Assembly: GCA_008477525.1 (NCBI GenBank)
Contig: SPDT01000002.1
Location: 2,790,001-2,854,000 of the forward strand
DNA from: Hypomyces perniciosus
Taxonomy: Eukaryota; Ascomycota; Sordariomycetes; Hypocreales; Hypocreaceae
Direction of reading: 5' to 3'
DNA: 64,000 bases
Shown: piece by piece, positions 1 through 64,000 of the stretch
Numbering within the stretch: the first letter of the stretch is position 1
Layout: every line of letters starts with the position of its first letter
Made by a program: the position numbers and the translations under genes
The notes under the pieces: model-generated
The model's database searches: none
What the model was told of the DNA's origin: nothing
The model's input: only the letters and a program-made list of their open reading frames with translations

Positions 1-2348
1 GACCTGAGCTTAGATGGCTCTCCGAGAATCATGTTGCGCAGTTCTGCGACAGGAGGAACGTCATCGAATCCACCTGGTGGCACTATAATGACTGATCCGA
101 CCTTGTCCAGACCTCGTCGACCAGCTCGACCAGCCATCTGGGTGTATTCACCGGGCAGGAGATTGCGGAACGAATGGCCATCATGTTTTCTGTATCCCGA
201 GAATACCACAGTCCTTGTGGGTAGGTTGAGACCCATGGCAAACGTCTCAGTAGCAAAAAGTACCTTCACGAGCGTTCGGGCGAATAAGATCTCCACCAGC
301 TCTTTCACAATGGGGAGCAAGCCGCCATGGTGTACCGCAATACCTCTGCTAAGAAGCTCTCTCAACCTAATGATCTGCGGCAGGACCCTGTCCTCGGGTT
401 TCAGTCGCGCAATTGACTTCTCAATAACCATGTGAATGGCACTTTTCTCAGACGCCGTACAGAAATCCTGGTTGCTCAGTGCATCCGCGTTTTCCTCACA
501 CCTCTTCTTGGAGAAGACAAAGATACATGCCGGGAGAAGAGTTTGCTTCTTCAGGAATTGCACAAGATGCACCCAAAGATTCTTGTCTTGTGCAGCCGAT
601 GAACGCCCGCCAGGGTTTCCAGTACGACCCATATGCCCAGGATTGTGGCTAGCACGAGGGGGCCCTCCTCGACCCCTTTGCTGGTTACCGCCTCGGCCAC
701 CACGCTGCTGCTGACCTCCTCTCTGGGCGCCTCCGCGCTGTGGGCCACCTCGCTGATTGCCACGCGAATTGCCTCCTCGGGTAGCAAGACTTGTTTCGGT
801 TGCAGGTTGCTTTTCCTTGCTCTGTGTTGCCGTGTGTGCGTCCTTCCAGCCCTTCTCGAGGAACTTCTTTTCTGAATCCACGATTTTGTGAATGTTCTTT
901 CCAGCCCATAGATAATGCTCCAGTGGAACAGGTCTCTTGGCCGTTGAGATGACGTAGATATCCTTCTTCTTGGTTCTTCCGACCCACGAGGCGAACTCGT
1001 GTGTGTTGGGAACTGTGGCTGACAAGAGAATGAGAGAGATGTGCTCGGGCAACATGATGATGACCTCTTCCCATACAACACCACGTTCAAAATCGTTCAC
1101 ATAGTGTACCTCATCGAAGATGACAAACTCGACATCTCGAATCAAATCCGCACCGCGATATAACATACTCCGCAAGATTTCCGTCGTCATGATGAGGCAA
1201 CTAGCCTCTGGGTTGATCTGGACATCTCCCGTCAGAATACCCACTTCATCAAACTCCTGCCGAAAGTCGCGGAACTTTTGATTGCTGAGGGCTTTGATCG
1301 GTGATGTATAGATGGCCTTTGTCATGTGCTTGGCTGCCAGCGCAATGGCATATTCAGCCACGACCGTCTTGCCGGCGGAAGTGTGCGCAGCGACGAATAC
1401 GGAGTCGCCGTTTTCTAGGTGATAGACAGCCTCCTTCTGGAAAGTATCAAGTTCAAAGGGCCATTCTCTGGCCATGTCGGGGACTAGTTCTCTGAAGTTG
1501 GGCATATCATGTTTGATATCAACCATGTGTGCCCATTCACGGCCGGCCTTTTTGGCGCTCGACGCTGCCAGCACACCATGCGGCTCGAGAGATGGAAACT
1601 CGACCGGCAGAATGTCGTCAATGTCATCTCCATCCTCTTCGCCCTCTAGAGAGTCTCCTGGCACCTGTTTGGGCGGGGCATCATTATCCTGACCAACAAC
1701 ACCGGCCTCTTCTGGATCCTCCTCAAGCTCATGCTTGATAGCATCGGCAGCCTCTTGGTCCTGGCCCTTCTTTTGGCTAAAGTCGATACCACGATCCAGA
1801 CCCGGTGCAAGCTCGAGTAGACCTCCACCGGCGCCAAGCTGAATAACCCTCTCCAGCTTGTCGCCACCAGAAGCAGCCTCTGCCACGGCACCAGCATGAA
1901 TCTGATCCTCCAGCGCAGCCGTAGCTTCAATACCGTCCAACCCACCCGGCGCAAAGGGGAAGAAACCCGCGGCTCCTCTCACAAAGTCCGCTCTACCCGC
2001 CGGTTTCCGCAGCAAACTGGTTGAATTCTTGGCCGTGGCACTGTTCAGAGGCACCGTAACATTCTTGTACCCTGTAACGCGGCCCTCCAGTCCATGCCGC
2101 AAGAACCTCGTCAACGTGCGCGTCTGCGGCGGCGCAATCTTGAACAGCGTGGTGTAATCTGCTTCAAAGTCCCATCTCTGCTGCAGCCGGTTGAGCCACT
2201 CTGTGGAGAATTCAGGCGATGGCATCAGGAGCTCGTTCTCTAGTCGACGCTTCAACACCTCTGGGTCCTGGGACCGACGCTTCCTGGCGCCGACGCTGCT
2301 GGAGCTGCCCTCATCCTGAGATGCCAGGAGGGCATCAATGCCGGCCAT
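1..2348 (-). CDS. SKI2: Ski2-type DExH RNA helicase, 3' end cut by window edge
   Basis: This is the ATP-dependent RNA helicase of the cytoplasmic Ski complex, which feeds RNA to the exosome for 3'-5' decay. Reading starts at ATG 2348 ([14 protein letters not shown]) and stays open without a stop for 782 codons to the left edge, so the arch and C-terminal domains lie outside. Visible motifs are the P-loop HTSAGKT near residue 320, the DEVH box in [13 protein letters not shown] near 410, LSATVPN (motif III), and [12 protein letters not shown] (motif VI) near 735. An acidic segment precedes the helicase core. Between the two RecA lobes, at about residues 525-577, sits an RGG/Gln-rich insertion. 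DEVH and the N-terminal extension favour Ski2 over Mtr4. No intron is seen in the part present. Confidence 0.93.
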
Positions 2349-2946
2349 TATTTTGGTGGTTTAGCCGTAGAATTCTGATGGTGATGTGTTATTACTCTGA
2401 TAGTGAACGAAACAGTTGAGTTGAAGAAGTTGGGAGACAGCTTGAAGATGCCCCGCCACGGAAAGGCGGGTCTTGAGCTCCGTACTCCGTACTGCGTACT
2501 GCATAATATCTGCAGATCCACGCAGAGCTTTGGGCTCAAGATGGAGCTTTATTATTAGGATGAATTGGCAAAATCTTCATCAGAATCTCATTGAAATCGA
2601 AGGCCTTACAAAGTAGTCGGTTCAGTCTGGCATCTAGATTACGCAGTAATACATGTACATGTACGTGGGCATCAATCAAAGAGCTTGCAATATTGCTTCC
2701 TCAGCGCTTTCACATATGATCATTAAGACGAATGTCGTGGTAAGGGTGTATACATGAAAACGCGGAATACAAGTACAGATCCCTTATCCCCCGTCCGTCT
2801 ATCAAACAAAAATATTTTGGTCACATCACTAGCAAGAACCGCCAGCCTGTTGCTTCAACCCGAAGCCACCCCGTTCATTGCACTCCGTTAGACACATTAA
2901 CTGCCCATGTAAATCTGCACAGTCCAAATCGTCCTCATACCCTCAT
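2349..2946. other. Intergenic: SKI2 upstream region and PDB1 3' region
   Basis: About 600 bases lie between two minus-strand genes. No coding frame is supported. It contains a run of overlapping TACTCCGTA-type elements at 2479-2500, just upstream of the SKI2 start. These are part of a motif family scattered through the window. Confidence 0.6.
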
Positions 2947-4177
2947 CTACAGTCGCAGCATCTTGGCGGCCCAGTCCTCAATGAGCTGCTCGGTGGGGAA
3001 GCTCATCTCCTCCAGCTTCTGCGCATAAGGCGTAGGGACCTCAGCACCAGTGACTCGCTGGGCAGGGCCGTCAAGGTAGTCGAAAGCGTACTCCATAGCC
3101 AGGGCAAGGATCTCAGAGCCAACACCGAAGGCGGGGTAGCCAGACTCGACAACCAGGAGGCGGTGGGTCTTCTTGACGGACTGAACGATGGTCTCGAGAT
3201 CGAGGGGCTTGACGGATCGCAGGTTAATGACCTCAGCCTCAACACCGTACTTCTTCTTCAGGCCCTCGGCAGCGACCAGAGACTGGCCGACACATCGGGA
3301 CAGGGAAACAATCGTCAGGTCCTTTCCAGAGCGCTCAATCTTGGCCTTGCCAAAGGGGAGAACAAAGTCGTCCTTCTGGGCGGCCTCGGACATGGGGAAG
3401 GTCTGGCCGTACATGAGCTCGTTCTCGAGGACGACGACGGGGTTAGGATCGCGGATGGCGGCCTTGAGCAGACCCTTGGCGTCCTCGGCGCTCCAAGGAG
3501 AAACGACCTTGAGACCGGGGATGCTGCCGTACCAGGCGGAGTAGTCCTGCGAGTGCTGAGCGCCGACACCGGCAGCGAAGCCGTTGGGGCCACGGAAAGT
3601 GATGTTGCAAGGCTGGATACCACCGGACATGTACAGGGTCTTGGCGGCCGAGTTGACGATCTGGTCGATGGCCTGCATGGCGAAGTTGAAGGTCATGAAC
3701 TCGCACTATGGCGGGTCGGGCCAAGTTAGCCTTCCTTCATCTGCCGAACAAAAGCCCACTAGATCGCGGGATACTCACCACAGGGTGCAGGCCACTCAAA
3801 GCGGCACCAATAGCCAGACCGCAGAAACCGCTCTCGGTGATGGGAGTGTCGATGACTCGCCTGTCGCCGAACCGATCCAAAAGACCCTTTGTAACCTTGT
3901 ATGCACCATTGTACTGGGCAACCTCCTCACCCAGGATGAAGACCTTGGGGTTCAACTCGAGCTCCTCAGCCAGAGCCTCGTTCAGAGCTTCTCGAACCGT
4001 GTACTCCTTGACGCCGGCACCGGCAGCGTAAGACCGGTTCTGGGACGAGCCACCAAAGTAGACGGGCCTCGCAATGGCTCGCGCAGCCTGTGAGAAGGAG
4101 GGCGTGGCGGGAGCCTTGATGGCGGCAGTCTTTGTCGAGGCAGCCAGACGGGCTGCGGGTCGGAGGTATCGGGACAT
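2947..4177 (-). CDS. PDB1: Pyruvate dehydrogenase E1 beta subunit, mitochondrial
   Basis: This is the beta subunit of the E1 component of the mitochondrial pyruvate dehydrogenase complex, which decarboxylates pyruvate with thiamine diphosphate. It has two exons, 4177-3779 and 3705-2947. They are joined across a 73-nt intron (GTGAGT...CATAG) to read [21 protein letters not shown], the conserved E1-beta block. The product is 385 aa. The first ~50 residues are Arg/Ala/Ser-rich ([14 protein letters not shown]), as expected for a mitochondrial presequence. Mature features are [45 protein letters not shown] and a transketolase C-terminal domain ending AAKMLRL. The length matches the family (human PDHB is 359 aa). 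The 283-aa frame on the opposite strand is a codon-bias shadow. Confidence 0.96.
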
Positions 4178-4868
4178 GTTGTGTGTTGAGGGCCGGCCAA
4201 TGGACGCAGCCTGACGGGATACAGAGATGAGGCACGACGAGACGGGACCGCTACAGCTAGCCAGCAGCTCTGGACGTCGCGAGAGGTTGCTGGGGTGGGA
4301 GGAATCAGAGTCGAGGAGCGAAGAGGGAATTTCCGGGAGACGCTCGCTCTCACAGCTTTTTTTTTCATGGGGTCCAGGTGCAAGCTACAGCTGCTGGCCG
4401 CCCAATGGCCAGGGCCTATAGCGCCTGTGGCCCCCGTTGAATGGCGATTAGAGCGCTGCAGGGCCCAAGTCTGTTGGGGCAGAGCCAATTGAGGCTGCTG
4501 ACTAACGCGCTGTTATCTAGGTCCGTTCCCGGAGTATTATCTTGGACGGGAGGGATGCATGTTCTCGTGTTGAGATAGATACGAAGTACATGATACTCTG
4601 TATAATACTGCTACCAAAGCCATGTCTATCTGAACATTTACGTTGTTGTTTGACACACGAATCATCTTGCGAACCAAAAAAGCTACAGAAAAGTAAAAAA
4701 GATGTCTGATTATGTCTAGCTGCTTATTCCCATTACATCTGCCTATAAATGTGCGCCGTCCCTCGCATTAGTAGTATCTTTGGCATGCATTCATCATCCG
4801 TCCAACGACGTTCAGCACCCCCTTTTTTTTTCTACAGCTCATTATGATAGGTAGTGAGTCGACGCCCT
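4178..4868. promoter_or_regulatory. PDB1 upstream region / ERG6 3' region
   Basis: About 690 bases without a supported gene lie between two minus-strand genes. The right half next to ERG6 is AT-rich and the left half next to the PDB1 start is GC-rich. I see no discrete operator or terminator that can be called. Confidence 0.45.
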
Positions 4869-6191
4869 TTATGCGGTGGGTTTGCGTCCGACCATGAGGT
4901 ACATGGGCGTGAACAGGTGCTCTCGACCACCAGCAACCAGGCAGTCGGCATTGTACGCCAACATGTCGGCCGTCTTCTTCGTGCCGGCAGGGGCCAACTT
5001 CAACGTCTCCAGCAGACCAGCCAGACCGTGGGCGATGCTACGACCCCATGTCGTCATTCGCACAACGGTGAAAATGTCACCAATGGTCTGAACATACTTG
5101 AGCTCACCAGCCAGAGGCCAGTACCAGGGCATAGGGTCAGGGCGATCCGCCATATCCTCGTGTCGCAACAGCTCGAAACCTGCAGCCTTCATGGCATCCA
5201 AAGCCACGGAGACCTTGCACATGTTGGAAATACCATTGCCCGCCTCGATTCCGAGACGAATCTCACGGTGGTGCAGGTTCTCGTTGTCGTAGTCTTCAGT
5301 CATGAGCCACTCGTACACACCGAAGACGCCACCAGGCTTCAGCACGCGGAAGATTTGGCTGTAGATGCCCTCCAGTGAAGGAGCGTGAACAGTGGCCTCG
5401 ATGGCGTAGACAGCGTCAAAGGTGTTGTCAGGGAAAGACATTTGCTACACCAATGTTAGCCGACGCTGTGCAATATAGGGGTAAAGTTTCGGTAATTGGT
5501 TACATACCATGAAGTCTCCCTTGACAAAGGCCAGTTGCTTTGACAGACCCTCCTTCTCAGCATAGTGTGTGGCTCGGTCAATTTGGTAGTCGTTGTTGTT
5601 CAGGCCGGTGACATGGCAGCCAGTGAACTTGGCGATCTCGCGCGCGGGGCCACCAACACCACAGCCGACATCGAGCACCTTCATACCCTCCTGAATGCCA
5701 ATGCTGTGTGCCAAGTAGTGCTCGTGACGAGCGATGGCCTGGTAGAAAGGCTCTCCCTTGGAATACCGGGCGAAGTGGAAGGACTGGCCCCAGCCATACT
5801 CGTACAGGTCGGTCGCCAAATTGTAATAGCTGCGAGGTGGGTTAGAGGAGATATTCGCTGCAGTAAGTTGGAATGTGAGAAAAGCACGTACTGTCTCGTC
5901 AAAGTGGCATACTCGGCGGTTCGTGCCTGTATTGCGCTGGTTAGATTGCTGTTCAACTCCTGGGTCTCCCCATTAGACACTTACAGAGCGCTCCTCGTCC
6001 GTCTCAGTAGCAGCAGGCTTGTTGTCCCAGTGCTTGAAATACTCGTCCACCGCGGCCTGCTTAGCCTCAGCGCCCTTTGAGAACATGGCAGCAATGCCAC
6101 CCTTGGCCTTGGCTGAGTTGCCATGCATGGCCTTGTTGAAGGCAGCATCTCGCGCCTTGTCTTCTTTCTCGAGAAGCACAGCTGGAGCCAT
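4869..6191 (-). CDS. ERG6: Sterol 24-C-methyltransferase
   Basis: Erg6 methylates C-24 of zymosterol with S-adenosylmethionine in ergosterol synthesis, on the ER and lipid droplets. Four exons (6191-5985, 5926-5892, 5829-5508, 5444-4869) give 379 aa, close to yeast Erg6 (383 aa). Joins read [29 protein letters not shown] and [27 protein letters not shown]. Signature features are the aromatic YEYGWG block, the SAM-binding motif [16 protein letters not shown] near residue 130, [11 protein letters not shown], the IEATVHAP motif, and a C-terminal sterol-methyltransferase domain ending MVGRKPTA. Exon 2 is only 35 nt. The start is the first ATG ([11 protein letters not shown]) with a leader typical of filamentous fungi. 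It is divergent from SLT11. Confidence 0.96.
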
Positions 6192-6827
6192 GTTGAATGT
6201 TGAATCGAATGTCTAACAATTAAAAGGTAGTAGGTAGTGTGGATGAAAAAGAGAGGAGAACGAAGCTGCTTCTACGAGGAGGAAAGGGAATAATAGCGAT
6301 CGTGTGACAGCACAATCAGGCGGAGTTGTTGTCCTATTTATTAGTATTCGAAAGGAACAATTTCACGAGCTTATTGAGCGGAAATCTGCTTGCCCCTGAC
6401 TGGCCGCACGCCAATGTCCAATCTGGGCTTGTGAGATTGCGCTAGGCACTCGTGGACGATCTGGTTGGTTGGATATCGGCATTGCGACAGAAAGTGGTAG
6501 GCGGTGACAGCTCGGCATTTTGCGAATACGAACGCGAAAGCGGTCTTTACTCCTTTTTTTGCATTTGCGGTGTACGAAGTAGAGTACGAGGTAATAGTAC
6601 TAGGACTACTCCGTACGGAGTAGTAATAGGTTGCTTGATTAATAAGAATTTTCCGATTCACCGATTAGATATCGTGTTAATAGATATCGATAAGATTCCA
6701 CCACGTTATGTAATCAGCTCTTGTGGCGGAACGTCTCCACCAAGATTTCTTGCAGCTTCGCGATCTGAGCGTCCAGCCAAACTCGCTTTCTGCGACACAG
6801 GTGCATCGCCTCATCGCCTTGTCAATC
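6192..6827. promoter_or_regulatory. Divergent promoter region of ERG6 and SLT11
   Basis: The 636 bases between two head-to-head housekeeping genes hold no supported coding sequence. It contains a perfect 20-bp palindrome at 6605-6624, flanked on the left by related TACGAAGTA-like pieces (6571-6590). This could be a regulatory or structural element; no function is known to me. Confidence 0.5.
6605..6624. repeat. Perfect 20-bp palindrome
   Basis: ACTACTCCGTACGGAGTAGT is its own reverse complement over all 20 bases. It is the longest clean member of the TACTCCGTA/TACGGAGTA family seen in many intergenic parts of the window. Confidence 0.9.
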
Positions 6828-8004
6828 ATGCCGCCACAGATCAAGCAGGATCTCAACCGGTCGGGATGGGAGACGACGGATTTTCCGTCTGTCTGCGAAA
6901 AATGCCTCCCCGAAAACCCGTATGTTAAGATGGTGAAAGAGGACTATGGCGCCGAATGCAAATTGGTACGTTTTCTTTCCTTTCCCCGAGATAATCTTCA
7001 GATTCTGACTCTACTCGCAGTGTACGCGGCCGTTTACCATCTTCAGCTGGAACGCCGACCGTGCCCAAGGCCGCAAAAGACGAACCAACGTGTGTCTAAC
7101 CTGTGCGCGTCTCAAGAACTGCTGTCAAAGCTGCATGCTCGATCTCTCCTTCGGTCTGCCCATTACCGTGCGCGATGCTGCGCTCAAGATGGTCGCCCCC
7201 GGGCCGCAATCCGATATCAACAGAGAGTATTTTGCGCAGAACAACGAGAAGTTGATCGAAGAAGGCAAAGGGACCGAGGAATATGAGAAGACGGATGAAA
7301 AGGCGCGCGAGCTACTCCGTCGCCTCGCAAACAGCAAGCCATACTTTCGCAAAGGGAGAGCAGTGGATGAGTCAGAGTTGGCTGGAGCGAGCACCGGGGG
7401 GAATCCCGCTGTAGGCGCAGGAGTTGGAGGACCCGGTCCTATTCGAACACGCGACTCGAGAGCTGCGGCGGCGGCAGGAGCACGACCGGCTGGAAAAGGA
7501 AAGGGACGACAGACATTTCCAAGCACAGCACAACTACCACCAAGTCCCCGTGATTGGCTTCCGCCTGACGACAGGAATATTATGTCGCTGTTCGTGACGG
7601 GAGTGGAGGACGACTTGCCCGAGTACAAGCTTCGAGAATTTTTCAAGGTCCACGGCAAGATCAAGAGCTTGGTGTGCTCACACATGTCACACTGCGCATT
7701 TGTCAACTACGAGACGAGAGACGCGGCCGAGAAGGCTGCGGCAGCGTGCCAAGGCAGGGCGGTAATTGCAGGATGTCCTTTACGGATACGCTGGGGAATG
7801 CCTAAAGCGATTGGCACCATGGACCGAGAACAGCGGTATCAGATGCTGCAGGATGCACGGATTCGCCAGAACAAGTCACAGCAACAGCGTGCCATCGAGG
7901 GAGGATCAGAGGGCTCCGGAGACCAAAGCTTGGCTGCCGCGGCCGTTGCGCCGCCGCCTGGCGGAGAGGATGCGCCGAACTATGCAAGTCTTTCTGGGGA
8001 TTGA
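6828..8004 (+). CDS. slt11: Pre-mRNA-splicing factor Slt11/Ecm2 (RBM22-like)
   Basis: This is a spliceosome component of the Prp19-associated group that binds U2/U6 RNA and helps activation. Two exons (6828-6965 and 7021-8004, intron GTACGT...CGCAG) encode 373 aa. The join reads YGAECKL-CTRPFTIFSW, rebuilding the N-terminal Cys-rich zinc-binding region (CEKC, CxxC, CLTCARLKNCCQSC). An RRM follows at about residues 233-310 (SLFVTGVEDDLPEYKLREFF, CAFVNYETRDAAEKA), and then the conserved LRIRWG segment. The C-terminus is Gln/Pro/Ala-rich. The start MPPQIKQDLNRSGWE is the family's usual N-terminus, so an in-frame upstream ATG at 6723 was not chosen. Its 3' end faces that of MZM1, 187 bases away. 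Confidence 0.94.
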
Positions 8005-8191
8005 AGTCATCCCACCTCTCACGATGCTCTGGCGTTTGGCGTTTGAGTGAATAGGAACGGGGTGTTTACTCTATCTATGTATTTGCTAGGAGTGTGGTAG
8101 TTCATGCATGCATCATACCAATGGATTTGGGTATCAAGGCGGGTGGGTAGTTTTACACATGTTACAATATCATACAATGGCTGACTGCTCG

Positions 8192-8673
8192 TCATTTGCA
8201 ACCACAACCACCACCACTACCTTTTGTGTTGCTTCCTGCCGTCAATACGCTCTCGTTATCGCCCCTCTCTGTGTGTTCATGGATTCGGAGTTCTGTGTGT
8301 TTGAGCGCTGTTCGTCAACGCTCTGTCATGTCATTGCTTGGAGGTGCCGAGGCATAGTAGACTCACGGTAGGTCTGCTCGTCGTGGCCGGCTTTTCGCCC
8401 CTGGACCACATTCTCTCGCAGAATCGTAGCAACATCTTTGGCATGCCGAATGGCATCCTGGATGCTAGAGGAGGAATCCAGCGATTTGTTCTGATGGAAG
8501 CCTTGTCGAATCTGGACTTGCGCAGCGGCAAGGACCGGCGCATCGCCTGGTTGTGGTGATTAGAAACCGACTTGAATAATCGTCAAAGACCAAAAAAAAA
8601 AGAAGGAAAAAATTATACCTTGGAAGGCAATGCGCGCTGCCCGCATAAGTTGTCTGTACGCGGCCAATGCCAT
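8192..8673 (-). CDS. MZM1: LYR-motif mitochondrial protein Mzm1 (complex III assembly)
   Basis: This is a small matrix chaperone that stabilises the Rieske protein during complex III assembly and affects mitochondrial zinc. No single frame is long; three exons (8673-8619, 8546-8367, 8292-8192) join to 111 aa, the usual family length. Exon 1 reads MALAAYRQLMRAARIAFQ, an LYR-type start. Exon 2 continues GDAPVLAAAQVQIRQGF and AKDVATILRENVVQG. Exon 3 gives YQLRIHEHTERGDNES and ends in a Gly/Cys-rich tail, GSGGGCGCK. Introns are GTATAA...AACCAG (72 nt) and GTGAGT...CACACAG (74 nt). Reading frame and family motifs agree across both junctions. Confidence 0.92.
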
Positions 8674-8928
8674 TTTTCTGTGGTGTATTCCGGATTTGAT
8701 ATCGACGATCTGCTGAATTGCTACAGAGCACTTCGTACTGATCTCAAGAAAAGCGACGAATGGCCGCCACGGAGCGTCAGTTCTGCCGGATCCCGTTGAC
8801 TTGAGGTACCTAAAGCACCCCCACCATCAAGGCGACAGAGAAAAAAAAATTGGAGTCGCGAATATTGTCTGCCAATTCAATTCAATTCAGCAAACCAACC
8901 AAACTGTTGAAGCAAAGCGACGACAATT
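8674..8928. promoter_or_regulatory. Short divergent promoter of MZM1 and ZUO1
   Basis: This is a 255-bp head-to-head spacer. The right half contains CAATTCAATTCAATTC and CCAACCAAAC runs, typical of a fungal 5' leader just ahead of the ZUO1 ATG. No further element is called. Confidence 0.5.
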
Positions 8929-10323
8929 ATGGCTGCTGTCACACAGGTCGTCTCTCTCCCTCTGCTCGCCCTGCCCGAGGGCTGGAGCGCCGACAAGGAC
9001 TTCAAGGCTGTGGGAACGCTCTCGGGCGCTGTCCAACGCAGCATTGAGCCTGTTGGACCGCATTTCCTCGCCCACGCTCGTCGAGCCCGTCACAAGCGCA
9101 CGTTTTCTGAGGACGACCGCATTCAGGCCCAGGAGAGCGCCAAGAAGGTGGAGGATGCCGACGATGGCGAGGAGAGCGAGGCCGAGGACCCTATGCTCCT
9201 TCAGCTGCAGGCCAAGGACTGGAAGGTATGTCACTGTCTCTCTGTTCTGTTCTGTTAGTTGCTGACTCGCCCTATCGTCTAGACCCAGGACCACTACAAG
9301 GTTCTTGGCCTCTCCAAGTACCGATTCAAGGCCACCGAGGAGCAGATCAAGAAGGCCCACCGCAAGAAGGTCCTCAAGCACCACCCCGACAAGAAAGCCG
9401 CCCAGGGCCGCACCGACGACGACCAGTTCTTCAAGTGCATTCAGAAGGCCACTGACGTCCTCCTCGACCCCACCAAGCGCCGCCAGTACGACTCCGTCGA
9501 CGAGGAGGCCGATGTCGAGCCCCCCACCAAGAAGCAGCTGCAAAAGGGCGACTTCTACAAGCTCTGGAGCAAGGTCTTCAGGGCCGAGGCCCGCTTCTCC
9601 AAGAACCACCCCGTGCCAACCTTTGGGGGCGCAGACTCATCCAAGGAGCAGGTCGAGGACTTTTACAACTTCTGGTACAACTTTGACAGCTGGAGGACCT
9701 TTGAGTACCTTGATGAGGATGTTCCTGATGACAACGAGAACCGAGACCAGAAGCGTCATGTGGAGCGTAAGAACATGAACGCCCGCAAGAAGAAGAAGGC
9801 CGAGGACAATGCTCGTCTGCGCAAGTTGCTGGACGACTGCTCCGCCAGCGATGAGCGTATCAAGCGCTTCCGACAGGAGGCCAACGCCGCCAAGAACAAG
9901 AAGAAGTTCGAGAAGGAGGCTGCCGAGAAGAAGGCCGCCGAGGAGGCCAAGGCCAAGAAGGAAGCCGATGAGAAGGCCAAGGCTGACGCCGAAGCTACTG
10001 CCAAGGCTGACCGTGAAGCCAGCAAGAAGGCCAAGGAGGCCGCTAAAAATGCCGTTAAGAAGAACAAGCGTATCCTCAAGGGCTCTGTCAAGGACGCCAA
10101 CTACTTCGCCTCTGGAGAACCCTCGGCTGCTCAGATCGACACTGTGCTGGGCGATGTCGAGCTGGTGCAGGGCAAGATTGATCCCGATGAGATTGCTGCG
10201 CTGGCGGGCAAGCTGAACGGCCTGACTGTTGCGGATGAGATCAAGAGCGTGTGGAACGCTGAAGTGAAGAGGCTCGTTGAGGCAGGCAAGCTCAAGGATG
10301 GCGATGCGAAGACACTGGCATGA
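8929..10323 (+). CDS. ZUO1: Zuotin, ribosome-associated J-domain cochaperone
   Basis: Zuotin pairs with Ssz1 in the ribosome-associated complex and stimulates Hsp70 at the nascent-chain exit. Two exons (8929-9225 and 9283-10323, intron GTATGT...GTCTAG) encode 445 aa (yeast 433). Features in order are an N-terminal segment up to residue 99, the J domain opening DHYKVLGLSKYRF with the HPD triad in LKHHPDKK at about 133-135, and the zuotin homology domain (FYNFWYNFDSWRTFEYLDED, KRHVERKNMNARKKKKAED). A long Lys/Glu/Ala charged helix follows at about 280-360. The protein ends in a C-terminal helical bundle with a KDGDAKTLA terminus. The 240-aa and 237-aa antisense frames here are shadows of the charged helix. 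Confidence 0.95.
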
Positions 10324-10577
10324 GGGGGAATGAATGAATGGCACGGACATGGTTCATGGGCAGATAGATAAAATAGAGGTATGATGATGTTGATGAATAG
10401 AACGCTTTACTTATATATTACAATCTAGTATGGACAATGAGTGAGAGGTGACAGGTAACCGATCTATTATCCCCCCCCTGAAACTCAACTCCATTGCCAT
10501 GTCTTGAAATTTATAAACCCGGACACAATCTTTTACTTCCTATTATTACACGATGGCGGCATCTCTGCCCCCTATCT

Positions 10578-13500
10578 TTACGCAGCCTCCCTATCGAGCG
10601 ACTGTCCCAAAACCATCTCATGGTAAACCCCCCTCTTAGCCACCAACTCGTCATGCGACCCCATCTCCACAATCTTGCCCTTCGCAAACACCGCAATCAG
10701 ATGCGCATCCCGGATCGTGCTCAGTCTATGCGCCACCGCCACTGTTGTCCTCCCTCCCACTGCCGCAGCGCGATCGAGCGCCTCCTTGACCACCTTTTCA
10801 GACTCGGTGTCCAGAGCGCTGGTCGCCTCGTCGAGGAGTAAGAGGCGGGGATTGCGGATCAGCGCACGCGCGATGGCGATGCGTTGGCGCTGGCCGCCCG
10901 AGAGAGAGAGGCCTTGGTTGCCGCAGGGGGTGGCTAGGCCGTCGGGGAGAGAAGAGACAAAGTCCCAGATGTTGGCTTGTTTACATGCAGAGATGGTGTC
11001 CTCGTCTGAGGGCTCGGTTTGCTCGACACCGAGGGAGATGTTGTCCCGGATAGAGCCCTGGTAGAGCACGGGCTCTTGCTGCACGAGGGCGATGTCGCGA
11101 CGGTAGAGGCAGCGATCGTATGTCTTGAGGTCTTGTCCGTCGGCGCGAATCTCGCCGGTAGTAGGGTCGTAGAAGCGCTGGAGGAGGGCGATCATGGTTG
11201 ATTTGCCGCAGCCGGAAGCGCCAACTAGGGCGATCATCTTGCCGGATTGGATGTCGAGATCAACACCGCGGAGGACCTTGATGTTCTGTCTGAGCGGGTA
11301 CGAGAAGCCGATGTCGTCACAGACAACGGATGTGCCCCCTTTCTCCTTTAGGTTGTCGTGTTTGTCCTGGTTATTGTCGTCGTGGCCGTCGTAGTCGAAG
11401 AGCGTGAGCTGTTTGCGTAGACGGAAGATGTAGTTTATAGCAGTGCGGGCCTTGGTGATGCTCGTGGTGTACTGGAAGAACATTGCAGCCGACTCGCCCG
11501 AGAAAACAATCGCGATGAAGACTGTGTAGAACTGCCCCGTGTTATACTCTCCCGTCGAGACCAGTCTGCCGCCGTACCAGAAACCAAGAGCCATGGCGAG
11601 GAATGACACGGACTGACTGAGCGAGTAAAAGAACATCTTCCAGCCCAGAGATCCAATGGCGCGCAACGCAATGCCGTCAAGTGCCTTGCTGTATCTCTCA
11701 ATAACAGCCCTTTCGAGCGCCAGCGATGAGACTGTCCGGATGGCCATGGCAGCCTCTGATGCTAATCCGCTGCTCTTGGCGAACAGCCCAGCGTTGTCCT
11801 CCTCGAACCTAAACTCGAGTCTTATGCGCAGGTATCCAGCAATAACCAGAACCGGCAGCGCCCCAAGGGCGAGCACAAGTCCCAGCTTCCATCCGTAGCA
11901 GATGGCAAGGATGCAGCTCGACACCAGGTTGATAATGTTGATGAGAATGAGGGCAAAGTTCATGGACACGAGCTCTTGCAGACTAGTCGGCTCGGAGGCG
12001 AGCCGCGAGACGAGAGCGCCGGTGTTATTGTCGGGGTTGTCGAAGAAGGACATGTCCTGGCGGAGGGTGTTGTTGAAGATTTCGCCACGGTAGAACTTCA
12101 TAACATGCTGTTTAGAGGGTATAGTCAGCTCTTGCAATCTTTGAGTGTCGTCGTCGTATTTTCAGGGGGGCTGATATACCTGGGCTATCAAGTTGGTGAT
12201 CCATCCGGCAATGGCATATGCGACAAAGTTGGCGAGGGCCACAACGAAGAACATGAGAGCGAAGAAGTTGGCTTTGCTGACATCGATAGTCTCGAATGCT
12301 TCCATGGTCTTGGAGAACAGAATGGCCAAAGCAGGATATGTGGCACCTAGAAGTATCCAAGTTAACATGTCGGTCGTGTGATTCAAGAAGGGGAAGCATA
12401 CCTCCCGCACAACAGGTTACAACATTGATAGCCATAGGCCACCATAATGCCGGTTGCTCCTTGAGGATGAGGTACAATCCATGCAGCAGACCGTAAAGTT
12501 CGGCCTTGTCGGCGGACGCAGTCCTATGGGTCAAAGTCACGGAATAGTTGGTCAAGGGCACGTCGAGATCAACGGGTCCATCCTTGTCATCCTCCTCAGT
12601 CTCACCCGCATCCTGGCTACTGCTCAAGTCTTGCGTCTTCACAAGCCGTGCATACGCACCCTCCATTTCGATCAACTGCTCATGTGTCCCCTGCTCCAGC
12701 GTCTGCCCCTTGGACATGACGATGATATTATCCGCATCGCGAATAGTGGACAGCCGGTGCGCAATGACGATCATGGTGCGCCCCTTGGCCACGTTGTTGA
12801 GTGCTTTTTGAACAATCTTCTCGGCGTTGGGATCGAGTGCGCTGGTGGCTTCGTCGAGGAGGAGGACCTTTGGGTTGGAGATGATGCTGCGGGCGATGAC
12901 GATGCGCTGCTTTTGTCCACCAGAGAGTGAGGCACCGCGTTCGCCGATGATGGTTTCGTAGCCCTTGGGTACTGTCAGCTAACTGGCCTTTCTCAATAAG
13001 ATGATGGGTGCTCTGACATTGGGTAATTCTTCAATAAAGTCGTGCGCATAAGCTGCTTGGCATGCTCCCTTGACCAGCTTTGTCTTTTCTTCGTCAGAGA
13101 GGTTTGCCATATCAGTACCGGTGAGGCCGTCCATGACATTTTGAAGGATAGTTCCACTGAACAGAGTCGGTTCCTTTACAAGATTAGCAAAGCGTAGATT
13201 CGTTTGTGAAACTTAGCAAATCTGGACACCCACCTGTTGCACCAGTCTGATTCTTGTCCTTAGCCACTGTAAGTTGAGCGACTCAACAGGACGTCCGTCG
13301 AGAGTAATTGACCCAGCTGGCGAAGGATACCATCTCTCCAAAAGTCCAAAGATGGTACTCTTGCCCGACCCGCTGGCGCCCACCAAGGCCGTTGTCTTGT
13401 TTGCCGGAATATCCAAGTTGAGTCCATTAAGAACCTGTACGTCTGGCCGCGAGGGATACGCAAACCGCACATCTCGGAGCTTGATATCTCCTTGAAAACC

Positions 13501-15038
13501 CTCAATCTTCTCTCCCTCATCAGAGAGTGAGTCGACAGCAGACTTGCGATCGATGATGGCGAACAAGTCTTGAGCCGCAGCCGTAGCTTTGGAAATGGCA
13601 ATGGTTTGTGGTGCGATCTGGGTAAGCGCTTGGGCAGCGACGAGGACTGCAAAAATAACACTAATACCTTATAGTCAGCTTTTCAAGCAACAGAGTCAAA
13701 GACGGCTGCGTTTAGGGGATATTGACTCACGTCACGATGGTGCCAGGCTGGGCAACTTCTCCGCTCGAATACATCTTCATCCCGTACCAAAAGGCAAGGG
13801 CATAACCCGCAAAGACGCAAAAGAATTCCGTGGGGAAAAGAATCATATAAACATATGACTTCTTGTCTCCAATCTTTTTTGCCTCGTCCAGGATATGGGT
13901 AAATCGCCGACTCAGCTTCGGGAAGGCCCAAAATGCGTGCGCCGTTCGAATGGTGGAGAAGGCCTCCTCAGCCAGCGATCCCGACGTGCTGTAAATATCA
14001 AACATGGCATACTCGTACATGGTATCGTAGATGACGGCAATGACGGTGACGATGATGTTGAGCGGAACGATACAGAGGACGACAAGGGTCAGCTTCCACT
14101 GCACGCTGAACGCCACGATAAATGCAGTGATGAAGCTGGAGGTAGCTTGGATGGTATTGCCGAATTTCTCAGAGATGCCATTGTTGATGAGGTTGCCGTT
14201 GGTCGTGATTTGTCCGGCGATGGAGGAAGATGGAGAGTCGAAAAAGGAGATTTCCTGGCGGAGAGTCTGGCGGACAAAGTCTACCCGCAGTTCCTTGGTT
14301 GTCCTGATGGCAGCTATGGAGACGAGGACCTGGAAGCACGTCAGCGATGAGGACTGTCATCTATAATCTATGGTTGACTAACCGTCCAGATATAAGTCAA
14401 GACGAATTTCCCAATGAAGAGGTAGACAAAGAAGAGCCTACATGGCTGTTAGCAAAGCTGTCTCAAACTCTGGGTGTAAGCACTAGGTGCAAGACAAGCC
14501 ATACGTATATTTTGAAACTTGGTCTCTGTAGGCATCAGGTGTCAAGGTTCCCACAACGAAATCATTGAAGACGTTGACGAAATTGCCAAACACAATGTCC
14601 ATCAAGGGTAGGACAGTGCCCGCAGCAATCATGCAGATGAAGGCAATGCCATTCAGAAGCCATCCTAGCTTATCGTTGTAGGAAAAGACACGCTATGAGG
14701 ATTCATCAGTCTCTGTAGTTTGTAGGAATCAAAACGAATAGGATTAATTAAATAAATTGGGGCTGAGCAGATGATTTGTGATGATCTGATAACAGAGGAT
14801 TAGGCTAAGCCGAAGATCTGACTTGGATCCCTAGCGCCACAAATATAGTAGTAAGACAAAAAAAAATAGTATTAGTAGTAGATATACGCACCAGGAAATA
14901 TTTGAAGCTCGCCTCATCAGTCTTCTTTTTCTCATCGGCGTTCTTCTCCCCTGGAGTCCCCATTTCATCGGAGATGTCGTTGCGGCCAGTGGGAGTCGAC
15001 TCTGGATCATCCATCATCGCCTTCTCAGCAGCACCCAT
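10578..15038 (-). CDS. Full-size ABC-B (MDR/P-glycoprotein type) transporter
   Basis: This is an ATP-driven exporter with two TMD-NBD halves, probably at the plasma membrane. Nine exons (15038-14892, 14692-14505, 14437-14383, 14329-13731, 13660-13234, 13173-13018, 12963-12402, 12346-12180, 12107-10578) keep frame and give 1276 aa, normal for the family. NBD1 has GASGSGKST, LSGGQKQR, VLLLDEATSALD and IAHRLST. NBD2 has GASGCGKST, LSGGQRQR, LLLLDEATSALD and VAHRLST. Both Walker B Glu residues are present, so both sites look competent. Exon 6 ends at a weak donor (GTCAGA); the join reads EELPN-GYETIIGERG. The first 50 residues are hydrophilic and charged. It is head-to-head with a Zn2Cys6 regulator. 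The substrate cannot be inferred; drug or toxin efflux is only a family guess. Confidence 0.92.
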
Positions 15039-15623
15039 GCTCAGAGAAGCGGAAGTTCAATTTCGAAGACAGTTGCTCGGAGTTTGAAGCGGAAACATTC
15101 AGATCGTTGCGCCATCAGTGGAGTTTTGCTGGGTGGCGATGTCGACTTGGCTTTATACCTGTACTTGTAAGTCGCCATGAGGCGGACTTGTGATAGTACT
15201 GAGAAAAACAAACCTAGCATTACTCGTAATCGTACATACCACGGAGCCGAAGGTTTGGACTTTCATCTCAGCGTATTCTCTCGTGTTGGCTGCCAAGACA
15301 GTCCACGTAATGTTGAGACGGCACTGACATATTGCATTCCCACACTCACACGTTCACGTCTACCAGGTAGGTGCGGATTTGCCTGTGGAGATTCTCGGTT
15401 AGCGATTGTACTGCCAGTACTTGGTAAATTCCCCTGTAATACTGTAATACCTAGGTACTAGTAATCAAAGCAAGCCTCAATGGCCAGGTTAATGGCATCG
15501 GCAGTGACTCACCCGATCGGCCCATCTTGGCGTTCTGAGGCGTATTCGCTTATGTTAAGGTTATTATTATTAGGTACATATGATTCCAAGCCTCATTGCT
15601 TCCATTTTCTATCTACGGAGTAT

Positions 15624-15641
15624 GTACGAAGTACTTCGTAC
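15624..15641. repeat. Perfect 18-bp palindrome
   Basis: GTACGAAGTACTTCGTAC is self-complementary over 18 bases and lies between the divergent transporter and regulator genes. A related CTACGGAGTA precedes it by a few bases. Confidence 0.88.
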
Positions 15642-15837
15642 TACGCGGATACGCCGAGTTAGTCATCTCGCCGCCCTGGCCCTAAAATCACTGGGTCCCA
15701 TATAATTGGTACATCGCAGTGCGGTTGTTTTCTCTAACTCTTCTTGGGGATGCCTCCCCTTCATTACATTAACGCCCTTCCCACTTCGGGAAAACATTCC
15801 CCCATCCCACACCCCAACAGCCCCTACAGGCCTCCAT

Positions 15838-15893
15838 AGTGGACTTTCAGTGGGCTCTCAGTGGACTTCTCTCAGCAGACTCTCAGTGGACGC
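15838..15893. repeat. Short direct repeats (TCAGTGGAC family)
   Basis: Four imperfect copies of a ~10-bp unit (AGTGGACTTT, CAGTGGGCTC, CAGTGGACTT, CAGTGGACGC) occur within 56 bases. The unit is not seen elsewhere nearby. Possible binding-site cluster or simple tandem drift. Confidence 0.6.
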
Positions 15894-16344
15894 AGTACCC
15901 GAGCGGTACGGATTGACGGCGCCCGCGGGTCCCGGAAATTCGCCGGCAATGGTCCCACTATCTTTGCCTTTGCTCCATCGGTTTGCCAGTTGAAGGCTTA
16001 GAAGCCGCTCATACAAACCGCTTCCGCGGACGAATCGAACGCTCTCGGGACGCCGTGTTCGTGTTTCACTTCAGCCGGGCCTATCATGTGTACGGAGTAC
16101 TGTTACCAAGTAGGCTGTGTTTGAGTTGTATGATTGATTGCTTGCTTGCTGGCTGGCTGGCATGGCCATTGACCCGCGCACGCCGTGACGACCAGAGCAT
16201 TCACTCCCTCACCTCGACAATCAAACAAACCAACCAACCAACCAACAGCATCTCTCACAGAGCAGACAGAACAAACGCATCAATCACGGATCCTGTAAGA
16301 ACTCGTCATAACTCACTCGCTCACTCACTGTCTGCGCGCCTACG

Positions 16345-19125
16345 ATGCAGAGTCTGGCGGTGCCCGCGGCTGCCGATGACCCAGCAGCCCGGAGAGCTGT
16401 ACGTTGATACCCATCATTTGCTGTCTCTTGTCTTGTCTTGTCTTGACTCATCCCGTCTCATCTCGTCGTTCCTTGTCCCCCATTTCCCCCATCCAGACAG
16501 GGATCCGCTGCCCTGTAGGGCTCTGCTCCGTGACGTGGTGGATGCACTAACAGCCTCGTTTTATCCAACAGTGTGACCAATGCCGCCTGCGCAAAGTAAG
16601 TGCCGAAGTCCAAGTCCAAGTCCAATGTCCCCACGTGGTCGAGACGCTGATCTTTGCGTGCTGCCAAAAAAGATCCGTTGTGATAAGGATTGGCCGTGTT
16701 CCAACTGCCGGACCGCAAAGCGGACCTGTACATCAACCGGCGCCGGACAACGGCCGAAGGAGCCCCGGCAAAGGGTCCTCATTTCATCCCAATAGTCGGT
16801 CCATCCTTTCCAACATTCCTTTCCTAACAATTTCATTTCATCCCTTTCCTTTCCTGTCCTTTTCACCGGCATTCGAATACGCCGCCCCACTGCTTGGCAA
16901 ATTCATCCATTCATCCAGTCAGTCCACTAACAACCTGCACCAGTGAAAGGAAGATCGACCAGATAGAGGTTCGCCTTGGCAATATCGAGGGCCTGATAAG
17001 GAATCTCTCGCTGCCCGCGGCCCCTGAGTCTGGGAGAGCCGTCCGCACCCCGCAGACCGGCAGCAGTATCCCAACTGCTGCCTCCACCTGCGACTATGAT
17101 AGCTCCGACGACGAGTCCGCTATAGGCGGCGACTCAGGCTTGACCGTCCATACCACTTTTGCGAGCGAGTTCCTCGAGCACGCTGTTAGGAGGACCTCGT
17201 TGCGGGCTGTCAACCCAAAGATGGAGACGGCCCTGGCCAATCTCCGCCAGCTGGTCGACATGCAGAAGCGCCGCTCCATAAGTCATGGCCCTCGGTTTCC
17301 TCTGCAGCAGCCCGTACCCTCTGGAGGAGTCAGCAAGTTGCCCATGCCCCCAATGGAAAGTGTGGTTTCCATGTTGAAGCATGTCAAAGGCAAGCAATGC
17401 CCTCGAGTCCTCAGCCATCGTTGGCAGCATAGTGATCGTTTGTTGACAGTGTCATATCCAGCTGCTCCTCCAACCTTCTTCACCATCTTGTGCACTCTTG
17501 TCGGCATAAAGGAATTCCCAGATATCTGCCGAAGCGTCTATTTCGCCACCGAGGATGTTTCCGATGCCACCTTTGCCGTTGTAAATGCCATGCTCTATAA
17601 CCTTTTCTTAGAACAACACGCGTTGACCAAGGATGAGTCCTTGCGGCAAGAGTATAGCTCATATATCAATACCTGTCGAATCAATCTCGAAACCACTCTC
17701 GCCAACTTCCCCCTATTCCTATCCCCAAAGATCGAAAACGTCCAGGCTCTTCTCCTCGGGGTAAATTGCCCCCCCTTTTCAACACATTGAGTTCATGCTG
17801 GTGAATGATGTTTTGCTGATAGGGGTCAACAGTCTCTCTACGCCGTTGATGTCTCAAGGCCATCGGTTGCCTCACATCTCGCCAGCATGGCAGCCTGCCT
17901 TTGTCAAATAGGCGGATATCATCGTGCCGAGACCCTCCGCCACGACCCCCCTCTCATTGCTCGGCGAAAGAAGATTCTCTTCTGGCATGTGTATACCATA
18001 GATAAAGGCCTTGTCTTGAGATTGGGCCGCGCCTCAGCCATCCCCGAATGTGATATCGACATCCCGCGCGAGTTCGAGGTTAATGGCTTCGACGAGGCCA
18101 CGAGTATCTTCCCAACATTATGGGTCAAAATTAGCAACCTGCAGAGCCGCATTTATGAACAACTGTTGGGACCCCCCCAAACCCTACTGCAACGAGGCGC
18201 ACAGCTGACCATTCATCGTCTTACAGTTACAGTCCAGCAGCACTGGCGAGTCCACCGGCCGAGTTGGTGCACAGAGCACAAATGCTGGCCGCTGAATGTC
18301 GCAGACTGGAAGTTGATGCGTCCGAGAGTCGCACGAAGGTGTCTGCACTGCTCAAATCGATAGACACGTCTGATCTCGTCGACGTTTTCCTCAAAGGGGA
18401 CGAGGTCCAATTTCATGCAACGAAGACGCTCATCTACCGAGTCATTCCCGCACCTGAAGGCTCTGTCAGCCGGTTCTGCGACGAATGCCTTGAGGCAGCC
18501 CGCGATGCTATGAAGACCCATCAAAACTGCGTTCGCTTCATTGAGAACGGTACCTACATCAAGTCTATGTATATCCATGGGTGAGTGCTTCCCCCTACCA
18601 TCCCCCTTTTGCCTTTTGGTTGCTGTTCATTTGTAATGCTCGGATTGCTGATAGAAGGACTGCCCTAGGAGCCTCCTCTTGATCCCATTTGCCCCATTCT
18701 TCGTCCTGTTCTGCTACGTCATAGAGACTTCTTCACTACAAGATCTTCAAGTGCTCCAGGATTTTGTCGACTCGCTCGAGATGGCCAAGGGTTCATCAGA
18801 GTCAATCGACAAGCTCTACCGCCTGTGTCGAGTCATGTGCGATATCGCCATGTTGTATGTAGAGACTAAGACTCAGCACCAGCAGGACCGGAATTCGATG
18901 CCCATCGGAGACGAGTTTGAGATGTATCTGAGCCAGCTGGGCTTCATGCCGACGGAAGACCATGCGATGGCTCACGCAAACGATACCGGCGCGCCGGTTC
19001 CTGGCACTGGTCAGGTTGCGCAGCTTGCTGATTGGTTTTCAAGGAGTCGGACGATGATGGGTATGCTGGAGGACGACATGTCGCAAGAGGATTCGTATCA
19101 GTGGATGCAGCCGGACCAGATGTAA
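16345..19125 (+). CDS. Zn2Cys6 transcription factor with Fungal_trans domain
   Basis: This is a nuclear DNA-binding regulator. Seven exons (16345-16398, 16572-16595, 16673-16794, 16944-17760, 17833-18164, 18227-18580, 18669-19125) keep frame throughout and give 719 aa. The binuclear cluster is assembled from exons 1-3: CDQCRLRK-IRCDKDWPCSNC-RTAKRTC fits Cx2Cx6Cx5Cx2Cx6C. A short coiled linker follows (ERKIDQIEVRLGNIEGLIRN). The middle homology region contains KKILFWHVYTIDKGLVLRLGRAS, typical of PF04082. The C-terminus is acidic and Gln/Met-rich. The third intron (16795-16943) uses a non-ideal donor, GTCGGT, chosen because it alone keeps frame. It is divergent from the ABC transporter, which makes a regulator-target pair plausible but unproven. 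Confidence 0.88.
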
Positions 19126-19216
19126 TTTTTTTGTACCAAGACCAAGACCAAGCGAAGATAATACCCCACGTAATAGCAATAGCCCAAACGGCGCTGCTTG
19201 TTGAATGAACTGGGCC

Positions 19217-19796
19217 TCAATCGGTGGGGAACCTGGGGTCGTAGACTTCATAGTCTTCGTCTTCCGTGTCGCTCTCAACCAGGGAGTCCTGATGCAGCTG
19301 CAGGGGGGGTTTCGCTGTCGGGACATCAGGCGCCGAGCTTGGGATCTTGTTCGTCACGGTGTCGGCTGATGGCGCGGATTCGCCAACGGGCGCAAAGGCG
19401 CTTTTGAAACCAGTCTTCTTGAACCCACCCTTCTTGAACCCGCCGCTACTGGTGGACGCTGTATCCTGGGTGCCAAGCTTGATGCTGATCATGCCATCTG
19501 CCTTGGCCTCTGCCTTCCTCGCCCTGGCTCCCGCGTTGGGGTCGCGCACCATGGCCTTCATGTCCTTGAGGCGCTGCTTGTGGCTGTGGTCGTAGCTGCT
19601 GAGGTGGGCTTCGTAGTCGTTCATGCGCGAGTAGCCTTTGGAGCAGAGAGTGCAGAAGAAGGACTTTTGGGCCTCTCGTGCCGACGAGGTCTGGGCGGGA
19701 GGAAGGGTTTGGTGTCTCTGGTATTGCTCGCGGGTTAGCTCAGACGCGGTGCAGAAGGGATGGCGAGGAGGAGGAGGAGGAACTAACAGGAGGCAT
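19217..19796 (-). CDS. Small U1-like C2H2 zinc-finger protein
   Basis: Two exons, a 9-nt first exon (19796-19788, MPP) and 19726-19217, give 172 aa. The intron donor is GTTAGT and GCTAAC lies 7 nt before the acceptor. The single finger CTLCSKGYSRMNDYEAHLSSYDH follows Cx2Cx12Hx5H, the U1/matrin style that usually binds RNA or double-stranded RNA. After it come a Lys/Arg/Ala helix (KQRLKDMKAMVRDPNAGAR), a Gly-Phe-Lys repeat (GGFKKGGFKKTGFKSAF) and an acidic tail (ESDTEDEDYEVYDPRFPTD). I do not recognise a named yeast orthologue. It lies tail-to-tail with the Zn2Cys6 gene. Confidence 0.78.
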
Positions 19797-20160
19797 GGTG
19801 AATGAAATGTTGGAGGCTAATATAGTGCTTTGGACAGAAAATTGGAAGCAATAGCGCAATCGAGACGTTGTGAATAGACAGTCGCTGTGTTGTTATTGAG
19901 GTTTGAAGGAGGATGAAGATAATGGAAGATACCTTACCTAGATAGACTCGTGGTGGGGCTCCAAGTCCACCAGTGCCTGAGCTCCAGAAGCTGCTGACAA
20001 GCCTAACTGGCTCGCTGGGCTGCCGCCAACGTCACACAACCTGAAGCTCCAAATGGTTTCCAATCCCGACTTCGACAGGCCCTTATTCCCCTTTATTTTC
20101 TCTCTCTGGTTGGGCTTCGCGAGTTGGACAGCCCTTGCGAATTGAGCTTCGTCCGCCGCC
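19797..20160. promoter_or_regulatory. Divergent spacer between zinc-finger gene and MCP1
   Basis: This is 364 bases between head-to-head genes, with no coding potential beyond shadows. A pyrimidine-rich CTTTATTTTCTCTCTCT tract (20091-20107) lies about 55 bases ahead of the MCP1 start. Confidence 0.45.
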
Positions 20161-21276
20161 ATGGAGCACGACCTGCTGGACCCTGATGACATCCCCCATG
20201 GGGCCAGGGAGCGCAGAGACTCAACCCTGACGTCCATCTCTCTTCTGCACCTCGACCCTTCTCCCATGGACCCCCTGGAGCTGCAGTCTTCAATGGGGTC
20301 AGACAGATATGATTCGGTCTATTCCCTGGCCACGGATGGCAGCATGGAGGAGGGCAGCACCAGGAGCCTCAAGAGCGGCTCAACAATGGCTCCTGGGTTG
20401 AGCGGGAGCGGCCGCGGAGCCATCTACTATTGTTCGTGATGAATGCTGCTGCTGCGAAAGGCTAACTATTCACTGAATGACATAGTAACACGGATCCAGA
20501 AATACTCGAGCTACGCCATGTCCATCTTCACCGGCCTGCATATGGCCAACGTCTCCCTCATACCCGCCGTCACACGAACAGTGGCCGGCTCAGAGACGTA
20601 CCTCCTGATGACCCGTGAACTCTACCAAACACCAATCACAGAACCGCTGTTGGTTGCGCTCCCAGTGATGGCGCACATAGGCTCCGGCATTGCTCTGCGT
20701 CTGCTGAGGAGATCAGAGAACATAAGGAGGTACGGAGGATCAACGCCAGGCATGTATGCTCTGGTGCGGTCGCGAGCAGATTCGACGGGTTCATCACGCT
20801 CTTCTGTCCGGATATGGCCGCACTTGAGCAGAACCTCGCTGTTCGGCTACGCCTTTACGGCTTTCTATGGCGTCCACGTTTTCATGAATCGAATCCTGCC
20901 ACTGGTCGTCGAAGGGGACAGCTCAAATATCGGGCTTGCCTACATCTCACATGGCTTTGCGAAACACCCAATTGTGGCCCAGCTTGCCTATGGTGGTCTG
21001 ATTGTGGTCGGCTCTGGCCACATGATCTGGGGAATGGCTAGATGGCTGGGAATAGCGCCGCCGTCAAGAGGCTTGCTGGGCAGCAGCCAGAATGTGATTA
21101 TCGACAAGAAGGTCAAGAGACAGCGCAGGAGACGGTGGATAGGGATCCAGACTGTGGTCGTGGCCACCACTGCGCTGTGGGCGGTTGGCGGATTGAGAGT
21201 GGTTGCACAGGCTGGGCCGGCAGATGGATGGGTTGGAAAGCTTTACGACGACCTTTTTGCCAAAGTTGGCCTGTGA
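20161..21276 (+). CDS. MCP1: Mcp1-like mitochondrial membrane protein (DUF1691)
   Basis: Mcp1 is a multi-span mitochondrial outer-membrane protein that in yeast recruits Vps13 and suppresses loss of ERMES. Two exons (20161-20431, 20486-21276; intron GTTCGT...CATAG) join as IYYLTRIQKYSSYAMSIFTG and give 353 aa. The N-terminal ~85 residues are Ser/Asp-rich and soluble. The core carries the family hallmarks: FTGLHMANVSLIPA, LPVMAHIGSGIALRLLRR, FYGVHVFMNRILPLVVEGDSSNIG, FAKHPIVAQLAYGGLIVVGSGHMIWG, plus a last helix near 320. Repeated His within helices (GLHM, MAHIG, GVHVF, GHMIWG) suggest haem binding, which is inference. It is well matched to the filamentous-fungal orthologues. Confidence 0.86.
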
Positions 21277-22171
21277 CGAAGCTTGTGACGAAGCCTATGA
21301 CGAAGGGAAATATGACGGCTCATGATGCCTTTCTTTTCGACAAAGATTGCGAGCGACGCCTTGCGAATCGATTGGTTCTGGGCAGAAGCAGTCCGTCGTC
21401 AATCGTACGAGTACATCCTTTTTCCGTGAGTGAAGAATGCACAGTTGTGATGTGTCGCAATGTCACACTGGGTCTGGTATGGAAAAGAAGCAATTATCAT
21501 TGTCTGGAGAGAAGTATATACGAGTAGCATCACATCACAGGCAAGCAAGACACTGCCGGCCGATCTTATGGCGGCACAGCGGGCCCGTTGTAGCGGCCTA
21601 CAGGGGTCATGGCCGCTCCTTTAGTGGCTCGGGTCTCGCTGAGCAGCCTGGACGGGCTTTGCCACTAAGGGCGTCACTGTGGGTAAACTGAAGCCCGCCC
21701 TGTCCGCCTGGGGTGAAACCGCCCACCAAATGCACCGAATGCACCAAATGCCCTGGAAGACAAGACGCACGCCATCGCTCGAAGTGGAATTTCTGGGGGA
21801 GGCGCCTGACTGTGATCTGTACTCCGTACTGAGTACGTACCGGGGGGGTTTTTGCCCACAAAACGCCTGAATGGTGTGCAGCTACAGGGCGTACAGGGGC
21901 GTATGTGCACTAAAACTGAAACCCCGTCCTAACCCCCCCCTCCCTTTGACACCACAGCCTTACTCGTACATATAACAATAGCACTACTATCCGGAGCACC
22001 TATCCAGCTCTTGGATTCCAGAGGTGCTGATCTGCGACTTTGCCTTCTCACGATACTCCGTACGGCAAGCAGAGTCAGACGACGACACCATAATCACCGT
22101 CAGGCTCTGGCGGGCTTCTTGTCGCCCCAAATCGATCGACGTACGCACCCGCACTTCTGTTCTGGTCCAAG
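21277..22171. other. Intergenic, MCP1 3' region and F-box gene upstream region
   Basis: About 900 bases without a supported gene. Contains TACTCCGTACTGAGTACGTAC (21820-21840) and another ACTCCGTAC in the probable leader near 22060, plus CCCCCC runs. The bases just before 22172 look like a leader for the F-box gene. Confidence 0.5.
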
Positions 22172-24031
22172 ATGCCAGCCAACAACCACAAGCGAAGGCT
22201 GTCCTTGTCCTACCACGACGGCCCAATAGAGGGCGCCAGCCGCCAGGACAGCGATTCCGATGACCGCTATAACCATGTCCCAGCCAAACGCCAGCGCCGA
22301 GCCGAGCCCTACACGCCTTCTCCGCCGTCGCGCGACATCATCTCGACCCTCTCTGACGAGCTCCTCGTCCGCATTCTTTCCTACATGAGTGAGCGGGCCC
22401 TGCTTGACATCGTACCTGTGTCGAAACGCTTCCACGCCATCGCCTCCGATTCCCAGCTGTGGCGACTGCACTACTACCGACGATTCATCCTCCCTCGCGC
22501 TCATCGCATCCCCGGCTTCAAGTCCGGGCTGGCAAGAAGCTCCAGCAAGCTCCAACTCTCCTCTCAAAAGTCCGTCTGGGCGGATGGAGGCTGGGGCCGA
22601 AGAGAAGCGCCTTCAAACCCTGTCGACCCCGCCGATACCTCTACCAACCTGATCGACGCCGTCGACTGGAAGAAGCAGTACAAGCTGCGGCATAACTGGG
22701 CGCGAGGCCGATGTGCTGTTAACGAGCTGCCAGTCAGTGACTCCGACTCCGAGAGCAGCACACCAAAGAGGGAACGCCAGACATTGGTCAAGGTTGTTGA
22801 TGGGCTTGCTGTCACGGTCGATCTGCAGTCAGGGTTACGAGCATGGGATTTGCGGACGCAGAGGCCCATAGCTCAAAGCGACATCCATACGGATGATGGC
22901 CTGTACCTGAAGCCGACGTCTCTGGCGCTAGATGGCCAGAGATTGTCGGCAGGCATCTTGGGCATCGCTCTTGGTTTCGAAGACGGCACATTCGGGATTT
23001 GGAGGCTGGACGTTGCTCGAAGGAAAATCGGCATCTTGTATCGGCAGGATAAGAGCTTTTTGGGGAGGCTCGTCTCGGTGGCATACTCATATCCCTACGT
23101 ATTGACGGCGGCCGAGCTGGGCTTTATCTCTCTGCACACCTTTGAGCCCCCTATGACAGAGCCGGACGACTCGGCCACTGACTCTGAAACTCAGTCCTTG
23201 GCTTCGGGAGCCCTAGCCGACGATGAGGAGTCGCTACCAGACGATGACGATGAGGGGACGATGCTGCCCGACCCACATCTACTAACATCACTAAAATCGC
23301 ATTATTCGCGAGTTCCCCTCGCATTGTCAATACGCAGAATGGCGACCTCGACTGTCGCCTCAATCGCCTACGCTTTTGATACCGTCGGAGGCTGGTCTAT
23401 TGGTATCCAAGACTTCGATATCAGACGCTCCGGCAACTCCAAGCCCGATATCGTCACTTCACGCGTCGCCTACACACTCCCCACAGAGACTCGGGGCTCA
23501 GCATCCTCGTCCTCGTCCTCGTCCTCCTCACCAACGTCCTCGCCCCTACGACCCGGGTCGCCCGTGTGTGTGCAGGAGTCCGATCACGATGGCCCAGCCA
23601 AACTTTGCTACAGTCACCCGTACTTGCTCGCTACCTTGCCCGACAACACATTAGTCCTGCATCTTTGCACTTCTACAGCCACATCGCTCAAGATTTCCAA
23701 AGGTATACGACTATGGGGGCATACATCAGGCATATCAGACGCAGATATCACCCCAAGAGGCAAAGCCGTGAGTGTCAGTACGCGCGGCGACGAGATCCGA
23801 GTATGGGAGTTGGAAGGCCGTGTAGGCGGTACCAGCGTCGAAGTGAAGCCGCGGCAGAGTGACGACCGGGACAACAGCGCTGGACCAGATGGCAAAAGCG
23901 GTAGATCTTCACCTCTGCTTTCAGACCCTGAAGATAAGAAGAACTGGGTAGGATTCGATGATGAGATGGTCATTGTGCTCAAGGAGGCCCGAGATGGCCG
24001 AGAGAGCTTAATGGTTTACGACTTTACTTAG
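22172..24031 (+). CDS. F-box protein with WD40-like C-terminal region
   Basis: This is a single-exon gene of 619 aa, probably a substrate adaptor of an SCF ubiquitin ligase. A basic, Ser-rich N-terminus with RKR-like patches precedes the F-box at about residues 56-100 (STLSDELLVRILSYMSERA, VSKRFHAIASDSQLWRLHY). A Trp/Lys-rich stretch follows (DWKKQYKLRHNWARGRCAV), as often found after F-boxes in this fungal family. Degenerate beta-propeller strands then appear, e.g. LRAWDLRTQRPIAQ, GFEDGTFGIWRLD and GDEIRVWELEGR. An acidic loop at about 330-370 and a Ser homopolymer tract near 450 interrupt the propeller. The partner substrate is unknown. I am sure of the F-box and less sure of the number of WD repeats. 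Confidence 0.85.
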   Translation: MPANNHKRRLSLSYHDGPIEGASRQDSDSDDRYNHVPAKRQRRAEPYTPSPPSRDIISTLSDELLVRILSYMSERALLDIVPVSKRFHAIASDSQLWRLHYYRRFILPRAHRIPGFKSGLARSSSKLQLSSQKSVWADGGWGRREAPSNPVDPADTSTNLIDAVDWKKQYKLRHNWARGRCAVNELPVSDSDSESSTPKRERQTLVKVVDGLAVTVDLQSGLRAWDLRTQRPIAQSDIHTDDGLYLKPTSLALDGQRLSAGILGIALGFEDGTFGIWRLDVARRKIGILYRQDKSFLGRLVSVAYSYPYVLTAAELGFISLHTFEPPMTEPDDSATDSETQSLASGALADDEESLPDDDDEGTMLPDPHLLTSLKSHYSRVPLALSIRRMATSTVASIAYAFDTVGGWSIGIQDFDIRRSGNSKPDIVTSRVAYTLPTETRGSASSSSSSSSSPTSSPLRPGSPVCVQESDHDGPAKLCYSHPYLLATLPDNTLVLHLCTSTATSLKISKGIRLWGHTSGISDADITPRGKAVSVSTRGDEIRVWELEGRVGGTSVEVKPRQSDDRDNSAGPDGKSGRSSPLLSDPEDKKNWVGFDDEMVIVLKEARDGRESLMVYDFT

Positions 24032-25729
24032 CAGGCGATATTATTGATGGGACCGTTTGGTCGCAACACAACAGACTTTGGTTCTTGGGTACGGACAGAT
24101 AGGCGCAGGAATGTCATTTAAAAAATACCCCAGGGCAGTTTATTGGATATTTACTCCGTACAGTTTGATCTATCTCAAAACAATTTAATGGTAAAAAAGT
24201 TACTACTATTCCATCTATCTCATTTATGGCGTTTACTGCGAGTGAGAGGTGCATCGCGGCCAATCCCCCCCCTCTGTAAGGCACATGGCATCTTCCACAG
24301 GGAGGACGGACGAGGGCTTGGATTGTGAAAAGAGAAATCTTGCCATTGATCCGCAGACCCCATTACCAGGAAATTAGAGCCAAAATACATACAAATACAT
24401 ACAAGTACTTCGTACATACAAACCAAACACCACCACCACCAACTAATATCAGATGAATGCCTCTGTGCCCCATCTGCACTTGAAATGTGTTCACATATAA
24501 AGATGCGATATGACTGGCCCATATACGGGAGTCTCTCCTGCAAGGAGCCCAAAAAGGATGTCCAGCTGAGACAGTAAAAAACACAAGGGGAAAAATTCAG
24601 GGTCCAACCAGGGTGTGATGTGACAGGGGTGATTGCTTTCTTTTCCCCCTTGGGGTTGGAGACTTGGCGGTGTGCTCCTGGAATTGCTTGCTTGTTCAGG
24701 ACTTGATATTCAAAGACGGGTCAGTAACTATTAATATGCCCATATTATATACATCATTGGAGGGTATTTATTTATATGAAGTATATTTGCGGGTACTATT
24801 ACATGTGCTCGCTCAGGTATGGAGAGTTCCGTTTGTTTGCTCGCGTTTTAGACAGCAGCCTGACAGATAGGTGAGACAGCGTGAAAAGTTTGTGATGCAA
24901 GGGGGGAGCCAGTGACAATTCTCGCCAAGGTCCGGCTTTTGTCGGAGTGGCGTGTCTGGGATGTGAGAAAGGTTTTATTTTATTTTTTGGTGTGACTTGC
25001 AGGCAGGTATTAGGTGGGTGTTTCAATGGGTGTTCGTGATGGCATGGGTTCAGATTTGGTTGACATATTGGGCATCAAAGTCAAGGTGGTAGTGATACAA
25101 GGCAGGGTCTTGGCTGCATGTTGCTGCGTATAACAGCAAATCGCAAACCTTTAATCTGTGGAGATGTAATAACAGGGCAAATTAGGTGGTTGTTCGTCTT
25201 GTTTGGGAGATGGGAGAACATGTCAAGTGTCTGAGACACAGAGACATTTCGAGGTCATCCGTGATGCAACATGAAGGGAACCAGGAGAGACACTGGGGAA
25301 TCCTAGTCTCTAAAAGGGCAAATTTGACATCATCAAGGTTCTCGATACGGTGTAGTTGTCTGTGACTTGTGCTACTGAGGAGGATAACCTGTTTACGAAT
25401 TAGAAGCGCCCTGAATTGCTATGGAGTACCTCACTCACCAAGGGTAAGGATATGATGCAATTATGGCGACAACACGCGGTCATGAGCTCGTGAATACATA
25501 ATGTTATACATCAAGTTGTATATACAGATATGCAGGGAGAAAGCTGCACATTTTAATGTGAATTATATGTTGAATTCCAAATGCAATGCATAAAAGCGAT
25601 GTCCATTCATTATGGCAGCAAAGTCGTACGAAATCGACGCACTACTCAGGCGAATTTCACGCGAGAGTCCTGTTCCTTAATAATAATAAGTCTTATCATA
25701 CTTGTACTGACTAACTTGTTTACCTGTAG
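24032..25729. other. Gene-poor AT-rich stretch
   Basis: 1.7 kb after the F-box gene with no supported gene. TTACTCCGTA (24151-24160) and GTACTTCGTAC (24404-24414) elements are present. A short open stretch at 25612-25674 (MAAKSYEIDALL...) sits before an intron-like CTGACTAAC...TGTAG end and may be a decayed first exon of the relic that follows. Confidence 0.45.
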
Positions 25730-25959
25730 CACCAACCCGGCATCGAAGTCAGCAACGACCGGCTCCGGAGTCCCACCCTGAAACGTACCCACCCGGCTCC
25801 GCGCCCCGCGAAAGTTCCTTCCGGCCGAACCACATCAGCGAAACCCCCGACCAGGCCCTCAACCCGGAGATGGACCCATCCAGCCAGACCGAAGGCCTAG
25901 ATTTCCCCGGCGCCACATCCACGGACGTGAACACGGGTTTCGGCCGCCCGATGCAATGA
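25730..25959 (+). pseudogene. Relic exon of a small conserved fungal protein
   Basis: This is a GC-rich island in AT-rich surroundings. After an intron-like 3' end (CTGACTAAC...CTGTAG), one frame is open for 76 codons and contains NPEMDPSSQTEGLDFPGATS and TDVNTGFGRPMQ before a TGA. This composition resembles small hydrophilic fungal proteins of the kind with a TEGLDFPGATS-type core, recalled only loosely. Normal family members continue past the GRPMQG motif. Here the stop comes right after GRPMQ, and similar Lys/Arg/Gly-rich coding seems to go on in another frame (AMKGRDVAAQLPGKKF). I read it as a broken copy. No function is assigned. Confidence 0.4.
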
Positions 25960-26280
25960 AAGGCCGGGATGTGGCGGCGCAGTTGCCGGGTAAGAAGTTT
26001 ACGAAGTACACGATGAGGGGTTGGCTGATAGGTATCATATATCACATATAGACGAGTTGTGGTGCTACTGCGGCCGTATCCAAGCTGCACATCTGCCTTC
26101 CATGAATCCCAACGTCAAGCTCGCCAACGCCCTTCTTTCAAAGGCCCCTACTTTCAATATGTAGCATCAGTGTGGCAGAGTGGCAGAGTGTCGTCATTAA
26201 TTTGAAGATGCGGGTGCGGCTGTGAGGAGTCATGGCGATTGCGGGGTTTGGTCCTATCATACATGTCTTGTTCGTACATA

Positions 26281-26570
26281 TCGGGCAGGACTACAGACGC
26301 TGTTGAAGCTCTCAAGTCAGCCCCCTGCTTTCTCAAATTAAAAGATGCATTCAGCTGAATATCTGTAGTCCTTGAAGGGTCCTTCATAGGCTGGCGCAGA
26401 TACAACTATTGGCTTTTGGCTGATGTTGGGCAGGACTGCAGAATACTGTTGCAACCCTCCAGTATTACCAGCCAACCTCTAGTTGGTCCTAAGATCGATG
26501 AGATCAAACAATGCATTCAGCTGGATTCCTGTTGCTCTTGGGATTTGTCAGAGACTGGCTGGCTGATGTT
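26281..26570. repeat. Diverged tandem duplication, unit about 146 bp
   Basis: Two successive copies start GGGCAGGACTACAG (26283) and GGGCAGGACTGCAG (26429). Both carry ATGCATTCAGCTG (26345 and 26511, the second preceded by CA) followed by a similar TCTTG/CCTTG block and AGGCTGGC/GACTGGCTGGC. The copies are only moderately alike, so the duplication is old. It ends about 100 bases before the TATA box of the orphan gene at 26781. Confidence 0.5.
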
Positions 26571-26673
26571 GGGAATCATCAGGTCAGACACTGCGTGCAA
26601 GACACATACTGGCGCTCTTTCTCAGCAAGATCAGTCATCCGACCTCACTACGTCTCACTCACATTTTGACGGG

Positions 26674-26680
26674 TATATAA
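26674..26680 (+). promoter_or_regulatory. TATA box of orphan gene
   Basis: TATATAA lies 107 bases before the ATG at 26781. It is followed by a pyrimidine/A-rich leader with CAACAAAAC and CAAACCAAG, typical of an actively expressed fungal gene. Confidence 0.55.
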
Positions 26681-26780
26681 CTGGCGGCACTTGTCCTTCA
26701 ACCTGACTGATTGAGTTCACTCAACAAAACATTGTCCTCTACTGAGCATTGTCTATTCAGCAACCAAACCAAGTCACATC

Positions 26781-27284
26781 ATGGCTGATATCTTCGCCCA
26801 GGCTGGTGCTGTGAACGCAACCTTACCGGTCGTTCCACAGGCCCAGGCAAATCGACCAGTGTTTCATGTCATCAAGTTACCCAACGTGGGAACACGACCG
26901 CCCTGGAAGGTTTTTTCCGAGTGGGCTATTCAGCCTCTATCCGACAATGTTGCAAGACAAGCATGCTGGTGGACCTCTTATATCATCTTTGCACGAAAGA
27001 ATCTCTTGGAAGTCAACACTGGCGTCTATCAGTCATGGAACCAGTTTGCTTCTCTGTCCCCCTATGGCTCATTCATGAATGTGCTGCCTCGTACGGACGG
27101 CATTATATACCACATTACCAAAGGCGTCAGCACTGGATTCCTCGGTAACGCCGCCATTGCAGATGAGACCGTCGTGCCCAATGGTGTGCCTCAAGACGCA
27201 GATGTCTATGTATGCCTTGTCGTCGCTGGCATGCATGATGGACGCTATCAGGTTCATGGCCAGGCGCGCTTGACGCCCAACTGA
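26781..27284 (+). CDS. Orphan 167-aa hypothetical protein
   Basis: I do not recognise this protein. The ORF is single-exon, with a good start context (CACATCATGGCT) and a TATA box upstream. No signal peptide or clear membrane helix is seen. Residues 15-50 are Pro/Val/Gln-rich, then come aromatic-rich segments (PPWKVFSEWAIQPLSDN, ACWWTSYIIFARKN, YQSWNQFASLSPYGSF). A Gly/Val-rich C-terminal half (GVSTGFLGNAAIADE, DVYVCLVVAGMHDGRY) suggests a beta-rich compact domain. It lies alone in a decayed region between a relic and a frameshifted nuclease-like gene, as lineage-specific genes often do. Codon use and spacing support a real gene, but an expression or homology check is lacking. Confidence 0.6.
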   Translation: MADIFAQAGAVNATLPVVPQAQANRPVFHVIKLPNVGTRPPWKVFSEWAIQPLSDNVARQACWWTSYIIFARKNLLEVNTGVYQSWNQFASLSPYGSFMNVLPRTDGIIYHITKGVSTGFLGNAAIADETVVPNGVPQDADVYVCLVVAGMHDGRYQVHGQARLTPN

Positions 27285-28445
27285 TATTCAGGAATATCAG
27301 GGCATGTATGTCTTATAAATACCTTTTACGCACGAGCAATATCAGACAATGCTAACGCTGATATTACAGATGAATTTCTGGCATCGCGTTGCGCGCTCCT
27401 CTTCAGAAATCTTCTGAGTCAACAGGCGGGGAATGATTGTAGAGCAGTGGATGATGAGCTTGAGTCACGGGTAGGATTAGCAGGAATTCATGATAGAGAG
27501 AAATAAACGTTTTTGTGGATGACTTTTATGATTCCTTGGTGCAAATGCGTTCTTGTCGAACAAAGAATCCCAGGTAACCAGTGTAGCAAAGAGGATATCC
27601 CATTTTAAAAATCATATAATAATCGGACTCCTTACTCTCAAGAGGCTTCCTCGGGTTTGTACCGGTACTGACCCATACGATACCCCCTTTTTTTTTGTCA
27701 AGACTAACTCTCTATATAAAGACTCTGTAGAGGTGAAGTATGACCGTGTGATTTGGGTTGTTGTTTCTTTGGCGCCTGAAGATAAAAGGGCTGTAATTCT
27801 CTCGCTCTTAGTCAAGATGATCATCAATTGATTTTGGGTTCGTCACCAATTCGACTCTTATACATACACTCATGTCGCAGTGTAAGGCAGAGTAATTTGA
27901 CTCATCTGAAATGTTCCCAGAGGAATCTAGCAGGCCCAAAAAAGGCCACTGACTTGTTTCTTAAACAAACCACCTTACTGACGAATTTCCTGAGATATTC
28001 AACTAGACATCCTACCTTCCATAACGGCCTTCCGGCTATTTTCTCACTCAGAGTTATATGACCAAGCGGTTGATAAAGAGGGATCGTGAAAGATATGGAT
28101 ATCCTTTTAGACGGTTAGCTGACAGAGTATTAGGGGCTTTTACTCTGGTATTATAGCTGTCAGACCAAAAGTCCAGCAAAATGTGAGCCCACGCCGTATA
28201 AATGGATAGGTGAATTTATATGCTATGCGACAATAGCATTATAAACACCAGCTGGATAATTCGTAGGCATGAGCAATCTGTAAGGTATGTATAGGCTGCT
28301 GAGTCAGCAGTTGTTGACCAGGGGTACGAAGTAGATCCGGATTGCTGTTCTGTCGACGTCACGAAATCCTTCCTCATCATAGCACAAAGCATCACCCTTT
28401 AAGAAAAAAAAGCCACCCGAAAGGATCTCGCGGCAATGTGAGAGC
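27285..28445. other. Intergenic, no gene seen
   Basis: 1.16 kb, AT-rich, with only short accidental frames. The left 200 bases probably hold the 3' UTR of the orphan gene. Confidence 0.5.
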
Positions 28446-29731
28446 ATGAAACATGGGGATATTAGCGATTGGCTATCCCAGGTTGATTCCGCAGCCTGTT
28501 TAAAGCCGACTGGTAACAATCACCAGCCTCTGTCGCCCGAATCGCACAAAAGACGCCAGATCATGGCAGACGACGACGACTCGCATCCGACGCCGAAGAG
28601 GCAGAGATTGCAGGGGAATTCTCTCGACATGGATGAAACCCCAAGAGCAAGCAGCAGCCTGAGGGGGCAGAGATATCACATCCAGGCGGCATCACCAACA
28701 ACCTCCCTGCCGTCCCGTTCGAACTCGCAATCAACGAAGTCCCAAGGCTCTGGCTATTTATCGACCTCGAAACGAATTGCCGCCCTGGAGTTGAGCTCTG
28801 AGGGTATCGAGACGCGGGCGCTATCCCTGGAGAATCCGAGCTTGCCACCCGCGCTGTCTCAACTGCTTGTGGAGCTCGAGGGGTGCATCAGTGGATTTGG
28901 CGTAATATCAAGCAATCGGAAATCGGAAATCAAGGAACAATGCGAGAAAGACCCAAGATTTCGCGTTTTCATGGACTTCATGTATTCTGCCTCCGCAGAT
29001 CGCGACAAACTCGGCCCAACACCGTCGCTGGACGAAGTCATACACCTGGTTGGAGAGGCTGCAGAATGCCAGACCACAATGCAGTCCGAGGCAGGTTGGA
29101 ATATAATGGTCCATCTTCCTCTCTTATACAAGGCCATTTACGGCCAACGAAGGCAGAATCAGATAGTCGGGTTCGCGCCTTGCACGACTGCAAAGATCAT
29201 TAAAGAATACCTTGCTACAAGTTCACAGGCCAAGATGGTTGACTTCTGCATTTGTATCATGCCAGAAGTGGAAGACATTGCTGCCAATGCTATCACCAGA
29301 CTCCGTCAAGTGCTGCCTTACAATGTCATAAACCACACCGATTTTCTCCCCGTCCGCAATCGGCCTATCGCTATCAGCATCGAGACCAAGAAAAGAGGCG
29401 GAGCGCACCTGGTAACAGCGGAGTTACAGTTAGGCACATGGCACGCCGCACAGTGGAGATTTCTTGAGGATCTCGTTACCCGGTCTGGTGGCTCGTTCGA
29501 CGGATTGCCCTTTCTGCCAGCCGTTGTCGTGCAAGGACATGATTGGAGCTTCGCGGCTACGACAAGGGAGGGACAAAAACCGTATTATGGCTAGAGAAGG
29601 GCTTTGGATCGACGACTAGCTCTTTGGGGGTGTACAAGACGGTATGGGGCCTACAGCGTTTGGCTCAGTGGGCCAGGGAAGTATATTGGCCATGGGTTAG
29701 GGAGAATGCTTTGGAAATCCCAGAGGGATGA
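28446..29731 (+). pseudogene. PD-(D/E)XK nuclease-like fungal protein, frameshifted
   Basis: A 382-codon frame starts MKHGDISDWLSQVD and carries the organisation of the fungal PDDEXK-like family. A Ser/Arg-rich low-complexity N-terminus (PTPKRQRLQG) is followed by a helical middle, then NHTDFLPVRNRPIAISIETK, in which the ETK fits the ExK catalytic motif, and ELQLGTWHAAQWRFLEDL. It stops at 29594 just after ATTREG. The family's remaining C-terminal block (TKTVLWLEKGFGS, GVYKTVWGLQRLAQWAREVY) continues in another frame from about 29563 to the stop at 29731. A one-base loss near the GGGAGGGAC run explains this. Either the gene is broken or the assembly has an error. These genes are often accessory and multi-copy in fungi; the role is unknown. 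Confidence 0.6.
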
Positions 29732-30229
29732 AGTCGTGTTGCTTCCAGTCGGTGTATCCAAAAGGATTGATCAACTGCGAACAGCGGTTTGTTACTGACA
29801 AATGCGCACACTAATCACTCACAAATCCACCAGCAAGACGATAATGCTGGAAGACCGGAGAGCCTGCCAGAGCGTTGAAGAAGCACATTATTGGACCAAT
29901 AACCAAGCATATATGTTTATGGCCACAGCTAACTACCGTATACAAGGAAACATGACATAGAAATTCGGGGTTTGACGTCGGTTCGTAGGAATCACTACAA
30001 ACACAGATTGCGTAGAGCAACAAATGCCGGCAGCGTGGATCAGAGGCCCAAGGGACATACCAAACAGCAATAGGCCCGTAGATTGAAGCCGGGCGTTGTC
30101 AATAATTTCAGAAAATTAACACTATAGAATAATATATAATGAACTAATAAAGCATCGACAACCCAACAAAGTGAGGTCAGTCTTTCAAACATTGACTCAC
30201 TCATGGGGCTGCTAATTATGTTAGGGCAT
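29732..30229. other. Intergenic, no gene seen
   Basis: About 500 bases, AT-rich next to 30120-30160 where the GH20 3' UTR is expected. No supported element. Confidence 0.45.
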
Positions 30230-32470
30230 CTAACTCGACAGAGTAATGTTTCTCATCTGCCCCCTGAAGCCCTCTCCAATCTTCTGAATCGGCGCCGCGA
30301 TTGCCATCGGCCCCTGTTGCATCTCATATCCCCAGATGCCCATCAAAATAGTGACCTCCTGACGCTGCGTCCCACGGCATTTGCTTCCAACCGATATGAA
30401 TGTCTGCGGTCCGATTCCCTCAACCGTGACATCGCTCCATCTGTTCTGTGGCAGGGTCAAGTTCACGGGATAGGCAATATTACCAGTCACCAGCATGAGT
30501 TTCGGCGACGTGCCATTGCCATTGAGAAGACTGCTGTGTGGACCGGAGACGAGCACACCGCCAGAGGATTCGGGTCTGACAGAGAATGAGAGCTTATAGT
30601 CGCGTCCCTTGCTCGTCAGAGGAGTCTTGAGGTATGCGCTCCGCCCATCAAGATGGAGAGCTCCGTCGCTGACCCATGCGCCGTTCTCAAGATGGCCATC
30701 ATAACGGTTGCCGGATTTGTCAGGGACAAGATATCTTGAGGAGAATTGCTTGTCAAACTGATAGGAGACAATCGTCGGGCCCTTGGACGGGATGCGCAAG
30801 TCAAGGTTCTGACCCGGGATCGCGGGCTGAAGCGTGGCAAAGAGGTTTGCGTAGTCTTGCTCCTTCAGCGAGCCTCCCCATTGCTTGTCCGCAAGAGCCG
30901 GCAGGCCGTTGCGAACCATGTAATAGGCCTCGTGGGTGGTGCTGGCATTAGGGCCCCAATCATTCCACATGACAGCCAAGTGTCCGAGAATATTGGGACT
31001 AGAACGAGGCGGGTTGTTGGTTGCGTTAGAGTGATCTAGGATATTTGGAGCAAAAGCACTGCCGTCTGGCGCTCCGTGGAAGACACGCTGGATATCCAGT
31101 TCCTTGGGGTAGGAATTGTCATATGCGTACTTGACGTCTAGATAAAAGAAATCATCGCTGTTGAGGACAGAGTAGCCGTTGTTGATGAAGTCGAGTGGAT
31201 TAGCCTGACCCTGCTGCCAATGCTGAATCGTCACATCCTTGTCGACATTCACAGTGTTAGGTTTCAAAGCCGGAGGGAACGTTCCCCAAATGCGTATGTC
31301 TTTTCCAGAAATCTCCTTGATGTAGGAGCGCATACAGCTAACAAAAAGACTGTATTGGTTGATGAAGTGTTTGTCGTACTCGTCTGCCCCGATGTGGACG
31401 ATTTTGGAGTGGAAGCTGTTTATCACAGCCTTCCAGTATGTCTTGACAGTCGGGAGCGTCTGTGGGTGGCTCAAGTTGAGCATGCTAAAGTCAGAAAGAG
31501 CAATTTCTGGCTTCCACATGGTCGTGGCCATGGAGTGTCCTGGAGACTCGAGCTCAGGCAGGATGGTTACGCCGCGGCGAGCGCATTTTCGCTGCAGATT
31601 GTCTAGGACTGATGGGCTGTATGTTTCATTGACCGGACGCGGCAGACCGGCTATGGCTGGATCATCAGAAGCCACTCGAAAGGCAGAGTACAGCTGCTTG
31701 GCAAGGTCGAGGGAAGACAGCCTGTTTTGGTCCCATACATGATCACTCAAATGTAAATGGAAGACGTTTTGCTTAAAGAATGACAGGTATGAACACATCT
31801 CTGCGAGGAAGTCCGCTGGGTAGTAATGACGTGCTACGTCTAGCTGGATAAAGGCCAGTTAATTCCACCTGGCAGAGGCCATCAATCGACATAATCACTC
31901 ACCATCATGCCTCGTTGTGACCAGCCAGGAGCATCAACACCCGCTCCAAGCTTCATCTTTCTGTTATTGAGCACAGCCTGTTGGAGGATGGTTCGAGTTC
32001 CCCACCACGCTCCCAGAGGACTGGCGCCGCTGAGAGTAATTCCCTTGGAAGTGACGGAGAGGTGGTAGCCCTCCGATGTCTTTTTGCCCGCTGCGTTCAA
32101 GAACTGAGACTTATCGCCATCTAGAGTCAGAAACACGGCATGGTCAACGGCCTTTGGCCCAGGAATCAGAACCGTCCGGATTCCAATACCAGCCAAGTCA
32201 TCACGGAAAGTTTCTGCGAATTCCCACAGCGTAGGCGGGATAGTGGTGAGGCCATCTTGATCTCGGACAGACGAAACCCTAGCATCAACAACAATCGCAC
32301 GGAGGCTTGAGAGGTCATATGCACCATCCGAACTGACGTTGAAGGGCACTGTTGGTATTCCCAATAATTGGGAGCGTCCTATTGAACGAGTTAGCAACTG
32401 TCTTCGGCCGGGCATGATACATAGACTGACCTAGGGACACCAATCCTAGAAACACAGACAGGAACTGCAT
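30230..32470 (-). CDS. Secreted beta-N-acetylhexosaminidase (GH20) with LamG-like C-terminus
   Basis: This enzyme removes terminal N-acetylhexosamine, e.g. from chitin oligomers or glycans, outside the cell. Three exons (32470-32431, 32378-31903, 31843-30230) join in frame to 709 aa. Exon 1 supplies a signal peptide, MQFLSVFLGLVSLG. Residues ~20-165 form the GH20 N-terminal alpha/beta domain (EGYHLSVTSKGITLSGASPLGAWWGTRTI). The barrel begins RGMML-DVARHYYPADFL and contains FHLHLSDH and the catalytic Asp-Glu in HIGADEYDKHF near 326-327. From about 520 to the end is a concanavalin/LamG-like domain (YDGHLENGAWVSDGALHLDG, YKLSFSVRPES). Common GH20 enzymes have HIGGDE; here it is GADE. This is a subgroup different from the usual fungal NagA type. 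Confidence 0.9.
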
Positions 32471-33350
32471 GATGTTGGAGGTTCAGAACAACGTCTTCCA
32501 ACTGCTGCCTGTGACATCTCTGACGAACAAGACATCGCTATCGGAAGTCGGGGGGTTACAACATATTCTCTGTCTTGAATGACAAGCATTATCGGCAATG
32601 ATGACAAGTAGGGTAACGTTACAACACCCCACGGCTATGCTCCGCTCCGGAGGGACAAACCTGCCGGCGAAGATGTGGGGGACCCATATTATATCATGGA
32701 ATGTGCCGTCCGGGTGGAAGGGCACCGGTCCATTGTGATAGTTTCAGTCATGACGGTCCACCTCAAAGCCTAGCTGGTAACGTGTAGTATAGTATGGAGT
32801 CTCGAACAGCACAATGGGGCTTTGATATCCTCTAATTTGTGTTTGTGATAAAAACCCGACGCTAATCACGACGCTTAACCGCTTTCCTGGGGTCGAATGC
32901 TGACGATAGATAACAGCCATGATAGGTGATGGAATGTGACCCATCGTATATGAAACTTGCAGTTCATCCAACTCCGTAATATAGCCTAATAAGGATGTCA
33001 CGTAGGCGCCTAACTTTATCTGATTAATATTCGAAGCCAAGACAAAGCTGGAAGACTTATGGAGCATCTCCCGATTTATCGAATTCATGTCGGGTTAACG
33101 GAGGAAAAATGACAAATATTTTGAGAGCCAGCCAGCCGGATAAACTCGTCATGACAAACGGACTTGTCTTTACATGTTGCAAATGCGATGTAAACGTGCT
33201 CATGAATAAGCATAACTAAGCATCTTCATACCTACCTACTTGAGGTTGTCAGCAAGGCGGGATTTCAAGATTAAGTCGGGGGTCTAGGAAGAGCTGCTCG
33301 CACGCACCAACATATGCCCAGTTTCCTCTGGCACTCACCATCAAATCACA
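32471..33350. other. Intergenic, no protein gene seen
   Basis: 880 bases between the GH20 start and the tRNA gene. No coding frame is supported; it includes the GH20 promoter, with no clear TATA box. Confidence 0.45.
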
Positions 33351-33433
33351 TCCGATATGGTGTAGTGGCTAACATCGCTCGCTCTCATTACTCGAGTGCC
33401 GAGCAGCCCTGGGTTCGATTCCCAGTATCGGAG
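33351..33433 (+). tRNA. tRNA-Glu (CUC) with an 11-nt intron
   Basis: The acceptor stem TCCGATA (33351-33357) pairs fully with TATCGGA (33426-33432). The B-box/T-arm TGGGTTCGATTCCCA forms a perfect 5-bp stem. The anticodon stem GCTCG/CGAGC encloses CTCTCA then C, giving anticodon CTC (33384-33386), which reads GAG. Eleven extra bases (33388-33398) sit after position 37, the standard place for a tRNA intron. It is the only tRNA I see in the window. Confidence 0.93.
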
Positions 33434-33740
33434 CTTACATCTATTTTTGCATTCTAGATCGAGAGGCATAGCCTTTGTGTGTTTTCTTTTTGCAAAATAG
33501 GTGTTGCTGACCACTTTACGTGTCTTGCGTCGCAAGTGGCAATCGCGTTAATATTGTCTATCCTAGGTTGCGATTATGCACCAAGGCTCTTAGGGTTCCT
33601 GTTCAGATCAAATCGTGTTTCATCATAATACCTCATCTCTTTGAACATGACTTTAACAAAAATACCAATCCAAACCGCGCAAATACCGAATTCTACTCTA
33701 CGCTCCTTTCTTCGACATGTCTTGACATCCTTCAGACCCC

Positions 33741-34147
33741 TCAGCAACACGAACCGGGAAACTCAGATCTCGACTTGGCCTTGAATCCCCATGGCGGATC
33801 GCAGCCATGTTTTCCATTCTTCATGTTGTCTCTGTTGATCTCGTAGAGCCATCCTTGGGAGAAATTCCTCAGCTTTTCGTTTGGCAAGATTTGGGGTGGG
33901 CATTGGCTCATACCATTGGCACAGCGGCACTGAACTGAGATGCAGCACGACGGGGATGCACTGACAAACTGTTAGCAATGCAGAGAACGAGAGAGCAAAC
34001 TGATGAGGCATGCAAGATAACGTACTAATAATTGCATCCGCTGGCGGTTGGCGGAGAGTTGGGGAACTCGATCCAGGTGTCTAGGCGAGGTGCGGCCTGG
34101 ACGGGGATGGCCGCCAGAAGGGCAGAGAGCATGAAAACAGGTCTCAT
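33741..34147 (-). CDS. Small secreted cysteine-rich protein
   Basis: Two exons (34147-34026 and 33960-33741; intron GTACGT...TTGTCAG, 65 nt, with CTAAC branch) join in frame to 113 aa; neither exon is long on its own. The N-terminus MRPVFMLSALLAAIPVQAAP is a clear signal peptide with a likely cut after QAA. The mature ~95 residues hold nine cysteines, including two CC pairs (SPSCC and the C-terminal GSCC) and a CRC. The last residue before the stop is cysteine. This is the profile of a disulphide-stabilised apoplastic or effector-type protein, but I match it to no named family. An odd cysteine number could mean one free thiol or a dimer. Confidence 0.72.
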
Positions 34148-34933
34148 GTTGAGAGTATAGCGAGCGAGTGAAAGCGATGAGGGAGTGGATTGCCTCTAGC
34201 TGATGAAGGTATTTTTCTGGAGGAATCATCGGTCCATTTTATAATCGCGGTCAAGTCCTTCATTCACTGTTGGCTGGTAATCCGAGTGTTGGTTGTCACC
34301 CTGGTGTTGGGGATACCTTGTGTGATGAGGAGCCGTGCTCAAAGAACATGGCATCGGAATGCAGCGCCTTTGTTCACCGTATCGAAATATCCGGAATCTC
34401 GCCGTCTTCGTCCATTGAAGCTAGATTCATGCTTATGAGGATGTCATCAAGGTCTGCAAGGAGGCCAGGGCTCGCATGTGGCATGTAGTATAGGTGATGA
34501 GCACAGTCAGGCAAGGGCCAACAGAGAGGCAAATCGTCTCATAGAATACACAAAACTGTCTTCCAATGAACATTCCGTTAAATCATTATCGGAGGTGGTT
34601 ATCTTACTACAAACTAGACCAGGCAAATGTTGGGGCGAAAGAGCAAGGGTTAGGGTCAACCGTGTAAGTGATGAGAGACCAACAAAGGGTGCGCATTACG
34701 TCTACCATCTCGAGTCACTCATTACTGGGTGGCTGGAATAATTTTACAAGATTCATATTAATCTGATAAGTAGGAAGTGGTAAGATCCTCCTTTAAATAC
34801 AATAAATGAATGTCCGAGGTCTCAATTTCAGGTCCATTGTCCATCGATGCCCGACCAGGCCTGAAGTTGACAAAACTAACCCTTCAAATATTGTTGCCAT
34901 TATCTCTTATCAAATCCTTTTCAATATTTTCCC
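34148..34933. other. Intergenic, no gene seen
   Basis: 786 bases between the cysteine-rich gene and the 3' end of the Bys1-like gene. The right part is AT-rich and no element is called. Confidence 0.45.
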
Positions 34934-35404
34934 TTATGCGCAAAGGGTCAAAGTGACATCCTTATCCGCACCGCAGTTCTTGACCTGGCTTCCAGCAGGC
35001 GGAACACCGTTTGCCCAAACAATCTGTGGGCAGGCCGTGTTGGCGCTCGCCACAACAACCTTGTGGCCGGCGAATGCATCGCCAAAGACATCGCTGAGGT
35101 CATACCAGATGGTATCTCCCTGCAGGTTGTACGCGTAGATGGTCTGGGGCTTGCCAGTGTAGAGACCATCGGGCTCTCTGGTGACCTTGAAGGCACGGCC
35201 ACCTGTCTGGGGGTCACGAGAGAAACCCTCGCCGTAGAAGCCGCCATTGGGGGTGAGCGTGTAGGGGCCTGAGATGCTACTGCCGACGGACCAGGCAGTC
35301 ACAGGAAAGGTGCACTTGTTGACAACGCGGGCCCTGCCAATAGCGGCAGCGAGGTCGACGAGGGTGGCGCCGACGGCGAAGATGGTGGCCTTGTTGAGCA
35401 TCAT
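34934..35404 (-). CDS. Bys1-like (thaumatin-like fold) secreted protein
   Basis: This is a single-exon gene of 156 aa from ATG 35404 (MMLNKATIFAVGATLVDLAAA), which gives a proper signal peptide. An in-frame ATG 17 codons upstream would bury it and was not used. The mature part fits the Bys1 domain: ARVVNKCTFPVTAWSVGSS near the start, FSRDPQTGGRAFKVTREPDGLY, IYAYNLQGDTIWYDLSDVFGD and a Cys-ended tail, TLTLCA. Cysteines are at the NKCTF, NTACPQ, KNCGAD and LCA positions. The founding member is the Blastomyces yeast-phase protein; molecular function is unknown, and family members are abundant secreted proteins. It is followed upstream by a short tandem repeat in the leader. Confidence 0.85.
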   Translation of the reverse strand: MMLNKATIFAVGATLVDLAAAIGRARVVNKCTFPVTAWSVGSSISGPYTLTPNGGFYGEGFSRDPQTGGRAFKVTREPDGLYTGKPQTIYAYNLQGDTIWYDLSDVFGDAFAGHKVVVASANTACPQIVWANGVPPAGSQVKNCGADKDVTLTLCA

Positions 35405-35436
35405 TGTGGCGATGTGGTTTGGGTGTTGTTTTGGGG

Positions 35437-35475
35437 TGTTTGTAAGTGTTTGCAAGTGTTTGCAAGTGTTTGTAT
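35437..35475. repeat. Tandem GTGTTTGCAA repeat, ~10-bp unit
   Basis: Nearly four copies of a 10-bp unit (GTGTTTGTAA, GTGTTTGCAA twice, GTGTTTGTAT) lie 30-70 bases upstream of the Bys1-like start. They fall in what should be its 5' UTR or core promoter. Confidence 0.75.
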
Positions 35476-36910
35476 TGGTGTATGACTGAGTTGTCCGTGT
35501 TGGTGATGATAGTCCACTTGGAACCCATCATGACCGAGAACGTCGAGTCTTTTATACCCAGACACTTGCCCACCTCCACAGCATCAAGTCCGCATAGAGA
35601 AGAAGGTTGTCGTTAGGCATACTACTCGACATCAGCCTTCGGGGGAAAGATCTCGGGTTGCTTACCGTATCGGAGGCGAACTGAGATGCAGCGGAACGTC
35701 AACCATTCCCATGTTGGGCAATGCCATCCAGAATACGAGACACATATTTCCCAAGGCAAATATTGTGATCATGATGAGCTGAAGCGAAAGGCAAATACGA
35801 GTTGGTTGGGTGCCATCCTCGGTGGGTAGCGAGTCTCGGCCGATATCTTTTGTTCGAGACTCGGCTGTCAAAGCCTAACATGATGTATGTGGTGATGGTT
35901 GTCAAGCCCTGACGCACGCCTTTTTGGTGATCGACACAGCCATGGATGTGCCAAGCATCGTATTGATTAAATGCGGGGAAATGTCCTGGTGGGATGGATG
36001 GACCCGTGTCTTTGGAGATGGGAGAGAAGCTGAACCGTAGCTCTTTTGTCTCCTTGTCTGACGCAGCATTTTGCCCCAAAAATAGCATCTTGGGGAGCCG
36101 GATCGGGTGGTTCGAGATCTAGATCGACTCGTTTCGGCCTGGCTTAGAACATCTAGGTACTAAGTAACGGCGTGACGTATTCTGCAATTATGTATGTGTT
36201 GTCATGCATGTTCATCGAGTAATATATTCTCGGTCAGTATTCCGGAGGAGCCCGCTCGCTTAGACGCAATATTACGGAATATCAGGTAAGGTAGTATCAT
36301 GAAGGGGCTGAAGGACCCCAAGGTGGTGAGAATATTGGCATCCTGCAGTATGATTGTGGTAGCACAAAAACACCGTTCAGGCCTCGGCCGCTGCACTTTT
36401 GGAGCATCTTCTTCACCGAGAACTGCCTCATGACCTGACAATCATCCGAGCCTGACGCGTTGACTTCCTCAGCCGCAGAAGTGACGTTGCATAATATTGA
36501 AGTTCGTGCAGATTCCAAGGCAGGGAGCCATCAGGAACAAATGGTCGAGACCTATTTCGTATTGGGAATCGGGATGCGAGAAGAGCGTTCTCATGGCCAT
36601 GTCCACGACTGCTGTCACATATTAGTTTACTTGCTCACTTTGATGCCTGCACTTGGGCCGATTTGATCAGTCATAGATAGGACCATTACATTCTCTATCT
36701 AATAATAAAACGTAGAAAGAAAGAAATGCCGAGAGGCCTCAATATTATTAGTACATCTTATGAGACAATACTCCGTAGATACCCTGTACCCAAAAAGAAA
36801 AGAAAAGAAAAGAAAGAAAGAAATTGCTCATGCGCTGGTTTGATCCCACAAATGAAAACCCGTGATTAGTACTCCTTCGTAGTAGTAGCAGTAATAGCAT
36901 CAATCAATAC
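35476..36910. other. Intergenic before the PKS 3' end, no gene seen
   Basis: 1.4 kb with no supported gene. It contains an AAAAG/AAAG simple repeat at 36792-36823 and a CTCCGTAG element near 36772. Confidence 0.5.
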
Positions 36911-39900
36911 TCATTTCTCCTCCGACCAAACGCCCTCAATCCTCGACTTCCGCAACACCAATGCTGCCAAATCACTCAATCCTCCACTCGTCAGCAACTC
37001 GAGCACCTGCAAGTGAGCCTGCAGCTCCTTGCCGATCCAATTGCGCAGCTCAATCGCGTTGAGCGAATCCAACCCAAAGGCTGTGATAGACGTCGTGGCC
37101 TGCTGCGCCTCCATGACTTCTTGCGGCAGCATCAAGATGGCCCCGAGCTTTTCTCGCAGGCCAATAACGACTATGTTCTGAGCTTCCTCAGGGGTGGCCA
37201 CACGTCGGAGTTTCTGCCCGATGGTCAAGTTCTCTGATCCTGATGAAGCGTTGGCGTCTGCTGATTTGGCCAGCAGAGCGTTGCGCAGATGAGAGAACTT
37301 GGCATCCGAGGCATAGTATGGCAGCGAGGACGCGTTGTCGAAGCCCAATCCTGTGATGCACTGGTTTTGACAGAAGTTGGTGATCTTACCTGTCATGGCG
37401 GATTCGACGAGCGCCAACACCTCTGCTTCGCCAACAGTGTTATCAGACAAGTTCCTCATGACCTGTGACTTCTTTTCTGTGTTCTCTGCCAGATAACCAA
37501 CATCATCGACAGCCGCGAGATCAAGCGATGATGCCGCCAGGCCCTTCCGATGACGGTAGAGGGTGAAGGCATCGAGGAACGTGTTGGCTGCAGAGTAATG
37601 CGCTTGGCCTCTGTTACCAACAATGCCAGCGACGGAAGATAGCACGATGAAGAAGTCCAGAGGCGTATCGAGGAGAGCGTTGTGGAAGTTCCATGCTCCG
37701 GATATCTTGCTCCGGACAACTACCTCGTAATCGTCGAACGTCATCTTCTCAAACAGCACATCCTATAAGAGAGTTAGCGTACGCAATCAAATCGCTGAGC
37801 TTGATGAGAAGACTTACTCTGAGCACCATGGCGGCGTGGATGACACCTTTGATGGGAGGCAATACATCTTGTAGCTTCCCTACGAGATGCTTTACCTGGG
37901 CGCCATCCGCTACGTCGCATGCCATGACATATATGGAGGCGCCGAGCCTTCGACTTTCTTCGGCCAGAGTGTTCAGCTCATTAGTGAACTTGCCGCCACG
38001 AGAAAGCAGCACGATATGATGAGCTCCGCGCTGGACCATTCTCTTCGCCATAGAGCGACCGAGACCACCAGTACCGCCGATGATCACGTACGTGGCGTCT
38101 TCTTGGAGAACATTGTTACACGCTGTGGGATGCGTGGCCTAGAGGAGGTTAGTCAGTGGTTAAATTCCACGATCAATGACTTGCATACCTTGACTTGCTG
38201 GTCGTCCATATGATTCACAACGAGCTTGCCTGTGGTCTTGCCGCTCTGCAACTTGCGCAGCGAGGCCTCAACCTCGGAGATGCCAACAATTGTAATAGGT
38301 CCAATGGGATTAATCGTCCTCTTAGATATCAGCCCCATAACGGACGTCAAAACCCGTTGCATGATCCTCGGTCGCTCTGCTGCCACCAGCGTCAAGTCGA
38401 CCGAGCTGAACGTACAGTTGTACTCGAACTTGGCCATCTCCAGTCGTGTGTTGGACACAATATCCCTCTTGCCGAGCTCAACAAAGCGTCCAAACGGCGC
38501 GAGGCAGTCCCATGTCTCTCTGAGAAGATCTCCCGCGAGAGAGTTGATCACAACGTCGACGCCACGACCGCCAGTGGCTTCTCTCACGGCTGGTCCGAAA
38601 GACGTGTCGCGACTGTAGAAGATTCGGCTCTCTGGGATATTGTACGTATCCATCAGCAGCAGCTTCTTCTCAGCACTGCCTACTGTTGCGTAGATTTCGG
38701 CGCCGACCATCTGCGCAAGCTGGATAGCTGCTTGACCAACACCGCCAGAGGCAGCGTGAATGAGGATCTTCTCTCCGCGCTCCATTCTCGCAAGGTCCAT
38801 GAGACCGTAATACGCCGTGCAGTATACGACGGGAATCGAAGCCGCAACCTCGAAGCTCATGTTGTGGGGGATGACAGCAGCACTGGTGGCAGGGCAGCGA
38901 GTATAAGTGCCATACGCTCCTAGAGACATGGCGCAAACCCGATCACCAACCCTGATATTAGTGACACGGGAGCCCACACGGGCAATAGTACCACTGCATT
39001 CGACTCCGAGGTAGGGGCTGGCAACTTGTCCCATGGCGATGACAACATCCTTGAAGTTCATGCCTGTGCAAGCAACCTTGATCTCGACATCATCCGGTGA
39101 CAGAGGCAGCTCGGGCTCGTCCTTCCAGTATAATGAATCAAGGGCACCGTAGGTTCCAACAGCAATCTTCAGACGACGACGTGGTTGATCAAAATGCTGC
39201 AAGTAAGGTGGTGTTGATGTCTCAGTCTCACGGAAAACCGTGAGGTTCATATCCTCCTGCTCAACAACACGAGGAACCATCAACTTGCCATCCTCCTCAG
39301 CGAATTCATAGTCCACTGGAGAGTCATCTTCCGGGGTTGCAATGGAAGCCTTGACAGCACGCAGAATGAGCTCAGCTCGATCTCGGACGTCAAGCTGAGA
39401 GTTGGGATCCAAGTCCAAAGTGGCAGCAACCTTGCCCGCCTCGGACCGAACGGTTCGCAAAAGTCCTTGGGCGATATTGTTCTCTGGCTTCTCAGCGAAG
39501 CGATACGCGCCGGCACTGACCCAAAGCATGGACAAGCAGTCAAGAAGCAGCCTTTGCACGCGTGAAAATGTCTCAGCAGACATGTTGTCAAGCAGCGGTG
39601 CATCCAACTCAGCCAAGCAGATACAGCGAGTAGAAGACAAGGGCTCGTGAGTGGCGAAGGGAGCAATAGATGGCCTGGAACCGGTGCGCAGGTCGATGAG
39701 ATCGGCGAGCGCAGAGATTAGAGGATCCGATTCGTCCTTGTCTGAGATGAGGACAATGTTGGCATCGCTCAGATCACCGCCAAAGGAGGCTTCATGGTGA
39801 CAGTTGGTTCCATTATGACCGTTGGTTCCATTATAGCCGTTGGTTCCATTATGGCCGTTGGTGTCGTTCTTCAGATCTTTGCCATTCGTTTTATGCCCAT

Positions 39901-42900
39901 TCGTGTGGCCATTAGTGCCGTTCGTTCCAACATGGCCGTTCGTATTGCCGTTGGAGTGACCATTGGTGTGTCCATTGGTGTGACTATTAGAATGACCATT
40001 GGCTTGAGCATGACCGTTGGCTTTGCCATTTGTTTTGCCATTGCCATTGGTGTATCCATTGGTATGGCCATTAGAATGACCATTGGTTTGGGCATGGCCA
40101 TTGGCTTCGCCAATTCTGCCATTGGTGTGTCCATTGCCATTTGTTTTGCCATTGGTGTGGCCATTGCCATTGACGATGGCGCCGTTTCCATTGGCATGGT
40201 TACCATTGTGGCCGTTGGACACAGCACCGTTCTTCTCCTTGGGCTCCATTTTGCCGTCAAGAGGCTCCCACTCGACCTTGTAGCACAAAGATCGTGGGCT
40301 TACACCTTCACCGGTGTCACCATTAACAGGAGTCATCCTGAAACCAACGACTCTAATCACAGGCTCAGCCTGAGAGGCATGCCATGCGTCGATAAAGAAA
40401 TCGACTGGTCCCGGGCTGGTGAAATCCGGGCGCCCATGTCCCACAGCTTGAACTTGTTCGCCAGGTAGGTTGGGCAAGGAGGTGCTGATGTCAACCTCCT
40501 TAATGGCGGAGGGCATGAAGAGTGATGGCATCTCGCCACTTCCAGCACCCAGAATGGGGAATGTGAGCTGCCAGAGGAGATCTATGAACGCAGCAGGTGC
40601 AATTGATGGTGCCTCGAAAGACGACGGCATGCTTGATGCAGTATCGGGAATAGTGAGATTGGCGGTAGAATAATGTTCCTTCACCTTGAGGCCGGCATTA
40701 CCTTGAATCTTGAAGGCTGACCTGTAGCCCGCTCCACGGCTTTCAAGCTCTGAGTAGAAGGCATCCACCGAGAGACGGTTGCCTCCAACATCTACAATCT
40801 GCTTTCGGCGAGCTGTTGCGCCTTGCAACTGAGCCTGACTGACTGGGTTGGTAGCAGTTGTCTTCTTGATACCAACAAGACCACGGCAATGCTCCAGCCA
40901 GCCCCTACTCGACGTCCACGAGGAGATACGGAACTCATCCCACTCATTCGAGTACGATCTCATGCCCTCAGCATATGGCTTGAGGGAGAAAACGATCTCA
41001 TATGGAGCACCATCATCAAGGATCAGCGCCTTGGATACCTGAATCTCTCGAAGGCGGAAACCAGCAATCTGTTCTGATTTCACGCCTCGGAGCTGAGCTC
41101 GTTGAGATGCTGCCTCGACAGCCATGCATATGTATCCCGCAAGTGGGAATGTGGCCAGCGATTGCATTCGGTGGTCCTTCAGCCACGGAACGTCATCCGT
41201 GGAGAGAATATTTCGCCACGTTGGCTCAACATCGCTGTACGAATCCTCTAGGACACCAAGCAAATCATGGCGAACAAACGGCATGAGACGGTGTTGCTTG
41301 CATGCCCTCGGCTCAAACCAGTACTTGTGATCTGACCAAGGGTATGGGTTAAAATCCGTGACTAGAGATGGCTTCCGAAGACTCTCATCGGGGCGATTAA
41401 TGGCACTGAAGTTGACAGGCTGGCCCTTGGTGAACAAGTTACCAGCGAGCTTCAGCGTCGTCTCTGTGGCGCTCTGGTTTCGAACGATAGATGGGAAGTA
41501 TTTGACCTCCGAAGCAGCCTGTTGACTGATGCCCTTGAGAATCTGTTTGATGGGACCCTCGAGAGCAGAATGAGGACCAATCTCAACAACGATATCTGGT
41601 CTGGCACCGTTGTACAGCTCCTGGAGAGCCGAAGAGAAGAGAACAGGGCGAGTCAAATTATCTACCCAGTATGACGGACCAAGCGAAGCCGTGGAGCCGA
41701 GTTTTTTTCCCAGAAGAGAAGAGTAGAATTCCACGTCACTTGTAGACGTTGAAGTCGTATACTTGATGGCTGCCTTGTAGTCATCCGCAACCAGCTGCAT
41801 GTGGGATGAGTGATACGCCATGTTGACGCGTAGCTTGCGGTTAAAGACGCTTCGGCTTTCCAGCTCAGCAGCAAGCAGGTCAACAGCTTCCTCATCACCC
41901 GACGCCGTGATGGAATTGGGCGAATTCTCACAGGCCACCGTGATGTTCTCCAGGTCAAGAGACTTGATGATATTCTTTACTTCGGCGGCTCCAGCACCGA
42001 CAGCAAGCATGGCTCCACGAAGTTTCGGGTACTTCACCTTGATCTGGGAGGCCACTTTACCACGGAAGTAAGCCACAGCCATTGCATCCTGGAGACTGAT
42101 AGCACCAGTAGCAAACGCCGCCCCAATTTCACCACTTGAGTGGCCAATGACTGCAGAAGGTTTGACTCCCCAAGATGCTAACAGGGCCGTGAGGCCAAGC
42201 TGGATCGCTGTGCAGATCGGTTGGGAAATGTGCGCCTCGTTGACGATAGACTCCTCCTTACTTTTGGCGAGTTCCTCCAACAAAGAGAACTCTGCACCAA
42301 GTTCCTCGAGGTAATGACTGCAAGTCCTGACAGTGTTGGCAAAAATAGGATGACTATCCATTAGCTCCTTGCCCATCTCTGCCCATTGCGCCCCCTGGCC
42401 AGTATATACAAAGGCAAGCTTCGGCACTCGAGTTGCCCTTCCAGGGATGGCACCCACGCCGTTCAAGGCGCTCGCGAGTTCGTCGCACGATGATGCCGTG
42501 ATGGCGATACGCCAGGGAAGATGTGATCTTCTCTCGCCGAGCGTATAGGCCATGTCCTGAATTAGACACTTTTGGAAGACCTCTGGGTGCTGCTCAACGT
42601 AGATGCCTAGCTGTGCAGCCGCCCGCTTGACTGCGCCCTCGTCGTGAGCAGAAACAACGAAGAGTTTTGATGTACTGTTCTGGTCCCCCTGTTGCATGTC
42701 GGCGAGACACAAGGGGTGACGTTCGAGGACAGCATGTGCATTTGATCCGCCAAAGCCAAAGCTATTAATGCTGATATATCGCTTGTTCTTGGGCCATGGC
42801 CGGACGTTGACGGGGACTTTGATGTTCCACTCATTCAAGGGGATCGCCTCGTTCGCTTTCTCGAAGTTGACGTTGGGCAGGATGAATCCCTTCTCCAGCA

Positions 42901-44160
42901 TCAATGTCGCCTTGATGACGGAGATGATGCCGCTGGCGTTCTCCAAGTGGCCAACGTTGGACTTCACAGAGCCCATATACAAGGGCGCTCGCTTTGTGCG
43001 ACCTTTACCGAAGACGCGGTAGATGGAACTGGCCTCAATCGGATCTCCTGCTCTGGTCCCTGTGCCGTGGGCCTCGACGAAACCTGTGTCTTCTGGAGAG
43101 ATGTTTGCGCGAGCATAAACGTCGCGCATCAGTCTCTCCTGTGCTTCACCGCTGGGGTTTGTGAGGCCAGCAGTCTTGCCGTCCTGGTTGATTCCAGTGT
43201 TGACAATTATGGAGCGAATCTTGTCGTTATCTTTGATGGCCTGGTCCAAGGGCTTGAGGATAATGCAGCCCACACCTTCACCCCGGGCAAAGCCAGACTT
43301 GGCGCGGTGATCAAAGGCGAATGTCTTGCCATGCTCATTAAATAGGCTTCATCTGGTCAGCTTATTTACTACAAAATGTCAGGAGGCAAACTCACCCTAG
43401 AAGGGACATCGAGATCATGTCGTGAGGCTGCAGATGCAAACTGCATCCTGCTACAATAGCTGAGTCTGAGTCGCCAGAGCGAATGCTTTGAACCGCGCAA
43501 TGCAGCGCATACAAACCAGATGAGCATGCAGTGTCCACTGAAAAGGAGGGACCATGCAAATCAAAGAAATATGAGATGCGACCGGCCTGGATAGACTGAT
43601 GGTTGCCTGTGGCATCATACATGGGAGTCTGGCTCGTGTCTCTTAATGTTCCCAGGCGGTAGTCAGATGTTGTGCCGCCCACGAAGACGCCCATGTTGCT
43701 TCCTGCTATGTATTCCTTTGGGAATCCAGCGTTTTCGAGTGCTTCGTATGTGCACTCTAATAACAGTCTTTGCTGGGGATCTATCAAATTGTTAGTTCAC
43801 CACTAACACCATCATGAAAACAGGAGGACAAGAAATACCCATTGCGATAGCCTCCTGCTTGGTAAGCTGAAAGAACGGAGCGTCAAACCGTGACAAGTCA
43901 TGGTTCATAAAGTACCCTCCTTTGCTGTTAAAGCAGCCCTTCTTCTGCGGATTTGGGTGGTAGAAGGCCTTTGCTGAGAATCTGTCCTCGGGTACAGATC
44001 GCCATCCGTTTCGTGAACGAGACAGCATAGTCCAGAAGTCATCGATTGTCGAGACATCTCCTGACAGACGGCATGACATTCCCACAACGGCAATGGGCAT
44101 TGGGCCCTCGCGCCTCGTCATGTCATCGGGTGACACACTGATATTATTAATGTTCATCAT
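36911..44160 (-). CDS. Highly reducing iterative type I polyketide synthase (KS-AT-DH-ER-KR-ACP)
   Basis: This enzyme builds a reduced polyketide from malonyl units. Five exons (44160-43839, 43780-43396, 43346-38189, 38138-37818, 37762-36911) keep frame and give 2345 aa. KS has DTACSSG, EAHGTGT and KSNVGH. AT has YTGQGAQW (~547) and GHSSGE (~635). DH has His in WLKDHRMQSLATFPLAGY (~959). ER (~1630 on) has HAASGGVGQAAIQLAQ. KR starts YVIIGGTGGLG (~1973) with YSAANTF. ACP has FGLDSLNAIELRN (~2294). No methyltransferase or thioesterase is seen. A 150-residue Asn/Gly/His/Thr tract (1272-1422) lies where a C-methyltransferase would be, followed by a pseudo-KR region. The second intron is 49 nt and ends AAG. 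It is divergent from an FSH hydrolase, which probably releases the product. The product is unknown. Confidence 0.94.
39790..40240. repeat. Coding minisatellite (Asn-Gly-rich tract of the PKS)
   Basis: On the coding (minus) strand, degenerate 12-18-bp units read mostly NGHTNG, NGNG, NGHS and NGKT for about 150 residues. On the plus strand the same DNA is also open, reading Val/Gly/Ile/Met repeats, which is a by-product. Unit variants are interspersed rather than in blocks, suggesting slippage plus drift. Confidence 0.9.
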
Positions 44161-46192
44161 GGTGGAAGATGGTGAGATTATTCGACCACGAACACTCTGA
44201 CACTTCCTCTGGTATCATCCAGAAGTGTATGAGTTAGAACAAACTGATTATGGGAGACACAATTCCTTTATTATAAGGTTCGGCTGTCCTAAATGGTTGG
44301 CCTAGGCAACAGCATACAATCCTCTCCTCTCCAATATGCAGGCCAATATGCAGGCAGATATTAGTCGATCCTTTTTCCAATGTGAATCTATGGGCGGAAG
44401 TGATGAGACATCAATTACGAGCACATAACTCCGCCCCCACGATGAATCCACCGGATCCATCGACACGATTGTGCCGACATAATACGGTTTCCCCGGTTGC
44501 AGTCAGCTCTCTTCATTTTCCTCATTGACAATTGAGAGAGAATAAGATATTGCTATAGCACTCTCATTAGCGCAGGCCTAGAGCTGGTTCCGTTACCTTT
44601 GAAGAGGTCCCTCCGTCACACCTTCGTTCGGCACAGACGACTTTGCTTTTGGCGATCCACAAGGCCGTGATGCCTACCTGAAATTTTCATAAAAGACAGG
44701 CCATACTCAAGATTAGTAGGGATCTGCAGCATAAAATTGAGAAGTGGCTGTCTACCCTTGTAAGCAATGTATCGAGCAAGCAGGGGACTTGCAGCATCGC
44801 CAAAATGCCTGCAAGAGGAATGGACAGACGAGTTGTTTATTTTCTACGGAGTATTTATCTATAATATTGCTTGCTATAACGCCTATTAACAACTGCTGCT
44901 ATACGGAGTACCTATTTATTAAATAATAATAATATAATAATAAAAAGATAAAAAAAAATAAAAAATGAGATAATAATTTGTAGTAATAATTATAGCTGCT
45001 AATATTTATTTATTGCAAGGCAATATTACTTGAAGCTTTTTAATTTAATAGTATTTAAATTTTTATTAATAGTATTTTTCAGGCTCTGTTATTAATGTTG
45101 CCTCCTCACTGATTATCAGCAGCAGCAGCAGAATAGTAGTACCTGGTAGGTAAGGATTAGTGACGATTTAGGTGGCTTTCGAGTGCAGACGGTACATGGT
45201 TTATGCCCGCTAGTTCTGGGAGTAGTACCTGAAATAATTTAAGGCGTTAGGGATCAGAGCCCAACAAGTGTCGTATGCGGATGTACTCGTACATGCAGGT
45301 GCAACTGTTCGAGAACTGCTCGTTTGTTGTGTTAGTCGGTTGGCAAAGGAAATCCCATAGCATTCATTGTAAGATGAGACATTCCAGGTATGTCAAGTCC
45401 GGATACGCAATAACGCTGGCCTCCTAGTACGAGTACAGTCATAGTGAATTGCTTGGTTGAGAGTTCAATGCATGTCACAGACACATGGCATGCCAACCAA
45501 CATGCATGGATCCTAAGAATGTTGCCCAATATTAATACTACGAGTAGCTCATCACAACACAGGATGAGTAACAATAAAAAAGGTAGAGACATAAGCGACT
45601 GATGGCCAAGACACTTAGTAATACAAAAATGTTCTTCGTACGGAGTACTCGTACTCCATATGCATTCCACTGAGAGCTCGGGGTTGCCAAAAGCGTGGTG
45701 GTTGGCTCGGCCACCGCAAATGACAAACAAAACTACTGGCATGGAGTACTCGGTGAGATTCAATTATTTCTTTGCTTTGAGATTCATGGCTCCCTCTCCT
45801 AGCATGTCTAATCTCATTGGGTCGGATCAGTGCCTGAGGGGAAATAGAATGGTCCGATTCGCGAGTTGTTACGAAGTGTATTGATACCATTGTCTTTTCC
45901 AATCAGCAGCCGTCACTCACCGAAATGATGATGTTGAATGGCCGCCATGTACTTCGTATGTAGTACAGTCTGCTTTCGTTCATCTCCTGTTGCAGGCCCA
46001 CCCTGGTGTATCGCTTTCAAACCATGGAGCCCAAAACGGATTATTTCGCCAAGTTTATTTCATCTTGGTATATATAAGAAGAGATCCAACCTTCCACAGG
46101 ACAAATATTCATCACACTACGCTCGCTCTATCGTATCTTCACTAACTTCGTTCACCGTCAGTATCTACACGCCGTACTCACCACTAGCCATC
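44161..46192. promoter_or_regulatory. Divergent intergenic region of the PKS cluster
   Basis: Two kb between the PKS start and the hydrolase start, with no supported gene. A strongly AT-rich block at about 44905-45080 is made of AAT/AATA runs. TACGGAGTA-type elements occur at 44845, 44902 and 45639. A direct repeat CCAATATGCAGG occurs twice near 44333-44355. TATATAA at 46072 lies about 120 bases upstream of the hydrolase ATG and is a plausible TATA box. Confidence 0.55.
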
Positions 46193-47141
46193 ATGAAGGT
46201 CCTTTGTCTTCACGGCGCCTATGGTAGCGCCTCAGTAAGCTAAATCACTTCGTTTCATGCCCATGATATCGCCTCCAAGGTGGCAACTGACCGATTCCAG
46301 AACTTCCAGGTTCAGCTGGCGCCCTTCATCGGTGCCATTGAGAAGCCTGATGTCGAGTTCAAATGGATCGACGGTTTTGCCAATGCCACGCCGCCACCTA
46401 GCTTTGAGAATTACTTTGGCGCTGGGCCTCTCTACCGGTTTATGGACTTTGACGGCATGGGAGACTTGGACAAAATGATCTCGAAGATCAGAGATCTCCC
46501 ACAGACCAATTCCCCTGAGGATACGATGCGCCTATTAGTGTCCGACGCTGAGGCGTTTGCTGCGCCAGCAGTTAGGTCCTCGATGTCTCAGCTTTTTGAC
46601 ATTATAGATGCAGACCCAGAGATTGATGTAAGGCCTAATGAGAAACAACTTGCAATCTTCCAACATCCAGACTGATTGGTTGAGCAGGGTATTCTGGGCT
46701 ACTCGGAGGGAGCCACAACGGCAGCCACACTCATCCTCGAGGAGCGTCGTCGATTTGAGGAAGAAGGCAGACCTCGCCGTATCAAGGTGAGCTAGCAGCC
46801 TCAATTCCCCTACTGTCTGCAGATAAATGGTGTCGAGTTTAACATTTGGCACACAGTACGCTACCTTCTTTGCCGGTTGGCCGCCTGTCCGCCTCGATGA
46901 TGGGAAAGTCAAGGTTATCCTCTCTGATGAATGCGAGGACGTAATCGACATCCCGACATGCCACATTGTCGGCTGTAAAGACCCTTACGTACATGGCGCC
47001 ATGGCGCTGTACAGTATGTGCGACGAGGACACAGCAGTTCTGTTTGACCACGGCAAAGGCCACACAGTGCCGCGCGATGAGACGACGATTAGCGAGTTGG
47101 CCAAAGCCATTCAGAGTACGTGGATCAAGGCGGAGTCATAG
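46193..47141 (+). CDS. FSH-family serine hydrolase (putative PKS-releasing thioesterase)
   Basis: This is an alpha/beta hydrolase of the FSH1 family, whose LovG-type members cut polyketides off HR-PKSs. Four exons (46193-46234, 46301-46627, 46688-46786, 46857-47141) join in frame to 250 aa. The start MKVLCLHGAYGSAS-NFQVQLAPF has the LCLHG oxyanion loop of the family. The nucleophile is Ser in GYSEGA (GxSxG). A likely acid lies in the HIVGCKDPYV strand, and the His is in DHGKGHTVPR, so the triad looks complete. FFAGWPP is a family block. It lies head-to-head with a PKS that has no releasing domain and just upstream of a glycosyltransferase. A release function is inferred from this context. Confidence 0.87.
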
Positions 47142-48058
47142 TCTTATTCTGGTTCGATATATTACTCTATGTATGTATGGGGCTTGAGGTTTCACTTTCG
47201 TCACCAGGACCTTGCGTTTAGATCTTAGTAATGAGCGTTGCAGTACTCGTAGTAATATCTAGAAGAGGGAACAAATACAAGTCAAAAAGCACCATCTCAC
47301 ATGTCCATTTCCACAGAAGTACTATGTACAAAAAATGCTCCTAGGGTAGATCACGACGTTGTAATTGGCCGTTCGGAGGCTACTGAGACAATGATTGCGG
47401 AAGAATTGTGGCCGCGAACGGCGAGAACTCGAAAACAGAACCTAAGATATGTGTGTGTCGTCATACCAATTGTAAAGGGGGTGGAAACAAAGACATGGCC
47501 CCCAATACATCTCTTCTCAGTCTTGTCACACAATGGATATGGATTGTACCTTTATTCTCCACGCTCTTCCTCTGTGGACTTCGTGTGAAACCATTGCCCT
47601 TCCTTTGGAACAGTTTCCAGCCACTCCAGGGAAACTCCCGATAGCACAATCTCAACTGAGACATGCATGATCTAATCCTTTGCCCTTGATATCAGCCGTT
47701 CGACTTCGTACATTTGCGCAAATGCTGTAATAACTCTCATTATGACCCTTCGGGTTTGCATTTATCACCTACGAAGTATCTGTATGGAGTATATGTAGTT
47801 GAGTGCCCTTCCCGAAATACGTCACATAGTGTAGGACTGTACTCCGTATTTGACCGAGATCACTCACATTCCGCATACGCCACATGATTCAAATATCCGG
47901 TTGGCATCCTTGCCTTCACACAGAAACGGCACAGGTGTAAGACAAAGCGGTTGATCTCACTGGTAGTATTAGATCCCAATCACCCCCCTCTTTGTCATGG
48001 CTCTTGGCGCCAAGTTGTTCATGCATCGTGATAGCCCTCGAGCTGTCATCATCTCACC
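47142..48058. promoter_or_regulatory. Spacer between hydrolase and glycosyltransferase genes
   Basis: 917 bases with no supported gene. Contains TACTCCGTA (47840-47848) and a CTACGAAGTA near 47770, about 200-290 bases ahead of the glycosyltransferase start. No TATA box is obvious. Confidence 0.45.
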
Positions 48059-49729
48059 ATGGCGACTGATGAAAAGTCCCCAGGGTCGAGGAGAATCCTG
48101 TTCTTGACAAATGTCGATCTTGGCGAAGCGAATACCTTCCTTGCAACTTCATATGCGTTATTTCAGGCTGATCCTGATGTCGAAATCCACTTAGCAACCT
48201 TTGACGGTTTAGAGGAGTCCATCATCTCCGTCTCCCAAGATGCGCGTCTCACGGTGCCGCAAGCCAAGCCCATTATCTTCCATCAAATCGAGGGATTATC
48301 CATGGGAAAGGCTTTGAAGGAGAACTTTAACCAAATCGACTCCCGCGATTACTACTATCCTGACTCCTACTTGGCGTCTCCAAGTTTTTCCAATACCCCT
48401 CGTGCCATCCAAGACACAATGAAAATCTTTGTTCCTTACACCGGTCCGCAGCTGGTAAAGATTGTCATGTCTATAGAAGGGATCATCAAGGAAGTCGATG
48501 CCGATCTCGTCGTGGTTGATAGCCTCATGACTGCAGGGCTCACGGCTTGCTATTACCTAGGAGTCAAGTTTACCTGCCTCAGTCCGAACGCCATCAAGGA
48601 GTTTGCGAGACCAAGTCAGCCTGGGGCCGTTGGTCTGTGGAAATTCCCCGTGTAAGTACATCAGCCTCGCTGCAGTCAGCCAAGATGACCCAAAGGTGGA
48701 GAGGTTACTCATAAGGTATAGGCTCTTTTCCGGCTTTCCATACCCTGTTCCGTGGCACTTGATACCGCTCAACATTTACTACTTTGTTCATTTGGTCAGA
48801 GCATTTACAAATGACAACCATAAGAACGAGGTAACGAAGTATCTGGCATCACAAGCTGGTAGAACCTTGAGGACACCGATTGATCTACTCCACAGTCGAC
48901 CAGCAGATCTCAAGATCCTCGTCAGTACTTTGCCAGAACTCGACTTTCCTCTCATCCTCCCATCTCATGTCTTTCCCTGTGGTCCCATTATCCGCCATGC
49001 CCCACCAATCTCAGAATCGGATCCGGAGCTGGGGGCGTGGCTGGCAAAAGCACCAACAGTCTATGTTAACCTGGGATCTCTCTTTCGCATTGCAGAGAAT
49101 CAAGCAATAGAGCTTGCGCATGCGCTTAGGATTGTATTGGACACATTCAAAAAGCGATCTGGCAATAATGCTCAGCTGCAGGTTTTCTGGAAGTTAAAGA
49201 GGAGAGGCGACTACAAAATCCTGGAACCTGGATCTAAGATTCATGAGATTTTTGAGGGCGAGCTGAAAGCAGATATTGTAAGAATAGTTGACTGGTTCCA
49301 GACTGAACCGATTGCCATCCTTCAGACTGGACATGTAGTGTGCTCAGTACACCACGGGGGTGCAAACTCATACAATGAAGCTGTCCTGTAGGTTTCCTCA
49401 CTCAGCTCAACGTTATTTGTCCAAGCGTCTAACATAGTCACAGCTCTGGCATCCCACATGTCGTGCTTCCGCAGTGGACAGACTGTTACGAATACGTCCA
49501 GCGCGTTGAGTTCCTAGGTATCGGTCGATGGGGAAGCAGGACCACAAAGCCACAATGGACAGCCGAAGAACTCTCACGAGAACTGCTAGACGTGCTATTG
49601 GGGAAACAGTCGGACGCTATTAAACAAAAGGCAAAACATCTGGCCGAAATCTGCCAAAGGAATGGTAATGGCGCTGACAACGCCGCCAAGATTATTTTAG
49701 GAGAGTGCAGCCAGACTGGAGATCCGTGA
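48059..49729 (+). CDS. Family-1 UDP-glycosyltransferase
   Basis: This enzyme transfers a sugar from a UDP-sugar to a small acceptor. Three exons (48059-48651, 48722-49387, 49444-49729) join in frame to 514 aa. The N-terminal half (RRILFLTNVDLGEANTFLAT, ADLVVVDSLMTAGLTACYYLG) is the acceptor domain. The C-terminal half has PTVYVNLGSLFR and the GT1 signature VHHGGANSYNEAVL-SGIPHVVLPQWTDCYEYVQRVE, whose His and Gly residues bind the diphosphate. There is no signal peptide and no C-terminal membrane anchor, so it differs from ER glucuronosyltransferases and from sterol glucosyltransferases with PH/GRAM domains. It shares direction and a short spacer with the hydrolase. I infer that it glycosylates the PKS product. 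Confidence 0.88.
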
Positions 49730-50299
49730 AGGGCCGTGGGATACCTAACTTAAGTAAAGAAATCAGAGGCAATATGGAAAGGCGATGCTGGTATTACTAT
49801 TTTTAATGTCTGGGGTACTTCTTCTAATGGTGTTGAAGGGGACGAGATCCATGGGGCAACGGGGATTATGAGATGGTTAGGGGAGCTCAATGTCATACAA
49901 AGCGGAGGATGAATTGAACATTTTAGGAAATTCTAACTAAAATCGCTTTTTTCAATGCATATTATTAATTGCTTTTGAGTGCATGAAACTATTGGACGAT
50001 GTCCATCTTGAATGTTGTAGCCCAGGAACATTTACATCTGGGAGACATGAGTGAGCATATGCAACTGTGATCCTCGATTTGGTATCTAAAGCCCTAATAA
50101 TGTCCGATCCCGCGTCACCGATTTAGCAAGAATATATTGTTGTGATCCGTTCCCATATTTCTGCACAAAAAAATGCTCCGTATGATGCCCTATGTTCAAA
50201 TGCGACACACGTCGGGTACAGCCCAAATCGGGTACACTCGAAGAAATTCCGCCCCAAGCACAGTCGATGAACATGTTTCAAGTGTGTTATTGTCCTCCC
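49730..50299. other. Tail-to-tail spacer, GT gene and GTPase gene
   Basis: 570 AT-rich bases where both 3' UTRs are expected. No gene is supported. Confidence 0.5.
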
Positions 50300-53200
50300 T
50301 CAACTCGCAGCTGAGTATCGAGCCAATGCATCTGCCTCCATTTTCAGTGCGTTGATCTTTTTGAGAAGCTTCTCCCGTTCCATCAACTTGCATGGATCCA
50401 GATCCTTAACTGACAATGTCAAATCGAGATCTGTTCTGATCCGCCCAAGGACTTCACCAAATTCTTTCTCTAATTGTTGGCTTGTCTCTTTAAGGACTTT
50501 CTCCATAAGGCTGGACATCTTCCTGCAAATTGTCGGAAACAAAGTTGGATCCGCGAGCCGTTCTCGCACCAGGTTCTTCTGGACAGCTGTTGAACCAACC
50601 CCTATTGTAATGTAAGTTGATGTGATACTTGTATGAGTTCATTTTAACTATTCCACATGCAAGACTTACCACGGATAGCAGCAGCGGATCGGTATGTTGA
50701 GATCATTTCGTTGAAAATGTATGAAATGGAGTTGGACTCCAATGCTTTCAGACGGCTGTTCCTACACCAAAAAGTCAGTTACAGGACCATAAATGCACAA
50801 ACTCCACGGGTCATATACCTTATCTCGACTGCAAACATATCTCTCATGCGACTCGATAGGTGCTGTGAATCTTTGAGCCTGAACTCGATTGCACTGCTGA
50901 GTAGGTTGTGGATTGTAGGAGGAGCATTGTCTAAACAGAAAGTCAATCAGGGATCTTATTTTCCCTCCATTCTGTCTTAGAGAAACACCCTTACCAATCA
51001 GGATTTTCTTCAGAGCCAAAAGACACGCCTGCATCGACTCAGATAACTGATGAAAGACGGGATGAACCTGGCTTTCCACAACCTCCCATGGACCCGCCAA
51101 TTGCATGCGCATCTTGTTGATGATCTTGGCATTCCAATCCTCACGTGGGCGTTTTCTGGTTCGATGATTGCCGTTATTTCTACACCACGCTGTAAACTGG
51201 CCTATGAAGTCACGGTTAGTTCCAGCAAGAGTGAGATGGTAAGTCGGAGGTGTGGGTGTGTACTGTAGTGCCACTGAGAATGGTTAGCAATCGTAAGATA
51301 GACCCTAATCGCAAATATTAACTCACTAGAAGCCATCCTTGGTACTCCTCCTCTGCTGCTTTAACCCAGCTGGGATGTTTTTGCTCTTCACCAGACTGTC
51401 AGTTGTGTGGATTTCCCATTGACTGCGATACATACCGGCAACTTGGATGACATTTTTCTCAAAGAAAGCTTTGAAGCTTTCCTCGAAGACTCGTACAATA
51501 CCATCAAACTGATTGGTCTATAGAGCATTGTCAGCAAACTAAGCACGGCATCGAGTACAAGGGGAAAATACCGCTCTTGACAGTTTATTCTGTATATTCT
51601 GAACGGCTTCAGCGGGAATGCTGCAGCTGGTCCACATCTCGAAAGAATTGAAGGTACCGGCCAATGAAGTCTCGAGAAAGTGCCTGGCTTCTTGGAGTTG
51701 CTTGTCGGCTGTAGATGTTTGACAGAAGCCTCGAAGTCGCGGGATCCCGCTAGCGGAAACAAGAGCAACGTTGCCTTGTTGGCCATATTTTTCGTACCAC
51801 TTGTTCGACACACAAAAGACATCTAGCTTTCGCTCCGGGACTTTCGCGGCGTAAGCCTGCTGGATCCCTGTTTTCACATACTCGTTTCGTGCTTCGATTA
51901 GGAGGAGTTTGCATCTACAACGCTTGTTGGTTAGATGATGTTGACTATAGACGGTCCAATTAAAGGGAATATCCATACCTTTGCTTCAGTTCCTTGACTT
52001 TCGTGGAATCTTGACATAATTTAGCACGCCTGAGTTCTATATCAAGCTTGTCCATAGCGGACGGGCTGATTCGTTTGTCGGGCCCACAGAACTCTTTTCG
52101 AGCCCTGGTTTCGTTTATTTCCTGCAAATGTCAGCGCATTCTCGGCGTTTCTCAATGTCTCTAAGGCCCCTACATCAACTTTTGTGCAGACAACGGCAAT
52201 TTTCAAGGACTTGGCAGCAGACTCATCCCATTCCAATGGAACGTGATGCCGGATGACAGAGAAGAGCGCCGACTTGAGAGACTGGTCGGTAACGGCCCGA
52301 GAAATGTTGGCCACAATAAGGATATTGCTGCACCTGACCAGGTAATCTTGTGTTGCTCGAACCCTGGCCAGATTCGTGTCCTGCAAACCTTGATAGTGCG
52401 TGAGCTTCCTATGCGAATAGAGCAAACCGGGTAGGTGATGCTTACCTGGTAAGTCTGCGAGAACTACTCCGGTCTTCAAGACGGGCGAGTCGAGGTAAAT
52501 GCTTTCGTCTGCGTGTTAGATGTTGTGCAAATTCACTTGGAAAGGCAAGTTACTTGCCGAATTATTTTGGTAAATGGCCAATAACGGTCGCTCATGAAGA
52601 CATCGGTCTTCTCGCAACACTCGTCAGCGTCATCTGCCGTGGTTTTCCAAACCCCACCGACGCTGCCTTTAGGCCACTTGAGATCACGAGACCATTCAAA
52701 GAGCTGATTTTTCAGTCTCTCGAATGTACCTTCAGACATGTCTTGGAGAGCTTCTTCATTGAAGCCCTCCTGGTGGCCAAATGCAGCCTCGAGGGCCGAC
52801 CATGCCTGTTCAGATTCTCTTACGCACTTGTCGTAATCCTCGGCCAATGTCTCATCCGACTCTACCCCAGGTAGGTAGAACTGTCGGTAGCTCCAGAGCA
52901 GCTCCGATATGAGCTCTTTAATATCCGAAGCCGATAGATACTCTACCTCGATCGTGATAGCTGGTGTGTCAGAGTCGGACTTCTGCCGGTATTCGGTTAC
53001 CACAGAAGTACATGCTGAGCCAATGTCCCCCTAAAAGAAATATGAGAGTGAGAAGTCGTGATGGTTTCACAATGTACTAACCGTCTTTGCAATCCCAGGG
53101 AATTGAAGAAGGGAGTTGATGAGAGAACTCTTGCCTATCCACGATTAGTCTGAGTCTCACTCTCTTCACATTCGTCGACTTGCCTTGTCCTGAGTCACCC

Positions 53201-53675
53201 AGAACGGCGAAAGTTTTCGTGTCTGAAGGCTTGAAAGAGCAAAGCTTATTGACGTCGCCATGGAGCTTAGTTAACAAGGAACTGTCCTTCAGAAGCGATT
53301 CTGTCTCCTCCATAGCCTCCACCGTCTTCTTGGCAACGTGCATTCCAGCCTTAAGTAAACCTTGAAACTCATCGGTAAAGAAGCGATGTGGCGGTGCCAG
53401 CTCACTGTGGGCATCGTAAACAATAGGCACGTTCCCTACTTTCGACCCATTTCCCGCTTCGTGTTCGTTATCCGCTTTCAGCAGAGTGGATCGGTGGCTA
53501 TGCGAGGCGCCGGCGTCGCTTCAAGGCAAGTTTTGATGTCGGTATCGGGCTCCGCTTTGGTGCTAGGTAGAACGCAATCGCTGGTTGATCCTCGTGCCTG
53601 TGAGTTATCGCGAGACTTATCAGATCCTTGAGAAGTGGTATGAAGAACGACGGGGAGATTGGGTGAGTGAAACAT
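50300..53675 (-). CDS. Dynamin/SLIP-GC-like large GTPase, many exons, start uncertain
   Basis: This is a large GTPase of unknown role. G1 is built across an intron: LGDSGQG-KSSLINSLL. Later exons give G3 (GVVLADLPG-LQDTNLARVRA) and G4 (VVCTKVD-EINETRARKEF). A long helical region follows, ending ...EREKLLKKINALKMEADALARY at 50300. At least ten introns are needed. Two are GC-AG: 53183-53135 and 52557-52502, both with donor GCAAGT. The frame open at the P-loop exon runs up to a TGA at 53521-53523 without any ATG before residue AGMHVAKK. The best leader starts at ATG 53675 in another frame and would need a weak-donor intron or a frameshift. It is typical of fast-evolving accessory GTPases. It is adjacent to the PKS cluster but unlikely to be part of its chemistry. 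Confidence 0.72.
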
Positions 53676-56277
53676 GCTGGGCAGATAAGCCTCCTACCCA
53701 GAGTGTCACTTCACTTGCCGTTACAGGTTGTTGCTGAATGCCTGGTATGGTATGGTGTTGAATGAAAGGTGGTTGAGTGGTGCTTCTTCTCGCATTGAAA
53801 GAAGCTGGGGGGTGTAGAGTTTTGAGAGGGAAGAAATTCCAGTTGCCAGCTGCATTTCTGATGACAGCTCATGGTTGCTCCCTTAGATCTAAGGCTTGCA
53901 AAAGAAGTGATTCCGAAACTCAGTAACATTGGTAACTCATATATCTGATGTCCCGTGGAGGAGATGATGGCACGTCATCGCAAACTCCGCATATCAATTA
54001 TAATACTAGACTATCATAGCCACCGCGAAGACCAATAGGTGCTGCTTGTCAATTATTTTTTTACTTGATGTCGGATGTTAGGATATGCCTCCCCATGAAC
54101 GTGCATTCGATTGCTCACTCGAGGTACGAAGTGCTTGGGGTGGAAACTTGAAGCCGAGAAGCAATATCCTACCCTATCATCTATCTTGCGATCATGAAAG
54201 CCGGAAACAAGCAATGGGCAGCATAGTTCAATTATTTGTATTTGTACCAATATAAAAGCGAGTACTGTATACTATCACATCTAAATTCTGGGTAAGGATG
54301 AGCGTTGTTAAATCCTTGAGAATTTCCCACACATGTAATGAGATGTGGAGCATAAATACCTAGGCAAGTGGTTAACTAATGGAGTATTCGGAGCTTTTGC
54401 CATTGTATTATAATATTTTTTGGAGTAGATATGATAACCGCCGGATAAAGTTTACCTATAATAATAAGAGTAATTTGTAGCCATAGGAGTTATCCATGGC
54501 AATGAGCAATTGCGCAGTGATGCGCCAAGAGTCGGGGCGCAGGGTGACGAATTGGTACTTCTATTCCCTAACGTTTCAGATACTACTACGGAGTACGGAG
54601 TACTGACCTCAAGTGCCGGTGGATTGCTAAACAACCACTACCACTACAATAAAATGTCATTTTTTCTTCTGCATATTGGATATTTGGCCCTTGAACTAAT
54701 CCAATTGACATATTCTTTCTCCATTCATGGCATCGACTGGCCGCGGCGTCTAACACGGTTGACTACGGGAAAGCTGTTGGGCAACGATGGGATGCAGCGA
54801 ACCGAGTGAGGGGTCGTGACTCTGGTGGATAAACATACAAGCAGTTGGGCATATCGGCATGGCATAAATATGTGGAGGCGCGCTTTCATGTAGAGGCTCA
54901 GGAATGATGTGCGAGCGGGGTGCACAGACAGCGAATTCACCAGACAATGCGGTACGGCACGCGGGGTAATGAAAACGGGCCGGCTATCTGATGATCCGAA
55001 GTGAGAGGAGAGTACTCCGTAGAGGAGCGTGATGATAGGCAGACAATGAACGCGTTTGTGAAAGCAGGTCTGAGGAACTGAGATCTCGCCAGGGGGGGTA
55101 AAAACAGATCGATGACGCATTTTGTCTCAGAAGAATAGAAGGGAAACCCGGTGTGCCAGGGGTCAAGTGACCGTGACCTCCATCCTCCTCTCCCTTCCCA
55201 TGATCTGTCATGGGCAGCCATTCCATCCCATATGGCGCTGTCACGCTGTCACGCTGTCGCATCTTCGCACCCTTTTCGATAAGCTTTCGAGCAGCAGCAT
55301 CTGGCAGCGAGGGAGGGGCGGCGACTGCGCGCAAGCGGGCGGCGACGGGCCGTTTAGTGAAGGGAGGATCCAATGGACAGCCCTTGATCGTCGTGTTGCG
55401 CAAGGGTCTAGTAGTACGGAGTACAGTTGGGAATGTATCTACTCCGTATCTTGAGCGAAATGGTAGATATCAAAAGAGGTGGGTGGTGTCATGCGTGAGC
55501 AGCAGCGCCATGAATGGTGGGATAATGAGCTGGGCGCTATGAAAGTAAGGGCTGAGTGTGTGTGGTTGCCGATCACCCAATGCACGTCCATCTTGCAGCG
55601 CTTCCCAATCGTCAATCCCTCAAACGAATCGTTCCGGTCAGCCCGGATCACCTCAATGATTCAGTGCTCTGTCTGGTGTTTCTCGTACTCGCACGCGGGA
55701 ACGGGCTGACCGGGTGAGACCAACAATGGCGGATGATGACGGATGTAAACTCCGCCACAAAAATCCGAGCCCCAGCGAATGGTGGTGATGACGCAGGACG
55801 GGCAACGCAATCGAGCGAGGGATGGACTTTGCAAAGCCCACGTTCCTTATCGGGCGCCCAGTCCAGTCCAGTCCAGCCCATCACGAAACCGTGTGGACTG
55901 TGGACTGGCTGGCTGGCTGTCTTCGAGTCGAGCTGGTTGCGTTCTGTTGATATTATTAGAAACACGCCCCCCTACCCTACCTGCTAGGTACTTTCATCAC
56001 CGCAGGCACTCACCGCGCCGTGCGCCACTAGAAGGCATCTTCTTGAATGACGTTGACGTTTTTCACATGCAACCTGTTCTTGTGCGCGTCCTTCATCGTG
56101 GCCAATTCACTGTACGGAGTACGAAGTAGGACCTCGCAAATCGTAGGACAATTCGGGTTGCCTACTAGGTAGCCATTTCAGTGTGGACTTGCAATGGTGC
56201 TGAGGCTGATCGATAGGCAATCGGCCGACGCAAAAGCCACCAACAATCTTCAATGGCTCGTCATGATGATAACGTTG

Positions 56278-56310
56278 ATGATGATGATGATGATGATGGT
56301 GGTGATGATG
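56278..56310. repeat. (ATG/GAT)n trinucleotide microsatellite
   Basis: About eleven trinucleotide units, mostly GAT with GGT variants. It reads as an Asp run in one short frame, which I do not accept as a gene. Confidence 0.9.
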
Positions 56311-59300
56311 CCAAAATAATTATCCTCGAGACTTGCGCATGGGTTTGGTTTGGGTTATCGATAGTAGACCGCCCGCACCTGCCTCCATCTAAGTCCATCC
56401 ATCATGTTTCCAGCTTGCTGCTTCCCATCTGGGGCTAATGGGGCGTGTAACATCAGGGAGCTAAACTAGATACAGTATAAAGCCACCCTTTGTTTCGACT
56501 TTTTTTTTAGTGGCCGTGACGCCAAACCGTTCAGCAGCCAGCCCCATCTTGTGACTCACTCTGGAACCACTTACAATCAGCGTGAGCGCGTGTTCCGCTC
56601 TGGTTCTCTCTCGTTATTTCCCTCTTACTCGTTCTCTCCCTCTCCCTTTTTTTCCTGGTAATTGTGCAAACTATCTGCCGGCATACACAACGGGGTTGCG
56701 TTGCTACCGGTTCTTCTTCTCGTGTCACGAAGTACTCCATATGTACTCTGGAAATGCAAATGGCGTTTCCAAAAAAGGGGGTCACGCGGAGTGACGGTGT
56801 GGATGCCGAGGCGCAAACATTGGCCAATGGATTTTATGTACTTTGCACTTTGTACCCCATGCGCAAGCACACAATTGGGTTCGGTCTCGCCTCAGCCGCT
56901 TGATAGCCTGGAGCCAAGCTGAAGAAGAGATGTCGACTAATACGGAGTACTTCGTACCTACTACAGAGATGACTACAGAGATGACCTGCGTATGTACGTA
57001 GTATGCACGAAGTAGGTATGTATGTATGTAGGCACTTTGTACTGTGCATCCCTAGGGCTCCTATTCGACACGCAATTGCCAATGAGCCTCGAGCGAACAC
57101 GCTGGCAGTACGAAGTATTAGTCCAGCACCAACAAATAGACAGGGCCGCCGGCGCCCCGGACAAAGGAGCCTCGTCGAGCCAAGCACGGCCAGCAATCAA
57201 TACACGCAAGCAGAGGCAGGTCGGAGAAAAGAGAGGGGAGGGAGGGCATTCTCCATGTGCGCGCGATTGGGCTTGAAAGCAGTGTACATACAGTCCATTG
57301 GGCATCAGGCACCCAAAGGGAGAAACCAAGAGGACCAAGAGTGCTCCACAGCCCACAGTCCACCCGTTCGTTCGTTCGTTGGGTTAGGGGGGTTATCATC
57401 CTCTTCTTCCGTCTTTCTTATCGCTCATTATATATCGTGCGTGTGCTTGTCTCGTACTGAATGTGCTGCTTATGCAAAACAAATGCTATCATTTCAATTT
57501 TGTTTCCCTCTTATGGGTGAGTTCACGCAATCAATCAATTGAGACAGAACCCCCCTGTTTCTACAGCTGAATGTGAATTGGAACCCGATTATTCCGTCAT
57601 CGTCCCCAGATCTGGCAGCCCCCAGCATGGCGGCCTTATCGATGAGGGGTGATAACGCATTGCCCCTCCTTTATCGCAGTGCCCCTCATTTTGCTTCGTT
57701 TCGTTCACCCTCACCCACCAGCACCACCACCAACCCAGCCAACGCCGTCATGCTTTGACCCAGTGCTACTGCAATTGCGACCTATTGCGACATGCCATGA
57801 CCAAGAGAATGCTGCTTGCGGTGTTTCAGGCAGGCCATTGATCTACAAGACACGCAGGGTTTGGTTTGGGGCGGCCGAATGGAAAGCCGATAGACAGACA
57901 AGACAGCCAGACACTGAAAGGTTGCCTTCAGGTTGTTTGCCCAAACTAGCCATCCCTCTGACTGGTTATCTGATTGGCATCTTCACAGTCTGCGCTCTGT
58001 TTGTCGCTCCCGTCTTCACTTATGCCAGGTACCCTACCTGCCCTGCTTGTCAGTACGCTCTCTAGCCGCCAGCCGTATCGAACGGCCGCCCTCCATTTTC
58101 TCAAGGGCTGGCGCTGGTCCACGTCTGACAAATGGATGGCTTGGGAGCAGCGCGCCCATAGATAGAGGTAGCATGGCCATCTGCCCACCGCCATTGCGGA
58201 TATTCCGCCCGTCAATTGACCTTCCTTCTTCTTTGTTCGTTTTGCTTCTCTTTGCCCTTTTGCTAGTATCTGGTGGATTCTTCTTTGTTTGCTTGTTGTG
58301 GGCAGCAGTACTTCGTACATAGCGTGCTCTGTACTTCGTACTCCGTACAGTCTGTTCATTCCCCACTCCGCTCCCCTTACGTCACAGGCCTCGTATGTAC
58401 TTCGTACAAAGTATTAGTATTTGGCATTTAGTATTAATTTTCCCCAGCGTTAGATAGCCGTATGCGGGACCCGCCCTGGAGGGTTGCATAAGCCACGGTC
58501 CTGTCTCTAAAACACTTCCGTAAACATGGCGCTGTGCCATACAGTATGAAGATTCGACCTGGATTGTTGATGGTGGTATTTTTGGGAACTTCAGGAAGAA
58601 GCAGAATCACACGCCATGGCCCAGAGCCGCCGGAATAGTGTTTGGGTGTGCCTGATGACCACGTTAGATGGCCGCACATGACTGGCTGGAGGTGGAGAGG
58701 TGAGGTGTGAGTGTAGTACAGCCAAGTACCTCCTCTGTTGTGACGTGACTGCACTCTCGTTTGTTGTACTTCGTACTAGTACCTAGTACCTATAGTAGTA
58801 CGGAGTACTGCGGAGAACTGTTGGATCAGATTCATCAGAGTCTCTAGCGATGTACTAAAGGACGGAGCACTAAGAAAGTATCTCCGCCTGTATCGATGAT
58901 ATACATGTAGTGCACCTTTCTCGGGAATTTATGGTCCTTGCCTGCCTATGCATGCGTTGCCAACTGTTCTCTCCAAGCGTCTCAGAATCAACGCCTGGCG
59001 AAAGAGAGCGACAGCGTTAGACTTTATATCTGGGGCAGAGCATACTCCGTACATGCCTAGTACAAAGCAGAGGGGTGTGAAGCTCTGTGGTGGTACGGGG
59101 GAGTACTTAGGTACCTTGAGCACCCACGTTTTTTCACAGGGCCTTGTGAGGCCCAAGACCCACTAAGGCAACCTCGCAGCGGGCAGTTTTTGGGTGAGAT
59201 GAGGAGAGAGTGAGTAAAAATGGAAGTACCTCTTTACTTGCTAGAGACACCCCTATCGCCGACTATCCCGCCTGACCCCCCCCAAAGATCCCAATTCTGT

Positions 59301-59561
59301 ACTCCGTACTCCTTCCCCCCCAATCACGCTCAATGGCGCTGCGCTCTCCATTTCAGCAGCAGCCATCCCTCTCGTGTCCTCCTTCCTCGTCCATGGCTGA
59401 GTCTCTTTTCTTCTTCTTTTCTTTCTTTCTCTCTTCTTCTTCCTTTTTTACCATCTCTCCGTAATTCTCACAATCGCATTGAGAACTATGGCTTTGTGAT
59501 TTTCTCGCGCCTTCATCGACCTTGAACTGGCTTTTTCTCATGCAGCAACAGGCAAAGGCAA

Positions 59562-59583
59562 ACAGACAGACAGACAGACAGAC
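59562..59583. repeat. (ACAG)n tetranucleotide microsatellite
   Basis: Five clean ACAG/GACA units, then GCAGACG. Confidence 0.9.
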
Positions 59584-59860
59584 GCAGACGCCTTGCTATT
59601 CGACACGCCCTGGGCCTCCCACGCATACGGGGTACATAGACGCCTCCAGGACGCACACCCCTCCTCTGTGTCCTCCCATCTCGCTGCGACGCTGCCTCTT
59701 CTTGATCGCTGGTGCTTCTTTGTCCTGCTTCTTCTTGCGGGGCGTGAGTGCGCGCGCCTGCTTGTGTGTGCCTTGCGCCAAGGGTCTCTGTGGCCGCCAC
59801 ATCACACCTTAATACCAGGCAATCGTCCATACTCATCGGGTACCAACGACTGGAACTGGT

Positions 59861-59916
59861 TGACTAACTGATTGACTGCCTGACTGCCTGCCTTGCCTGC
59901 CTGCTTTGCCTGCCTT
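59861..59916. repeat. Degenerate TGCC/TGAC tetranucleotide repeat
   Basis: Runs of TGACTGCC, TGCCTTGCC and TGCCTGCTTTGCC over ~55 bases, in the putative leader of the SWIRM gene. Confidence 0.8.
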
Positions 59917-60756
59917 CGCGCTTGTTGTGCAAGTGTGAAGTGAGTGTGCGTACGTGCGAGTGAGTGCGAGTGTTACTTAATAAAGTGTGGTGCGTGAGCG
60001 CAGTCACCCATCATTCTTCTGCTGCAAGTCCTACTGTGTCCTCGTCCTCTTTCTACTATCTATACTATACCTCCTGCTCCCTCCGCCTCCGCCTCGTTTT
60101 CTTCCTCCTACAACAACAGCAACCGTCTGCTACTGCTGCTGCCTTATCAACAAGAATTCATCCACGGCAGTTATTGTCTGTGTCTCGCTCACTGCCGACG
60201 GTCAATGAAGCAATCCATCAAATCAATCGATCGGTCAAACAATCACCTTTCGGCTTCGTTGTTGCGCCTATTCACTTGCTCGCACAATTGCCGGACCCGT
60301 TTACGCAAACGAACAATTGCTCAACCTACCTATTCAACTCAACTCAATTCAATTCAACAGCCCATAAATACAGTCATTGTCGCCCGCTGAGTGAATGGCT
60401 CTGGCCCCTCTGTTGACCGCACCCAAACAATCGACTCAGCACCCCACCTGACCTCACAGAGGACCATCCATAAAGAGCAGTCGGGCATTTCTTTTTCTCG
60501 ACAACTCCTTTTTACTTTCCCCTTGCTCTTTACGACGGCTACTATCTCCGAAACACTAAATTCCAAAGGTTGGACTCACCCCAGCTGCTGCTGCTGCCTA
60601 TGCGGCTCTGAACTGTCTTCGCCACCCATTACACGTCACACACCTCAGTCACTCGCCGCCATCCGCGCATGGCTGACAAACCCAATCAATTTTAGCCACG
60701 CACCCTCACAGCTCACACGCCCTCAACCTTCCACGCAATTCGACAAGGTCCCGGTG

Positions 60757-60832
60757 ACCTCTTCGTCGTCTTCTTTATCGTCTTCATCTTCGTCTTCTTG
60801 TTCTCCTTTTTCCTCCTCCTCCTTCTCTGGTT
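60757..60832. repeat. Pyrimidine-rich TCGTCTTC/TCCTCC tract
   Basis: A ~75-base almost pure pyrimidine tract ends about 45 bases before the SWIRM-protein ATG. If translated from an upstream ATG it would code for a Ser run. Confidence 0.8.
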
Positions 60833-60876
60833 TTTCCGCCTTTCATCATCGCGCTCCTCACTCCTCGATAAGCCCA

Positions 60877-62052
60877 ATGGCTTCCAATTTCCACCGCATC
60901 GAGCACCCCATAGAGCACCCGATTTTGCCAATGGCTCACCAACCATCCAAGGAAACCAAGAAGGTCGACATTGGCAGCCTCATGTCGCCTCCCGACCCAG
61001 TGCTCGACAGCTTCGCCCACGGCCAGCCAAATTCGCTGGGCGCTGCTGTTGTCGCCGGCAATGGGCGGTCGGCATCCGCTAAACAGCCATTGCCCATGTC
61101 GCCCCCTATTTCGCCCTACACCAAACCCATCTCCAGCAGCAACACACCGACGACACCGCCTAGCCACACCATCAAGGACCCTGTCCTGTACCCTGCCGAC
61201 GAGTCCTCTCCCTCGAGCCCACCGCAACCCCCGTTGTTCGCGCCCGCCGAAATCGAGAACCATAAGCAAATCGTCGATGACCATGTACGCGCCCGATCGT
61301 CGTCTATCCTCTTCACCGGCGTCCCGCTGCCTCGGCGTGAGGATTACGAGCTCGCCTTGACCTTCCGCTCTCAGGTCATGAAGCACTTCACCAGCAACCG
61401 AAAGGGGTGGTTACGCAAGGAGCGTGCCCTCCTCATAGCTGACCGCCAGGCCGGAGCTCAGCGGTATCATGCCATCATGCCTGCCAAGCCAATCGTGGCC
61501 AAGCCCGCCCGTTCGCAGCGTGCCGATCGCGTGTCGAAGCCGCAGGGTTCCGCCCCGCGACCGATCCGCACCAATGCTACCGGAGCCTCCAGTTCTCCAT
61601 CCACCACTGGCGTCTCCCGACCCGCCGCTCGTCGTCCTAGCGCCACGCCCGAGCCATCTCGCCGCATTGTTGCGCCAAACCGGGAAGACAAAGATTTCAA
61701 CGCGCTTCCCGACTACTGCCCGCCACTCAGCTCGCTCCCAAACAAGACCAACAGCCTCAAGGTGGACTGGAAGGGCCAACCAATTGATCTCAGCAACGAC
61801 CCGCACCAGCACCTCCTTCACCCTGACGAGGTGATTCTGGCGGGTAATTTGCGATTGGACTGCGCCACGTACCTCACCAGCAAGCGCCGCATGTTTGAGC
61901 GACGTCTGCAATGTCTGCGCACCGGCAAAGAATTCCGCAAGACGGATGCCCAACAGGCATGCAAAATTGACGTCAACAAGGCTTCAAAGCTGTGGACGGC
62001 ATTTGATAAAGTCGGCTGGCTCGACGCCACTTGGGTACGCCGCTTCTTGTAA
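60877..62052 (+). CDS. SWIRM-domain protein (Laf/Fun19-like)
   Basis: This is a probable chromatin-associated protein. The frame is open from 60391, but the first ~160 codons are low-complexity leader-like Ser/Cys/Thr sequence. I place the start at ATG 60877 (MASNFHRIEHPIEHP), giving 391 aa. The N-terminal half is Pro/Ser-rich and disordered. A conserved segment, REDYELALTFRSQVMKHF, and NRKGWLRKERALLIAD follow at about 150-190. Near 275 is FNALPDYCPPLSSL. The SWIRM domain occupies about 305-391: LHPDEVILAGNLRLDCATYL, KRRMFERRLQCLRTGKEFRK and ACKIDVNKASKLWTAFDKVGWLD. It resembles yeast Fun19 and fission-yeast Laf proteins linked to histone deacetylase complexes. The choice of start is less certain than the product. 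Confidence 0.85.
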   Translation: MASNFHRIEHPIEHPILPMAHQPSKETKKVDIGSLMSPPDPVLDSFAHGQPNSLGAAVVAGNGRSASAKQPLPMSPPISPYTKPISSSNTPTTPPSHTIKDPVLYPADESSPSSPPQPPLFAPAEIENHKQIVDDHVRARSSSILFTGVPLPRREDYELALTFRSQVMKHFTSNRKGWLRKERALLIADRQAGAQRYHAIMPAKPIVAKPARSQRADRVSKPQGSAPRPIRTNATGASSSPSTTGVSRPAARRPSATPEPSRRIVAPNREDKDFNALPDYCPPLSSLPNKTNSLKVDWKGQPIDLSNDPHQHLLHPDEVILAGNLRLDCATYLTSKRRMFERRLQCLRTGKEFRKTDAQQACKIDVNKASKLWTAFDKVGWLDATWVRRFL

Positions 62053-63442
62053 AGTGCGAGCGCAATGGATCCCAACGACACTCTCCTCTCACCCACATTA
62101 CTCCGCCTCCAACCGTATTATACCACTCACGACTTGATGAACACGACTACATACACCAATATGGCATCTAGCGATTTTGTTTTGCATCATGTGGATCTTT
62201 GCTTCTGTCTCCCTTTTTTGCTTTCACGGCCCCTCTCGCGGCACTTGGAGCTGTTGACAGTGGATTTTTTTCCATCAACTCTCGAATTGCCAATGCGATT
62301 GGACATGTTCATTTTTTTCCTCTCCCAGTTTATTTCTTTGAACCATTTCATGGATACGACCTATTTGGCATAACGGGAACTGTTTTTTTGGGAGGTACAT
62401 ACACCAGAACATTAGGGGCTTTTTCACCATGATACCCGGAGGGCGACATACACTTGACCAAGATGGCGACCACGTCACTCCACCCAATTTTTCTTGCTTT
62501 CCTTTGTCCTTCTCCCCAGGGGGTTTTCTTCTTTTTGAATTTTTTTTTCCCGTCAGGGCCTAGTTGCCACTGATGAGAATGCTTGGTCTCAGGATACGGT
62601 TACGGACGGAGGCAGGGCGGGGTATGCATGTACGGCGTTTTGTTTTAGCATCGCTTGGCTGGTTGACATGAGGTTTATCTGGATCATTCCACGGATTTGC
62701 ATTCAAGGCTGATCAGCCTGGATGCTGGAGGAAGAGATACGGGCTTGCAGTCGCATTCCCTTGGTTGCCATAGATTGTCAAGAGTCTACCTGGCTGGCTT
62801 GTCGGTGTGTTGGCTGAGGAGTTCCCTTGGGGCTTTCTCAACCAGGGATGGTGTGTGGTGGCCGCTTTTTTTACGTGGTCTGAAGGAGCCAGTGGCATAC
62901 CACTCGGCAGAGTTTGGGGAAATGTGGCGGGGAGATGAACACGACAGCAGTTTAGGCCGACAACTATGTGTCAATCAAATTTACTCTTTAGGAATATCCT
63001 CTGACATCATGGCATGTGAATTGTCCCAGGCTGCGTCATCGAGGCAAGTCATTAGTACGGCGCAGGAATAATAGCAGTAGCAGCAGCAGCATCTGGTTTA
63101 TGCCTTTTTTTATCATCCTTATCGCTCTCAGCCCTACAAACGGGGGTTCCGCAGGGGCGATCGCCAGGCGTGCAGCGGGAAGCAACTCTGGAGGGGGGCG
63201 TTATCAAGAGGCATGGTTTAAACTTATCAGTTGCAGCAAACAAAGCCAGGGGGGGTGAGATGGAGGCCGATGGTACGTACCGTCCGGCCGGGGCTCCGGA
63301 GGCGAGTCTCCACTTCGGAGGGAGACCGGAGCGGCAAGGAAGAAGCTAGAAGCAGGAACTCGGGAGTTTCGCTCCGAACACGTGTCTCTCATTTCATCCT
63401 TCCGTCATGGAGGCGACATCTCTGTCAACGATGATCCATTGA
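62053..63442. other. Intergenic, no gene seen
   Basis: 1.4 kb after the SWIRM gene. Poly-T and G-rich runs are present, and the first few hundred bases are the expected 3' UTR. No supported gene. Confidence 0.5.
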
Positions 63443-63640
63443 TTCATAATTGAGTCTACGACACAATGGAGCTCTGTGTTGGTTGCGATTACTGATGAGT
63501 TGGACAAAAGAAAGAGAAGAGTGTCTCTGTATACTGGTGAGGATATGGCGAGTGCGGTGTTGTTTATTGTGACGAATCAGTATCTTGTTGGACAGACGGT
63601 GGTTGTGGATGGGGGGTATACGCTGGCCTTGGGGGAGTAA
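63443..63640 (+). pseudogene. C-terminal remnant of a short-chain dehydrogenase
   Basis: The frame is open from just after a TGA at 63440 to the TAA at 63638. It reads WSSVLVAITDELDKRKR, then GEDMASAVLFIVTNQYLVGQ and TVVVDGGYTLALGE. The last part is the hallmark end of Rossmann-type SDRs (GQTxxVDGG). No Rossmann nucleotide-binding GxxxGxG and no YxxxK are found upstream in any frame on this strand, so only about the last 60 residues of a ~250-aa protein remain. This is a truncated relic. Confidence 0.6.
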
Positions 63641-63899
63641 GCGATGATAACTGAGAGTCAATATCGAACATGTCAAGGACGCAGACGACAGAGTCTTCGA
63701 GAGTCTTGTGATATGATAAGGACGTTGGCCTTCCACTCCGAGCTCTTGAGCCCCTGAGCCCCTCGCCGGATTCTTCTAACTGTACACTACCATACGCCCT
63801 CGTTTACTTGCAAACGGCGCCATCCCACCTATGTATGAGCGCAATATCAGACAATAATCAAATCAACCAGTATTTTACAATGGCATCTTCTTTGCCGCA

Positions 63900-64000
63900 T
63901 CATCGCACTTCAATATGCTGTACCGCCGCAATCCACTTCTTCTCATCCGCCCTAAACCTCCAGTTAGCTTTTCGTTGCTCTGCATCCAGACAGCTAGGCC
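63900..64000 (-). CDS. C-terminal end of an unidentified gene, cut by right edge
   Basis: On the minus strand a frame is open from the window edge to a TGA at 63900-63902. It ends KANWRFRADEKKWIAAVQH followed by IEVR. The 32 visible codons have a balanced, protein-like composition, but no family can be named from so little. An alternative reading is a chance frame. Confidence 0.35.
   Translation of the reverse strand, partial: PSCLDAEQRKANWRFRADEKKWIAAVQHIEVR

What the first reader, a model, noticed from the sequence alone, without database searches (positions are those of the whole stretch)
36911..49729. Compact HR-PKS, hydrolase and glycosyltransferase cluster, possible undescribed glycosylated polyketide pathway
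The sequence shows a complete HR-PKS without a releasing domain, head-to-head with an FSH hydrolase having an intact GYSEGA/His site, followed by a soluble GT1 enzyme in the same direction. FSH hydrolases (LovG type) are known to release HR-PKS chains. No P450, local transporter or cluster regulator lies between them. The inferred product is a reduced, non-methylated acyl chain released as an acid or lactone and then glycosylated. The minimal three-gene make-up is unusual among fungal PKS clusters.
Basis: partly seen in the sequence, partly recalled or inferred. Interest (0 to 1): 0.8.

Follow-up and report, generated by a model that had tools for sequence, protein, structure and literature searches.

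The report
Orphan fungal glycosylated-polyketide gene trio
Three neighbouring genes in an unnamed fungus look like a small pathway that builds a fatty, unbranched chain, cuts it loose and probably attaches a sugar; related sets occur in other fungi, and no product for them turned up in the papers searched.

Summary
At 36911-49729 lie an intact highly reducing PKS (2345 aa, KS-AT-DH-psiKR-ER-KR-ACP, no methyltransferase or releasing domain), a divergent FSH1 hydrolase (250 aa, triad intact) and a co-directional GT1 glycosyltransferase (516 aa). It is more than chance: three other fungi keep the order PKS-FSH-GT by locus tag, eight more keep GT beside FSH or PKS, and the genome holds no close second copy of FSH or GT. 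The kind is not new: the fusapyrone cluster joins HR-PKS, FSH1 and a glycosyltransferase, and a sibling PKS, Fulvia fulva Pks2, is placed in print with depudecin/botcinic-acid synthases. Most likely an unmethylated reduced chain is built, released by the FSH and glycosylated; product, sugar and order of steps are inferred.

The parts
36911..44160 (-). HR-PKS gene, exons 43839-44160, 43396-43780, 38189-43346, 37818-38138, 36911-37762; 2345 aa, KS-AT-DH-psiKR-ER-KR-ACP, no cMT, no release domain
39767..40252 (-). Asn-Gly-His-Thr-rich linker of the PKS (aa 1268-1429; 34 NG dipeptides in 162 aa) at the place where HR-PKSs usually carry the C-methyltransferase; DNA coordinates worked out by hand from the exon model
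44161..46192 (.). shared intergenic region between the divergent PKS and FSH genes; contains an AT-rich block (lowest 250 bp at 44831, GC 0.196) and three TACGGAGTA copies
46193..47141 (+). FSH1 serine hydrolase, exons 46193-46234, 46301-46627, 46688-46786, 46857-47141; 250 aa; Ser129, Asp198, His225; proposed trans-acting release enzyme
48059..49729 (+). GT1 glycosyltransferase, exons 48059-48651, 48716-49387, 49444-49729; 516 aa; GT-B fold; Glu23 at the place of the usual catalytic His

Best explanation
A compact, conserved biosynthetic gene cluster. The HR-PKS iteratively builds a linear, reduced, non-C-methylated acyl chain that stays on its ACP (domains shown; product inferred). The divergent FSH1 hydrolase takes the chain off the ACP as acid or lactone (inferred from family, triad and place). 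The co-directional GT1 enzyme then transfers a sugar from a nucleotide sugar to a hydroxyl or carboxyl of the freed chain (inferred). The order release then glycosylation is suggested by the absence of a release domain and by the FSH-GT pairing in relatives, and is not shown.
For: Intact spliced genes, domains and motifs. FSH triad: Asp and His in 120 of 120 aligned sequences, Ser in 117 of 120 (one listed hit of 180 aa, P0234, fell under the length filter); nucleophile at a strand-helix elbow in the model (pLDDT 89.9); first fold match yeast FSH1. GT: confident GT-B model (pLDDT 94.1), first Foldseek row a macrolide glycosyltransferase (2iya). Co-conservation: in the listed top 120 of each search, 9 contig lengths are shared by GT, FSH and PKS, 9 by GT and FSH only, 12 by GT and PKS only, 18 by FSH and PKS only; close locus tags in named fungi, with the order PKS-FSH-GT in 3 of 3 full sets. 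Distances of the three proteins correlate over 10 taxa (rho 0.81, 0.71, 0.63). In this genome 6 of 8 FSH1 places lie within 12 kb of a KS, while of 9 GT places examined only this one does.
Against: No expression or metabolite data. GT is not linked everywhere: in Tolypocladium capitatum PKS and FSH share a contig length and GT has another, and 90 of 120 listed GT hits share no contig length with listed FSH or PKS hits (lists cut at 120). In print the FSH FUS5 of the fusarin cluster is co-expressed but not essential (PMC10512364), so an FSH next to a PKS does not prove release. FSH beside a PKS is common in this genome, so that pair alone says little about glycosylation. The correlation has no species-tree control. 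Foldseek matches are of low identity (9-19%) and modest TM-score to the query (0.55 for 2iya, 0.59 for yeast FSH1).
Confidence: 0.62

Rival explanations
1. Sugar offloading: the FSH enzyme does not hydrolyse but transfers the ACP-bound chain to a sugar or glycoside that the GT makes, so release and sugar attachment are one step and the product is a sugar ester.
For: Precedents in print: the alpha/beta hydrolase TreC releases an HR-PKS chain onto trehalose (PMC10682982); in luteodienoside a GT is proposed to make glucinol, which the cAT domain uses to offload the chain (PMC10901484). FSH and GT tags are directly adjacent in eight genomes (three full sets and five more) and fused in three Monosporascus models.
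Against: TreC and LtbB are described as an ABH and a family-2-like GT, not as FSH1 and GT1. FSH and PKS are paired just as often (directly adjacent tags in eight genomes) and 18 contig lengths hold FSH and PKS without a listed GT, which fits a release role that needs no sugar.
Confidence: 0.15
2. The chain ends in a pyrone and the GT is a C-glycosyltransferase, as proposed for fusapyrone; FSH is then accessory.
For: Fusapyrone cluster: PKS FPY1, proposed C-glycosyltransferase FPY2, FSH1 protein FPY3. The GT here lacks the usual catalytic His (none in 116 aligned).
Against: FPY1 has a methyltransferase domain and its cluster has a P450, a dehydrogenase and a transporter; no FPY sequence was compared here. 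Absence of the His is no proof of C-transfer.
Confidence: 0.1
3. FSH is an editing (type II) thioesterase or a passenger, and the GT serves detoxification or another pathway; the three genes are neighbours without forming one pathway.
For: FUS5 was not essential in fusarin synthesis (PMC10512364). GT is on another contig length in Tolypocladium capitatum.
Against: Neighbourhood retained across distant Ascomycota and no close paralogues.
Confidence: 0.13

Closest known systems
Fusapyrone (FPY) cluster of Fusarium mangiferae (PMC10512364; sections 20 and 25 and passages seen)
   Same: PKS, FSH1-domain protein and UDP-glycosyltransferase in one co-expressed cluster; glycosylated product
   Different: seven genes with P450, dehydrogenase and MFS transporter; PKS has a C-methyltransferase and the product is methylated; sequences not compared here
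Fulvia (Cladosporium) fulvum Pks2 and the depudecin/botcinic-acid synthase clade (PMC3895014; passages seen)
   Same: Fulvia fulva PKS2 is a hit of the window PKS at 56% identity over the searched part (P0283); that paper places Pks2 in a clade with Dep5 and BCBO9
   Different: the paper found no conserved cluster at the C. fulvum PKS2 locus; Dep5 and BCBO9 sequences were not compared here
Aspergillus terreus ATEG_07067
   Same: listed as HR-PKS KS-AT-DH-ER-KR-ACP without CMeT and without a product in a 2014 review (PMC4274970, one passage); 58% identity over the searched part (P0287)
   Different: its neighbours were not examined
Treconorin (tre) and luteodienoside (ltb) clusters
   Same: HR-PKS chains that end up joined to a sugar, with an alpha/beta hydrolase (tre) or a GT (ltb) in the cluster
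   Different: offloading directly onto the sugar moiety; the tre assay needed SAM and the ltb PKS has MT and cAT domains; other accessory genes
LovG-type trans-acting hydrolases (lovastatin)
   Same: alpha/beta hydrolase beside an HR-PKS without release domain (relation of LovG to FmFpy3 as told in PMC10512364)
   Different: no LovG sequence was compared; the PDB sequence search with the FSH gave 0 matches

Membership tests
Highly reducing iterative type I PKS | KS, AT, DH, ER, KR and ACP in one chain with active-site motifs | tested here: met
   (motif meanings recalled; DH motif departs from HxxxGxxxxP at the Gly)
Highly reducing iterative type I PKS | C-methyltransferase domain (common, not obligatory) | tested here: not met
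   no methyltransferase family; none seen in the Pfam lists of the 120 listed hits (read by eye; some hits are partial); in this genome 21 of 27 DH places have a Methyltransf_12 match within 3 kb downstream, this is one of 6 without, of which one is a 127-aa fragment
Depudecin/botcinic-acid PKS clade | groups with Dep5 and BCBO9 in a tree | not tested
   only indirect, through Fulvia fulva Pks2
FSH1 serine hydrolase family | PF03959 match with Ser-Asp-His triad | tested here: met
LovG-type trans-acting PKS release enzyme | releases the ACP-bound chain of the partner PKS | not testable with these tools
   needs enzyme assay or deletion; 6 of 8 FSH1 places of this genome lie within 12 kb of a KS
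GT1 UDP-glycosyltransferase family | GT-B fold and C-terminal donor-binding motif | tested here: met
   in the HHGGANSYNE motif H411 113, G413 115, S416 114 and E419 103 of 116
GT1 UDP-glycosyltransferase family | catalytic His at the start of the first helix (recalled from plant UGTs and macrolide GTs) | tested here: not met
   position 23 is Gln 70, Glu 44, Asp 1, gap 1 of 116 (window GT plus 115 of 120 listed hits; 5 outside 400-620 aa dropped); equivalence rests on the G-H/E-x-N motif and the helix start at residue 21, not on a superposition
Fusapyrone-type cluster | methylating PKS with C-glycosyltransferase, P450, dehydrogenase and transporter | tested here: not met
   no cMT; no P450 haem motif in the window and no transporter among the ORFs scanned next to the genes

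The most novel reading that the evidence does not exclude
A widespread, undescribed fungal pathway family in which a methyltransferase-less HR-PKS, its domain replaced by a fast-evolving Asn-Gly-rich tether, works with an FSH enzyme and a histidine-less GT1 enzyme as one release-and-glycosylation unit, the FSH handing the chain directly to the GT or to a GT-made glycoside.
Probability: 0.2. Interest if true: 0.65.

Novelty: new member of a known kind. Interest (0 to 1): 0.42.

Why it matters
A three-gene pathway kept across distant Ascomycota is easy to reconstitute and could yield a glycosylated reduced polyketide of a family for which my paper searches found no product. It would also test two open points: how chains leave HR-PKSs that lack a release domain when a glycosyltransferase sits beside the hydrolase, and how a GT1 family works without the usual catalytic histidine.

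Tried and rejected
Idea that FSH or GT is a housekeeping gene with a better copy elsewhere: rejected. Idea that this is the Trichoderma 6-pentyl-pyrone cluster: not supported by what I saw; that cluster is described with phosphorylase, hydratase, desaturase and dehydrogenases and its Pks1 with a methyltransferase (PMC12010586, passages), and the words glycosyltransferase and hydrolase do not occur in its main text; sequences not compared. Liamocin polyol-lipid genes (PMC11905612, passages) considered as an analogue of a reduced chain joined to a polyol; no sequence compared. Idea that TACGGAGTA copies mark cluster regulation: rejected, the word is frequent genome-wide. Flanking GH20, Bys1, PDDEXK and DUF7605 genes were considered as cluster members and left out; whether they travel with the trio in relatives was not tested. 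PDB sequence search of FSH: no match; of GT: 28 distant matches, best 1.1e-6. NCBIfam: GT below all cut-offs, FSH none. Monosporascus fused FSH-GT models may be merged gene predictions; junctions read do not decide it.

Limits: contig-length matching is a stand-in for sharing a contig and uses only the listed 120 of 253 (GT), 120 of 255 (FSH) and 120 of 404 (PKS) hits; sharing a megabase contig is not adjacency, and strands in relatives are unknown. Coniochaeta pulveracea GT and FSH share a contig length but have distant tags (002153, 002270). Rows dropped by length before counts: 5 GT hits (P0002, P0011, P0012, P0107, P0119) and 1 FSH hit (P0234).

Papers: PMC10682982, first of three parts; PMC10512364, sections 20 and 25 and passages; PMC10901484, PMC3895014, PMC4274970, PMC11905612, PMC12010586, PMC12142736, passages only; all other papers in the search results, listings only. 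Ten of ten paper searches used.

Full report
What is there. The window is G000:C5:2790001-2854000 of an unnamed 44.0 Mb genome in 23 contigs. Splicing by hand at GT-AG introns of 49-70 bases gives three intact genes: a 2345-aa HR-PKS on the minus strand (36911-44160), a 250-aa FSH1 hydrolase (46193-47141, plus) and a 516-aa GT1 glycosyltransferase (48059-49729, plus). Pfam finds KS, AT, DH, psiKR, ER, KR and ACP and no methyltransferase or thioesterase in the PKS; active-site motifs are present (motif meanings recalled).

Surroundings. Beyond the PKS 3' end lie Bys1 (34934-35527), a GH20 hexosaminidase (30230-32430) and a PDDEXK nuclease-like ORF (28383-29594); beyond the GT lies a DUF7605 gene (Pfam match at 50762-51283; extent about 50300-53500 by eye) and later a SWIRM ORF (60391-62052). 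No Zn2Cys6 or P450 haem motif appears in six frames, so no local regulator or oxidase was seen; split motifs would be missed, and only 17 ORFs outside the trio were scanned with Pfam. ABC pieces lie at 10578-12978.

Is it more than neighbourhood? Locus tags show all three together, in the order PKS-FSH-GT, in Conoideocrella luteorostrata (QQS21_006894 GT, 006895 FSH, 006897 PKS), Fusarium nematophilum (ACJ41O_005914, 005913, 005912) and Aphanocladium album (PWT90_05865, 05864, 05863). GT-FSH tags are adjacent in Cylindrodendrum, Lepraria, Neonectria magnoliae, Cercophora and Arachnomyces; GT-PKS tags are two or three apart in Neonectria punicea, Zasmidium and Trichoderma gracile; FSH-PKS tags are adjacent in Monosporascus sp. 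mg162, T. viride, a Chaetothyriales strain, a second place in Conoideocrella, Fusarium solani and Aspergillus niger. Three Monosporascus models read FSH then GT in one chain, the order of the window; they may be merged predictions. Against: GT is on another contig length in Tolypocladium capitatum, and 90 of 120 listed GT hits share no contig length with the other two lists.

Within the genome. FSH has no close second copy (best other place by E-value 31% over 136 residues; highest identity 42% over 62) nor has GT (32-40% in pieces). Of 8 FSH1 places, 6 lie within 12 kb of one of 41 KS places, this one included (5 of the 7 others; about 1e-7 if placed at random, a rough figure). Of 9 GT places examined only this one lies near a KS (7 plus two; the PF06722 scan itself did not list this GT, so such counts are lower bounds). 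FSH beside a PKS is thus ordinary here, GT beside a PKS is not. Over 10 taxa (the window and the 9 contig lengths with all three) protein distances correlate (GT-PKS 0.81, GT-FSH 0.71, FSH-PKS 0.63; 0, 0 and 28 of 5000 permutations reach them), though shared ancestry alone could give this.

First, PKS residues 1268-1429, where a methyltransferase would usually sit, are an Asn-Gly-His-Thr-rich stretch (34 NG dipeptides in 162 aa). Over the window PKS and the 120 listed hits, the aligned stretch holds 880 NG dipeptides against 31.5 expected from whole-protein composition, 82 of 121 having three or more; a Fusarium solani/Neonectria group has Ser/Glu-rich stretches with none, and one protein has only 7 residues there. 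The codon pattern searched occurs four times in the genome, all in this linker (one match for the reversed control). In this genome 21 of 27 DH places have a methyltransferase match within 3 kb downstream; this is one of six without. I read the stretch as a flexible tether left after loss of the domain; that is inference. Second, the GT carries Glu23 where GT1 enzymes usually have a catalytic His (recalled); in 116 aligned sequences the column is Gln 70, Glu 44, Asp 1, gap 1. In the model the first helix begins at residue 21, as expected for that site, but no superposition was made.

How it most likely works. The PKS makes a reduced, non-methylated chain; the FSH releases it; the GT adds a sugar. 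Shown: genes, domains, motifs, predicted folds, co-conservation. Inferred: product, release, sugar, order. Rivals are direct offloading onto a sugar (precedents TreC, and LtbA/LtbB), C-glycosylation of a pyrone as proposed for fusapyrone, and an accessory FSH with an unrelated GT.

What is known. PKS plus FSH1 plus GT exists in the fusapyrone cluster. Fulvia fulva PKS2, 56% identical over the searched part, is placed with the depudecin and botcinic-acid synthases. ATEG_07067, 58% identical, is listed with the same domains and no product in a 2014 review. Ten paper searches of an open-licence library brought up no paper that I recognised as describing this trio; I looked into only some of the papers listed, and subscription papers are mostly not covered. 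I therefore file it as a new member of a known kind, of moderate interest.

Noticed in passing
window, 24 places (e.g. 44845, 44902, 45639, 47840, 54587); genome-wide: The near-palindromic word TACGGAGTA occurs 24 times in the window (0.15 expected), and TACGGAGTAY 5922 times in the genome against 130 for the reversed control. None of the 24 lies in the three modelled coding sequences; 54587 and 54594 overlap as a tandem heptamer.
   Followed up: partly
window 39767-40252: Asn-Gly-rich repeat stretch of the PKS in the place of the methyltransferase; 82 of 121 aligned family members have three or more NG dipeptides there, with differing units.
   Followed up: yes
G000:C3:4655585, C8:2752374, C16:4269191: Three PKS places with a 3808-aa open frame and equal or nearly equal scores on three contigs, and a pair at C8:1131455 and C8:2892109 with equal scores: possible recent copies of large synthase genes.
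   Followed up: no
window 44831-45080: Very AT-rich block (GC 0.196 over 250 bases) between the divergent PKS and FSH genes; could be a mutated repeat remnant.
   Followed up: no
G000:C4:6686612, C8:3113278, C8:3877508, C9:1317257, C5:1898648: Five further FSH1 places within 12 kb of a KS: FSH beside PKS is a general pattern in this genome.
   Followed up: partly
P0002, P0011, P0012 (Monosporascus): Gene models joining FSH and GT in one protein; real fusion or merged prediction.
   Followed up: partly
GT alignment A1, His44 and His75 of the window GT: Two histidines are invariant in all 61 aligned GTs although the usual catalytic His is missing; whether either lies near the active site was not tested.
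   Followed up: no
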